Shown here in pieces: positions 1 through 64,000 of a stretch of DNA of 64,000 nt (positions are counted from its first letter, which is position 1; every line of letters begins with the position of its first letter). This DNA comes from Lichina pygmaea (Eukaryota; Ascomycota; Lichinomycetes; Lichinales; Lichinaceae): contig OY730169.1 of NCBI GenBank assembly GCA_963422465.1, positions 1,364,001 to 1,428,000 of the forward strand. Direction: 5' to 3'. Below the pieces are notes generated by a model. The model did no database searches. It had not been told where the DNA came from and worked only from the letters and a program-made list of their open reading frames with translations. Position numbers and translations under genes: made by a program.

Positions 1-2
1 CG

Positions 3-1480
3 TTCATCACCGGTGTTCTCTTCACCATAGGTGTGGATCGGATTTGTTGGTACTGGCGTTGGCAACACCATCGGCAAGCGGCAGAAGATGCAGACGGTTC
101 GACAACCCCACAACGCAGAGTGGGACCGCCACGGAGGACCGGCACTGTGCTTGGAAAAGCGCAGGAGGAGAACGAGCTCGAGGAACAGATTGCGCAAGGC
201 ATTGAAGGCTGCATTGGCAACACCCCGCTGATCAGGATCAAGTCGTTGTCCGATGCCACCAACTGCGACATATTGTGCAAGGCCGAGGTAGCAAGTTTCC
301 ACTACCATTTGTCAAGCCGAGAGCCAGCGCTGACTGAATCCTCAGTTTCTCAACGGTGCTGGAGGCAGCCCCAAGGATCGCGTGGCTCTCAGCATCGTGA
401 AGAAGGTCCGATATCCTGGCTGCATCCGTGCGTCAGACACTAAGCAACTGTTTCCAGGCCGAGGAGTTGGGTCTCGTGAGACCCTACGCAGGAGATGTCA
501 TCTACGAAGGCACGGTGGGGTCTACTGGCATATCCCTTGCCACGCTGTGTCGAGCAAGAGGATATCTTGCTCATATGTATGTGGTCTCACGATGCGAGGC
601 AACGCCATTGATGGACGGTATCCGACTCAGCTTGCTTCAGATGCATGCCGGACGACCAATCCAAGGAAAAGTCGGATCTGCTGGAGAAGCTAGGAGCCGA
701 GGTTGAGAGAGTGCGGCCGGCTCCGATAGTCGACCAGAACCAGTTTGTCAACCTGGCCCGAGCTCGAGCGGCGCAGCGGACAGCCGACGCCTCCAGCACC
801 TCGCGCGGCTTCTTTGCAGATCAGTTCGAGAACGAGGCCAACTGGCGTGCCCACTACGAAAGCACTGGCCCGGAGATCTACCGACAGACCGGGGGGCGCT
901 TGGATGCCTTCGTCGCTGGAGCGGGCACAGGCGGTACCATATCAGGGGTGTCTCGCTTTCTGAAGCCCAGAATGCCGCACCTGAGGGTCGTTCTCGCCGA
1001 TCCGCAGGGGAGTGGGCTCTTGAACAGGGTCAAGTTCGGGGTCATGTTTGATCGGCTCGAGAGGGAGGGGACGAGAAGGAGACACCAGGTCGATACCATC
1101 GTCGAAGGGATTGGCCTGAATCGCGTCACGGCGAACTTCGACGCCGGGGCTCATATGATCGACGATGCCGTGCGGGTCAGCGACGCCCAGGCCAAGGCTA
1201 TGGCACGGTGGCTGGTGGAAAAGGACGGGATCTTTGCCGGCAGCAGCAGCTGCGTCAACTGTGAGTCTTGAGAGATTGCTCTGGCTGCCGACGCTGAGCG
1301 CAGAACACAGGTGTTGCGGCGGTCAAGGTGGCCCGAGGCCTAGGACCGGGTCATCGGGTGGTGACCATTCTGTGCGACTCGGGCACGAGACATCTGTCCA
1401 AGTTCTGGAGGGAAGTTGGGTCTGTGGGCGGAGAGCAGAACATCACGATCGAGGATATACTCGGGGCGCAGGACCCTTGA
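3..1480 (+). CDS. Cysteine synthase, membrane-anchored PLP enzyme (5' end outside window)
   Basis: A fold-type II PLP enzyme of the cysteine synthase/CBS family, expected to make cysteine from O-acetylserine (or a related ester) and sulfide. The gene runs in from the left edge, and 417 codons are visible in five exons: 3-287, 346-405, 458-576, 641-1260 and 1311-1480. Every junction keeps frame and restores conserved family sequence. Seen: the opening hydrophobic stretch FITGVLFTIG, CIGNTPLIRIKSLSD, the PLP-lysine motif GGSPKDRVAL (Lys about visible residue 105), the substrate loop EGTVGSTGIS (about 132-141), MPDDQS, and the phosphate-binding loop GAGTGGTISG (about 248). The visible N-terminus fits the fungal 'cysteine synthase 2' branch, which carries a membrane or mitochondrial anchor. 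The intron 2 donor (GTCCGA) is weak but best fits family length. The true start codon lies upstream. The family call is firm; location and exact substrate are inferred. Confidence 0.9.
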
Positions 1481-1888
1481 CGTTGGCTGACCACCACTCT
1501 GCTATGATGGGGATATGTAGCATCGCATTGGCACCTTTGGATACTGCATCGTCATCTACGCCTACAGATTCTCCTCCCTGGGCCACTATGAAGATCCCAG
1601 TTGCTCCATCTGTCACTCCGGATTCCCCGAGTACTCGATCCAGTTTTCCCAAGTCTGGCTACATTTAACTCTAAGTTTCAGGGGCAGCAGCGCACGAGAC
1701 TAGAATAATCCAGGTGAACTTGAAGTTATGTCCAGGCAGCAGTAACAGATATCCATGAACATCCACCCAATTTGCATTGACCCATCTCGAATCCCGTGAC
1801 TTTGCTGTCGAGTCCAAGCCCGAGTCCAATAGCGGCGGCGACACGACGTCATCCTAGCAGCCAGCCAACACCTGTCCGTTATCCGGCA
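1481..1888. other. Intergenic gap between the cysteine synthase gene and ATG6
   Basis: About 400 bases that should hold the 3' UTR of the upstream gene and the promoter/5' UTR of ATG6, both on the + strand. I see no convincing coding frame, repeat or RNA gene. Short open frames here overlap both strands and have no family resemblance. Confidence 0.6.
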
Positions 1889-4074
1889 ATGTACTGCCAG
1901 AAATGCCGGTCGCCCATCAAAATTGACAGCTCGCTGGAAGACCTAAGTCCAGCCTCGTTCGATCTGCTCACACGTGAGGTGGCATCGACCGTCCGAGGTT
2001 CGAGGGGCATTCCATGCTGACTTGATGCGGTGCGGTACCTACAGGCTCGGCCGGACGAGGTCTCCAGCAGAATGCCCGGTCCGTCGACCGCCACAAAGTG
2101 CCGTACCCGCCCGAACGAAAGGAGCTGTACGATCGAGTCACCCAGCATGCGGCAGCGGCTTCGACGACTGCGGGGTCCAAAGACACGCCGGAAGGCTCGC
2201 CCCAGGCGCCAGCCAGGACGCGGAGTGACGCTGGCGGGGCACTGCATCCGCCGCGGGACAGCACGGCCATGTCCTTCGTGATGCTCACCGAGTCGCAGCT
2301 CGTGCCTCCGCCGAGTGCCGATGCTGGACATCGTCGGCCCACGGGGAAGGGGGCCGTCCCGCACGTTGCCGACCGCGGACGAGGGAGCGACGTCGTTGGT
2401 GGCAGCGGTGGAGACGACGGCAAGAGATCGATATCGCATCAGATGGAGCGAGCCATGCGACTGTTTGAGACTCTGTCGGCACGCTCGGACATTGACCATC
2501 CCGTGTGCGTCGAGTGCACGGAAATGTTGATCGAGGCGCTCCAGACGCGGCTACAGCATGTCACGAAGGAGCGGGATGCGTTTGTCGACTTTCTCAAGAA
2601 GGTCAAGGACGACGTGCCCACGGAGGACGAGAAGCGACGAGCCCAGGCCGAGCTCCGGGCGCGACAGCAGCAGGAGGCGGCGGCGTATGGCGAGCTCGTC
2701 GAGCTGGAGCGCGAGAAGGCCGCGGTGGACCGGGAGGTTGCGGCGCTCGAGGACGAGGCTCGCCGGCTGGACGTCGAGGAGGAGGCCTTCTGGCGCGAGC
2801 GCAACGCATTTACGCTGCAGCTGTCGAACTTTCAGAGCGAGCGCGACAGCGTCAACACGCGGTTCGACCACGACGCGCGCCAGCTCGAGCAGCTGCGGCG
2901 GACGAACGTGTACAACGACAGCTTCTGCATCGGGCACGACGGGTACTTTGGCACGATCAACGGCCTGCGTCTGGGGAGGCTCCCGGGCCAGGCCGTCGAC
3001 TGGGCCGAGATCAACGCCGCCTGGGGTCAGACGCTGCTGTTACTTGCCACCGTGGCCGAGAAGCTCTCGTTTACGTTTGACGGCTACAGGTTGAGACCGA
3101 TGGGGTCGACGTCGCGGATCGAGAGGGTCGAGTCGGCTGCTCATGCGTCTGCGTCGGCGTCGGCCTCGGCGTCGGCGTCGGCATCGGCAGCTCGACGGGA
3201 TCCTGCTTCGTTCGACGGCCTGGACGGCCAGCGAGAGGACGACGACGACAGGCGCGGCTCCGAGCAAGCTAGTGTTCGCGCACACGACTCTCGTCGCAGC
3301 ACGACGACGCTCTCGGGCAGCGATCGGTCCCGGCAGCAGCACGCGTCGCACCACCCGCCCAAGATCACGGTCCTCGAACTGTACTCGTCCGGCGACCTTC
3401 TCCCGATCGGACGCATGTTCCTGCACCGGAAGCTGGACCAGGCCATGGTGGCTTTTTTGGAGTGTCTCCGTCAACTAGGCGACTTTGTCGAGCGACAGAC
3501 GACGCTGGAAGCCGGCGGCAGTCGTCCGTCCCAGCCGTCGGCTGCGTCCAAGAAGCATCAAGCAGCAGCACCGTCTTCCAACTCTCGATCTTCGTCATCA
3601 GCGAAAGGTGCTCTTCCCACATCAGCTGCACGTGCACCATCGCCACCATCGACAACCACCACGATTCCCGGTCCCGGTGGCGTTCCCCCGTCCCCTTCCC
3701 ACTCCCATTCGGCCACCGCGCCCGCGCACGGCACAATCATCAGTCTGCCCTACCCGATCAAGAAGGACAGGATCGCCGACGCCAGCATCAAGTTGGCCTT
3801 CAACGACGACGAGACCTGGACTCGCGCCTGCAAGTACACCCTCACCTGCTGCAAGTTTCTTCTCGCGCATGCCAGCAACGTCGGGGGTAGTGTCGGGGTT
3901 AGCTCCGGTGGGGGGTCTGGATCTGGAGCTGGATCTGGAGCTATAGCTGGATCCAAATCTGGAACCGGAGGATCAGGACCTAGACCTGGAAGCGGAAGTG
4001 GAAGTGGAAGTGGTGCAGCTCGAAGCGGAGGTAGCGGCAGTGCCGGTGGGGGTGATAAATCAGGTCGAAGATGA
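1889..4074 (+). CDS. ATG6: Beclin-1/ATG6 (Vps30) autophagy protein
   Basis: Subunit of the class III PI3-kinase (Vps34) complexes that start autophagy and act in vacuolar sorting. Exons 1889-1973 and 2045-4074 give 704 residues; the splice restores DLLTRSAG in frame. The start is the family's MYCQKC opening. Seen: two N-terminal Cys (residues 3 and 6), the fungal MSFVMLTESQ segment at about 104, the CVEC pair (183/186) just before a long charged coiled coil (about 190-290), then the evolutionarily conserved domain beginning TNVYNDSFCIGHDGYFGTIN at about 315 and continuing through INAAWGQTLLLLATVAEKL. The domain is interrupted by low-complexity insertions, including an Ala-Ser run (DNA 3148-3190) and a Ser/Pro-rich stretch, before the closing WTRACKYTLTCCKFLL at 620. 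Odd: a Gly/Ser-rich tail of about 64 residues follows, encoded by imperfect GGA/TCT-type repeats. It is longer than usual for the family. Confidence 0.95.
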
Positions 4075-4460
4075 CACAAGGAAGACATGGGATGGAAGGG
4101 GGTGGGGGAGGGAGGGAGAGGGGGGATCAGTGAACAAGTCCTCGTGAAACACTGTGGTATAGACTGTACGTGCAGAATGTACAGGGTCTATGGCAATGTG
4201 CGTTTCGGCTGTCTGAGCGTGTATATCGATTGTCGTGATGAGCATTTTTTGATGATTGCAGGAGGTGGTGCTTTTCTTCTACTTGCACTTGCACTATTCC
4301 TTCTCTTCTTCTCTTTCTTCTTCCTCTTCCACTCCATCCACTCCATCCACTCTCCCCTCTGTATACCTTCCCCACTCCGTCCATGCACTCTGTACACTTC
4401 CCCTCCCCCTTTTGTTCATCTTGCACTATTTTTCTTCTTCTTCTTCTTCTTTCTCCTTGT

Positions 4461-4464
<4 letters not shown>

Positions 4465-4530
<66 letters not shown>
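4465..4530. repeat. (CT)33 microsatellite
   Basis: An uninterrupted CT dinucleotide run of about 66 bases inside a longer pyrimidine-rich tract, between the 3' ends of two convergent genes. Runs this long usually vary in length between strains. Confidence 0.95.
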
Positions 4531-4533
<3 letters not shown>

Positions 4534-4654
4534 TTTCTCTCCCACTTCATCTTTGTCGTCCTCCTTCCGTTGTTTTCCTCCTCTTTCAATCTCCCGACTT
4601 TGCCCTCGTTCCCACTGGTCGTTGCTTGCTACTACTTACTGCTTACCAACGATA

Positions 4655-4860
4655 CCGGTGCTGGTAGCGGCACTGGCAATGGTATTGGCAATGGCAATGG
4701 CACTGGCATAAGCATTGGCACTGGCACTGGCACTGGCACCGGCACTGGCATCAGCATTAGCACTAGCACTGGTATCAGCATTAGCATCAGCATCAGCACC
4801 AGCATTAGCATCAGCATCAGCATCAGCACCAATCCCAGCACCAACCCCTGCACCAACACA
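4655..4860. repeat. Degenerate hexamer array (GGCACT / AGCATC type)
   Basis: About 200 bases of imperfect 6-base units, first GGCACT/GGCAAT, then AGCATT/AGCATC/AGCACC. The 6-base period keeps frames open, so Gly-Thr and Ser-Ile dipeptide runs appear when translated, but no gene-like flanks exist. Confidence 0.85.
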
Positions 4861-5441
4861 AGTACTGGTACAATCACCAGGACCACCAGTCCCATCATCA
4901 CCACCACATCTATCAATCATGACATCTCACAGCATAGCCTGAGCAGCACATACATACGTACGTACATAGACAGTGATCATCATGCCTTGCCACGCTGTCC
5001 GATGCATGCCTATGCCATGCCATCTGACCCATGTATCATTGCTTCCAAGAGCTCATCCACGGTTCAAAATCCAGAGATCAGAGTCCAGAGACCAGAGGTC
5101 AGGGACCAGAGTCTAGAGATGACGCTACGTAGGTCATTGAATGTTTCGAACCTTTTCCTCTGCTTGTAGAGGACAAGAAGTAGCTCAGAGAGATGGGTAT
5201 CGTAGTCATGACGGGTACTTTTCAATCCATTTTTTTTTTGGACCGTTCGGTCGCCGTGTTGTTTCCCGCTCCCGGCTCCCCTCTAGTCCCTATCCCCCTC
5301 CCCGGGGATCCCTCCCCAGGCCTCTTCGGCCTCCCCCCCCATGCCCTCTGTAATGTACCCGCCCTCCCACCCGCTAATATATGCAAAACAAGCGTGGGCA
5401 ATACAGCAACGGCGCGAGTTGACATGCATGCTATGCAAGGG

Positions 5442-7293
5442 CTAATAACGACGATACGGATGATTGTTTGGATAGAGCGGTGACCGAGATGGACGAGAGC
5501 GAGCACGAGCGAGAAGGGAAGAAGATGATGGAAAAGAGGTATTGGCCCCCGAAGGATCGGTCCGGGGAAGAGCAAAAGGGCTGTTGTGGAAACTCTCGGC
5601 GGAGATGTCACTGCTTTTCCCAGCGACACTGACGCCGGCGCCCTTGTCCGTGATGGTGATGCTGGAATTCCTCGTCGCGGCCGCGTCTGCCGAGACGGTT
5701 GGTCCTGTGGCGTTCGTGGTGTCGGTGTATACTTGAGAATCTGGTCGCACAGGGTTCGGTGGCACGGACGAGGGGATGGATGATTGCGACGTTGGCACCG
5801 ATGCCGGTGTCTGTGTCGGTTCAGTTGCGCCGCTACCTGGTGCGCCGGAGGTCGTCGCGCCGGGTGGCGCCGTAGAACTGCCGCCGGCGCCGGCGACGGT
5901 GGGAGGAGAGATTGCGACGTTGGATCTCAGCTGGATCTTTGCGAGGTACGGACTAGGCAGGTACCCGGTGCGGTCGTCGCGTGTCCGGCAGTGCCACCAT
6001 TCGCTGGGATTGCCCACGGGATCGGCCTTGCTGAGCACGGCCACAAGATCGCCCTTCTTGACGGCGAGATCGACCATCGACGATGTCGCGCCCCTGCGGC
6101 CAGCGCCGTTCACGGTGGCGGGGTCAAAGTCGTAGAGCACGCGGTAGAACTCCACGTTGCGCGGGTCCTCCTGGCCCGTGGTCGACGAGAGAGATTGCCG
6201 AGCTTCGTCGTCGGGCATACCGGCGGCCCGACGTTCTGCTCGCGCGATGGCCTTGATGAGTTTGCCCATGAGATACGGCAGCCCGAAGACGGCGACCAAG
6301 AAGACCAGCAGAGGCTTCCGCGACGGCCGAGGCGGCTGCGACCCGGCGGACCGTCCGCGGCGCGCTTCAAAGGAGGCGAAACTCGACGGCGTCAGCTCGC
6401 CGGGGTTGACCGTGCCGGGACGACCGCTAATTCTCCCGAAGAAGGACCGCAGCCAGCGCAGCAGCGCAAAGAGGCCGAGAATCGAGCCGAGGGTGTTTCG
6501 CAGATTCCCAAACTGCTCGGCCACGGAGACCATGGCTGGGAGAAGAGCCAGTCAGCGGTACGACCCGCGACAGCATTTCCAACCGGGGGGGGTGGCATAC
6601 CGAAGAATGAGCTATGGGTGGTCATGTATGTGCTCTCCAGCATCTGAGCGAAGTTGGTGAAGGCGCCTACGATGCTCTCGATGATCTGGAATGTGGTCTG
6701 GGTGCTCTGGCCGAGAGCGTTGGTCAGGCTGTTGGGGTCGTTGGGATTCGGAGGCATGCCGCCGTACGGCCCGTGGCCGTACATACCGCCGCCGTACCCA
6801 CCCATACCTCCATACATGTTCCCGCCGAGGCGCGAATAGGGCGATGCATAAGTCCCGTACGAGCCATACCCGGACGCGCCGTAGCGTGACGCCGAGTAGG
6901 GTCCGTAGTTGGCCGCCGTTTGGCTCCTCATCATGCTCGGCTGACTTGGTCTTTGTGGGAGCGGAGGCGGTTGCTGGGATGGCATTGCTGATGTCGATGT
7001 GGCGGTTGTTAACAGAGTGGATGGTTGAGCTCCGGCAGATGTAATGCTCTGATATGCTGGACCGGACGAGGTAGGGAGCGTCCACGATGTTGGCGCTGCT
7101 GGTGGCAGTGATGGGGCCAAGCTACTGCCGGATGCGAGAGCGACTGATGGAATGAAGCGTCAGCGTCGAGCCGTCAGACGTAGACTTTCATGACACTTGA
7201 GGTGGGCGAAATCGACCGGATACGGATCTCACTTGAGCTGTCGCCACCCGCGGCCCTTCTCTCCCAGGGCTTTGGCGGCGAAAGTGACGCCAT
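5442..7293 (-). CDS. PEX13: Peroxin-13 (peroxisomal docking protein)
   Basis: Peroxisomal membrane protein of the docking complex that receives cargo-loaded Pex5/Pex7 together with Pex14. Exons (minus): 7293-7233, 7143-6601 and 6535-5442, giving 565 residues. The short first exon begins MASLSPPKPWER, the family's usual N-terminal motif, and both junctions restore frame (SSFF|AMVSVAEQFGN). Seen: a Gly/Tyr-rich N-terminal half with YG and GGMYG repeats, the conserved STQTTFQIIESIVGAFTNFA helix, a hydrophobic segment PLLVFLVAVFGLPYLMG (about 276-292), and an SH3 domain from VLYDFDP (about 333) through SEWWHCRTRDDRTGYLPSPY to about 403. The C-terminal 160 residues are Ser/Thr/Pro-rich low complexity. 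The upstream neighbour TOS1 lies on the same strand; the downstream neighbour ATG6 is convergent. Confidence 0.94.
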
Positions 7294-9255
7294 GCTGTGA
7301 GACTGAAGTTTTGAGGTCACCGGTCCATCGGGGTTGGGAGGATTCGACCTGTCGGGCTCCCTCGAGTCCTATACTACCACGCTCTCAAGCACACTGGGCC
7401 GCAAAGGGCACGTCGCGCAACGTGTATATGAAACAGGGTTCGACGGCGCCGTACCGTCGACAGGCTGCCTATACAGTCGTCCTTGGACGTCTGGAGACGA
7501 CCCGGCAGAACTCGGGTGCGGTGGGGGTAGCAGTGGTCCAACGTCGACAAGAAGCTTCCACCCTTGACTGACGGGTAACTGCACAGCGCGATAGGCACCG
7601 CTACCGCCTCGGATAGCTATCGTGGCTGGAATGCTGTATAACTGTCACCTTTTCCGTCAGCCAGGCCACGGTACACTACGCTCCGCGCAAGAGGTCGTTT
7701 CTCGAGGAGAACCTACTGAGGCACCGGTGGTAAGCGTGTCCGGGCAATGATGTTTGAACCAGTGTCTGAGTGCGTCACTCCAACGATACTGGTTATGCTA
7801 TTGCGGGTGGGTAAGTTCTGCGTGGATATCCGTGGCAATCGTTTCTGTACGATACGTACGTACCTGTACTTCCGCACCAAGGTACGTAACGTACGTATGT
7901 ACATACGTACATCCGTTTGCTACCTTCACTGGCTGTGCTGGCATATGGTGCGGCTCTAACACAGCGGACCTCGCCGTTGAGCCTCGGCTAAGATCTGAAC
8001 TTCTGACACCACCACCGACCAGATGTACTACACAGTACGTATTCCGTCTGTAAGCGTCGTAAGCAACGTAAGATGTGAAGTACTGGTACACTACTAACTT
8101 GTACAAGTACTCAGAGGTTGTTCCCTCAAGAAGCTTGCCCAGTTGTTTGCAGTGTAGTCGCCACCGCACAGATGGTTCCTTTATTTCCACCTCTGGCAAA
8201 AGTCTTGAGACAGCCTCTAGAAGTACTCCCGTACTGGTTCCGCACTATCCTCATTACTTGTGGCTTGATGATATTCCACTTGGGTGCAACACAAGTCCGA
8301 ACAAGTTTGTTTCTGCTTACTAACCAAATGGTCACAAGTGGTGAGATAAATTCGCTGGAGTAGCAGTGAGCTCATTGCTCATGACTGTTGTTACACCTGA
8401 TGGCCTGGACTCATTCCTGTATGGGTTGTGACCCTGTACTTACGTACTATATACTCTGCCCCGCCCCTCTGCCACGCCTACCGTGCTTCTCTACCCACTG
8501 CGACCATCTGCCTATACTGTATACTCTCTACTGTACGTACGCACGGAGTACTTACAGTACAGAGCAATGTGTGCTGCAAGAGCTGAGTAACTTCCAATAC
8601 AGTGTCCTACCATGGAGATTATCCCCACCAGGTCTGTCTATAGGTTGTGCCTACAAGTTTGTCCATGACACTAGCACATCCGGATTGAGATGCCAGATCA
8701 AGAGGGAGAACATAGACGACATCACTCTACCTATGGATCCTTTGACCCGTCACTTGTTAAAGACTTGCTGCTTCGCATGTCTTAGCATGCCCCGACGTGG
8801 CAGGAGAGGAACAGAAGGAGATCAAAGTGTTATTGAAATGTCGGTAGATGCACAGCAGAAAAAGTGGATGTATTGCGTACTAGAGAGTCATTGTCACTGA
8901 AGCCTTCGTAGGCCGACCTTATATACAAGACGTGGGTTAGATATATGTGGAGATGATATCGAGTTGAGACGCACCCCAGCCCCCGCTATACCAGCACGAC
9001 GTGCACGGACGACCTTTCCAGAGGGGACGCCAGCTCCAGTTGATGATGATGAAAACGATGATGATGCGTCAAGCCGTCCAACCCACCGCGAGGAGGAACC
9101 TGCCCCTTCCCCCAGCGGAAGCAGCGGCCGAGGATTAGATCTGAGCGGGCGTCGGTTTCCCACTTCAAAGGTGAGAACGACATCGCGGGACATGGCCGGG
9201 GCAGAAAGATGATCGGCGAGAGAGCGACGACGGCCACAGCGTCCTCGCTCCCGAC
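7294..9255. other. Intergenic region upstream of PEX13 (2 kb)
   Basis: Should contain the PEX13 promoter and the 3' UTR of TOS1. It is less GC-rich than the genes. The clearest feature is a cluster of GTACGTAC/TACGTA palindromes at about 7850-7915, with more at about 8530-8555. A 170-codon open frame at 8388-8900 (+) has no recognizable family features. If TOS1 has an extra last intron (donor at about 9259), its final exon would lie near 8894-9138. Confidence 0.5.
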
Positions 9256-10834
9256 TCACATGAGACCCTCGAGGTCGGAGTTGCTGAACGCGGTCGGGAA
9301 CTCGGCGAGATCGTCCAGGACCTTGATGTGGGCCTTGCCTCCGCTGAAGACGACGGCGGCCTTGATGAGCTTGTCGGTGGGACGGCGGAAGTAGTCCGAG
9401 TGGCCGATGCCGTCCTTGGCGTGCACGGTCGACTTGCATCGGAAGTTGCCCGGGTCGAGCACCTCGAAGAGGTCAAACTCGCCGCAGCCCGACTTCCAGC
9501 ACGTGCACTGCGGCGACAGGTACTGGCCGGTGCGCATGATGTTTGCGTTGAGCATCCAGATGGCGGGCATGTTCGGGTTCTCGTACTTGTTGCCGGTCTT
9601 GCCGTCGTCCGGCATCGAGAACTCCATCAGGAAGACCTTCTCGGGGCCGTCGAAGCCGTCTACGCGCGTTTCAAGATCCAAGTCAGCGATCGTCGCGACC
9701 AAAACGCCGACATCGCTCTTCGTTTCCTCCTTCTCCACAGGGACCGGAATGAATGCACTTGGGATTGCGACGTACGGTGAGCGATGATACCAGGCCGGTA
9801 GAAGCCGCAGCCGTCACCCTCGCACTTCTTGTCGGTGAAGATGGAGACCTCGGTGTTGGACGGCAGGGTCATGCCCTTGAGGATCTGCGGCGAGTCGGCC
9901 ACGGTGCTGCCGTCGTCCGAGGCGTACCCGAGACCGTTGCCGAAAGTGCTTTCGTCGGACGTCTCGTCAGCGGGACAGGTCGACACGGTCCCGTCCGATC
10001 CGAAGCGAGACTCACAAGTCAAACTTGCCACGGTTATTGAGGAAGACTATCCCCTCGGCGGTCTGCGACGATGCGCAGTAGTACGCGGTCCGCTCCCAGT
10101 CACCTCCGGTCGCAGACGTGTCGACCTTCTTGTCCTCCTCCTTGTCGTCCTTCTTATCCTCCTTCTTATCCTCCTTCTTCTCCCCCTCCGTTTCCTTGGG
10201 TTCATCGGAGTTTTCGTTGCCCTCTCCTCCCTCGGTTTCCTTGGCTTCGTCAGAGTCTTCGGCAGGGGGGCTCGGTGACGGTGTCGCCTGGGCGGCCCCT
10301 CCGGCATACTCGTTCGTGAACGTCACGGCGTTGCCGTCGATGGTGGCGGTCACGAGGTCGCCCACGGCGCGCTGCTGCAGGTTCCGCTTCTCCTTGTTGT
10401 GCTCGTGGAAGTGCTGGTGGCCATGGCGGTGCAGGTGAGGGGCGGCGTGGCGCTTCTTCAGCTTCGCGTCGAGCCTGGGATAGTATACGCCGACCTTCGC
10501 AAGCTCGAGCGGGCCACGGAAGACAAGAGCGACCTGCAGAGACGATCGTGTGAGCCCGGCGCGCCAGCGGACCTGGGGGATCACGGGGGCATGCGCGAAA
10601 TCTGACCTCTTCGGAGAAAGGGCCGATGGGGCTGTCGTAGTGCTTCTCCCGCTGTTGGCAGTGGCCCGTCTTCTCGTCCATGCCGGTGACCTCCATGTAG
10701 GTGCCCGAGGGCGTGAAGTCGTAGTCCAGCTTCGTCACCTCCTTGTCGTACCAGTTGCCGTTGATCTGCTTGGCCGCGAGGGCGCCGGACGTGGCCAGCG
10801 CAACGGCCGCGCCAGCGGCGACGAAGGTGCGCAT
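9256..10834 (-). CDS. TOS1-type secreted cell-wall protein (Tos1 N- and C-terminal domains)
   Basis: A secreted wall protein of the fungal TOS1/YJL171C family, thought to act on or bind beta-glucan. Exons (minus): 10834-10607, 10533-10016, 9948-9776 and 9659-9256, for 440 residues. Each junction restores family sequence, for example KFDFTFGNGLGYASDDGS and IIAHHGFDGPEKVFLMEFSM. Seen: a signal peptide (MRTFVAAGAAVALATSGALA), an N-terminal domain with KEVTKLDYDF, a His-rich stretch, an acidic/Lys-rich linker (KKEDKKEDKKDD type), then the C-terminal domain with its Cys set (QCTCWKSGCGEFDLFEVL) and GHSDYFRRPTD. Uncertain: the last codons. A good donor (GTGAGT) overlaps the stop, and a further exon reaching about 8894 would add a Ser-rich tail. 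No clear GPI signal is visible in either version. Confidence 0.85.
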
Positions 10835-13634
10835 GGTCCTGTCGTGACAGTCGACCTAGAAGGGGATACGGATAGGGATATAGAGGTACGTGAGCAGAAA
10901 GACAACGATATAGCGAAGATCCACAGGATCTCGAGCGAACGACTGCGATCAACAGCAACGGCGGCGCGAAAGCAGGGCTGCGGTGAATGAGCGTCGCGAG
11001 GGCCCACACTGGGAACCTCTTGGTGAGTAAAAAGCGAGTGACGGATGCGCAGCAGCAAAACAGCAAGCAAGGCGACGTGGCCGGGGGGCCGTGAGAAGGA
11101 GTGACTTGGGGAGAGACAGTAAAGATGTTTAAGAAAACAGCAGGAGACGACGAAGGAGAGACTGAGAAGGAGAGAAAAAGTGCCAGAGCAAAACGGTTAG
11201 CAAGGAGAGAGGGAGAGGGAGGGAGAGCCAAAAAAGGACAAGGCTCCCCTGCGAGACCGGGGGGGGGTTGGTGCGGTCTCCCGGGACATGGAAGGGAATG
11301 GGGGGTATCGCTGCAGAAGGGAGATCGCAACCGAAAGCAAGACGAGGCACGAGTGCTTGGCGGCCGAATATCGAATAAAAGGCGGATGTTCCGAACGGCC
11401 GACAGGCAGGAAAGCAAATGAAAGCAGAGGGAATGGCGATAGAAAAGGGATTTTTCTTTTTTAAAAAAAAATAGGCAGGAATGCTGGCCTGAGCCGCCCT
11501 GATCATCGTAACTCTAACTCCGGTGGCCGAGCAGGCCGAAGGGAAACGCGCACCGCTGGCCGATACCCCTCCCCTAGCGTGCCCACATGTCGATTAGCGC
11601 CAGGAACAAGAGAAATTGGCGGGTCGTGCCCGCTTACGGGTAACGTGAGAAGGGCGCTTGACCGAGCGTCGGGTCTCGCTACTTACTGTCAAATCTGCGA
11701 GAAGCACGAGGTCATGTCAAAAGTAAAGCGAAGGGCCCTCCGTGCCCTTTCCGGTCACGCCCAACGCCTCCGCCGTCCGTGAATGGCCGATTTGATCTTG
11801 GCCGACGCCGTCTTGATTTTGGGCTGAGTTGGGCTGTGCTCAGCTCGGCTGCCGTAAAATGGCCAAGAGGCGAGCTTGAAACGGTGAAGAATGCGCGGCG
11901 CGGCTTGTCGATGGGCCAACGAATTCTCAAACGGCGCCAAGGCAAGAGCAGCCGCCATGTCCAAGGTGGAGGCATAAGAAGACGGTCGGGCAAATCACGA
12001 GCGGTGACTTCGTGATCTTCGACGAGCTCCGTAACTCGCGGTTAGGTTGTCGTACATAGGTACTTGGTCGATAGGTCGAGTTGGCGTGCTTCGTTCCTGT
12101 GGTGCTGTCGAGACCACGTCCTCTGTGCGTGGGTGAGCTGGTGGGTTTGACGGTGGACAGCTCATGATGCCGCATCTTGGGCTGATGTCCCACCTCGATG
12201 TGACACTGTCTTGGGCCGCTGACGCCGAATGTCGGCCAAGCTTGCTAAGATGTGGTGGGTGAGAAAAAAAAGTTGGTGAAAAAGGCTCGTCCACGTGACC
12301 TTACTGGGTACGCCATGCTGACCACCCGAGGGTACCTGCATCAAGCCGGCGGTTACGTACATAGCTGCTTCCGAGACGCGATCCTGTGCGACAAGCAGGG
12401 GGGAAAAAGTGCGTGCATTCTGTCAAGATGCCTGTCTTGTGAACCCATCTTCGTCTGATGACCTGCTATGATGACATGCCCGCAAACATCTGCAGCTGTC
12501 CGGTAATCCTGACGCTCCTTTCGGCAATGCGACATTTCAAAATCCAATCCTTGGGGATGTTTTGTTTCCGGTGAGAGTAGAATCCATATTTGGAGCGCTT
12601 GCCGATTGTACCCTTGTACAGTGCAGTACGTACTCGTACGTCCTGTCGGCGATGTAAAAAATCCGAGCGCTACAAATATCACTGGTCCCTGAGGGGACCA
12701 CTTTTACCGAGTGGAGGAGTGCCAGTGGGACGGTACGTAAATTCGAGTGCAGTAGCGATGCTCATCTCCAAATTTCACTGTACGGTACCCTCGCAGCGCC
12801 TCGTAATCAGAGCTGCTGGTACTCATGCAGTGGCATGCTTCTGTACCTTGCACAGCAGCGTAGCCGCCGAGAAAGCCTACAAAGCCTAGAAAGTAGCGCC
12901 TGTGGGAACCAAGCACAGCTAATCGTTAGTGAGTTGTCTCAACGCTTTTTTACACGCACTAATTTGCATCCTGTGTGGTGAGGAGGGGGGAACCCCCAAA
13001 GCTCCTCACACTGCATAGAACCACTCTTATTCAAATGAGAAAAGATCTGCTCTTGAAGGTACAGTACTATGAGTGTTCATGATAGCCATCATGACTGGCA
13101 TCATGAGCAGCACAAGTACCGGTATGACAACCGCGGCCGACAACCACACAACCGTTCAGGGATCAACCCTACCCTTATGGCACAACGAGAAGCCAAGAGT
13201 CGAACAAGTGTCCTGATGCACCGGTGAAGGGTAGGCGGAGAAGCAGTTGAGAATGTAGAGTGGATTATGATGATTGATAGGTATACTTCGCATCGTATAG
13301 TGTACTGGTATGTAAACATAGCCATCCTTATGAACCGGAAGATGGAAAAGGAAATAGGGAATAGGCATGAGGATGGAAGCAGAAAAGGGAACTGATAGCA
13401 AAGATAGAATGGAAATAGACCTCGGAGCACGGCGTTGAGAAGCCTTCGCCCCGCTCCCACCCTTCCACTTCATATGACTGTTGACTGCTCAGAGCCAGCT
13501 CTTGAATCCACCACCGGGTGCTCCGATCACGCTCGTCTCCTTGCGCTCGGCTCCCCGTCGAGGACGAGTACCGCTCGGCCCGGGTCGAGGGCGACTGCCG
13601 CTCACATCGAGCTGGGTAGTGCGACGAGTACCGT
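10835..13634. other. Long intergenic region between TOS1 and PFA4 (2.8 kb)
   Basis: Holds the TOS1 promoter side and the 3' flank of PFA4. I see A- and T-runs near 11450-11470, GTACGT motifs near 12610-12640, and no open frame with family resemblance. Open frames at 10581-11417 and 11712-11993 look like chance. An unrecognized non-coding RNA cannot be excluded. Confidence 0.5.
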
Positions 13635-15423
13635 TCATGTCAAGCCAGGGACGGGTACTGTGTGACGACCATGGCCTTCTTCGGTCGGAACGAGGACGGT
13701 ACCCTCTGCGTCTTCGTCGACGCCAAAGTCTTCTAGTCTCTGGCCGTCTCCGTCTCTCCAGGACCGCTGGTAGCGGGGCATACTTGGCTGGGCCTGGTGA
13801 TCTTCGTGTGTACCATCGTAACCGACACCACCATCGCCGGGGCCTCCTACCCCTTCCACGTATTCGGTGTACGGGCTGGCAGATGGATTGGCAGATGACT
13901 CGTCATTGATTTCTCCCTGCCCGGGAAAGCTGGCCTCGTCGACGTTCACGTCCACAGCCGGACGCTGTCCGGGACCTCTCCGTCGACGCGTGTCTTCTTC
14001 CTGCCGTCCACGAAAGGCGGCCATTTGCTCCGCCGCCGAAAGATGGTCCTCCCCGAAAGTGAAGGCGTCGCGCGAGGCGGGCACACGTGCCTCTCGAGCC
14101 AACCGCTCGGGGTCAGGTGGTGGCCAAGTGGCGGAAGGATCTGTAGGTCGTGGTAAGTATGCTATGGACCGATCTAGTGATGTGGAGCGCTGTCGAGGCA
14201 GCCCAGCAACGCACCTTCAAAGCCGTTGACCGGAAAATCAAGACCACTCCGGATGGATGGTGTTCTTGCGAGCGGCCACGCCCAGGATAGAATCTGCGCG
14301 GCTCAACGTCAGCCAAACCCAGGCTGCCGATTCCTTACGGCCATCGCAGCAACTCACATTCCCGCTACCACCCATGCCGAGCTTGATGTTCTCCCAGATG
14401 CCCACGTCGTACGGAAACTCCTGCTTCGTGATCCGCGCCTTGACGCCACCGGGCCCGTACACGAACCCGCCGAGCGTCCTCGCCTTCTGAACCAGCGCTT
14501 GATGTCGCTCAATCTCCCATCCCTCGATCGTCGTGACGTTCATGGCGAGACACCACGCCGTGCGCACCATCATGACCGTCACGGCGAACCACGTGACAGA
14601 GTTGACGCACACGAGCACGAACAGCAGAGAGAGCTCGGGCACGCTGGGTCCCATGTACTGGACGTCACGTTCGCGGTCAGTTGCCCGGTTCGTCGTGAGG
14701 ATGATGCGTGGTAGAGAGGGTCACCAACACTGGGTAGATCTCTCTTCGACCAGATCGCCGCCACTCGTACATAGAGCATGTATTGCAGATGTGCCATCGC
14801 CGCGACGGCGTAGATCAGAAACCGCATGAAGTGGGGAAACGTCGTGTGGGACACGCAATTGCCCGACCAGGGGCAATGGTGGTCCATCTTGGGAATACAT
14901 CTGCCACGAGCGCTACCCGTCAGCTTGAGCTTCGATCCAGATTTCACGAGTATCGTCTCCGCATGCAGGGACCCAGGGAGGACTGAGCGTACTGTCTGCA
15001 CTGCCTGCAGTGGTGAGATCTCGGGGGCTTGAAGGCGTCGCATTTCTTGCACCGGCGCTTGACGGGCTGCTCTGCCGGACCTCTGTCGTGAACATCATCA
15101 TCTTCATCATCCTCGTCGTCTCCGTCGTCGTCATTGTCAACTCCGTCATCATCGCGTCGCCCGATCCTAGGTCCATCTCTGCGAACGGCGTCTCCGCTGA
15201 CGACATCTTCCCAGTTCCTGGGGACACCTCCAGGATCGACGCGGCAGGCGCGGTAGTAGCAGATCCAGAGACACGCGACCAAGACGTTGAAGATCCACGG
15301 CGAGCGAGCGTCGAGCTCGGGTTCGAGCGTGCGGAACAGCAGCTGAGACGGATACGCGAGGAAGGCGATCAGGCACGACACGCCGAGCACGTAGAAGTTG
15401 ATTGCTCGCCCGGATACGGACAT
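13635..15423 (-). CDS. PFA4: Palmitoyltransferase PFA4 (DHHC family)
   Basis: ER membrane S-acyltransferase. In yeasts the orthologue palmitoylates chitin synthase Chs3, which fits its neighbour here. Exons (minus): 15423-14993, 14900-14729, 14657-14358, 14293-14215 and 14140-13635, giving 495 residues. Seen: two N-terminal membrane segments (about 8-30 and 43-59), DPGGVPRNW, the Cys-rich domain CKKCDAFKPPRSHHCRQC, then QCIPKMDHHCPWSGNCVS with catalytic Cys at about 153, HFMRFLIYA, two more membrane segments, and the family motif GLDFPVNGFEDPSATWPPPDPERL restored across the last intron. The donor of intron 2 (GTTGGT) is non-standard and least certain. Odd: an almost purely Asp/Glu insertion at about 91-113 between the second membrane segment and the Cys-rich domain. 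The C-terminus is long, hydrophilic and probably cytosolic. Confidence 0.9.
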
Positions 15424-16059
15424 GGCCCGCGGTAGACCTGGCCTAAGTGGCTCTTTTCGTCTTCGCTACGGCATTGCTTTGGTCTGCTGTGGGACGTGAA
15501 AAGCGGTCCGAGTGAGGATTGCTGTCCTCTCGGCCAACGTTTGAGTCGAGGTCGCCATGTTCTAGCAATGTATGTATATATGATGCTGGTCTTTGTGTGT
15601 ACTCGTCGTAGGACGCACGGAGGAAATAGAGCCGAGGAAGGGTGTAGGGAGGGAGAGCAAAGAAGAAGAAGAAGAAGAAGAAGAAGAAGGCGCCATCGCC
15701 ACGACGACCCTTGTAGACGCAGTGCCCGTCAACGTCCGCAGACTGACCACGATAACGCTTTTGAATCCATGCTGTTGCCCAACGCTCGACAAGCAGAGAA
15801 GAGAGATATGACATGGACGAAACGCATTACTGATGCTCACTGCCCGACAACAATGCTGCTGCTCCTCCAAGCACGAGCGGCGGCCAGCGACGACGCGCAA
15901 AACCATACCCGCCCACAAAGAGCTGTTGTTCCGGATCGTACCACCCTCACCTCCACACGCGAACAAAAGAACAATAGCGCATGCGTGTCATCCATGTTCC
16001 TCGACGGGTGACGATCCTTGTTTGCTGGATCACGACGGTGGGATGGTCGACGGTGAAGA
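15424..16059. other. Intergenic region between PFA4 and the chitin synthase activator
   Basis: Contains the PFA4 promoter and the 3' UTR of the downstream-pointing activator gene. An AAG trinucleotide microsatellite of about 31 bases lies at 15659-15689. No coding signal is seen. Confidence 0.6.
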
Positions 16060-18406
16060 TCACATGACGAGGCACGGCTTGTCCTCCTTCTCTCCCTTTC
16101 CTTTGGTGGGCGCCGATGGCGGCAGTGGCAAGGGATCTCCGGTTGCTGCCGCGCGGATGACGTCCAGACGATGTTTGGCTCGCTCGTCTCCTTGGTCGGC
16201 CGCCTTGACGTACCACACGTTCGCCTCGAGCGGGTCCCGACGACAGCCGATGCCCGACTCGGTAAAGTAGCCCACCGCGTACTGCGCCTTGGCCATGCCT
16301 GTGGTGAATCCCCATCTCGTGTGAGCAACGGGCAAGATCGCAACCAAGCCGGAAGAGGGGGGGGGTTCGAGTGACCAAGGAAAGCGGCGAAGGACGCCGC
16401 CGCGTCTTACCTAGCTCCGCCGCTCGATGGGCCCACTCGTACGCCTCGTTCTCGTCCTTCTCGAGCGTCGGTTCGGCGCCGACCAGATACCACGCGCAGA
16501 GACTCATCATGGCCTCGACCTCCCCGTTCTGGGCGGCGACGTTGTAAAAGTGCACGCTCAGGGCCGAGTCGCGCGGACAGTTGAGCTCGCCGTGTTCGTA
16601 GGCCTGGCCCAGGCGCAGCGCCGCCTGAGCGTGCCCGAGGTCGGCGGACATGGTGTACAGCTGAGCGGCGTAGCTCTCGTCCTTGAAGATGTCCTCGCCG
16701 TAGCCGGCCTCGTGCAGCAGCCCGAGCTCGTACGGTCCGGCGCTGTGCTGGGCGTCGGCGGCCTCGGCGGCGCGCTTGAGCCACTTGAACATCTCACGCT
16801 CTCGTTTGGGCAGGCCCAGGTCGCCGTACAGGAAGGCCAGGCCGAGACGGGTCATGGCGCCGGGGTGGTTCTTGGAGGCGGACTGACGGTAGAACTGCAC
16901 CGCCTTGGCCGGATCCTTGCGGCAGCCCCAGCCGAGCTCGTAGCAGAGGCCGACGCGGTAGCCCGACTCGGCGTGGCCGTGCTTGCTGGCGGAGAGGAAG
17001 AGCGGGAAGGCGCGGTCGTAGTCCTCCTTGCCCTTGCTGAAGACGCCGGACGAGTAGCCGTCGGCGAGGTAGTACTGCGCGAAGGGCGAGCGGTCGGAGA
17101 TGCGCTGCAGGATCTGACGGGCCTCGCGCAGGAGCTCGGCCCGGCCGGGCTGCGGGCCGTGGTTGTCGACGTGCGGGCCCTCGAGATCTCGGGCCGGGTT
17201 CGGCGACGACGGCGCCGTGTTCTCGTCGCCCTGCTTCACGATGCGGGCGTTGTTGGCCGTGCTGACGAGGAAGATGGCGAAGCTGTACAGCGTCGTCGTG
17301 TCCGTCGTCTTCTTCGCCGAGGCGCGGTACATCTCGAGCGACTGCTTGTGGCTCAGCAGGGCCGCGTTGTTGCCGACGGCCTCACGCAGGTGCGAGTTGT
17401 CAAAGGCCGACGGCGGCGGCGCCTGCTGCTGGTAAGGGAGGTTGAGGAGGTCGACGTACGACGCCGGCCGGCCGTCGAGCGGGTGGCCCGAGTATATCGA
17501 CGCCGGCCGGCCGAGCCCCGGCGGTCCGAACGTGCTCAAGGGGGTGTGGGATCGTGGCCGGCCGTTCTCCAGCGAGTAAGACGCCTGCTGCATCGTCTGC
17601 CGTACGTTCGGATGGCTCAAGGGCGACAGATGTCTCCTCGCGGGAATGGCGACGTCGTTGGCGACCGAAGGTGCCGGCGACGCCGACGCCGAGCGCGCCG
17701 AATCCATGCCGTCGTTGAACTCGCGCTGATTCCCAGCCGGGATCACGCCAGGCTCGCCGAGCTGTCGATGCGGCGGTGGCGGCGGCGGTGGCGGTGGCGG
17801 CGGCGACGCTTGGTCCGACGCGCGCAGTACGCCGTCCAGGCTCCCGGTCGAGACGTGCCGCGACGTCGAGCCGCCACGATCCAAGGGAGCCATGACGGGC
17901 GAATCGGACGGCTCGCCCTCAGCGTAGTCCAAGTAGGCGCTGTACGACTGGCGGTAACGGTCGACCGGCTCCGTCAAGGAGCGCCGCGGGGGACGCAAGG
18001 CCGACGAAGAAGCCCGGTGGGCGACGGTGCTGGGCTCTTGACGAGGGAGCACGGGCGACTCCGGATCTGGACCGGTCGGGTAGGACGTGGTCGGCGGTGG
18101 CGTTGGCGGCGCCCCACCCTCCTCTGGTGGCCCAACCATCCCTTCGACAGAGGGTGATGGGTGGGGGGAGTTCTCGTAGAATGGACCGGCGTGCATCGAC
18201 GGTCTCGGGCGGTGGATGAGCTGCGTCTCGTCGTACGAGGACATCGGCGCAGGCTTCCGTCGAGGCACGCCCGTCGCAAATGTGATCGGCTCGTCCGGGG
18301 ATCGTCGATTCTCATGCGCTCGGAGGGGCAGGTCGTCTCCCTCTTGAGATGTTCGACCTGACGGCCGTCCGTGCGGCGGCGATTGAGGCGCGTCCGGAGA
18401 GGCCAT
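16060..18406 (-). CDS. Chitin synthase activator, Sel1-repeat protein (SKT5/CHS4 family) with CaaX end
   Basis: A SKT5/Chs4-like regulator that activates and localizes class IV chitin synthase at growth sites. Exons (minus): 18406-16411 and 16298-16060, giving 744 residues; the junction restores AAELG|MAKAQYAVGYF. Seen: an N-terminal half of about 420 residues that is disordered and Pro/Ser/Arg-rich with an 11-Pro run, then a row of Sel1-type helical repeats from about 430 (AQYYLADGYSSG, SGYRVGLCYELGWGC, AMTRLGLAFLYGD, PYELGLLHEAGYG, AALRLGQAYEHGE, AQYAVGYFTESGIGC). The protein ends CLVM, a CaaX box predicted to be farnesylated, as in yeast Skt5. It lies next to PFA4, whose yeast counterpart modifies chitin synthase, but the two genes are separate units. 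Several Sel1 proteins exist per fungus, so the exact paralogue is not settled. Confidence 0.88.
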
Positions 18407-20497
18407 GGTCCAGAGGCGCGGAATCGAGCGCTGGCGTCGAGGACCGTCCTCGAGATGGTAGCTCGAGGCTGCGAGCCAGCCGATGTCACGTACCGGTAGC
18501 GACGAGCCGGGCGTAGCACCTCAGAGAAGCCGATCCAGCCGAAAAGACGTGACGGAGAGAGACGGTCATAGACCAACGACCACCCCTTCTGGCTCTGTCC
18601 TGAAAGCGGCAAGAATACAGATTTCGGACAAGCCCGGCGAGGACCCGTACTCGGGATCTGCAGCTCCGAGGCTGTTCTTGATAGGGGCTTATCTCGCTTC
18701 TCGCCTGTTTCGTCGCGTGAACTCGGTTTGAAACAAACAGGAAACACGTTGTCAGGCCCCAAGGGGCTTGACTGTGGTCTCAGCCTTGCCGCAGGGACTG
18801 TCGTGTACGGTAGCAAGGTGTATGAGCGCGGGTAGCGGTTGGCGTGAGTCGCGATGCTGCAGGAGGAATCCTTCAGCCTTGCGAGCGGTGATTCACGAGC
18901 AAGGGGTGGATTTCCACCATAGCTGGTTAGGCCCTCACCGACGTTGATCGCGACGCTTTATAATCGTCACCCACCCTTCGCAGAGTCGCTCCTGAGTCGT
19001 CGCCTTCACCTCTCACAGACTGCAGGTCCAGGTGAGCGGTAGCTCTTGAGCGTCGTCGACGACGTCTTCCTCTCCTGGCAGCCCGGGCCCGAGTTGTCAC
19101 ACGGCACGTCAACATGATGATCGTGGCCATTACATGGCAACCGCTGTCCCATCCACGCCTGCATCTCTGGGCGTTCGCTACTGCCCGCTTGGTCCGCTCG
19201 CTGTAGCCGAAGGGAGGGGGGGGGGAGATAAAAATATATATACTGTACGTAACGTACATGCCGTTTCGCGGAAAGAGCATTGCCGAGTCAGTACATAGGT
19301 ACTCTATACTTCTTACTTACGTACTTACGTACATTCAGTACGTACGTACGGTACTTCCGCTCTCGGTCGAAATGACCGGCGTCTGGAAAAGCTATCAAGG
19401 CCACTTCCCTTCCGTTTGGGTAGAAGATGACTTGAAAGGCAAAGGCCATTGCGATGAGATCAAGACCATACATGAGCCAGCATCTTGTATGAGATGATCA
19501 AAGACCTCGACCTTTGACTGAAACATTGCAAAGAGGCGATGAACCGCCTGAGTACTTCCATGCTCGTACTTCGTACATACGTAGACGTTGATGTTGGAAG
19601 CCCCTTCGACGAGATGAGCTACGCTCACGTGACGCGAGATCACATGGTCTGTTGGGTCGCCCAGAAACCCAAGCGCTAGTAAAAAATCGCGCTGGAGAAG
19701 CCCAATGTTCCATTGGAATCATGTATCCACAAGCCAGAGAGGCTTGATGGTAAGAGACGGTACATACGTACGTATGTACAATATGGCCCAGATCCGGAGG
19801 ACAATGGCATGCGGATTACCCATCGTCGTTGATCCCACGGTCGAGGACTTTTGCTGCACCCTGATCAAGACGCCCAGCTGTTATAAGTACGGTAATGCTC
19901 TGCGTGATCGTTGCAGAGCCGCACGCACTCTGGTCTCGCCGTCCGTAGTTGCTCAAGGGTATCCTGGTCGTCGTCGCGTTCCGTAAGTACCAGTACGTAA
20001 TCATGGCAAGGTACCGCGAGAAAGGCCTGGCAAGATGATTGTATCGCAGTCCTCCGTAGCGCCGCCCTCACCGGCAGCTCCCCAGGCGTGACGGTCTGTC
20101 CACCCTCTTCACAGTCGCACATCCTCATCTGCTCCGCGTCCGTCGCTTCCTGCCCTTGTCTCTGCTGCATCTCTTGCATCGCATCAAGGCCATGTAGCCT
20201 GTGGGGTTTCGGTATCCCGTCTATCGTCTTTCCTCCGTTGAGACACTCGCGTCGAGGCACTTCACACGACGCTCTCGTCGACGGTCGAGGTGTTGTCGTC
20301 GACAAAGCTTGCCTAGGTGAGAGCGCCGGCGTGTTCGTTCGACCCTGACGAGGCCGAGCCTGCCAGGCGTCCTTGTGTGCTCTTCGCGAGTCCCTTGCGG
20401 TCCGTTTCCGAAGCTTGCTTGCGTCTGTCGTTCTTTGCGCCCACATCTGACGCTTCGTCCAGCGCAGGCGCGCCCCAGGCCGGTCGAGATCGGTACC
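18407..20497. other. Divergent promoter region between the chitin synthase activator and SIN3
   Basis: Two kilobases between divergent starts, holding both 5' UTRs. GTACGTAC/TACGTA palindromes recur at about 19243-19260, 19313-19352, 19570-19582 and 19763-19782. No protein-like frame or RNA gene was recognized. Confidence 0.55.
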
Positions 20498-23400
20498 ATG
20501 AGTGCCAGCAACCCCGACGGTTGGCCGAGCGCGATGCCGCCCGGCAATAACCCAGAACAGCACGGTCAAGGCCAGCAGAGGCCGTTTGGCACGTATGGGT
20601 AAGCTGTCGTCGTTCCTGCATCGGGCTGTGGCCCTTCTCGACCCGGCTCCGGTTGCTTCGTCCGAGTCGCCGTCCTTTCCCTATCGTCCTGCTCGACGTC
20701 GCCGTCGTCGTCGTCGAATGAAGGCCTTTCTGACCTTCTTCGGACAGGCCCAACGGCGGCCACCAGCACATGCCTTCCGGTCTCCCTGGAGGACCGGTGC
20801 TCCCGCCACCGCCAAGTAAGCCTTCTCCTCTTCGCTCGATCCGAATCTTCCTTGATTTTCTTGCCTCCGATGTGCTCGTGATCGTCGCGGATGGACGTTG
20901 ATCCTTTGTCTTTCGCCGCCAGCCTCGTTCTATGCTTCTGGTCAGCAAGGAGGTCACTCGATCGCATCGCTGGCCGGGCTCTCGCAGCAGCCAGCTCAGC
21001 CTCCGCCGCCCCATCTCCCTCCGGCGCCGCAGACGGCTGCCCCCCAGCCGTTGGCCCCCTTGCCCCAGCATCCGGCGTACGCCCATCCCGGCCCTGCTTC
21101 GGCCATGGAACAGCGCGAGCGTGAGATGCGAGACCTCGACCTGAGGGAGCGAGAAGCGCGGGAGAGGCAACGTCACGCCGCCGAAGAGCGCGATCGACAG
21201 CCGCCGGAGAGGGAGGCCAGAGAACGGCAGTTGCGAGAGCCGCACCCTCACCACAACCACGCCGGCTCGCTTCCGATCCATCAGCCGGTTGCTTCCAAGG
21301 TGTCCACGGCCATCCACGCCCCGGGCGGCCTTCTCTCGGGCATGGCGCCGGCGCCGGGCCCGAACCCGCCCGTCGCCGCTGGCCTCGGCGGTGCGACCGG
21401 CTCGGCGAACATCTTCGGTGGGACCTTGCAACCTGGCGAGGGTCCGGTTCGGTCCATTCAGCCCTTCCCGTCGCAGCCTCCGCAGCACCAGGCGCTTCCC
21501 TTTGGAGCTCATCATGCCGTCCATCCACTCTCGAGTGGTGTCCCGGGCATTCCCCAGGGCCAACAGCCCATTCTCAACGTAGGTGATCCTCCACTCTTGC
21601 CTCGGGCGCGTCTTGCCCTCTCCTGCTGAGACGATCGGCGGATACCGCGCAACACGTGCCTCTTTACCCGGTCTCGGATTAACTTTGATCCCGACGGTAC
21701 ACGTCCCAACCGATGGTCGCCGCCCTGGATGGGTCTCCCTCCTCCTCTTCCTCTTCCTCTTCCTCGCGCTCTTGTATATCTTCTGCCATCATTCCTCTTC
21801 CTCCTCGTCCTACTACTACTCCTCTCCCTCCGCTTCGTTCTGTTGAGCGAGCTTGACCGGCGACCCGCGGCCTTCCCGTCGGGAATCGTTTGACTGACAG
21901 ATCACCATGGATGAATCCGTACAGGACGCGCTGAGTTACCTGGACCAGGTCAAGGTCCAGTTCGTCGAACAGCCGGATGTCTACAACCGCTTCCTGGACA
22001 TCATGAAGGACTTTAAGAGCCAAGCGTTGGTCTTCTCCCTTTGCTGCTTGCTTGTCGTGAGCCCTCGCTGGCTTTGGGCGGTCTGACGGTGTATAGCATC
22101 GACACGCCCGGGGTCATAGACCGGGTTTCCACATTGTTTGCCGGCCATCCGAACCTCATTCAAGGCTTTAACACATTCCTTCCGCCGGGTTACCGCATTG
22201 AGTGCGGCACTGGGGATGACCCAAACGCGATTCGAGTGACGACACCTATGGGCACTACGGTCTCCTCCACCACCGCTGCCTTCCGACCCCCTTCGGACGC
22301 GCCGAACGCCGGCATGGTCATGAACGGAGCTCCCCACGCCGTCAGACAAGGTCCATATTACGAGCGCGTTCCACGCGAGACCGGTGGTGCGTGTCCATCG
22401 CCGCTGCATCAGGGCTCCGGCGCTGGCGAGGGCTTCTTCCGCCCTGATCTGCGCTCCGCCACCCTTCCCAAGGGCCATGCTCACGCCAGTGCAGGTCACC
22501 CTCAGCCGCCGCCACCACAACCACCACCACCACCACCACCCCCGCCGCCGCCGCCGCCACCTCCACCTCCACCTCCACCGCCGCCGCCACAGTCTATTTC
22601 GCATCCGGACCTGCAGTCGACGACAAGAGAGCACCCCGCCTCGGCGGCGCATGCCGCTGCCGTCTCGCAGCATCAGCAAGAGCAGAGAGGAGTCTCGCAG
22701 CTCCAGAACGCGGCCACCGCAGCCGCTGGAATCCCGCCCGCCAACATCGGGATCACCCAGGGATCTCCATCGGCTGTGTCTGCCCAGATGTTGACCCAGC
22801 CGGGAGGTGGTCCGAACGGTGCTGGGGCCGGAGCCCAATCGGCGGGCCAAACAGGCCTGGAGAAGAGGGGTCCAGTGGAATTCAACCATGCCATCAGCTA
22901 TGTCAACAAAATCAAGGTAGGGCTTTCTGTGACGCGTTTCTCCGCCACCCCAAACATTCTTGAGAAATAAGAATTGTGCGGTCGGACCTTTCCGTGTTGA
23001 GAATCACGCTGAACTCTTTGACCCGACCTGCAACAGAACCGCTTCGCAACCCAGCCGGAAATCTACAAGCAGTTTCTGGAAATTTTACAGACCTACCAGC
23101 GGGAATCCAAGCCCATCCAGGACGTGTACGCTCAAGTGACGCAGCTGTTCAACTCCGCCCCCGATCTGCTGGAGGACTTCAAGCAGTTCCTTCCCGAATC
23201 GGCCGCTCAGGCTCGAGCTCAGGCAGCCGCCAGACAAGCAGCGGGACAAGCTGCCGAAGACGCCGCGCTCATGAGTAACGCGAGAGGCGAGCCAGCCCCG
23301 GCGGCGCCTGGTCCGGCTACGCCCGGTGGCCAGACGGTGTCCGGCGGTCAACGTGCCGAGGCCAAGATGCCTCCCGTGGGGAACTTTGCCCCTCCGCCGA

Positions 23401-26400
23401 GCGCCAGTAAAGAGAGCAGGAAGCGTCGCGCCCCGGGCGCCGGTCCCGCAGCTCCCGCTGGCAGCACGTCAACCCCGGCCGCCGCTTCTACTCCCGATCC
23501 TGCCTCGGTCGGTCCGAGCGGGCGTCCGGGCGCCGCACCGGCGACATCTACTGGCAAGGTACGTTGCCAGTCACCGCAACCGTCTCTTTCGCTCTGTTTT
23601 CTGTCCGCCGATCCCGCCTCTCTCTCTCTCTCTCTCTCTGTCGACCATAAGCCCCACCTAGATAGATGTCTCGGTGGCTCCACGTTGACACGATTCACAA
23701 CTCTGTCCGTCGACGCGGAGAGAGTGAGGAGCAAGTAAGCTGACTTGGATCGACAGCGCAACAAACAAGGCCATCCAAAAGTTGCGCCGGCTGAACCCCC
23801 AGCGGTGTCTCCAAGCCTCGTCCCGGCTCTCCCGGAGCCTATTCCCCCGATTCCCGGCACTTTGGGCGGTGCCGATCAGGCCCTCTTCTTTGATCGTGTC
23901 AAGAAGTTCATCAGCAACCGTCAGAACATGGCGGAGTTCCTCAAGCTGTGCAACATCTGGTCGCAGGATCTGATCGACAAGGAGACCCTTCTCCAGAAAG
24001 CCGCACCCTACATCGGCAGCAACGCTGATCTGTTCGCCTGGCTCAAGCGCATCATCCGGTACGAACCGCAGCCAACTGTCGTCCAACTGGCACCGGAACC
24101 GCCGACCAGGAAGGTCAACCTGAGCAGCTGCAGAGGATACGGTCCCAGCTACCGACTGCTGCCAAGACGAGTAAGTCGGCCTCATCCCTCCTACACGACG
24201 ACTACCCTCCCCGCCAAAGTTGCGACGATCCTGGGAGGTGGGCGGCCACGCTACCAGCACGTTCCTCTGCTTCAAATCAACGACGGCGTGGCCTGCTGGC
24301 AGCCGATTTCGAGGTCACTGACGTTTCAACTTCACCAGGAGGCCTTGAAGACCTGCAGCGGCCGGGATGAGATGTGCTGGAGCGTGCTGAACGACGAGTG
24401 GGCGTCTCACCCTACCTGGGCGTCTGAGGACTCGGGCTTCGTGGCCCACCGCAAGAACGGGTTCGAGGAGGCCTTGCACCGCATCGAAGAAGAGCGGCAC
24501 GACTACGACTACAACATAGAGTCCGCCCTGCGAACGATGCAGCTCCTCGAGCCCATCGCACAGAGCATCTCGAGAATGACGCAGGAGGAGCGCGCCAACT
24601 TCACCCTCTCTCCTGGTCTTGGCAGCCAGAGCGCCGCCGTCCACCAGCGCGTGATCAAGAAGCTCTACGGCCGCGAAAAGGGCCAGGCCATCATCGAGCG
24701 TCTGTTGAAGCACCCTTGTGCGGCCGTTCCCATCGTCCTTGCCAGGCTGAAGGTCAAGATAGAGGAATGGCAAGCGATCCAGGTAGAACGGCCCCTCGCC
24801 ATCTAGCCGTAGCCCTTTCCCATTGCACGAGCTCTGCTGACCCCAAAACATAGCGCGAATGGGAGAAGGTATGGCGTGAGCAAACAGCCAAGGTGTACTG
24901 GAAGAGCCTGGATCATCTGGGCTCCAGCGGACGAACGGCCGACAAGAAGCAGTTCGCGTCGAAGACTTTGCTCACGGAGATCCACCTTCGCTACGAGGAA
25001 CAGCGACGGGAACCCCGGGTGGCCGGGGGCGTGATGCCGCGGTACCAGCTCGAGTTCGCCTCCGTCGATCTCGGCATCGTCTTGGATGCCAGCCGCCTCC
25101 TGATCGCCTTCGTGGCCAACGCACCCGCCTTCGGCGCGACGGATCGTCAGAGATTGGAGAACTTCGTCCGCGGTTTCGTCACGACCTTCTTCGGCATCTC
25201 GCACGAGTCGTACGACAACACCGTTCGTCACATTCCCTCCAGCCAAAACCAAGCCGACGATGAGCTCCCGGATGCCGGCGCGTCTTCGGGCGAGTCTTCC
25301 AACCAGCGCAGCCGTGGCGCCCAGGCCGGCCGAAAGACGGACCTTCTCCGCGGCGTGCTCAACCGCGGCAGAAGCGGCAAGGGCGTGAATCGCGACGGCG
25401 AAAGCGCGGCCCCGTCGCCCAGCAAGGAGACAACACCCGACGTCGGCTCGACCATGGACGAGGACGCCCATCACGGTGCGCAGGAGGTCAAGGAAGACGC
25501 CGAGATGGGCGATGTCAGCGCCGAGAACTGGGCTCGGCCGGTTTTGCCGGCGTATGATCCTCTCAGAGGCCCCGTGCCCCGCGAAATCACCGCGAACGAG
25601 CCCTACGAGCGTGACAGCTTCAATCTGTACTGCGGCCAGAGCATCTACGGCTTCTTCCGTCTGTTTCAGCTGCTGTACGAGCGCCTCAGCCAGGTCAAGC
25701 GGCAGGAAGCGACGGTCGTGGCCGACGTGCGTCTCGCAAAGATGGCGAAGCCGGCGCTGGACCTGGACATGGTTCCGAAGCCACCGGAAGACCACTTTGA
25801 AGACACGGGGCCGGATGCGAACTTCTACGGCCAGGTCCTTGACATGATGCAAGACGTCATGGAGCAGAACATGGAAATGGCTCAGTTCGAGGAGGTCATG
25901 CGGACCTACTACCTGCAGACCGGATGGCAGCTCTACGGCTTCGACCGGCTCTTTTCGGCGCTGGCGCGCTCGGTGCTGCAAATCCTAACCAGCGACGCCA
26001 AGGACAAGAGCTACGACATGATGCAGCTCTTCTTCAAGGACCGGGAGAAGGTCGAGACGACGCACGAGATGGAGCTCTTCTACCGAAGGCAGGTCGAGAG
26101 GATGGTCAAGGACGGTGATGTTTACCGCATCGAATACGTAAGGCCTATCCGTCCTACCGGCGCACTTTCTCCTTTCCCAGATCTGCTCGCTCGGTCTCTC
26201 GTCCATCCCACGTGACTGACGTCCCACTGCAGAGCGAGCCCTCGGCCACGGCCATGATCGCCATAGTCAGGAGGGACGATTCGACCTTCGATCTCGGTAA
26301 GATGAGTCCCGAGGCTCGCTGGTCGTCCTATGTGGCCGCGTACGTCAAGGTCGAACCGACGGAAAACGTCCCGATCGAGGACCGCTTCCGCATGCCGCTG

Positions 26401-26754
26401 CTCCGGCGCAACCTTCCGAGCGACATTGCCGAGTACGACGAGCGCCGTCGGCCGCTGCCGCACTACTACGAGGACGCGCTCGAGGTGCTCATCTGCCTCG
26501 AGACGTACAAGATGAAGTTCCGCGGCGGCACGTCGGACTGGTTCGTCCACTCGGAGCAGCACCGCGCCAGCCGGGACGACGGCTGCATCGACCCGGTCCG
26601 CGCTCGCCAGATCCGCACGGCCAAGTTCCGCGAGCGCTTCGGTGGCGGCACCATCGGCGATATGCCCGAGGACGAGGTCGCCGTCGCCACCCAGAAGCTC
26701 CGAGAGTGGCTCGGCGAGCCGGTCAAGTCGGACGTCGAGATGGGCGGCACTTGA
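20498..26754 (+). CDS. SIN3: SIN3 transcriptional corepressor (paired amphipathic helix protein)
   Basis: Scaffold of the Sin3-HDAC (Rpd3) complex. Ten exons: 20498-20598, 20748-20815, 20923-21578, 21925-22025, 22097-22916, 23037-23558, 23757-24170, 24339-24782, 24854-26137 and 26233-26754, for 1643 residues. Seen: a Gln/Pro-rich N-terminus with a charged [18 protein letters not shown] stretch. PAH1 ([13 protein letters not shown], from residue 276), PAH2 ([20 protein letters not shown], across exons 5/6 at about 582) and PAH3 ([20 protein letters not shown], exon 7) follow. Next comes the histone deacetylase interaction domain ([20 protein letters not shown], then [16 protein letters not shown] and [15 protein letters not shown]), and the conserved C-terminal domain. 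Odd: a nearly pure proline run of about 28 residues between PAH1 and PAH2 (DNA about 22508-22590), and one non-standard donor (GTTGGT at 22026). The junctions keep frame and match the family closely. Confidence 0.95.
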
Positions 26755-27532
26755 TCGACAGGATCGCGGGTGGGATTTGTAGCATCGAAGCACATGGGCC
26801 AGGGCGAGCAGATCAGACGAGCGAACGAGCCAACGAGTCGACGAGGAGCGTCTCATGATGTGTTTCTGTACCACTTGCCTTTTCCCTTATCCCCTTGCAT
26901 CTCGGACTCTTCACCATGTCCTCTTCCCAGCTCCTCTCTTTCCACATTTCCCACTGTTCAATTCCCCCAATCCCTGATATGTCTCCTCTCTTGATCTCTC
27001 CATCTCCTCCTCTTTGATTCCCCATTGCTCGATTCCCAGCATGATCCCATAAGCAGGCAGATGTGCAGACAGAAAGGCCAGCAGACAGGCGCACGATAAG
27101 AATCTGACACATCTGCCACGAGAACGAGTCTTCCACGAGACCGATCACGGACTCTTTGCGCACCCCTCGTAGAAGAGGAAAGTCCCTCAATGAACACCTA
27201 AGTATGCACTGGCAAGTAATTACAATAGCACCGGAGCCAGAGTCATACACCGTAGGTTATACGTACAGTACATGGGATAGCTTTACAGGCAAATCATCAG
27301 TCAATGTAGTCAAATCAACAAGACCGAGGAGGGAAAGATCCAAGGAGGGAAAGACAGTCAAGAACAGTCGACCGATCCCACCCCCGTACTAAATCATCGC
27401 CCGTCTTTTGCGGCGCCCACGCTTCTGTAGAGCTGATCAGTTGCTTCACATCTCAGATGTGCGAGCGTATCTCGAAGATCAGTGAATCCGCCTCGATGGC
27501 GGGAGGACGTGAATGCATCAGATGGGAGGGGG

Positions 27533-27534
<2 letters not shown>

Positions 27535-27564
<30 letters not shown>
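27535..27564. repeat. Poly-G tract, 30 G
   Basis: Thirty consecutive G on the + strand. This could form quadruplex structure and is a likely place for sequencing or assembly length error. Confidence 0.9.
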
Positions 27565-27565
<1 letters not shown>

Positions 27566-27856
27566 GACTTTGATGGGATGGTTAGAAGGGGCGTGAGAAG
27601 GACGTGCAATAGGAATGTCACGATGTGCTTGTCTTAGACGGTCTTTGAGTTGCTGTCTGGTAGATGGATATTCTTGGCTGGTTCCATCCTTCTAATGTCT
27701 GTTCGGCTGATGCCTGTTCAGCTGATTCTGTTTGTGGGTGATTTTCATCTGTGTGACTCCCGTCCGTGTGATTCTATCTGGGTGATGTCTGTTCATGTCT
27801 GGTTCTAAGTACGGTACCTGTCTGATTCTATCTGTCTGATGACCTGTCTTCGGTGT

Positions 27857-27900
27857 GGTCCGGTCCGGTCCGGTTTGGTCCGGTTTGGTCTGGTCTGGTC
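27857..27900. repeat. Pentamer tandem repeat (GGTCC/GGTTT/GGTCT)
   Basis: About nine 5-base units of GGTCC, GGTTT and GGTCT type in a row. The variants differ by C/T changes. Confidence 0.8.
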
Positions 27901-28421
27901 GTTCTGATCTGGTGGTTCTGACCTGATCGTTCTTTTATCCTACGAAGAAGGCACTGCAAGGTCTTTTGGCAGGACACAACACCACTACTAGCACACATAC
28001 TGTATGATGTTTGGTGCACAATGACAGGTTCAGGGCGTCTTCGGTGGGCTGCTGGATGCTGGGATCAGCTTTGCAGTGATTGCTTTTGCCGTGATTGTCG
28101 CTGATGTCATCAGCCTTTCGGAGTGGGGCAAGTGGGACTACGAGTAGTGGGGAGTGGGGGGGAGGAACAAACCTGTTCAGGTTGCGCTGCGACAGACTGC
28201 ATGGCCACGTCTCCACCGACCGATACGGTACTGTGAGGTACAGAAGAGCCACGTACCTCGTAAAAGCAGCTCTGTGGTGGTTGCTCTTCAGGCGGGGACA
28301 GACGTAGAACTCCGCTCACATCGTAGGTCCATGTCCGTAGAGCTAGCCGACTACAACATCGCCGCCAACTCATTTCTCGGATACACCGCGCAGCACTGCA
28401 ATAGCGTCTACCAACAGCCAT

Positions 28422-28958
28422 ATTTTTATTTTATTTTATTTTATTCTTACACTGATTTAGCTGTAGAGCCATGCAGAACTTCTAGGTACATGTTTGTTTC
28501 TCCAGAAAACCTTTGGAGGAATAAAAACTGGAGCTTGGGAGAGACTAGAGAAAATCTTGAGGAATATGCAGTAGCTAAGGAAATTTGTACATGTAGCTAT
28601 TTGTTAAAACAAATAGTTGACTTGGTAGAGCTTAGAAAGAGAGTTGGTGGGCTAGGTTGAACTGGTCAAGTCTTTTCAAAGACATAAACCAGAAAAGAAG
28701 TTTAGGAAGTAGCTTGGAGGAGAATAAGATAGATGGGAAATCTTGTAGAGAGAATTGGACTTGTTGTCTTTGGTTTGAAAATTTGTTACAGAAAAAAGTG
28801 ATGTGCTGGGCTGTTTCTTCTCCAAAACCACAGGTGCATAGAGGGGAGTTAAAGTCTGGAACATTTGCTCTGAAAAGAAAACTGGCCAGTCCTATTCTTG
28901 CTGACAGAATTTGAAGAAATAGACTAGACTCAGCTTTTCTCAAATCTTTGAAGATATT
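28422..28958 (-). mobile_element. LINE-1 copy, 3' end part (continues at 60483)
   Basis: The 3' part of a non-LTR retrotransposon on the minus strand. It starts with a (TTTTA)n tract (the reverse of its tail), then CTTACACTGATTTAGCTGTA and a coding remnant (about 28632-28943). That remnant is the C-terminal zinc-binding region seen in many fungal LINEs (CTCGFGEETAQHITFFC), followed by FWFMSLKRLDQFNLA. It ends exactly at the TSD ATATT (28954-28958), where Gypsy-A is inserted. The rest continues at 60483. It is related to LINE-2 but clearly a different family member, and decayed. Confidence 0.85.
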
Positions 28959-29441
28959 TGTTGCGGTCTGTACTGTGCCGTCCTATCCGAGTATAGGATG
29001 AGGGCGAGATGCGGAAGGCGGGTTGGTTCTCGCAGGAGAGGAGTGTCAAGGAGTGCGAAGGGGTTTGGTGGAATATAGTGGTGGTGACACCTGATCAATG
29101 GCTTCGTACAAAGGATTGTATTAAAGTAGATCTAGTTGTCTGGATCACAACATGAGTTGAAGACAATCATTCCATAGAGGAACTATCACCGGACTATATA
29201 GTGCTTGATCAGTGAGCTCAGTGAGCTCTGCTCACTCTGCTCACTTTTCATGCAAGCTGCGGCGAGCTGGGTGAGCTCTGCTCACTCTGCTCACGCATAT
29301 GCATCCTGCGGCGAGCAACCTCTGGTCTGTCTCGCCAGTCATGTGACTGCTTTCTGTGTTATGCCACTTGGTACTTCTGTCCAGTATCCTGTCTGCTGCC
29401 TTCTGTGAGTATAAGAGCTATATTCCTCCTGGGTCGTAACA
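28959..29441. repeat. Gypsy-A left (3') LTR
   Basis: Begins TGTTGCGG and ends GTAACA. The first roughly 250 bases match the Gypsy-B/E LTR; the rest is different and holds repeated GTGAGCTCTGCTCAC palindromes. A + strand TATAAGA (29410-29416) precedes the LTR end. A purine tract (minus-strand GGAGAGGAGG) adjoins at about 29445, as expected for the polypurine tract. Confidence 0.92.
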
Positions 29442-32400
29442 CTATCCTCCTCTCCATCTTTCATCATCCTGATAAAACTTGGTCATGTCTCTGAAGTCAT
29501 GTGCGACTGTTAGCCGAACTCAGCTTACTGCTTAAATCTGTGATCAGGATTTTGTTTTGTGTACACCGTGCAACTTTTGTGTTCTTCGTGGTTGTCTGTG
29601 TTTCTAAATGCCAGGAGAAGACGATAAGTTGAAATGTGCTGTGTGCACTCAGCGTGGAAGGTCTTGTGTCTCTGTGTCCTGGGAGACTCTGAACATGTCC
29701 TGGGACAACCTTCGTGAGGATGTGGCCACTGAAAAGGCAACACGTGACGTACTTTTTAAACAACTTGCAGTGGTGCAGGTTTGTCTGTCTCAGAAGTGAA
29801 AGGTATTGGAGAGCACTGAGGTCTATGTAAGGCAGAAGCTTCAGTGTCTGGTGAAAGAGATGGAGTCGGATAGCGAGGATTTGACTTGATCAGTTATTGA
29901 TATGTCTGTGCTGCAGGCTGAGCTGTTCAGTCCTACCCCTGGTAGAACTGTCGCAGAAGAAGCTGGCAGTTCTCAAGGTTCTTGAGTAGTTCCCAGGTAT
30001 TTTCCAAGTCTGGGTATCCTTTCCACTTAACAAGGTGTTGCTGACTTTTCTTAGCCAGGATTTGTTCAACTTCAAACTTCTGCTCTTCTTCAGGCTGGTA
30101 ATAAAATGTTTTCTGCAAGGGTATGCTCTGGTCGGCTGGTTCAATCATTAAGATATGAAAGTTTGGATAGACTCTGGCATCCCTTGGTAGTTGTATCTTG
30201 ATGTTGACTGGTCCTGTTTTTTCTTCATCCAAAAATAGTCTGACCTTGATGTTGTCAAGTTTCTTTATCTTTGGCTTTTTTGTTTTCCAGTTTTTTGTGA
30301 GGAGGTAGACTTTATCCCTCTTTTTTAGCTGAGGTGCTATTTTTGATTTTTTGTCTATTTGACACTATATTCTCTCCGAGGTCTGTTGAAGGTAGTGCCT
30401 TATTATTGTGTGTGTTTGTTGTAGGAGCTTGTCATGTTGGAGTGCTTTCTTCATGTTTGGTGAAGCTCTGCTTGGCATTCTGATATTTGCATGTTATCCA
30501 AAATTGGCAAAGAATAGTGATTCCTTTATCAAGTCTGATCTGTGCTGGTTGATTGCCAGCTGTGCCACTGGTAATAATTGTACCAAATTGCTGTGGGTCT
30601 GATTGATATAATACTATAAGTAAGTCTCCAGGACTTGGTTTGCTCACTCTGTCTGGCTGTCAGTTTGTGGGTGATAGACTGTAGACATTTTGGGTTTTGT
30701 TCCTATGGCTGCATTGATTGTCTTCCAATAGTTGGATATAAAGAGTTTGTCTCTGTCTGTAATAATTATAATCAGAACTCTGTGGTCTCTGACCAATCTG
30801 TCCAGTAAAAAGTATCCTAATTGTTCTGCTGTGTGGGTCTTCTTGAATAGTACTGTTATTAGGTATTTTATAAATCTGTCCACTATCACCATAATTGAAT
30901 TGTAGGTGATTCCTGTGACTGGGTCTTTGGACTTGGGTAACTTTGTGATGAAGTCTATTGAGACATCTTCCCAAGAGTCTCTTGGTATTGTGTTTGGGTG
31001 TCCTTCTCTGTATAGCTTGTGTTGTCCATGTTTATTTTTCTGGCATGGTAGGCACTTGTTGATGTAGTTTGTGATGTGTTGTCAGAGGTTGATAACATTA
31101 TTCCCTGCCTGTTGGATAAGGTCTGTGGTTTTGGTAATTCCTGGGTGACTATGTGCTGGGTTATTGTGGTAGTTTCTTATTAATTCTTCAGTGTCTTCTG
31201 CTGTGAGCTTGTTGATCTGCGGTTAAGGCACCAGGTTTCCTTGCTAGTTCTGCTGTAGGATTGTTCCTTGGTGTTCATCATCTTCCATATAGTTTTTTTG
31301 TCAGCTTAGTGTGTCTGCTCTCCTATTATCCTGTCTAGGGGTGTATAAGATCTTGAACTTGTGTTGCTCTAGGAGTTCAGCCTATCTGACTTGTCATCTG
31401 TTCAGCTTCTTGGTTGTTGTGAATGTTGTCAGATTCTTGTGGTCTGTGAGGATAGTGAGTTCAGAACTACTTTCCACGTACACTCTCCAATGTTCAAGTG
31501 TATTGACAACTGCCAGTAGCTCTTTATTGTGGATATCATAGTTTTGTTCTGCTTGTGACATTTTGTGAGAGTAGTAGGCAACTGGGTGCCACTTGCTGTC
31601 TACTTGTTGGTATAAGCATACTCCCACTGCTTGGTCTGAAGTGTCTGTTTTGATTCATGTTGGCTGGCCTGTCTTGAAGTTAAGAAGAACTAGTTCCTTG
31701 GCGCAAGTGTCCTTGAGCTGCTAGAATACTTTTTGTTATCTCTCTGTCCACCAGTACTCCACATCCTTCTTTGTGAGTTCTGTCAGTGGTGTTGCTATCT
31801 GTGAGTAGTTCTTGATGAACTGTTGATTGAAGTTAGTAAATTCTAGGAAGACTTGTACTTTCTTAACTGATGTCAGTGTTGGCTATTGCTGAATTGCTTT
31901 CATTTTCTCAGGGTTGATCTTGATCTCTTCAATCCCTATAATATATCTGAGGAATTCAACTTCCAGTTTGTTGAACTTGTATTTCTTTGGGTTGAGCTTG
32001 AGCCCTACCTCTTGTAGACATTGTAGAACATTCTTCACATGTTTGGTATGTTCCTGTTGTGTGTTTGAGTAGACAAGAATATCATCCAGGTAGGTGATAG
32101 CTGTTTGGTCCAGGTGTGCTCTGATAATATTGTTGATCAAGGCTTGACATATTGCTGGTGTGTTTGTAAGTCTGAATAGTATAACCAGATACTTGTAGTG
32201 TCTGTATCAAGTTCTGAAAGCTGTCTTCCATTCTTCTCCTTTTTTCATATGTATCAGGTTGTATACTTCTTTCAAGTCTAGCTTGGTGAAGATTGTAGCT
32301 TGGCTGATCCTGTCTTGCAATTTGTTTATATTTGGTAACAGGTATCAGTTCTTGATGGTAATGTTGTTGAGTTTCCTGTAGTCCACGCAAAGTTGAAAAC

Positions 32401-32776
32401 TTCCATCTTTCTTTAGTGCAAATAGTATCAGGTATCCTGCTGGCGATTGAGATTCTTGAATGAAACTCTTTTTCAGGTTCTTCTCCAGGTACTCGCAAAG
32501 TACTTAGAGCTCTTTTTCTGATAACTGATAGATTAGTCCAAATCCTGGCTCTGTCCCTGGTTACAACTTGATCTCATGATCCCAAGGTTGGTGCTTAGGC
32601 AACACTGCTGTTGTTGTCTCTTCCTGAAAAAGATTATCATACTCAGGTCAGTACTCTTCAGAAATCTCCAGAGAGTTAACAACTTCCTCTCTCTTCATCT
32701 CTGACTGTTTGGCCACCTGGTTCTGGAGTGTGCCTGTCAAGGCAGACCTCTTCTCTTAAGGGTTATCCTTTCTGTT

Positions 32777-33218
32777 CAGGGCGGCATAGTGTAGTGGGAA
32801 GCTGGTGAGAGTTTCCCACTACGTGGCACCCATGACCCGGAACTAGTGGTGTCAGGCCTGGAGAACCTGACTAAACTAGTCGTCAGTTCAAATCTGACCC
32901 ACCCCACATTCTGCCACAAAAACCTCCGAGATTTATAGAACTTGTCTAAGATGTACTCCTCACAAGATGTATGAAAACTCCCAAGAAATAGCTCACCCAA
33001 TATCTGTCAAGATCTACAAAACCCTTATTACTGTGGTTTTCCTATTTCCCCTACAGGGTTTGGGGTCTTCCCACAGTACGTACACTACAAACCACAGGGT
33101 GTACAGTAAATGCGTGAGGTCCCTGAGTCAAGTCTACCAGAGACAAAAATCCTTCAAGAAGTTCTGCATGGCTTAACAGCCAAATCAGTGTAAGAATCAA
33201 ATCAAATCAAATCAAAAA
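32777..33218 (+). mobile_element. SINE copy 1, tRNA-derived, inserted in Gypsy-A
   Basis: A 440-bp SINE. The head begins GGGCGGCATAGTGTAGTGG with an A-box (TAGTGTAGTGG) and a B-box (GTTCAAATC at about 32886), so it is probably transcribed by RNA polymerase III. The tail is (AATC/ATCAA)n at 33194-33218. It is flanked by the 12-bp TSD ATCCTTTCTGTT (32765-32776 and 33219-33230), inside the Gypsy-A coding region just upstream of the protease part. The last roughly 45 bases before the tail match the 3' end of LINE-1, so LINE machinery very likely moved it. About 96% identical to the copy at 60657 by eye. Confidence 0.88.
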
Positions 33219-33800
33219 ATCCTTTCTGTTGGTGAGATTCCACTGAAGACTTCTTCTCTTATCTGTCCACACCTTCTATGGCTGGTAACAGGTCTGAGCT
33301 GTGTTGTTAGTGCAGTTCCTAAATGTGAGTACTCCTGTCTTCCAGTTAACAACTGGGTTGTGCTTCTTTAGCCAAGGCATCCCCAAATAGATATCCTGAG
33401 TGGCCAACTCAACAATATCAAGGTGGATTCTTTCAGTATAGTGTCTGGTAACTATTTCCATTAGCTATGTCTTATGGCAGACTAGCTCTGTCTGTCTATT
33501 TGCCATCATAAGCTGATAGGGTTGCTGCTTGCATTTCTTGCCAGTGCTGAGGGTGTTGTAGAGTTGTCTTGAGATGTAGTTTCCACTGGCTCCAGAGTCA
33601 ACAAGTGTATATGTCTGTACTGGTGTGTTGGTGTATTTTTTATTTGATTCTTACACTGGTAGTAGCTTTACAGCCATGCAGATCTTCTAGCTAATAGTGA
33701 ACTCCTTCAGAAAACCTTTGAAGGGATAAAAACTGAAGGCAGGGTGTGACTAGGGAATGTAACAAAAGGAATCTTGAAGTTTCTGGTAAGAGAAGAGAAT

Positions 33801-34097
33801 CTAGGTATTGGATTGGGAATAGTGGAGTTTGAAAGCTAGATTAAACTGGTTTAGTCTTTTCAAAGACATAAACCAGTACAAGAACTTCTGTAGTAGCTCT
33901 GGGTTTGAAATAATAGTGGTGAAGTCTTGGGGATTAAAAGAGACTTGTTGTCTTTGTCTTGAATAAAGAGAGCATGAAGAGGTGATATGTTTTGCAGTTT
34001 CTTCTGCTTGGCCACACACACATAGTGGGGTAGGGAAGTCAGGAGCTCCAGCTCTGAAAAGAAAACTTGCCAGACTAATTCTTCCAGTCCTGATTTG
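33801..34097 (-). pseudogene. LINE-2 ORF2, C-terminal part (cut off by Gypsy-B)
   Basis: The last part of ORF2 on the far side of the Gypsy-B insertion: GRIGLASFLFRAGAPDFPTP-like sequence, then the C-terminal zinc-binding motif LCVCGQAEETAKHITSSC and FLYWFMSLKRLNQFNLAFKL before the stop. The same segment is contiguous with its upstream part in the LINE copy at 63251-63860. Confidence 0.85.
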
Positions 34098-34694
34098 TGT
34101 TGCGGTCCGTACCGTACTGTCCTATCCGAGTATAGGATTAGGGCAAGAGGTGGAAGGCGGGTTGGTTCTCGCAGGAGAGGAGTGTCAAGGGGTGCAAAGG
34201 GGTTTGGTGGAACGTGGTGGTGGTGACACCTGATCAATGGCTTCGTACAAAGGATTGTATTGAAGTAGATCTAGTTGTCTGGATCACAACATGAGTTGAA
34301 GACGATCATTCCATAAGGGAACTATCACCAGACTATATAGTGCTGGCCTGTCAAGACGATCAAGATTGTCTCAACAGTCTCGACGTCGAGACGGGTGAGA
34401 TTGTCTCGACAGTCCCACCATGTTATGCACCCTGCGTCAAGACTGGTGAGATTGTCTTGATGCTTCATGCATCATGCGTCGAGACTGGTGAGATTGTCTT
34501 GATGCTTCATGCATCATGCGTCAAGACTGGTGAGATTGTCTTGATGCTTCATGCATCATGTGTCGAGACTCCCGTGTGTCTTGACAGTCACGTGACCCCT
34601 TGTTGGTTGGTCACTTGACTTCCATGGTGTCCTCTTGCCTGGCCCGTGGCCTGATTGCCTATAAATGAGTGGCTCCCATCCCTGGGTTGTAACA
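34098..34694. repeat. Gypsy-B left (3') LTR
   Basis: 597 bp, TGTTGCGG...GTAACA. Contains an array of about 42-base units with inverted GTCGAGAC/GTCTCGAC-type half-sites (about 34350-34580). A + strand TATAAAT (34660-34666) points at the antisense gene that starts 79 bp further on. Confidence 0.93.
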
Positions 34695-34738
34695 CTACCC
34701 TCCTCTCCTTCATTCATCGTCCTGATGAATTCTTGAGT

Positions 34739-35047
34739 ATGTCTGCAAAATCATGTGCCTCTGCTTACCGAAACCAACTGGCAGCCCAGATCTGTGATCA
34801 TAACTTTGTGTCGCTTGCTCCGTGTGACTTCTGTGTTTTGAACTACAAGCCCTGCTTCCGAATGTCTGACGACAACGATAAGTTGAAGTGCGCTGAGTGC
34901 ACTTGTCAGGGAAAGTCCTGTGTGTCACTTTCTTGGGAGTCGCTGAACATGACTCAGGATAACCTTTGTGAGGATTTGGCTGTTGATGAGGCCAAGCGGG
35001 ATGCTCTTGTCAAGCAGCTTGCCGAGCTGCAGGCTTGTGTGTCCTGA
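34739..35047 (+). CDS. Antisense zinc-cluster gene of Gypsy-B (Zn2Cys6-like, 102 aa open)
   Basis: A small frame on the strand opposite to gag-pol, between the 3' LTR and the end of pol. Six cysteines at residues 29, 32, 39, 51, 54 and 61 give C-x2-C-x6-C-x11-C-x2-C-x6-C, exact spacing for a Zn(II)2Cys6 binuclear cluster as in fungal Gal4-type regulators. A charged, heptad-like stretch follows (ETLNM-like WESLNM, then LVKQLAELQA), possibly a dimerization coil. A TATAAAT box inside the LTR lies 79 bp before the ATG with the same polarity. The frame is part of a broken element, and related remnants occur in Gypsy-A and Gypsy-E. Role inferred: DNA-binding regulator of the element or of the host. 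No experimental basis. Confidence 0.6.
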   Translation: MSAKSCASAYRNQLAAQICDHNFVSLAPCDFCVLNYKPCFRMSDDNDKLKCAECTCQGKSCVSLSWESLNMTQDNLCEDLAVDEAKRDALVKQLAELQACVS

Positions 35048-37473
35048 AAGCGAAAGGTTCTTGAGGGTGCTGAGGGTTGAGCAAAGAAAAAGCTCCAGTG
35101 CCTTGTTGCTGAAATGGAGGCGGATGGTGAAGACTTGTCGGCGACAGTCATTGATGCGTCTGCGCTGCAGGCCAAGCTGTTCAGTCCTGCTCCTGCCGGA
35201 ACTGCTGCAGGAGGAGCTGGCAGTTTGCGAGGTTCCTGAGTGGCTCCCAGGTATTTTCCGAGTCTGGGTAGTCTTTCCACTTGACAAAGTATCGCTGACC
35301 TTTTCTCTTCAGGATCTGTTCAGTCTTGAATTCCTGTTCTTCCTCTGGTTGGTAATAAAATGTTTCCTGCAAGGGTGTGCTCTGGTCAGCTAATTTGATC
35401 ATTGAGATGTGAAAGTTTGGGTGTACCTGAGTGTCTCTCAGTAGTCGCAGTCTGACGTTGACTGGTCCAGTTTTTTCTTCGACTGAAAATGGTCCAACCT
35501 TGACATGGTCCAGTTTCTTTGTTCTTGGTTTCTTTGTTTTCCAATTTCTTGTGAGGAGGTAGACTTTATCCCCCTTCTTTAGCTGAGGTGCCATTTTTGA
35601 TTTCTTGTCCATTTGACGTTGCATTCTTTCTGAGGTCTCTTGAAGGTAGTGCCTCATCATCGTGTGTGTTTGTCGTAGGAGCTTGTTGTGTTGGAGTGCT
35701 TTCTCTGCGTTTGGTGAAGCTCTGCTTGGCATCCTGATGTTCGCATGTTGTCCAAAATTGGCAAAAAATAGTGATTCCTTTGTTGAGTCTGATCTGTGCT
35801 GGTTGATTGCCAGCTGTGCCACCGGTAATAACTGTACCCAATTGCTGTGGGTCTTGTTGATGTAATGCTGTAAGTAAGTCTCCAGGACTTGGTTTGCTCA
35901 CTCTGTCTGGCTGTCAGTTTGTGGGTGATAGGCCGTAGACATTTTGGGTTTTGTTCCTATGGCTGCACTGATTGTCTTCCAGTAGTTGGATGTGAAGAGT
36001 TTGTCTCTGTCTGTAATGATCGTGATCAGAACTCCGTGGTCTCTGACCAATCTGTCCAGTAAAAGGTGTCCCAACTGTTCCGCTGTGTGGGTCTCCTTGA
36101 ATAGTACTGTTATTAGATATTTTGTGAATCTGTCCACTATCACCATAATCAAGTTGTAGGTGATTCCTGTGACTGGGTCTTTGGACTTGGGTAGCTTTGT
36201 GATGAAGTCCATTGACACATCTTCCCACAGGCCTTTCGGTATCGTGTTTGGGTGTCCTTCTCCGTATGGCTTATGTCTTCCATGTTTGTTTTTCTGGCAT
36301 AGTAGACACTTGCTGATGTAGTTTGTGACATGTTGTCAGAGGTTAATGACATTGTTCCCTGCCTGTTGGATAAGGTCTGTAGTCTTGGAGATTCCTGGGT
36401 GACTGTGTGCTGGGTTATCATGGTAGTTCCTTATTAGTTCTTCAGTGTCTTCTGCTGTGAGCTTGTTGATCTGTGGTTGAGGCACCAGGTTTCCTTGCTG
36501 GTCCTGCTGTAAGATTGTTCCTTGGTGTTCATCATCTTCCATGTGGTCTTTTCGTCAGCTTAGTGCATCTGCTCTCCTATTGTCTTGTCCAGGGGTGTAC
36601 AAGATCTTGAACTTGTGTTGCCCTAGGAGTTCAGCCCATCTGACTTGCTGTCTGTTCAGCTTCTTGGTTGTCGTGAACATTGTCAGATTCTTGTGGTCTG
36701 TGAGAATGGTGAGTTCAGAACTGCTTTCCGCGTACACTCTCCAGTGTTCAAGTGCGTTGACAACTGCCAGTAGCTCTTTATCGTGGATATCATAGTTTTG
36801 TTCCACTTGTGTCATTTTTCGTGAGTAGTAGGCAACTGGGTGCCACTTGCTGTCTGCCTGTTGGCATAGACATGCTCCCACTGCCTGATCTGAAGTGTCC
36901 ATCTTGATTTGTGTTGGTTGGCCTGTCTTGAAGTTGAGGAGAACTGGTTCCTTGGCGCAAGTGTCCTTGAGCTGTTGGAATGCTTTTTGTTGTCTCTCCG
37001 TCCACCAGTACTCCATGTCCTTCTTCGTGAGTTCTGTCAGTGGTGTTGCCATCTGTGAGTAGTTCTTGATGAACTGTCAGTTGAAGTTGGCAAATCCTAG
37101 GAAGGCTTGTACTTCCCTAACTGATGTCGGTGTTGGCCATTGCTGAATCGCTTTGATTTTCTCAGGGTCAATCTTGATCCCTTCAATCCCTATGATGTAT
37201 CTGAGGAATTCAACTTCCGGTTTGTTGAACTCGCATTTCTTTGGGTTGAGCTTGAGCCCTGCCTCTTGTAGGCATCGTAGAACATCCTTCACATGTTTGG
37301 TATGTTCTTGTTGTGTGTTCGAGTAGACAAGAATGTCGTCCAGGTAGGTGATAGCTGTTTGGTCCAGGTGTGCTCTGATGATGTTGTTGATCAATGCTTG
37401 ACATGTTGCTGGTGTGTTTGTGAGTCCGAATGGCATAACCAGATACTCGTAGTGTCTGTATCAGGTTCTGAAG

Positions 37474-38072
37474 TGTTGCGGTCCGTACCGTACTGTCCTA
37501 TCCGAGTATAGGATTAGGGTGAGAGGTGGAAGGTGGGTTGGTTCTCGCAGGAGAGGAGTGTCAAGGAGCACGAAGAGGTTTGGTGGAACGTGGTGGTGGT
37601 GACACCTGATCAATGGCTTCGTACAAAGGATTGTATTGAAGTAGATCTAGTTGTCTGGATCACAACATGAGTTGAAGACAATCATTCTATAAGGGAACTA
37701 TCACCGGACTATATAGTGCTGGCCTGTCAAGACAATCAAGATTGTCTTGACAGTCTTGACGTCAAGACAGGTGAGATTGTCTTGACAGTCCCACCATGTT
37801 ATGCACCCTGCGTCAAGACTGGTGAGATTGTCTTGATGCTTCATGCATCATGCGTCAAGACTGGTGAGATTGTCTTGATGCTTCATGCATCATGTGTCAA
37901 GACTGGTGAGATTGTCTCGATGCTTCATGTATCATGCGTTGAGACTCCCGTGTGTGTCTCGACAGTCACGTGACCCCTTGTTGGTTGGTCACTTGACTTC
38001 CATGGTGTCCTCTTGCCTGGCCCACGGCCTGATTGCCTATAAATGAGTGGCTCCCATCCCTGGGTCGTAACA
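37474..38072. repeat. Gypsy-E left (3') LTR
   Basis: 599 bp, same architecture as the Gypsy-B LTR. Palindromic array at about 37725-37950, + strand TATAAAT at 38038-38044, antisense ATG at 38117 (79 bp on, as in Gypsy-B). Confidence 0.94.
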
Positions 38073-41000
38073 CTACCCTCCTCTCCTTCATTCATCGTCC
38101 TGATGAATTCTTGAGTATGTCTGCAAAATCATGTGCCTCTGCTTACTGAAACCAACTGGCAGCCCAGATCCGTGATCATAACTTCGTGTCGCTTGCTCTG
38201 TGTGACTTCTGTGTTTTGAACCACAAGCCCTGCTTCCGAATGTCTGACGACAACGATAAGTTGAAGTGCGCTGAGTGCACTCGTCAGGGAAAGTCCTGTG
38301 TGTCACTTTCTTGGGAGTCGCTGAACATGACTTGGGATAACCTTCGCGAGGATTTGGCTGTTGATGAGGCCAAGCAGGATGCTCTTGTCAAGCAGCTTGC
38401 CAAGCTGCAGGCTTGTGTGTCCTGAAAGCGAAAGGTTCTTGAGGGTGCTGAGGGTTGAGCAAAGAAGAAGCTCCAGTGCCTTGTTGCTGAAATGGAGGTG
38501 GATGGTGAAGACTTGTCGGCAACAGTCATTGATGCGTCCGCGCTGCAGGCTGAGCTGTTCAGTCCTGCTCCTGCCGGAACTGCTGCAGGAGGAGCTGGCA
38601 GTTCGCGAGGTTCCTGAGTGGCTCCCAGGTATTTTCCGAGTCTGGGTAGTCTTTCCACTTAACAAGGTATCGCTGACCTTTTCTCTTCAGGATCTGTTCG
38701 GCCTTGAATTCCTGTTCTTCCTCTGGTTGGTAATGAAATGTTTCCTGCAAGGGTGTGCTCTGGTCAGCTAATTCGATCATTGAGATGTGAAAGTTTGGGT
38801 GTACCCGAGCGTCTCTCGGTAGTCGCAGTCTGACGTTGACTGGTCCGGTTTTTTCTTTGACTGAAAATGGTCTGACCTTGACATGGTCCAGTTTCTTTGT
38901 TCTTGGTTTCTTTGTTTTCCAATTTCTTGTGAGGAGGTAGACTTTATCCCCCTTCTTTAGCTGAGGTGCCATTTTTGATTTCTTGTCCATTTGGTGTTGC
39001 ATTCTTTCTGAGGTCTCTTGAAGGTAGTGCCTCATCATCGTGTGCGTTTGTCGTAGGAGCTTGTCATGTTGGAGTGCTTTCTCCGTGTTTGGTGAAGCTC
39101 TGCTTGGCATCCCGATGTTTGCATGTTGTCCAAAATTAGCAAAAAATAGCGATTCCTTTGTTGAGTCTGATCTGTGCTGGTTGATTGCCAGCTGTGCCAC
39201 CGGTAATAACTGTGCCCAATTGCTGTGGGTCTTGTTGATGTAATGCTGTAAGTAAGTCTCCAGGACTTGGTTCGCTCGCTCCGTCTGGCTGTCAGTTTGT
39301 GGGTGATAGGCCGTAGACATTTTGGGTTTTGTTCCCATGGCTGCACTGATTGTCTTCCAGTAGTTGGATGTGAAGAGTTTGTCTCTGTCTGTAATGATCG
39401 TGATCAGAACTCCGTGGTCTCTGACCAATCTGTCCAGTAAAAGGTGTCCCAACTGTTCTGCTGTGTGGGTTTCCTTGAATGGTACCACTATTAGATATTT
39501 TGTGAATCTGTCCACTATCACCATAATCAAGTCGTAGGTGATTCCTGTGACTGGGTCTTTGGACTTGGGTAGCTTTGTGATGAAGTCCATTGACACGTCT
39601 TCCCACGGGCCTTTCGGTATCATGTTCGGGTGTCCTTCTCCGTATGGCTTATGTCTTCCATGTTTGTTTTTCTGGCATAGTAGACACTTGCTGATGTAGT
39701 TTGTGACATGTTGTCGGAGGTTAATGACATTGTTCCCTGCCCGTTGGATAAGGTCTGTGGTCTTGGAGATTCCTGGGTGACCGTGTGCTGGGTTATCATG
39801 GTAGTTCCTTATTAGTTCTTCAGTGTCTTCTGCCGTGAGCTTGTTGATCTGTGGTTGAGGCACCAGGTTTCCTTGCTGGTCCTGCTGTAAGATCGTTCCT
39901 TGGTGTTCATCATCTTCCATGTGGTCTTTTCGTCAGCTTAGTGCGTCTGCTCTCCTATTGTCTTGTCCAGGGGTGTACAAGATCTTGAACTTGTGTTGCC
40001 CTAGGAGTTCAGCCCATCTGACTTGCTGTCTGTTCAGCTTCTTGGTTGTCATGAATGTTGTCAGATTCTTGTGGTCTGTGAGAATGGTGAGTTCAGAACT
40101 GCTTTCCGCGTACACTCTCCAGTGTTCGAGTGCGTTGACGACTGCCAGTAGCTCTTTATCGTGGATATCATAGTTTTGTTCTGCTTGTGTCATTTTTCGT
40201 GAGTAGTAGGCAACTGGGTGCCACTTGCTGTCTGCCTGTTGGCATAGACATGCTCCCACTGCTTGATCTGAAGTGTCTGTCTTGATTCGTGTCGGCTGGC
40301 CTGTCTTGAAGTTGAGGAGAACTGGTTCCTTGGCGCAAGCGTCCTTGAGCTGTTGGAATGCTTTTTGTTGTCTCTCCGTCCACCGGTACTCCACGTTCTT
40401 CTTCATGAGTTCTGTCAGTGGAGTTGCCATCTGTGAGTAGTTCTTGATGAACTGTCAGTTGAAGTTGGCAAATCCCAGGAAGGCTTGTACTTCCTTAACT
40501 GATGTCGGTGTTGGCTATTGCTGAATCACTTTGATTTTCTCAGGGTCAATCTTGATCCCTTCGATCCCTATGATGTATCCGAGGAATTCAACTTCTGGTT
40601 TGTTGAACTCGCATTTCTTCGGGTTGAGCTTGAGCCCTGCCTCTTGTAGGCATCGTAGAACATCCTTCACATGTTTGGTATGTTCTTGTTGCGTGTTCGA
40701 GTAGACAAGAATGTCGTCCAGGTAGGCGATAGCTGTTTGGTCCAGGTGTGCTCTGATGACGTTGTTGATCAATGCTTGACATGTTGCTGGTGTGTTTGTG
40801 AGTCCGAATGGCATAACCAGATACTTGTAGTGTCTGTATCAGGTTCTGAAGGCTGTCTTCCATTCTTCTCCTTCTTTCATGTGTATCAGGTTGTATACTC
40901 CTTTCAAGTCCAGCTTGGTAAAGATTGTAGCTTGGCTGATCCTGTCTCGCAATTCGTTCCTATTTGGCAACGGATATCAGTTCTTGATGGTAATGTCGTT

Positions 41001-43414
41001 GAGTTTCCTGTAGTCCACACAAAGTCGAAGACTTCTGTCTTTCTTTGGTGCAAATAGTATCGGGTATCCTGCTGGCGATTGAGATTCTTGAATGAAACCC
41101 TTTTTCAGGTTTTCCTCCAGGTACTCGCGAAGTACTTGGAGCTCTTTCTCTGATAACTGGTAAATTGGTCCAAATCCTGGCTCCGTCCCTGGTTGCAACT
41201 TGATCTCATGATCCCAAGGTTGGTGCTTAGGCAACGCTGCTGTCGTTGTCTCTTCCTGAAAGAGGTTATCATACCCAGGTCAGTACTCTTCAGGGATCTC
41301 CAGAGGGTTAACAACTTCCTCTCTCTTCATCTCTGACTGTTTGGCCACCTGGTTCCAGGGTGTGCCTGTCAAGGCAGACCTCTTCTTTTGAGAGTCGTCC
41401 TTTCTGTCAGTGAGGTTCCACTGAGGACTTCTTCCCTCATCTGTCCACACCTTCTGCGGCTGGTAACAGGTCCGAGCTGTGTTGTTAGTGCAGTTCCTAA
41501 ACGTGAGTACTCCTGTCTTCCAGTTAACAACTGGGTTGTGCTTCTTTAGCCAAGGCATCCCCAAATAGATATCCTGAGTGGCCAACTCGACAATATCAAG
41601 GTGGATCCTTTCAGCATAGTGTCCGGTAACCATTTCCATTGGCTGCGTCTCATGGCAGACTAGCTCTGTCTGTCCATTTGCCATCACGAGCTGATAGGGC
41701 TGCTGCTTGCGTCTCCTTCCAGTGCCGAGGGTATCGTAAAGTTGTCTTGAAATGTAGTTCCCACTGGCTCCAGAGTCAACAAGTGTGTATGTCTGTATCG
41801 GCGTGTTGGCGTATAGTGACACAGGCAATCGCAGGTGCTTTGCGTTGCTAGGGGTCATGTTGTTGAGCTCCCGATGTCACCCCTTGATAAGGGAGTTCAG
41901 TCTTTTCCTGATCGAAGTGTCTTACCACTGACTGGGCAATGGGTCCAGCCATTCCCATCAGTTCTGAGGAATCTGTTCATGAATTTGTCTTGCTGATGCT
42001 TGTCACATCCAGGCTTGAGGCAGTACTGCCAATTGTCGATGTAGCAGTTGTAGTTGTTGCCTTGCTGTAGGAACATGAGGTGTTCGTGCCAATCATGTGT
42101 GTGCCCGGGGAATGCGGTGTGTTGGCGTTTGTCCCAAAGGTGGATTTCACACGCATCCTTCTCGCAATTGACCCAATGTTTGTGGCAGGTGGCGTGGTAG
42201 GGTGAATGTCCTCCGTACCTTTGTAGTTGTTCGTGGTAGGTGCAGTAGTGCTTCGTGCAAAACCTCCACTGTAGTTCGCCGTGCCGTAGATTTCGTGGGT
42301 CCATGCTGTAAGCATAGCTTCCTTGTGGTATTTCTTCTTTGATAGACACGGGTTTGTCTTGGTCCCCATCAGAGGTGGTTAAGAGCTCCTGTCCCTTGTC
42401 CTGACCTGTTAGTTCTGGTAGGTCCTTGCCTCCTGATGTTGCCAGTTGGTGGGCTACTTCCAATATCTGATCGTAGTTGTCCCATTGTTTGAGGGATAGC
42501 TGAGTCTCTCCTGGTGGGTCCTCTGGCTTGATGACATTCCAGTCTCCGTCGAGCGTATTAAGTTGCTGTCGGTGCACCTTGTTCTTTGAACGACAGTCTT
42601 TCGCCATGTGGCCTAGCTTGCCACAGGCATAGCACTTCAGTGCTTTCCCTTTTTTGTTGTTCCTTCCCTTTGTGAACCTTCCCTTGTGGTGGACTGCATC
42701 CAGTTCCATGGGTGCATAGCCATATGGATCATGTGGCGGTGCCTTGTTAGGCAGCTTGTAGTGGTTGCTCACATGCCATGCGGGGTGGCTGTATCCTCTG
42801 TTGTGGTGTTTCTCCATCGCTCGCTTGAATAGTTTGTCATCAATGTTGATTGCTTGTGCGATGAGTTCGTCCAGTGTGTCGACTGCTTGTCCGTCAAAGG
42901 TGATTTCATCCTTCATGTTTTCCTTAAGTCCATGTCGGTACATGACTATCAGGGTGTCATCGTCCCAGTCAGTCAGTACTGAGTATTGTTTGAACTGCGT
43001 GGTGTACTCTGCGGCTGAGCGTTGTTGTTTGATGTGCTGGATCATTCGTATAGCCACTTTATCTTTGTTAGATGGTCCAAGGATCCTTTTGATCTCATCC
43101 TTGAATCGCGTCCATTTCGTCATCCATTCCGTTGTGCCGTTGTGGTCTCTGTTCCCTGAGAGGTGTTTGTTGACGTAGGGTTTGATCTATCAATAAGCAT
43201 TGCCTCTCATGTAAGTGGTTGCAAAGAGGGGCCACTTTTCCTTAGGCAGCTTTGTCTCTGGTTGGAATTGAAAGTAGACTTGGAGTTGCATGAGCCAGTC
43301 GTCAACCTTGTTTCTTTCACCGTAGAACAGGTCTGGCTTGGCGACACTAATCTTTCCATCTGGGAAGTTGGGGTTGGTTGCTCCTGAGGTACTCATCCTT
43401 GAGGGTCTTCAAAG

Positions 43415-44013
43415 TGTTGCAGTCTGTACTGTACTGTCCTATCCGAGTATAGGATTAGGGTGAGAGGTGGAAGGTGGGTTGGTTCTCGCAGGAGAGGAGT
43501 GTCAAGGAGCGCGAAGAGGTTTGGTGGAACGTGGTGGTGGTGACACCTGATCAATGGCTTCGTACAAAGGATTGTATTGAAGTAGATCTAGTTGTCTGGA
43601 TCACAACATGAGTTGAAGACGATTGTTCCATAAGGGAACTATCGCCAGACTATATAGTGCTGGCCTGTTGAGACAATCAAGATTGTCTCGACAGTCTTGA
43701 CGTCGAGACGGGTGAGATTGTCTTGACGGTCCCACCATGTTATGCACCCTGCGTCAAGACTGGTGAGATTGTCTTGATGCTTCATGCATCATGTGTCGAG
43801 ACTGGTGAGATTGTCTTGATGCTTCATGCATCATGCGTCGAGACTGGTGAGATTGTCTTGATGCTTCATGCATCATGCGTCGAGACTCCTGTGTGTGTCT
43901 CGACAGTCACGTGACCCCTTGTTGGTTGGTCACTTGACTTCCATGGTGTCCTCTTGCCTGGCCCGTGGCCTGATTGCCTATAAATAAGTGGCTCCTATCC
44001 CTGGGTCGTAACA
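43415..44013. repeat. Gypsy-E right (5') LTR
   Basis: 599 bp. The minus-strand TATA (CTATATAG, 43650-43657) fits sense transcription. The sequence TTGAAGAC at 43613-43620 is the inverted complement of GTCTTCAA at 43405-43412, just inside the element. Confidence 0.94.
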
Positions 44014-46581
44014 TGAAGGCTGTCTTCCATTCTTCTCCTTTTTTCATGCGTATCAGGTTGTATGCTCCTTTCAAGTCCAGCTTGGTAAAGATTGTAGCTT
44101 GGCTGATCCTGTCTCGCAATTCGTTCGCATTTGGCAGTGGATATCAATTCTTGATGGTAATGTCATTGAGTTTCCTGTAATCCACACAAAGTTGAAGACT
44201 TCTGTCTTTCTTTGGTGCAAATAGTATCGGGTATCCTGCTGGTGATTGAGATTCTTGAATGAAACCCTTTTTCAGGTTTTCCTCCAGGTACTCACGAAGT
44301 ACTTGGAGCTCTTTCTCTGATAACTGGTAAATTGGTCCAAATCCTGGCTCTGTCCCTGGTTGCAACTTGATCTCATGATCCCAAGGTTGGTGCTTAGGCA
44401 ACACTGCTGTCATTGTCTCTTCCTGAAAGAGGTTATCATACCCAGGTCAGTACTCTTCAGAGATCTCCAGAGGGTTAACAACTTCCTCTCTCTTCATCTC
44501 TGACTGTTTGGCCACCTGGTTCCGGGGTGTGCCTGTCAAGGTGGACCTCTTCTCTTGAGAGTTGTCCTTTCTGTCAGTGAGGTTCCACTGAGGACTCCTT
44601 CCCTCATCTGTCCACGCCTTCTGCGGCTGGTAACAGGTCTGAGCTGTGTTGTTAGTGCAGTTCCTAAACGTGAGTACTCCTGTCTTCCAGTTAACAACTG
44701 GGTTGTGCTTCTTTAGCCAAGGCATCCCCAAATAGATATCCTGAGTGGCCAACTTGACAATATCAAGGTAGATCCTTTCAGCATAGTGTCCGGTAACCAT
44801 TTCCATTGGCTGCGTCTTATGGCAGACTAGCTCTGTCTGTCCATTTGCCATCGCAAGCTGATAGGGCTGCTGCTTGCGTCTCCTTCCAGTGCCAAGGGTG
44901 TTGTAAAGTTGTCTTGAAATGTAGTTTCCACTGGCTCCAGAGTCAACAAGTGCATATGTCCGTACTGGCGTGTTGGCGTGTAGTGACACAGGCAATCGCA
45001 GGTGCTTTGTGTTGCTAGGGGTCATGTTGTTGAGCTCCCGATGTCACCCCTTGACAAGGGAGTTCAGTCTTTTCCCAATTGAAGTGTCTTTCCACTGACT
45101 GGGCAATGGGTCCAGCCATTCCCATCAGTCCTGAGGAATCTGTTCATGAATTTGTCTTGCTGATGCTTGTCACATCCAGGCTTGAGGCAGTACTGCCAAT
45201 TGTTGACGTAGTAGTTGTGGTTGTTGCCTTGCTGTAGGAACATGAGGTGTTCGTGCCAATCATGTGTGTGCCCGGGGAATGCAGTGTGTTGGTGTTTGTC
45301 CCAAAGGTGGATCTCACACACATCCTTCTTGCAATTGACCCAATGCTTGTGGCAGGTGGCGTGGTAGGGTGAATGTCCTCCGTACCTTCGTAGTTGTTCG
45401 TGGTAGGTGTAGTAGTGCTTCGTGCAAAACCTCCACTGTAGTTCGCCGTGCCGTAGATTTCGTGGGTCCATGCTGTAAGCATAGCTTCCTTGTGGTATTT
45501 CTTCTTTGATAGACGTGGGTTTGTCTCAGTCCCCATCAGAGGTGGTTAAGGGCTCCTGTCTCTTGTCCTGACCTGTTAGTTCTGGTAGGTCCTTGCCTCC
45601 TGATGTTGCCAGTTGGTGGGCTGCTTCCAATGTCTGATCGTAGTTGTCCTATTGTTCGAGGGATAGCTGAGCCTCTCCTGGTGGGTTCTCTGGCTCAATG
45701 ACATTCCAGTCTCTGTCGAGCGTATTAAGTTGCTGTCAGTGCACCTTGTTCTTTGAACAACAGTCTTTCGCCATGTGGCCTAGCTTGCCACAGGCATAGC
45801 ACTTCAGTGCTTTCCCTTTTTTGTTGTTCCTTCCCTTTGTGAACCTTCCCTTGTGGTGGACTGCATCCAGTTCCATGGGTGCATAGCCATATGGATCATA
45901 TAGCGGTGCCTTGTTAGGCAGCTTGTAGTGGTTGCTCACATGCCATGCGGGGTGGCTGTATCCTCTGTCGTGGTGTTTCTCCATCACTCACTCGAATAGT
46001 TTGTCATCAATGTTGATTGCTTGTGTGATGAGTTTGTCCAGTGTGTTGACTGCTTGTCCATCGAAGGTGATTTCATCCTTCATGTTTTCCTTGAGTCCAC
46101 ATTGGTACATGACCATCAGGGCGTCATTGTCCTAGTCAGTCAGTACTGAGTATTGTTTGAACTGCGTGGTGTACTCTGCGGCTGAGCGTTGTTGTTTGAT
46201 GTGCTGGATCATTCGTATAGCCACTTTGTCTTTGTTAGATAGTCCAAGGATTCTTTTGATCTTGTCCTTGAATCACATCCATTTTGTCATCCATTCTGTT
46301 ATGCTGTCGTGGTCTCTGTTTCCTGAGAGATGTTTGTTGACGTAGGGTTTGATCCATCAATAAGCATTACCTCTCATGTAAGTGGTTGCAAAGAGGGGCC
46401 ACTTTTCCTTAGGCAGCTTCATCTCTGGTTGGAATTGAAAGTAGACTTGGAGTTGCATGAGCCAGTCATCGACCTTGTTTCTTTCGCCGTAGAACAGGTC
46501 TGGCTTGGTGATGCTAATCTTTCCATCTGGGAAGTTGGGGTTGGTTGCTCCTGAGGTACTCATCCTTGAGGGTCTTCAAAG

Positions 46582-47180
46582 TGTTGCAGTCTGTACTGTA
46601 CTGTCCTATCCGAGTATAGGATTAGGGCGAGAGGTGGAAGGTGGGTTGGTTCTCGCAGGAGAGGAGTGTCAAGGGGTGCGAAGAAGTTTGGTGGAATGTG
46701 GTGGTGGTGACACCTGATCAATGGCTTTGTACAAAGGATTGTATTGAAGTAGATCTAGTTGTCTGGATCACAACATGAGTTGAAGACGATTATTCCATAA
46801 GGGAACTATCACCAGACTATATAGTGCTGGCCTGTCAAGACAATCTTGATTGTCTTGACAGTCTTGACATCAAGACGGGTGAGATTGTCTTGACAGTCCC
46901 ACCATGTTATGCACCCTGCGTCAAGACTGGTGAGATTGTCTCGATGCTTCATGCATCATGTGTCAAGACTGGTGAGATTGTCTTGATGCTTCATGCATCA
47001 TGCGTCGAGACTGGTGAGATTGTCTTGATGCTTCATGCATCATGCGTCAAGACTCCTGTGTGTGTCTCAACAGTCACGTGACCCCTTGTTGGTTGGTCAC
47101 TTGACTTCCATGGTGTCCTCTTGCCTGGCCCGCAGCCTGATTGCCTATAAATAAGTGGCTCCCATCCCTGGGTTGTAACA
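46582..47180. repeat. Gypsy-B right (5') LTR
   Basis: 599 bp, begins TGTTGCAG and ends GTAACA, followed by TSD ATTTG. It pairs with the LTR at 34098. Confidence 0.93.
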
Positions 47181-50131
47181 ATTTGCAGTAGCAGACTTGC
47201 CTCAGCTTTCTGTAACTTTTTGTAGAGCTTCAGATTGTTTTTGTGTGGCTTTTGACAGAAAGTCTGCCAGCCTGGATAGCTTCTTCTTTTCTTCTCTTCC
47301 CATTGGTCTTCCCACTCTTTAGTAAAGAGCTTTTGTAGTTCTTTCTTTGAACTAGCCTGGTTAGTAGTTATTTGACTTAACCAAGTGAATTTCCACTTAG
47401 GAGAGATAGTTGAGGATTCCTTTAAAGGTTTCTTCAAGAGAGAGGCATAGCTGGAAATAGTGGAAAAGATACTGTCAAGAAAGTATTTGAGAGGGGAGTT
47501 TTGAATAGAAGAAAGAAAACAGGCAGTGCGAAATTTAAAGTATAGGTCTAGAGGTAGAAGAAAAAGCTCACTCTCTAATAGAAAAGAAGGAGTGGCTTTG
47601 AAGGCACCCCCAATAAGTCTTAGGCATCTGTTTTGAAATGAAACAAGAGAAGAGATATTGGAGGATTTTCTTAGAGGGTTAAACCAGATCCCCACTGCAT
47701 AGCTCAGTAGAGATCTCAGTATAGCAGTGTACACCAGACATGATGTGTGAACTGGAAAGCCCCAAGTAGAATAGGAAGTTCTAGAAAGAGAAGAGAGTGC
47801 TTTCTGTGCTTTTTGAAGAATAATCCTCTGGTGCTTGTGCTAGTGGAGCTTTGCATCTAGGTACACTCCAAGTACTCGCACTTCTTCTTTTGGTTTGAGA
47901 ATCACATTCCCCAGTCTGAGCTTGAGCTGAAGATTGTCTGATCTTCTTCTGGAAAAATGAAGTATTTCATATTTCTCAGGTGAGAAGACCATTCCATGTC
48001 TTGCAGCCCAGGATAGACATTTGTGGTGTGTGTTCTTTAACTTCAGAAGGTTACTTTTCAAGGAGTGACCAAAAGCAAGCAGATTTGTATCATCTGCAAA
48101 CCCCAGGGCAGATACACCAGAAGAGAGAGTATGCACAGTCTCATGCAATTCAGAAATGTAGAATAGAAAAAGAATAGGGGATAATGGAGAACCTTGAGAA
48201 ACTCCACAATGAATAGGAATAGAATAAGACTCAGAATCATCAAAGACAAGAGTGGTAGAGCGCTTATCACAGAAGGAGTAGATCCAGGAAGCTAGCCAGG
48301 CAGGTATTCCTTTTCTTTTCAGAATTTGCTGTAGTATCTTGGGGAGAACTCTGTCATAGGCTCCTGAGATATCCAGTGAGAGTAGGGATGCAACCATGCC
48401 TTCCTTCCAGACTTTTTCCACTTGGGAGGTTAGAAGGAAAAGTGCTGCTTCTGTGGATCTTCCTTTCCTAAAGCCCATCTGGATATCTGGCAATAGTCCA
48501 GCTTCTTCTGCTATCTTGCTTAGTCTGGCTGCAGCAATAGCTTCCATCAGCTTGCCTGTTGTGTTTAGCAGAGCTATAGGGCGCCAGGCTTTAGCTTGAT
48601 TGTAGGTTCCCTTGCCAGGTTTCCTCAAGCAGACTGTTTTTGCACTCTTAAATCTTTCAGGGAAGTACTCCAGTTTCCAGCATGTTGAAGTCAGAATAGC
48701 TAGAGCTTGGCAGAACCTAGGCCCCAGAGCTCTCAGAAATCCATTTGGCAGCTTATCTCTCCCTCCTGCTGTGAAAGGTTTCTTCTTGGCCAGAATTTGC
48801 TCCACTTCTTCACATGTTACCTCCTGGGAGAGCTGTATCTCAGAGATAGTCTGGGAGCTTTCTGAGCCTGGTTCTGGAACTAGAGCTTTTGGAAAGAACT
48901 GTTGTGAGAAGGCTTTAGTCTTTTCCTCAAAGGTTTTGGCTATTCCTTCTTGTGTTTCCAGGTCAGGAACCAGAGGAAGATCAGGAGTCTTGTTGGCTTT
49001 GGACTTTCCCCACTTTGCAAGCTTCCAGAACTTTGAAGAGCTGGGCAGCTCATGGATTTGGTGTCTGAAAGTGTTCTGTTTTCCATCTCTGACTGCCTTT
49101 TTCTTGAGCTTAGTTGCTTGCTCAAGTTCCTCTTGACTTGCTTGCCTTTTTTGCACTTTTCTTCTTACTCTTCTTTCCTCTTTAACCTTGTTTTGGATCT
49201 CTTGATTCCACCAGGGAACTGAGTGGCCAGATTGCTTCTGGAGCTGTGTGGATTTGCTTGCTATTTCTTGGAGAAAGTTGTCAAGATACTCCAAGTACTC
49301 ATCCACTTCATATTTGTCTTGGAAGTGGAAGGACAGGTGTAGCTTCTCACACTCTACTCTTGCAAGGTTTGAGTCCAGTGTTCTCCAGTTTCTTTCTGGT
49401 TTCCAGATTTTTCTTGGAGGATCCAGGTCCAGGCAGGTTAGTACAGGTCTGTGGTCAGACCCATGAAAGAACTGAAGAGCCACTTTAGAGAAAATCAGAG
49501 AGTTAGAAAAAGAAGAAGAAATAAAAGACAGATCAATAGAAGAACATGGTTTTTCAGAAAGAGATCTTGCTCTGGTAGGGGTGAAAGGTGCAATAGCTAA
49601 ATCCAGATTTAAATCTTTCATTAGGTCTTGAAACTTGTTTGCAGTCTCAGAGTACAGTCTTCTTTTCTTTGACCAGTCTGGGTGGTGAAGATTTGAGTCT
49701 GTGAGAAGAATATGTTGTCCTTGTTCTTGTAAAGCATTTTGGAGTAAACAGAGAAGAGCTTCTGATGCCTCTGTGTAGTTTTCTTGACTTGATGGGGTGA
49801 AGTAGAGATTATGTACCCAAAGAGAAGTAGAAGAGTTTTCCAAGTAGATTTCAAGAGAAACAAAGTCTTTATTCCAGAAGGTAGGATGAAGAGAAGAGAG
49901 TTTCAGATTTTTATTAATAAGAAAAAGTGTTCTGCCAATCTCTGAACAGTAGAGAGGAAGAAAGGAAGAGAAAACAGTTGAAGTGCTTGTTTCTAGGTGA
50001 GGGTTTTTCCAGGGCTCTTGAAGTGCAATAATGTCCACCTCTTGGAGAGCTGAGGTTGCTAGCAGTAGCTCTTGGACTGATTGGCTTTTTTGCACATTAT
50101 ACTGGAGAAGTGTCAGCTTTGTGTCTTTCAT
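47181..50131 (-). pseudogene. LINE-2 ORF2: endonuclease-reverse transcriptase (main part)
   Basis: ORF2 starts at 50131 with its ATG overlapping the ORF1 stop (ATGA). It has an N-terminal APE-type endonuclease (LLQYNVQKS, IIALQEPWKNPH, GSDHRPVLTCLDL), then a reverse transcriptase with RPIALLNTTGKLMEAI, GFRKGRSTEAAL, SLDISGAYDRV, CGVSQGSPLSPILF and the catalytic FADDTNLLAFG, then VRVLGVYLD. After 763 codons there is one in-frame TAG (47840-47842). The same frame stays open beyond it to the Gypsy-B insertion at 47181, with LSYAVGIWFNPLRKSS and a basic C-terminal region. The protein would nick the target DNA and prime reverse transcription there. It is disabled here by the stop codon and by the insertion. 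Confidence 0.9.
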
Positions 50132-51519
50132 GCAGACATCTCAGCATCAAAGATCTTGAAGGAGTTAGCTGGTAGCTTTCCTCCAGAGTTGGCTGATCTT
50201 GAAGAAAGAATTTGCACTTCTGGGAGTGCACCTCTGAGTCTCTCTGAGCTTCTGCTTGGCTCAGCTGTTTTACGTTTTTTCCCCCCTGGTAGAGACTGAG
50301 AGAGAGGGAAAGACATTACTGGGGGGGGTTGTAGAGCTGGAACAGAGGTAGCTGTTGGGATCTCATATTTTCCTGGGCGTGTGTTCCATGCTTCTCTTGC
50401 CTTCTTGGCTGCTTCCTGGCGTACTGGACAGACACTGGCCCAGGCTGGGTGAGCTCCTCTGCAGTTGCAGCATTTTGGCTTGAGAAGCTGTTCAGGAACT
50501 TGGCAGGCTCTCCTTTCATGCTGGCCTCCACAGGCACCACACACAGCTTTGTTCTTGCAGAAGCGTGCTTGGTGCCCATAGCCAAAGCACTTGAAACATT
50601 GTGCAATAACTGTGTCTGCCAGAAAAGGTTCTGCTTCATGCATCCTGTGCCCCAGCACTAGCCCACTCTCAATCAAAAGATTGGCTTGTTCAGGGGTAGC
50701 CAGATCCAGGTGGAGAGAGGTAACTGGCTTCTTTTGAGCTATAGCCTTCTTAGACCAGTAGGCTCTCAGGATGGTGATTTGCTTGCTCAGAGATGGGTTG
50801 CTGTTCTGGATTATCTGGCGGGTTTTCTCCAGGTCTTCAGGTTGGATATCTTCTGTTCTGACTCCATGGATCAGAACTGGAAATCTCTTGGGCTGGATGG
50901 TTGCTTCCTTTGTGAAGATAGCTGATACCCAGGCAGGGTTTTTCTCTAGGAAGACTTTAGTCTCTTGGCTTTCTGTGTTAATAAGGATATCCTCTGAAGG
51001 AAGTTTCCTTACTGCTCTGACCTGCTTGTTGTAGGGGCTGGGTAGTCTGTCTTGAAGAGCCTGGAAAAGCTGGATGTGAGTTCTATTAGCCATGTCAGGT
51101 GGCTGGATACCAGGATGTACAAGAACTTCTTTGAGAATTCTTGCAGGTAGAGGGATTTGTGCTGGAATAGATTTTTGGACAGCCTGGGCATATGATGGCT
51201 TGGCTTCTTGTTTGTCCAGCCGCTTGTTGATATTCTCCAGCTCCTGGAAGATTCTGTTGGTGAGGCCAGTGGAGCTAGACTGGGCTTCTGTAGGGAAGGA
51301 GTTCTTTTTGATATTTTCCCAGCTTTTCAGAATGGATTCTGGGACTGGTTGGGTTTTGATCCAGGAGTCTACTAGTTTGTAGTCACTCTGGGGAGCTGGT
51401 TGGGGGGTAGGAGAGCTGGACTGGGTGCTAGCCAGACTGGGAGCTGGTTGGGAGAGTATAGCTGGTGTAGCTCTGGTGTTACTTTCTGAAAAGGTGGGTT
51501 TTTTCTTCTTGGGAGCCAT
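50128..51519 (-). CDS. LINE-2 ORF1: gag-like RNA-binding protein with CCHC knuckles
   Basis: A 463-residue intact frame from ATG at 51519. The N-terminus is basic, then Ser/Pro/Gln-rich. The middle holds a conserved block (RILKEVLVHPG, QVRAVRKLPSEDILI, FPVLIHGVRTEDI) typical of LINE ORF1 proteins. Three retroviral-type zinc knuckles follow: CFKCFGYGHQARFC, CGACGGQHERRAC and CCNCRGAHPAWASVC. The tail contains a GGKKRKTAEPSR nuclear-localization-like motif. It is expected to bind element RNA in the ribonucleoprotein particle. The ORF1 stop overlaps the ORF2 start by ATGA, suggesting coupled re-initiation. Gypsy-C sits immediately at the start codon (TSD CCATG overlaps it), so the normal 5' leader is cut off. 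Confidence 0.9.
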   Translation of the reverse strand: MAPKKKKPTFSESNTRATPAILSQPAPSLASTQSSSPTPQPAPQSDYKLVDSWIKTQPVPESILKSWENIKKNSFPTEAQSSSTGLTNRIFQELENINKRLDKQEAKPSYAQAVQKSIPAQIPLPARILKEVLVHPGIQPPDMANRTHIQLFQALQDRLPSPYNKQVRAVRKLPSEDILINTESQETKVFLEKNPAWVSAIFTKEATIQPKRFPVLIHGVRTEDIQPEDLEKTRQIIQNSNPSLSKQITILRAYWSKKAIAQKKPVTSLHLDLATPEQANLLIESGLVLGHRMHEAEPFLADTVIAQCFKCFGYGHQARFCKNKAVCGACGGQHERRACQVPEQLLKPKCCNCRGAHPAWASVCPVRQEAAKKAREAWNTRPGKYEIPTATSVPALQPPPVMSFPLSQSLPGGKKRKTAEPSRSSERLRGALPEVQILSSRSANSGGKLPANSFKIFDAEMSA

Positions 51520-51520
51520 G

Positions 51521-51911
51521 TGTTAAAGGCCAGTCCACGTTCACACAGAATGTGGGTGGTCCTGTCTTCGACCGAGGAGGGCAGGGACTCAATAGATGAA
51601 TAGCAAGTGGGGTAACTCTCTTGCTATTGTCACTCGTAATGTGTGTTCAGCCTGGAGAGCTATTCTCTCCAGCTATCTGGGTCCTTATATACAGGAGCCT
51701 GAGGGGGGGGGGTCCTCCCGAGGGGTATCAGCTTTCTGCGTGGACAAGCTGGACAAGCTGGTTACACGTCATCCACCTCGTCCACCGTGGACGAGCTGGA
51801 CAAGCTGGTTACACATCGTCCACCTTGTCCACTGGGTCAGGTGAATATTGTTCTGTGTACCTCTGTACACTCACTTCGGTCAGCTCAGCTGTTCTGGCCT
51901 GGGCCTTAACA
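51521..51911. repeat. Gypsy-C left (3') LTR
   Basis: 391 bp, TGTTAAAGGCC...CCTTAACA, followed by a pyrimidine run (polypurine tract on the minus strand). It contains a GTCCAC/GTGGAC inverted-repeat block at about 51740-51835. Confidence 0.94.
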
Positions 51912-51963
51912 CCATCCCCTCCCTCTAAAGGTTCTGTCCCCAGATCCTCTCGCTTCTCTTACC

Positions 51964-52494
51964 ATGACCCAGACATCTTGTGTTAATCATCGTGGAGTCC
52001 TCAGTTCTCGTGTTGGCAAGATGGGCAAGGTATCCAAAGTTTCATGCAGCGCATGTTGTCGTGACCGTGCCAAGTGTGTCGTCAGTTCAGAGTCCACATT
52101 TTGCAGTCAGTGCCTTGAGAAGGGTCGCTGTTGTGATCTCTATCTCGCGGAGTCAGAGTGGGAGAAGATGGAGCTTGAGCACACTCAGCTCAAGACTCAA
52201 CTGAAGGAGATCGAGGAGCAGGAGTCTGTTCTCCTTCCTCGCAAACTTTGTCTCCGTCGTCAGTTGGGTGTGTTGTCCAAGAAGGAGGGTGAGGCTATCA
52301 AGTGTGAGCTTGCTGCAATCAAGGATCAGGAGGATCTCGAGCAGGAGGCTACGCGTGTGGAGTCCCCACCGTCTTTGGAGGACTTCTTCTCTTCGGAGGC
52401 TTTGGCTTCTCTCAAGCTGTTGTCTCTGTCGATCCTGGCTTCTGCGGGTTTTGTCGGTGGAAACTCCGCAGTTTCTTGTTCGTCACAGGGCTGA
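51964..52494 (+). CDS. Antisense zinc-cluster gene of Gypsy-C (Zn2Cys6 plus coiled coil, 176 aa)
   Basis: An open frame of 176 residues on the strand opposite to gag-pol, starting 53 bp after the 3' LTR and ending in tail-to-tail overlap (about 80 bp) with the chromodomain end of pol. Cysteines 28, 31, 38, 47, 50 and 57 give C-x2-C-x6-C-x8-C-x2-C-x6-C, and the basic CCRDRAKC segment matches the DNA-contacting half of Gal4-type Zn(II)2Cys6 clusters. Residues about 62-130 are strongly heptad-like (MELEHTQLKTQLKEIEEQES) and predict a coiled coil. The C-terminus is Ser/Leu-rich. It looks intact in length. The product is probably a small DNA-binding dimer; role and expression are inferred. Sequence identity with the Gypsy-B version is low apart from the cysteine pattern. 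Confidence 0.65.
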   Translation: MTQTSCVNHRGVLSSRVGKMGKVSKVSCSACCRDRAKCVVSSESTFCSQCLEKGRCCDLYLAESEWEKMELEHTQLKTQLKEIEEQESVLLPRKLCLRRQLGVLSKKEGEAIKCELAAIKDQEDLEQEATRVESPPSLEDFFSSEALASLKLLSLSILASAGFVGGNSAVSCSSQG

Positions 52495-55400
52495 AGTTCT
52501 CGGTGGGTTCCCACGAGTTCTCCTCATTGTCATACCCTAACCACTTGACCAGGTATTTGATTTTCTGTCCACTTCTCCGGCTGTCTAGGATCCTTTCAAC
52601 ATCGTACTCTTCTTTGTCGTCCTTGAAGTGCCATTCTGTTTTGATTGCTGCGTCGCTGGGTGCTGGCTCAAGCAGCAAGACATGGAATACTCGGTGTATC
52701 CGTGCTTTTTTTGGCAGTCTCAGTTGGTAGTTGACTTCTCCAGTGCGCTTCTCAATCTCAAACAGTCTGATTCGTACATGATCCAGCTTTTTGCTTGGTC
52801 ACTTCAAGCGCAGGTTTTTTGTTGACAAATAGACCTTATCCCCTCTCTCCAGGGTTGGTCCCTTCAACCTTTTGCTGTTTAGGTGGTGGCTTGTTGTCTT
52901 TTGTGCAGATTCAATTGTAGTCTTCATTTCCTCATGCATAGCAGTGAGTTTTTCGATGTTTGTTGAAGTGCCACTTCCAGCCGCCATTGCTTCCCAGCGG
53001 GGGTTTCTGCTGTAGTTCGCAAAGAACAGTGTCATGCCCGTCACGCTGTGTTGCTGATCGTTGTACGCAAACTGAGCCATTGGTAGCAGTTCTACCCAAT
53101 CGTCCTGTCAGTGGTTGACGTAGTGGTGTAGGTACTGTTCCATCGTCTGGTTTGTTCTCTCAGTTTGTCTGTCTGTTTGTGGATGGTAGGCAGTAGACAT
53201 CCTTGTGTCTATCCCGAGCTGTCTTGTCCACGTGTTCCAGAATTTTGAGGTGAAGAGTTTGTCTCAATCCGAGATAATCTTTGTGGGTAGCCCTCGCTGG
53301 CTAACCAATTCTTTGAGCAGGACATTGGCGAGTTCGCTCACTGTTCCTGTCTCTCGCCACAGGATCAGGTGAGTGTATTTGGTGAGTTTGTCAACAACCA
53401 CCAAGATACTGTCATATTTCACCTTTGTTACCGGGTCCTCTGACCTCGGCAGCTTCACCACAAAATCCATTGTGATGGTATCCCAAGCCACTTCTGGGAG
53501 GTCTATTTGTTGACTCTCTCCATAGGGTTTGTGGCGTGACAGTTTGTTTTTCGCACACTCTTCGCAGTTGCGAATAAATTCTGTCACTTTCTGCTTCATT
53601 CCGTTGAAGTGGTAACATCTCCAGATCTTTTCCAGGGTCTTGTCTCGCCCAGGATGTCTGTGTAGAGGTCTATCATGATGTTGTCGAATCACGTCCTCTT
53701 GTGTGCTCTCTGGCACTTCTTCCTTGTTTGTGGCCGCAATGTTGTGGCCTAGGGTCAGGAGTGCACCTATTTCGTCAGTTCTCACTAACTGAGGTTGAGC
53801 ATAGACCAGAGTTTGTCCTTTTGTCACCAGGATTGGGCGCTCTTCTGTCGTGTCGTCTGTTGTCATATCAGGCCGCCTGCTAAGCGCGTCCGCTTGTGTG
53901 TTTTCTGATCCTTTTCGATAGAAGATCTGGAAGTTGTATGAAGCTAAAAGCTCTGCCCATCAGACTTGTTGTCTGTTTAGCTTCTTTGTTGTCGTGAAGT
54001 AAGCCAAATTCTTGTGGTCTGAGTACATGTCCACTGTGTACTTTGCTTCTTCCAGGTAAGGTCTCCACTCCTGGAATGCGTTGACAATCGCTAACAACTC
54101 CTTGTCGTGAACATCGTACCTGAGTTCTGGGCCAGAGAACTTTCTTGATCGGTATGTGACAGGGTGTAGGCAGTTTTCAGTGTCTGGTTGACACAAGCAA
54201 GATCCAAGTGCTTGGTCTGAGGCATCTGTCTCTATGATGATCTGCTGTCCGGGATCAAATGATGCCAGTATGGGTGCGGAGGTGAACTTCTCTTTCAGCT
54301 CCTGGAACACTCTCTCTTGGCTGTTCCCCCATGTGAAGGTTTCTTCCTTCTTTGTTAGTTCAGTCAAGGGTACTGCTGTCCTTGAGTACTTCTTGATGAA
54401 TTGTTGGTAGAAGTTCGCAAATCCCAGGAAGGATTGGACTTCATTGAGGTTTTTGGGTGTTGGCCAGTCTTGTACTGCTGTGATCTTTGTATCATCCATA
54501 CAGATTCCTTCCATTGTCAGGATCAATCCCAAATATTCCACTTCTTTCACGTGGAAGACACTCTTATCAAAGTGTAACCTCATTCCTGCTTCTTGGAGTG
54601 CATGTAGGATCTTCTTGACATGCTGTCTGTGCTCCTCCAGGGTTCCATTGGTGTAAACCAAGACATCGTCGATATAAGCGGTAACAAATATATCCAGGTA
54701 TTGTCGGAGGATGGTGTTAATGAGTGATTGGAACGTCGCCGGTGCATTCGTAAGGCTGAATGGCATAACAGTATACTTGTAATACCCGTACCTCGTACGA
54801 AAGGCTGTCTTCCATTCTTCACCATCTTTCATCCTAACCAGGTTGAAAGCGCCTTGGATGTTGAACTTGGTAAACCACTTGGCTTCTTGGATTCAGTCCT
54901 GGATTTCCGATATTAACGGTAGCGGGTAGTGATTCTTAATCATGATCGCATTAAGCTGCCGGTAGTCAACGCACAGTCGTAATTTGCTGTCTTTCTTTGG
55001 CACAAACAATATCAGGTATCCGGCCGGTGATGTTGAAGGTCTTATGAACCCTTTCGCTAGGTTCTCGTCCAGGTAATCTCTTAAGGCCTCAAGCTCCTTT
55101 GCTGATAGAGTGTAAATAGGGCTGTATGTGGGTTTCTTTCTGTCTTCCAGCGGAATTTCGTGATCCCACTCTTGGTGTTCTGGTAGCGTCGTGACCACTT
55201 CCTCACCAAACATCTCCTGGTAGTCTTTATACTCACTTGGCAGCTGCGGTGCCTGAGTCTCGCCCACGGTGTCATGCGTGGTGCAAAGTTGATGGTTTCG
55301 GGGCTTCATCCAAGCCACATAGGCTCGCCCTTGCCGGTGGTGCTTCTTCCACCCTGCATATAAGATCTCTTTGATTCTCACTTTCTCTGGCTCTGCTCGA

Positions 55401-57443
55401 GTTGCCAGACTCCTCTTCGGAAAGACTAGGTGCCTTCTTTTCCAGTCGATCCTTGGGTTTTGACTTTCCAACCACGGAAGACCCAATATAACTTCATGTG
55501 GTATCTGGACCAAGTCGAATTCTTCTGATCTGATTGTCGTACTGTTGACACACAGTCGTAGGTTCTTAGTCTCCTTCGTCACTTGTCCTTGGTTGTTGGA
55601 GAGTGGTGTCCCGTCCACTACTGTTAGTTGGTATGGATTCCTCTTTTCCTGAGTCGGGATCTTGTGCTTCCTGGCAAAACTTTCTGACATGAAGTTGCCA
55701 GTAGCTCCAGAGTCAATCATGGCGTTTGTCAGATGCCCGTTGACTCTCATCCTGATGCGAAAATGCGGACTGCAGGCTGTCACGTCAAGGCTCTGCTTGA
55801 CTCTTTCTCTCCGGAGTGTTGTCTTGCCTGCTCTTCCGACTCCGGATTTGAAGAGCACTGCTAGTTTTTTGAACAACCAAGGCTCTGAGCCTGGTGTTCT
55901 GCCACATGTCTTTCGCACTTTTCGGTGAAGCATAGCTCCCATGCGTCTTCTCTGCAGTCATCGTGTTCTTTCTCTTGCTGGCTTAGTTGGTGCTTGATGC
56001 TCCAGGCTTTCTTGTGGTATTCTGGGCCAGGGAAGTAGTGCCTTCTCCTTTTCTCTAGGAGATGTTCCTTGCAGTGGTGGTCCTCACATCCTTTCCAATA
56101 AGAATGTCTGCAGGCTGGTGTCGTAGCCTGGTGATAGTCCACTTGCGCTGCGATGTCTCGGGGCTGTGAGATGCTGATGGTGTTGTCCACCCATCGTGTC
56201 ACTCTTGCTTCGCTGTCCTCCGACAAGGTCGCATCCTGTCGTTGGAGTAGTGGTGTCTCGGGAATTGGTGGCATACTGGTTATGTCAATCTCGTAGTCTG
56301 TTGTGTCAAATTCGGAGATCAGGTCATCCTCCCAATGAACCTTATTGATCTGGTCTTGGGTTGCGTGCAGGTCCTCCAGTGACCTCTGCAGATTGTTCTC
56401 CAGTCTTTCGATGTGCTGTCTGAGATTGTCCTCCTGTCCGAGGAGTGTTGCTTCTGACTGGTTCATGGGTAGTGTGCCTCTGGGAGCCCTCGGTGGCTCC
56501 TGAATACCCTTGCCTTTCCAGGCACCGGTGGCATTCAACTGCTTACCCTTGCCTTCTTTCTTCTTCTTGCTTTGGCAGTTGGCTGCGAGGTGTCCTACCT
56601 TCTGGCAATTGTAACACTTCCGTGTTTCTTTCTTCTTTGTTGCCTGTGGTGTTGTTGCATCAATCTCCATGGGTGTCAAGCTGTACTTGTCTTGTGCTGG
56701 CGCTGTCTTTTTGCCCCATGGCCTTGCATGCTTGCCTCGCTTCTCGAGTTCTTGTTTGAATTGTCAGTCGTCGATGTGTACCGCTGTGTCAATCATATCC
56801 TCGAGGTCAGTGGGTCGGTCTCCTCGTGCGATGTCATCCTTGACTCGTTCCTTGAGAGCTTGGTAGAATAGTGCTGTCAAGGCACTGTCTCCCTATTGTG
56901 TCCTCACTGACAACTGTTAGAACTTCACCGCAAAGTCTGATGCTGACCCTGTCTGCCGTAGTGCTTGGAGCTTTCGTTCCGCATCTTGTTCTTCATCAAT
57001 GACCCCGAAGGTCTTCTTCATCTGGGTCTTGAAGGTAGAGAATCTCCCAATGATCTGCCGTGTTGTGGTCTCCATGCTAGAGGGATCTTCCTTGTTGTTG
57101 AGAAAGTCTTGTAGGTAGACATTGAACCAGGCAAATGTTAGTCTGTCCAGGTAGGAAGCTGCGAACAGCACCTTCTCCTGTTCCGTAGGGAATTGTGCGG
57201 TGTTGAATCTGTAGTAAAGCTCAAGCTGAGAGAAGAATAATTCCAATCCCCCTCGTGATCCATCGTACCTCTTCGGCGTACCTACCTTCAATGGCTTTGG
57301 AGGTAAAGTGAGGGTGGTAGGGACAGGTGGTTCCTGGGCTTGCGCCTGAGGTGCAGTCCAAGCTTGGCCTGCCTGCGAAGGGGTAGGGCTGCGTGGATCT
57401 GCCATCGTATTGAGCTGGTGTCCTATGTGTTAGAGGCTGAAAC

Positions 57444-57834
57444 TGTTAAAGGCCAGTCCACATTCACACAGAATGTGGGTGGTCCTGTCTTCGACTGAGG
57501 AGGGCAGGGACTCAATAGATGAATAGCAAGTGGGGTAACTCTCTTGCTATTATCGCTCGTAATGTGCGTTCAGCCTGGAGAGCTATTCTCTCCAGCTATC
57601 TGGGTTCTTATATACAGGAGCCTGAGGGGGGGGGGTCCTCCCGAGGGGTATCAGCTTTCTGCGTGGACAAGCTGGACAAGCTGGTTACACGTCGTCCACC
57701 TCGTCCACCGTGGACGAGCTGGACGAGCTGGTTACACATCGTCCACCTCGTCCACCGGGTCGGGTGAATATTGTTCCGTGTACCTCTGTACACTCGCTTC
57801 GGTCGGCTCAGCCGTTCTGGCCTGGGCCTTAACA
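57444..57834. repeat. Gypsy-C right (5') LTR
   Basis: 391 bp. Minus-strand TATATAAG at 57607-57614. TTCAGCCT at 57569-57576 is the inverted complement of AGGCTGAA at 57434-57441, just inside the element. TSD CCATG follows. Confidence 0.94.
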
Positions 57835-57839
57835 CCATG

Positions 57840-58333
57840 TTAGAGATTGTTTGGCACTGGTTGGGTGTTTCCTGTCTGCAGAGTACTGCCAGAAAGAAGA
57901 GTCACCTGGTTTCCCAGCAGTAATAATCTAGTCCTGGGACCAATCCCCAAGACTAGACTTTCCTGGGCAGCTTTTTCCAACTAAGCTCTGGGCAAAGCTA
58001 GAAGTATTAACCTAGACTAGGGACCAGACCCCCTATCTAGACTTTCCTTGAGCCAAAGACTTTGCTAGCTCCAGAGTCAGTCAGACTCTAACCATTCCTC
58101 TTATCCTGAGACTCTCTCTCTGGTTGTGGGTAGATTGCTGGTTGTTGAAGAAGATCGTGGATTCAAGATCACAACTTTTGACAAACAGGTGTGATTCTCA
58201 AAGGTGATGGGTTTTCACCTTAAGGTTTGGGTGGTTTCAGAGAGGAACTCGGCTGTTTTCCAGAACATATGACAAATTGTGGTGTTTGTCAAAATTGATG
58301 GTCCTTGAAGAACGTGGTTCTGGGAAGAGTTTT
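57840..58333 (-). other. LINE-2 5' UTR piece
   Basis: About 490 bases between the Gypsy-C TSD and the LINE-2 5' end. No coding frame. This is the leader of LINE-2 and may hold its internal promoter, which is usual for LINEs, though I recognize no motif. Confidence 0.7.
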
Positions 58334-59949
58334 TGGTGTGTTGGTGTATAGTGACACAGGCAATCACAAGTGCTTTGTGTTACTAGGGGTCATGTTGTTA
58401 AGCTTCCAATATCACCCCTTGACAAGAGAGTTCAATCTTTTCCTGTTTGAAGTGTTTTTCCACTGACTGGGCAATAGATCTAGCTATTCCTGTCAGTTCT
58501 GAGGAATCTGTTCATGAATTTATCTTGCTGATGCTTGTCACATCTAGGCTTAAGACAGTACTGCCAGTTGTTGATATAGCAGTTGTGGTTGTTGCCTTGC
58601 TGTAGGAACATGAGGTGTTTGTGCCAATCATGTGTGTGCCCAGGGAATGTGGTGTGTTGGTGTTTATCCCAAAAGTGTATTTCACACATATTCTTCTTGC
58701 AATTGACCTAATGCTTGTGGCAGGTGGTGTGGTAGGGTGAGTGTTCTCTGTATTCTTGTAACTGTTTATAGTAGGTGCAGTAGTGCTTTATGCAAAACCT
58801 CCACTGTAGTTCACTGTGCTGTAGGTTTTGTGAGTCCATACTGTAAGTATAGCTTTTTTACAGTATTTCTTCTTTGATAGACATGGGTTTGTCTCAGTCC
58901 CTATCAGAGATGGTTAAGAGCTTCTGTCTCTTGTCCTGACCTGTCTGTTCTGGTAAGTCCTTGCCTCCTGATGTTGCCAGTTGATAGACTACTTCCAGTG
59001 TCTGATTGTAGTTATCCTATTGTTTGAGGGATAGCTAAACCTCTCCTGGTGGGTTCTCTGGCTTGATGATATTCCAGTCTCTGTCAAGTGTATTAAGTTG
59101 CTGTCAGTGCACCTTGTTCTTTAAACAACAGTCTTTTACTATGTGGCCTAGTTTGCCACAGGTATAGCACTTCAGTGCTTTCCTTTTTTTGTTGTTTCTT
59201 CCTTTTGTGAACCTTCCTCTGTGGTGGACTGCATCCAGTTCTATAAGTGCATAGCTATATAGATCATGTGGTGGTGTCTTGTTAGGCAGCTTATAGTGAT
59301 TGCTCACATACTATGCAGGGTGGCTGTATTCTCTGTTATAGTGTTTCTCCATCACTTGCTTGAATAGTCTGTTGTTAATGTTGATTGCTTGCGTGATGAG
59401 TTCATCCAGTGTGTTGACTGCTTGTCCATCAAAGATGATTTTGTTCTTCATGTTTTCCTTGAGTCTATGTCAGTACATGACTATTAGAGCTTCATCATCC
59501 CAGTCAGTCAGTACTGAGTATTGTTTGAACTACGTAGTATACTCTGCAGTGGAGTGTTGTTGCTTGATGTGCTAGATTATTTGTATAGCCACTTTGTCTT
59601 TGTTAGATAGTCCAAGAATCTTCTTGATCTCTTCCTTGAATCATGTCTATTTTGTTATCTATTCTGTTATGCTATTGTGATCTCTGTTTCCTGAGAGATG
59701 TTTGTTGATGTAGGGCTTAATCTATCAATAGGTATTACCTTTTATGTAAGTGGTTGTGAAGAGGGGCCACTTTTCTCTAGGCAGTCTTGTCTCTGGTTGG
59801 AATTGAAAGTAGACTTGAAGTTGTATAAGCTAATCATCAACCTTGTTTCTTTCACTATAGAACAGGTCTGGCTTGGCAATACTAATCTTTCTATCTGGGA
59901 AGCTGGGGTTGGGTACTCCTGAGGTACTTATCCTTAAGAGTCTTCAAAG

Positions 59950-60482
59950 TGTTTCAGTCTGTACTGTGCTATCCTATCCAAGTATAGGATAAGGGTAAGA
60001 TACAGAAGGCAGGTTGGTTCTTGTAGGAGAGGAGTGTCAAGAAGTGTGAAGGAGTTTGGTGGAACATAGTGGTGGTGACATCTGATCAATAGCTTCATAC
60101 AAAGGATTGTATTGAAGTAGATCTAGTTGTCTGGATCACAACATAAGTTGAAGACATTTGTTCTATAGAGAAACTATCACTGGACTATATAGTGCTTGAT
60201 CAGTGAGCTGGGTGAGCTCTGCTCACTCTGCTCACTTTTCATGCACACTGCGGTGAGCTGGGTGAGCTCTGCTCACTCTGCTCACTTTTCATACACACTG
60301 CAGCAAGCTGGGTGAGCTCTGCTCACTCTGCTCACACATATACATCCTACAGCAAGCAACCTCTGGTCTGTCTCACCAGTCACATGACTGCTTTCTGTGT
60401 TATGCCACTTGGTACTTCTGTCCAGTATCCTGTCTGCTGCCTTCTGTGAGTATAAGAGCTGTGTTCCTCCTGGGTTGTAACA
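59950..60482. repeat. Gypsy-A right (5') LTR
   Basis: Partner of the LTR at 28959. It has the same GAGCTC repeat module with one more unit, which explains most of the length difference (533 versus 483 bp). It is followed by the matching TSD ATATT. Confidence 0.92.
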
Positions 60483-61206
60483 ATATTGAGGTTTTTCTTC
60501 TGTAGTCTTCTGGTGAACATGTCCCAAATAGCAGAACAATTTCCTCTGCTTACCTACCATCTGGCTTCCTATTCTTTGTGGAAAACCTTCTGTAGACTTT
60601 TCTTTGAGAAGTCTTGGTTAGTAGTTAGTTATTCCAGCCAGACTGTTCTCCAGTTTGATTTGATTTGATTTGATTCTTACACTGATTTGGCTGTTAAGCC
60701 ATGCAGAACTTCTTGAAGGATTTTTGTCTCTGGTAGACTTGACTCGGGGACCTCACGCATTTACCGTACACCCTGTGGTTTGTAGTGTACGTACTGTGGG
60801 AAAACCCCAAACCCTGTAGGGGAAATAGGAAAACCACAGTAATGAGGGTTTTGTGGATCTTGACAGATATTGGGTGAGCTATTTCTTGGGGGTTTTCATA
60901 CATCTTGCGAGAAGTACATCTTAGACAAGTTCTATGAATCTCGGGGGTTTTTGTGGCAGAATGTGGGGTGGGTCAGATTTGAACTGACAACTAGTTTAGT
61001 CAGGTTCTCCAGGCCTGACACCACTAGTTCCGGGTCATGGGTGCTATGTAGTGGGAAACTCTCACCAGCTTCCCACTACACTATGCCACCCCTGTTCTCC
61101 AGTTTAGAGAAATAGTTGTCAGAGACTTTGGTGTAGTTCTGAGAGAAGAAACATAGAGAGAAATTTGACTGTGTAGTTTGTGAAGGAGTGTAGAAGAAGA
61201 GTTGGG
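60483..61206 (-). mobile_element. LINE-1 copy, upstream part, interrupted by SINE-2
   Basis: Continuation of the LINE at 28422-28958 on the other side of Gypsy-A; the TSD ATATT is shared. It aligns loosely with the LINE-2 region around 47181-47420 (for example TTGGTTAGTAGTTAGTTATT against CTGGTTAGTAGTTATTTGAC), so it is a diverged relative. SINE-2 occupies 60657-61091. It is cut off at 61207 by the LTR of Gypsy-D. No intact frame. Confidence 0.75.
60657..61091 (-). mobile_element. SINE copy 2, tRNA-derived, inserted in LINE-1
   Basis: Same SINE as at 32777, on the minus strand. The (GATTT)n tail is at 60657-60676 and the head GGGTGGCATAGTGTAGTGG ends at 61091. TSD CTGTTCTCCAGTTT (14 bp) lies at 60643-60656 and 61092-61105. 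A- and B-boxes are kept. Confidence 0.88.
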
Positions 61207-61761
61207 TGTTACAATCTCTGGAAAAAGAAGTCACTTATTTATAGACATCAGGCTCTGGGCCAGGTAAGAGACCACTGTGGAGTCAAGTGACCAACCAACA
61301 GGGTGTTATGTGACTGTTGAGACAAACACAGATAGCTTGACACAGTATGTATGAAGTATTAAGACAATCTCACCAGTCTTGATGTAGGGTGCATGAAGTG
61401 TCAAGATAATCTTACCTGTCTTGATGTAGTGTGCATGACATAGTGGGACTGTCAAGACAATCTCACCAGTCTTGATGTCAAGACTGTCAAGACAATCTTG
61501 ATTGTCTTGACAGACCAGCACTATATAGTCCACAAAGAATTCCCTTATGGAATCTTTGTCTTCAACTTATGTTGTGATCCAGACAACTAGATCTACTTTA
61601 ATACAATCTTGTACAAAGCTACTGATCAGGTGTCATCACCACTATGTTCCACCAAACCTCTTCACACTTCTTGACACTCCTCTCCTGCAAGAACCAACCT
61701 GCCTTCCATATCTCACCCTAATTCTATACTCAGATAGGATAGTACAGTACAGACTGCAATA
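61207..61761. repeat. Gypsy-D 5' LTR
   Basis: 555 bp in reverse orientation relative to the other LTRs: begins TGTTACAATC and ends near CTGCAATA. It is recognizable by CACTATATAGTCC at about 61521 and the CAAGACAATC repeats at about 61360-61510. Confidence 0.85.
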
Positions 61762-63250
61762 CTTTGAAGACTCTCAAGGATAAGTATCTTAGAAGTAACC
61801 AACCCTGGATTCCCAGATAGAAAGATTAGTGTTGCCAAGCCAGACCTGTTCTACAGCAAAAGAAACAAGGTTGATGACTGGCTTATGTAACTCCAAGTCC
61901 ACTTTTAATTCCAACCAGAGACAAGGCTGTCTAAGGAAAAGTGGCCTCTCTTCACAACCACTTACATAAAAAGTAATACTTATTGATAGATCAAGCCCTA
62001 CATCAACAGACATCTCTCAGGAAACAGAGACCACAACAGTACAACAGAATAGATAATAAAATAGATATAATTTAAGGACAAAGTCAAAAAGATCCTTAGA
62101 CTATCTAACAAAGACAAAGTGGCTATACAAATAATCCAGCACATCAAACAACAACACTCAGCCACAGAGTACACTACACAGTTCAAACAATACTTAGTAC
62201 TGACTGACTGGGATAACAATACTTTAATAGTTATGTACTGACATAGACTTAAAGAAAACATGAAGAATAAGATCACTTTTGACAGACAAGTGGTCAACAC
62301 ACTGGATAAGCTCATCATACAAGCAATCAACATCAACAATAAGCTATTCAAGTAAGTGATGGAGAAATACTATAACAGAGAATACAGCCACCCCACAGTA
62401 TGTGAGCAACCACTACAAGCTGCCTAACAAGACACTACCACATAAACTATATAGTTATACACCTATGGAACTGGATGCAGTCCACCACAAGGGAAGGTTC
62501 ACAAAAGGAAGAAACAACAAGAAGAGGAAAGCACTGAAGTGCTATGCCTGTGGCAAGCTAGGCCACATAGTGAAAGACTATTATTTAAAGAACAAGTTGT
62601 ACTGACAGCAACTTAATACACTTGACAGAGACTGGAATATCATCAAGCCAGAGGACCTACCAGAAGAGACTTAGCTATCTCTTGAACAATAGGACAAGTA
62701 CAATCAGACATTAGAAGTAGTCCACCAACTGGCAACATTAGAAGGCAAGAACCTACCAGAACAGACAGGCTAGGACAAGAGACAGAAGTCCTTAACCACC
62801 TCTGATAAAGACTAAGACAAACCTGTATCTATCAAAGAAGAAATACCACAAGAAAGCTATACTTACAGTATAGACTCACAAAACCTACAGTACAGTGAAC
62901 TACAGTGGAGGTTTTGCACAAAGCACTACTGCACCTACCACAAACAGCTACAAAGATATAGAGAATATTCACTCTACCACACCACCTACCATAAGTATTA
63001 AGTCAACTGCAAAAAGAATATGTGTGAGATCTATCTTTGGGACAAACACCAACACACTGCATTCCCTGGGCACACACATGATTAGTATAAACAATTTATG
63101 TTCCTACAGCAAGGCAACAACCACAACTGCTATATCAACAATTAGCAGTACTGTCTCAAGCCTGGATGTGACAAGCATCAGCAAGACAAATTTATAAACA
63201 GATTCCTCAGAACTGATAGGAATAGCTAGACCTATTGCCCAGTCAGTGAC
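61207..63250 (+). mobile_element. Gypsy-D: truncated chromovirus of the Gypsy-B family, opposite orientation
   Basis: A fossil consisting of a 5' LTR (61207-61761, with TCAAGAC-type repeat module) and most of gag (about 61780-63240), joined without a TSD to a LINE fragment. It is heavily decayed (many breaks) and very CpG-poor, so it is older than Gypsy-B and Gypsy-E. Its gag still shows the zinc-knuckle region (about 62535-62600) and the Cys/His module downstream. Confidence 0.88.
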
Positions 63251-63860
63251 AGTATCTTTTCCACTATTTCCAGCTATGCCTCTCTCTTGAAGAAACCTTT
63301 AAAGGAATCCTCAACTATCTCTCCTAAGTGGAAATTCACTTGGTTAAGTCAAATAACTACTAACCAGGCTAGTTCAAAGAAAGAACTACAAAAGCTCTTT
63401 ACTAAAGAGTGGGAAGACCAATAGGAAGAGAAGAAAAGAAGAAGCTATCCAGGCTGGCAGACTTTCTGTCAAAAGCCACACAAAAACAATCTGAAGCTCT
63501 ACAAAGAGTTACAGAAAGCTGAGGCAAGTCTGCTACTGCAAATCAGGACTGGAAGAATTGGTCTGGCAAGTTTTCTTTTCAAAGCTGGAGTTCCTGACTT
63601 CCCTACCCCACTATGTGTGTGTGGCCAAGCAGAAGAAACTGCAAAACATATCACCTCTTCATGCTCTCTTTATTCAAGACAAAGACAACAAGTCTCTTTT
63701 AATTCCCAAGACTTCACCACTATTATTTCAAACCCAGAGCTACTACAGAAGTTCTTGTACTGGTTTATGTCTTTGAAAAGACTAAACCAGTTTAATCTAG
63801 CTTTCAAACTCCACTATTCCCAATCCAATACCTAGATTCTCTTCTCTTACCAGAAACTTG
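63251..63860 (+). mobile_element. LINE-3: fragment of the LINE-2 family, opposite orientation
   Basis: Nearly identical to LINE-2 over the C-terminal ORF2 region (KWKFTWLSQITTNQASSKKE, LCVCGQAEETAKHITSSC, FLYWFMSLKRLNQFNLAFKL). It runs uninterrupted across the point where Gypsy-B sits in LINE-2 and so shows the empty site. Truncated at both ends: the left end joins Gypsy-D directly and the right end stops before the LINE 3' tail. The two ORF2 remnants at 63558-63776 and 63617-63835 are parts of this fragment. Confidence 0.88.
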
Positions 63861-63998
63861 GCCTGCAACGACTCGAACCTCCACGTGCTGCAGGCTGGGA
63901 ACCTCGGGGCAGTCGATGGCGGGCGGCTTCCCAGGCTGCTCGTAGTCGCTGCACCAAGAGCTAATTGAGTCACCAGTCAAGCTGCTGGTGTTGCAGAG
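63861..63998 (-). pseudogene. Possible host coding remnant at the right edge (unrecognized)
   Basis: The sequence turns GC-rich again exactly where LINE-3 stops. One minus-strand frame is open from 63998 to the junction and reads like real protein: CNTSSLTGDSISSWCSDYE, then PPAIDCPEVPSLQHVEVRVV. I do not recognize the family. It could be an exon of a host gene that ends or is broken at the LINE junction, with its 5' part outside the window. Only about 46 codons are visible, so chance cannot be excluded. Confidence 0.3.
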
Positions 63999-64000
63999 TG

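Follow-up and report, generated by a model that had tools for sequence, protein, structure and literature searches.

Antisense genes adjoining the 3' LTR are already known from the Boty elements of Botrytis and from plants, and U3 subfamilies on similar internal regions are already known from crapaud. The closest described gene is brtn of the Boty-like elements of Botrytis cinerea (Zhao et al. 2011, Virology; accounts in PMC7264820, PMC8365987, PMC4227169, and PMC5987419). Like the gene analyzed here, it belongs to a chromodomain-bearing Gypsy element of an ascomycete and reads antisense in the interval from pol to the 3' LTR, and the parts of these accounts available to us give its function as unknown. 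Unlike the present gene, brtn is described there with no coupling to a U3 cassette; this comparison was made by description and not by sequence, and no BRTN-named protein was among the database matches listed for the antisense proteins. One account (PMC5987419) also notes, in its available text, a transcript from Monilinia that resembles BRTN.

In plants, the antisense ORFs (aORFs) of Gypsy elements, namely Grande gene23, RIRE2, and Retand TRP28 (PMC7264820, PMC11963269), share place and strand with the present gene, have family-specific tandem repeats nearby, and have been proposed to play a regulatory role. The Retand proteins are, in the same excerpts, also predicted to bind DNA and suggested to regulate. 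The plant proteins carry a TRP28 domain, in contrast to the zinc cluster found here, and the excerpts describe no exchange of the gene together with U3. In Podospora, crapaud likewise has U3 subfamilies on a conserved R/U5 and largely homologous internal regions; the accessible text describes no linked regulator gene, and the word "antisense" is absent from it (PMC10787394). HTLV-1 HBZ and the HIV-1 antisense gene are likewise located at the 3' end and driven from the 3' LTR, and HBZ affects sense transcription; these proteins are unrelated to ours and belong to animal retroviruses, and the HBZ promoter is described as TATA-less in the text seen (PMC10186651).

No zinc-cluster antisense gene of an LTR element was found reported in the accessible portions of the open-access literature, and a 2011 survey of fungal LTR elements contains neither "antisense" nor "zinc" (PMC3248453). 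Three points appear to be new, with BRTN compared by description: the identification of a zinc cluster, the signs of selection, and the exchange of a regulator together with its U3 array. Our main reading, to which we assign a probability of about 60%, is that the antisense protein binds the U3 of its own element and controls LTR transcription, and that gene and U3 travel together as a cassette.

The locus lies in a window of 64,000 nucleotides, which is the whole stretch of DNA analyzed. It belongs to family 1 (Gypsy-A, Gypsy-B, and Gypsy-E), and family 2 is the element with an antisense frame at 51964-52494. The comparison covered four subfamilies, namely 1B (Gypsy-B/E), 1A (Gypsy-A), 2a (the window element), and 2b. 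The arrangement is the same in both families, a chromovirus whose pol and 3' LTR flank the antisense gene, and a conserved antisense coding frame at this place is of the brtn, Grande, and Retand kind. As the Gypsy-B copy is oriented along the minus strand, the antisense gene of this copy is read from the plus strand. The coding features are as follows.

34739..35047, plus strand: antisense zinc-cluster frame of Gypsy-B, from an ATG at 34739 to a TGA at 35045-35047 that ends the frame
34739..35239, plus strand: full extent of the Gypsy-B antisense gene, 166 codons in intact copies
35181..35897, minus strand: C-terminal pol frame of Gypsy-B, identified as integrase C-terminus plus chromodomain from its similarity to the Gypsy-E copy
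38117..38617, plus strand: antisense gene of Gypsy-E, a recognizable copy with internal stops
29485..29898, plus strand: remnant of the Gypsy-A antisense gene (type 1A), interrupted by internal stops
51964..52494, plus strand: antisense gene of family 2 (2a), intact, running into the 3' end of the pol frame, which stops at 52412

The interval 34739-35047 is the truncated frame of one copy, because the TGA at 35045-35047 precedes the natural end at 35237-35239; a second in-frame TGA lies at 35078-35080. The gene sits between pol and the 3' LTR and overlaps tail to tail with the 3' end of pol, which ends at 35181. Its cysteine spacing is C-x2-C-x6-C-x11-C-x2-C-x6-C. The family-2 protein has 176 amino acids from 51964, or 157 from an ATG at 52021; the intact 2b protein has 169, and the intact 1A protein, like that of 1B, has 166. 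A six-frame scan of the 64-kb window gave three matches to a Zn2Cys6-like pattern (plus strand, 34823, 38201, and 52045), and none was obtained in 30 block-shuffled windows. Pfam analysis of the window frames detected Chromo in both families, zf-CCHC and Integrase_H2C2 in frames of family 1, and RVT_1 and RNase H in frames of family 2. The chromovirus domains (gag knuckle, RT, RNase H, integrase, and chromodomain) were thus found across the two families, each of which was run for part of the set; the Gypsy-E pol frame used for this run was 38559-39932.

The first-pass annotation had placed an antisense cysteine frame at the same position and strand in both families, and this was borne out at 34739 and 51964-52494 on the plus strand. 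The remnants that it recognized in Gypsy-A and Gypsy-E are also present (from 29485 onward, and at 38117-38617), both with internal stops. Its description of unrelated LTRs and quite different pol holds as well, because self-comparison gave no LTR match of at least 150 bp and the main alignments of four pol pieces showed 33–52% amino acid identity.

Hundreds of candidate copies of the antisense gene were found genome-wide (32.5 Mb, 8 contigs, fungal in content). For each of three subfamilies, 150 copies were scored, and we fetched the 30 closest for 1B (497 candidates), the 30 closest for 2a (278 candidates), and the best 6 for 1A (511 candidates). For 2b, 20 loci were fetched and 12 were used; the start pattern was not found in the 8 that were dropped. 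In these samples, which are biased toward little-decayed copies as they consist of the closest matches, the frame was intact in 9/30 1B, 4/6 1A, 29/30 2a, and 11/12 2b copies, and all six cysteines were retained in 75 of the 78 (29/30, 6/6, 28/30, and 12/12, respectively).

Selection was measured by the Nei-Gojobori method. The dN/dS of the antisense frame was 0.18–0.26 (median 0.216) over 60 2a × 2b pairs (5 of the 30 2a copies by 12 2b copies), 0.13–0.17 over 12 1A × 1B pairs (4 by 3 copies), and 0.14–0.19 between four 1B copies and the Gypsy-A remnant of the window. Third positions accounted for 66–71 of the 119–130 differences in the nine 2a × 2b pairs listed singly. The other reading frames of the region gave values of 0.76–2.74, except the wobble-sharing frame: frame -1 was also low (0.25–0.37), which we take to be an echo of the wobble position in common, given that stops interrupt this frame 2, 4, and 6 times in the three intact copies for which they were counted. 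The antisense frame is a real gene. A chance ORF is ruled out by purifying selection (dN/dS 0.13–0.26 in two independent comparisons), and the earlier statement to that effect is strongly supported by this selection and by the intact copies.

The 2a copies (L031-L060) also showed a biased decay in the antisense region. C>T or G>A accounted for 258 of the 315 minority changes in the 30 copies, and 251 of 305 transitions were located at CpG (131 C/T before G and 120 G/A after C). The bias of RIP is toward CpA, and the decay of the 2a copies suggests CpG methylation rather than RIP.

The Zn2Cys6 (GAL4-type) cluster is defined by the spacing C-x2-C-x6-C-x5-12-C-x2-C-x6-8-C, which was found in the antisense proteins of 29/30 1B, 6/6 1A, 28/30 2a, and 12/12 2b copies. 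Structure models, which are metal-free, show in both families a short helix for each cysteine pair followed by a long coiled coil, with a helix of 63–71 residues, and a short acidic-hydrophobic tail stands behind the coil. Taking sequence, selection, and models together, the antisense protein is probably composed of a Zn2Cys6-like cluster, a coiled coil, and this tail. A Foldseek search with the family-2 model returned 11 rows, 10 of which were by reading Zn2Cys6 proteins (Pho7, Leu3, HAP1, and CBF3), none with E below 0.1. The curated cut-off of Pfam PF00172 was not reached by 8 family-2 and 13 family-1 members. At E up to 1, this family matched 4/8 family-2 members (best E 0.017; one member scored 14.9 bits vs the cut-off of 21) and 2/13 family-1 members (best E 0.24), and neither the TRP28 domain (PF04195) nor the bZIP family appeared among the Pfam matches of the same 8 and 13 members. 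A PDB single-sequence search with the family-2 frame gave no match at E up to 1, and PDB profile searches gave only weak matches (E 0.5–10), with LEU3, CYP1, and GAL4 beside unrelated chains. Overall, the antisense protein shares with Zn2Cys6 factors (GAL4, HAP1, Leu3, and Pho7) the spacing and, in the models, the helix per cysteine pair, the linker, and the coiled coil; it differs in scoring below the Pfam cut-off, in being short and retrotransposon-encoded, and in having no middle homology region, which Zn2Cys6 factors usually have.

The recurrence in two families had been taken in the first-pass annotation as a sign of an ancient or repeatedly useful component. An ancient origin is probable, on evidence that is mixed. 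In its favor, a single BLASTP comparison of a family-1 and a family-2 protein aligned them nearly end to end (24% identity, E 6e-4). Against it, hhalign was weak (probability 10%, E 0.003), and the cysteine frame makes up much of the signal. The mean score of the family-1 profile on family-2 proteins was reached by 0/5000 full shuffles, and by 68/5000 in the reverse direction; with the cysteines fixed, these numbers were 28/5000 and 364/5000. The latter values and the low hhalign probability speak for an independent capture of different host zinc-cluster genes by the two families. We consider such captures unlikely, as place, strand, length, the tail-to-tail overlap with pol, and the coil are alike in both families, both have an invariant W following the cluster and C-termini that resemble each other (SSQG/SSQS), and full shuffles so rarely reach the real score. 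Given the likeness in place, strand, overlap, coil, and C-terminus, common descent of the two antisense genes is likely.

In protein databases, the matches listed or tallied came to 15 at E up to 0.001, 64 at E up to 10, and 146 at E up to 1; the search giving 146 used a mixed alignment and is not independent evidence of homology between the families. Relatives with about 57–66% identity to family 1 include P0019, P0020, P0022, P0028, and P0033, among others. The P0019 group probably stems from outside this genome, because a search of the genome with P0019 gave nothing above 66% among the 150 scored of 509 candidates. The only named homologue in the matches listed is P0071, an incomplete protein encoded in a MAG of Watsoniomyces obsoletus (Lichinomycetes). 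In viral_contigs, 58 and 79 stretches matched the pattern with the family-1 and family-2 alignments, and none was confirmed as a homologous locus.

The LTRs next to the antisense genes consist of an outer part and a variable U3, as listed below.

34097..34694, minus strand: 3' LTR of Gypsy-B, with an outer part common to 1A and an inner part (U3) that is type-specific
34333..34340, minus strand: CTATATAG, candidate TATA-like site in sense orientation, within the conserved outer LTR at the border with the variable U3
34425..34570, no strand: U3 tandem array of Gypsy-B, 3.5 copies of a 42-bp unit, with dyads
34660..34666, plus strand: TATAAAT, candidate TATA box in antisense orientation, about 35 bp in from the LTR tip
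37471..38072, minus strand: LTR of Gypsy-E, with a U3 array at 37801-37946
28959..29441, minus strand: LTR of Gypsy-A (1A), with a different U3 array of a 50-bp unit at 29214-29316
51521..51911, minus strand: 3' LTR of family 2 (2a), with a U3 array of a 47-bp unit at 51739-51832

The first-pass annotation had suggested checking whether the zinc clusters co-diverge with pol. Such co-divergence fails within both families: near-identical pol backbones carry deeply diverged antisense genes and different U3 arrays, and gene and U3 are swapped as a unit. Between 1A and 1B (20 pairs, 4 by 5 copies), the median identity was 96% in the outer LTR, 70% in the gene, and 94% in pol, with median transversion fractions of 0.005, 0.127, and 0.006. 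Between 2a and 2b (30 pairs, 5 by 6 copies), the identities were 91%, 72%, and 98%, and the transversion fractions 0.042 (range 0–0.048), 0.155, and 0.000. From the sense TATA-like site to the LTR tip, identity was 53–65% in windows for 1A/1B, and 44% and 66% in two windows for 2a/2b, where no BLAST match was obtained in U3 over 51751-51887. The outer LTR and most of pol of the window 2a element are about 96% identical to 2b pieces. Synonymous differences were 0.53–0.55 in the gene vs 0.11–0.17 in pol (five L040 × 2b pairs; five L048 pairs were left out, in which the longest-frame rule chose a non-corresponding pol piece). Faster protein evolution in place of exchange is ruled out because synonymous differences are also higher in the gene than in pol.

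The gene type agreed with the U3 signature in 76 of 78 copies (6/6 1A, 30/30 1B, 30/30 2a, and 10/12 2b), counted on loci that had been chosen by gene; the two remaining 2b copies have neither signature. A tree built on pol from 36 copies requires two changes of the A/B labels, because the 1B-type copy L021 falls among 1A pol sequences; both changes are forced by the starred branches, and the bootstrap is not fully settled. The U3 and gene of L021 resemble three 1B copies at 88–98% and three 1A copies at 54–77%. Between 580 and 779 bases after the ATG, L021 is nearer to 1A (0.89–0.97) than to 1B (0.81–0.90), and beyond this point 1A and 1B are indistinguishable. L021 is a direct recombinant. 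These results show that the gene and the U3 array are exchanged as a unit between backbones. In the 2a/2b pol tree (30 2a rows and 11 of the 12 2b rows), the labels need six changes, of which the starred branches force only one. This tree alone is no evidence of repeated exchange, because only one change is forced and four of the 11 2b rows lie on a long branch. These four copies (L064, L066, L073, and L075) have no internal stop in the antisense frame and a very long pol-tree branch, as if they had been rearranged or inserted into just past the gene. A double template switch at R, the site of an obligate strand transfer, and near the end of pol within one round of reverse transcription could generate the gene-U3 mosaics; a similar idea, for U3 alone recombining at strand transfer, has been proposed in the accessible text on crapaud (PMC10787394).

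The coupling of gene and U3 and the recombinant L021 would also fit if the antisense protein were a repressor limiting transposition of its own kind, with cassette exchange yielding escapees as in heteroimmune phages. The presence of many copies in one genome, part of them with an intact frame, also agrees with repression. The short acidic-hydrophobic tail after the coil is more reminiscent of an activation tail and speaks against it, and we regard a repressor as improbable; activation or anti-silencing is predicted to be more likely than repression.

Tandem U3 arrays were present in all four types, with units of 42 bp (1B), 50 bp (1A), 47 bp (window 2a), and 35 bp (2b); the 2a copy L048 has a 68-bp unit, unlike the 47 bp of the window. 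Dyads within a unit, such as TCGAGAC-N10-GTCTCGA in the 1B copy L018, exceeded most shuffles in three of the four types: the best single-unit dyad was matched by 26 (1B), 9 (2a), and 2 (2b) of 1,000 dinucleotide shuffles, with 1A, at 199, as the exception. A CGAG half-site common to all U3 types is only suggestive; of 300 shuffles, the observed count was reached by 15, 13, and 2 for 1B, 69 for 1A, 69, 2, and 26 for 2a, and 0, 0, and 1 for 2b. The dyads could in principle also fold as RNA, and the U3 repeats would sit near the 3' end of the genomic RNA. The protein might then act in the particle or on RNA, as nucleocapsid or packaging helper, with the dyads as hairpins for packaging or strand transfer. 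We find this very improbable, because family 1 already has a gag with a CCHC knuckle, antisense coding demands separate expression, and the family-2 fold matches are mostly DNA-binding proteins.

An antisense TATA-like site lies 31–35 bp inside the LTR tip in 29/30 1B and 6/6 1A copies, judged by eye, and is retained despite diverged surroundings; no such site was seen by eye in the family-2 LTRs. In the 1B LTR, the array is flanked by the sense and antisense TATA-like sites in a divergent-promoter layout. In the regulatory reading preferred here, an antisense promoter within the U3 of the 3' LTR would drive the antisense gene, and the gene product would dimerize via the coiled coil and bind the tandem repeats in the U3 of its own element. 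Once bound, the protein would control transcription from the LTR, with activation or anti-silencing as its most likely mode of action. The regulator gene and the U3 array would together make up a single contiguous cassette that sets specificity and moves onto other backbones by recombination as a unit, in the way that immunity regions are exchanged between the backbones of lambdoid phages.

The VANDAL elements of Arabidopsis are DNA transposons. Their protein VANC is likewise an element-encoded, sequence-specific protein with diverging tandem-repeat targets, as far as the available text describes it (PMC5735166). A VANC-like anti-silencing factor would bind short repeated motifs in non-coding parts of the element and remove silencing marks while motifs and proteins co-diversify, a possibility that overlaps with the activator or anti-silencer explanation. 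Fast-diverging tandem arrays beside a fast-diverging protein are the VANC pattern in that text (PMC5735166), and the CpG location of 251/305 transitions in the 2a copies would be expected if CpGs are methylated. VANC differs from the antisense protein in protein family, in its plant host, and in belonging to a DNA transposon, and being a different type of protein it counts against this alternative, which we hold to be doubtful as a separate explanation.

The joint swap of gene and promoter repeats suggests, as a prediction, that each element brings its own gene switch. The general statement, that LTR retrotransposons can carry an antisense DNA-binding regulator with a cognate U3 operator array and swap both between near-identical backbones, has in our judgment an even chance of being correct. 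If true, regulator and operator are exchanged together, and therefore new regulatory identities would arise by recombination, with copies splitting into separate cross-regulation groups. The cassette would also supply a reason for U3-only subfamilies such as those of crapaud. The role of antisense genes adjoining the 3' LTR of Gypsy elements in plants and fungi can now be tested directly, using small proteins and short DNA pieces, because the protein has a recognizable architecture like that of DNA-binding proteins, its natural variants come with different U3 arrays, and one recombinant has arisen naturally.

The surroundings of the locus are rich in repeats. The GC content drops at about 28000, from 0.54–0.68 in the left part to 0.40–0.52 in the repeat-rich right part of the window. 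A direct-repeat ladder is present, in which 34097-37473 resembles 37473-40851 (96%) and 40847-44013 resembles 44014-47180 (95.5%), and LTRs recur at its joints (34097-47180), as if elements had recombined head to tail. By eye, the minus strand of 47033-51522 has LINE-like long frames (a zinc-knuckle ORF1, and an ORF2 with endonuclease and reverse transcriptase). More copies of the family-1 gag region and LTR are located at 61347-63248 and 58335-60196, one of them inverted.
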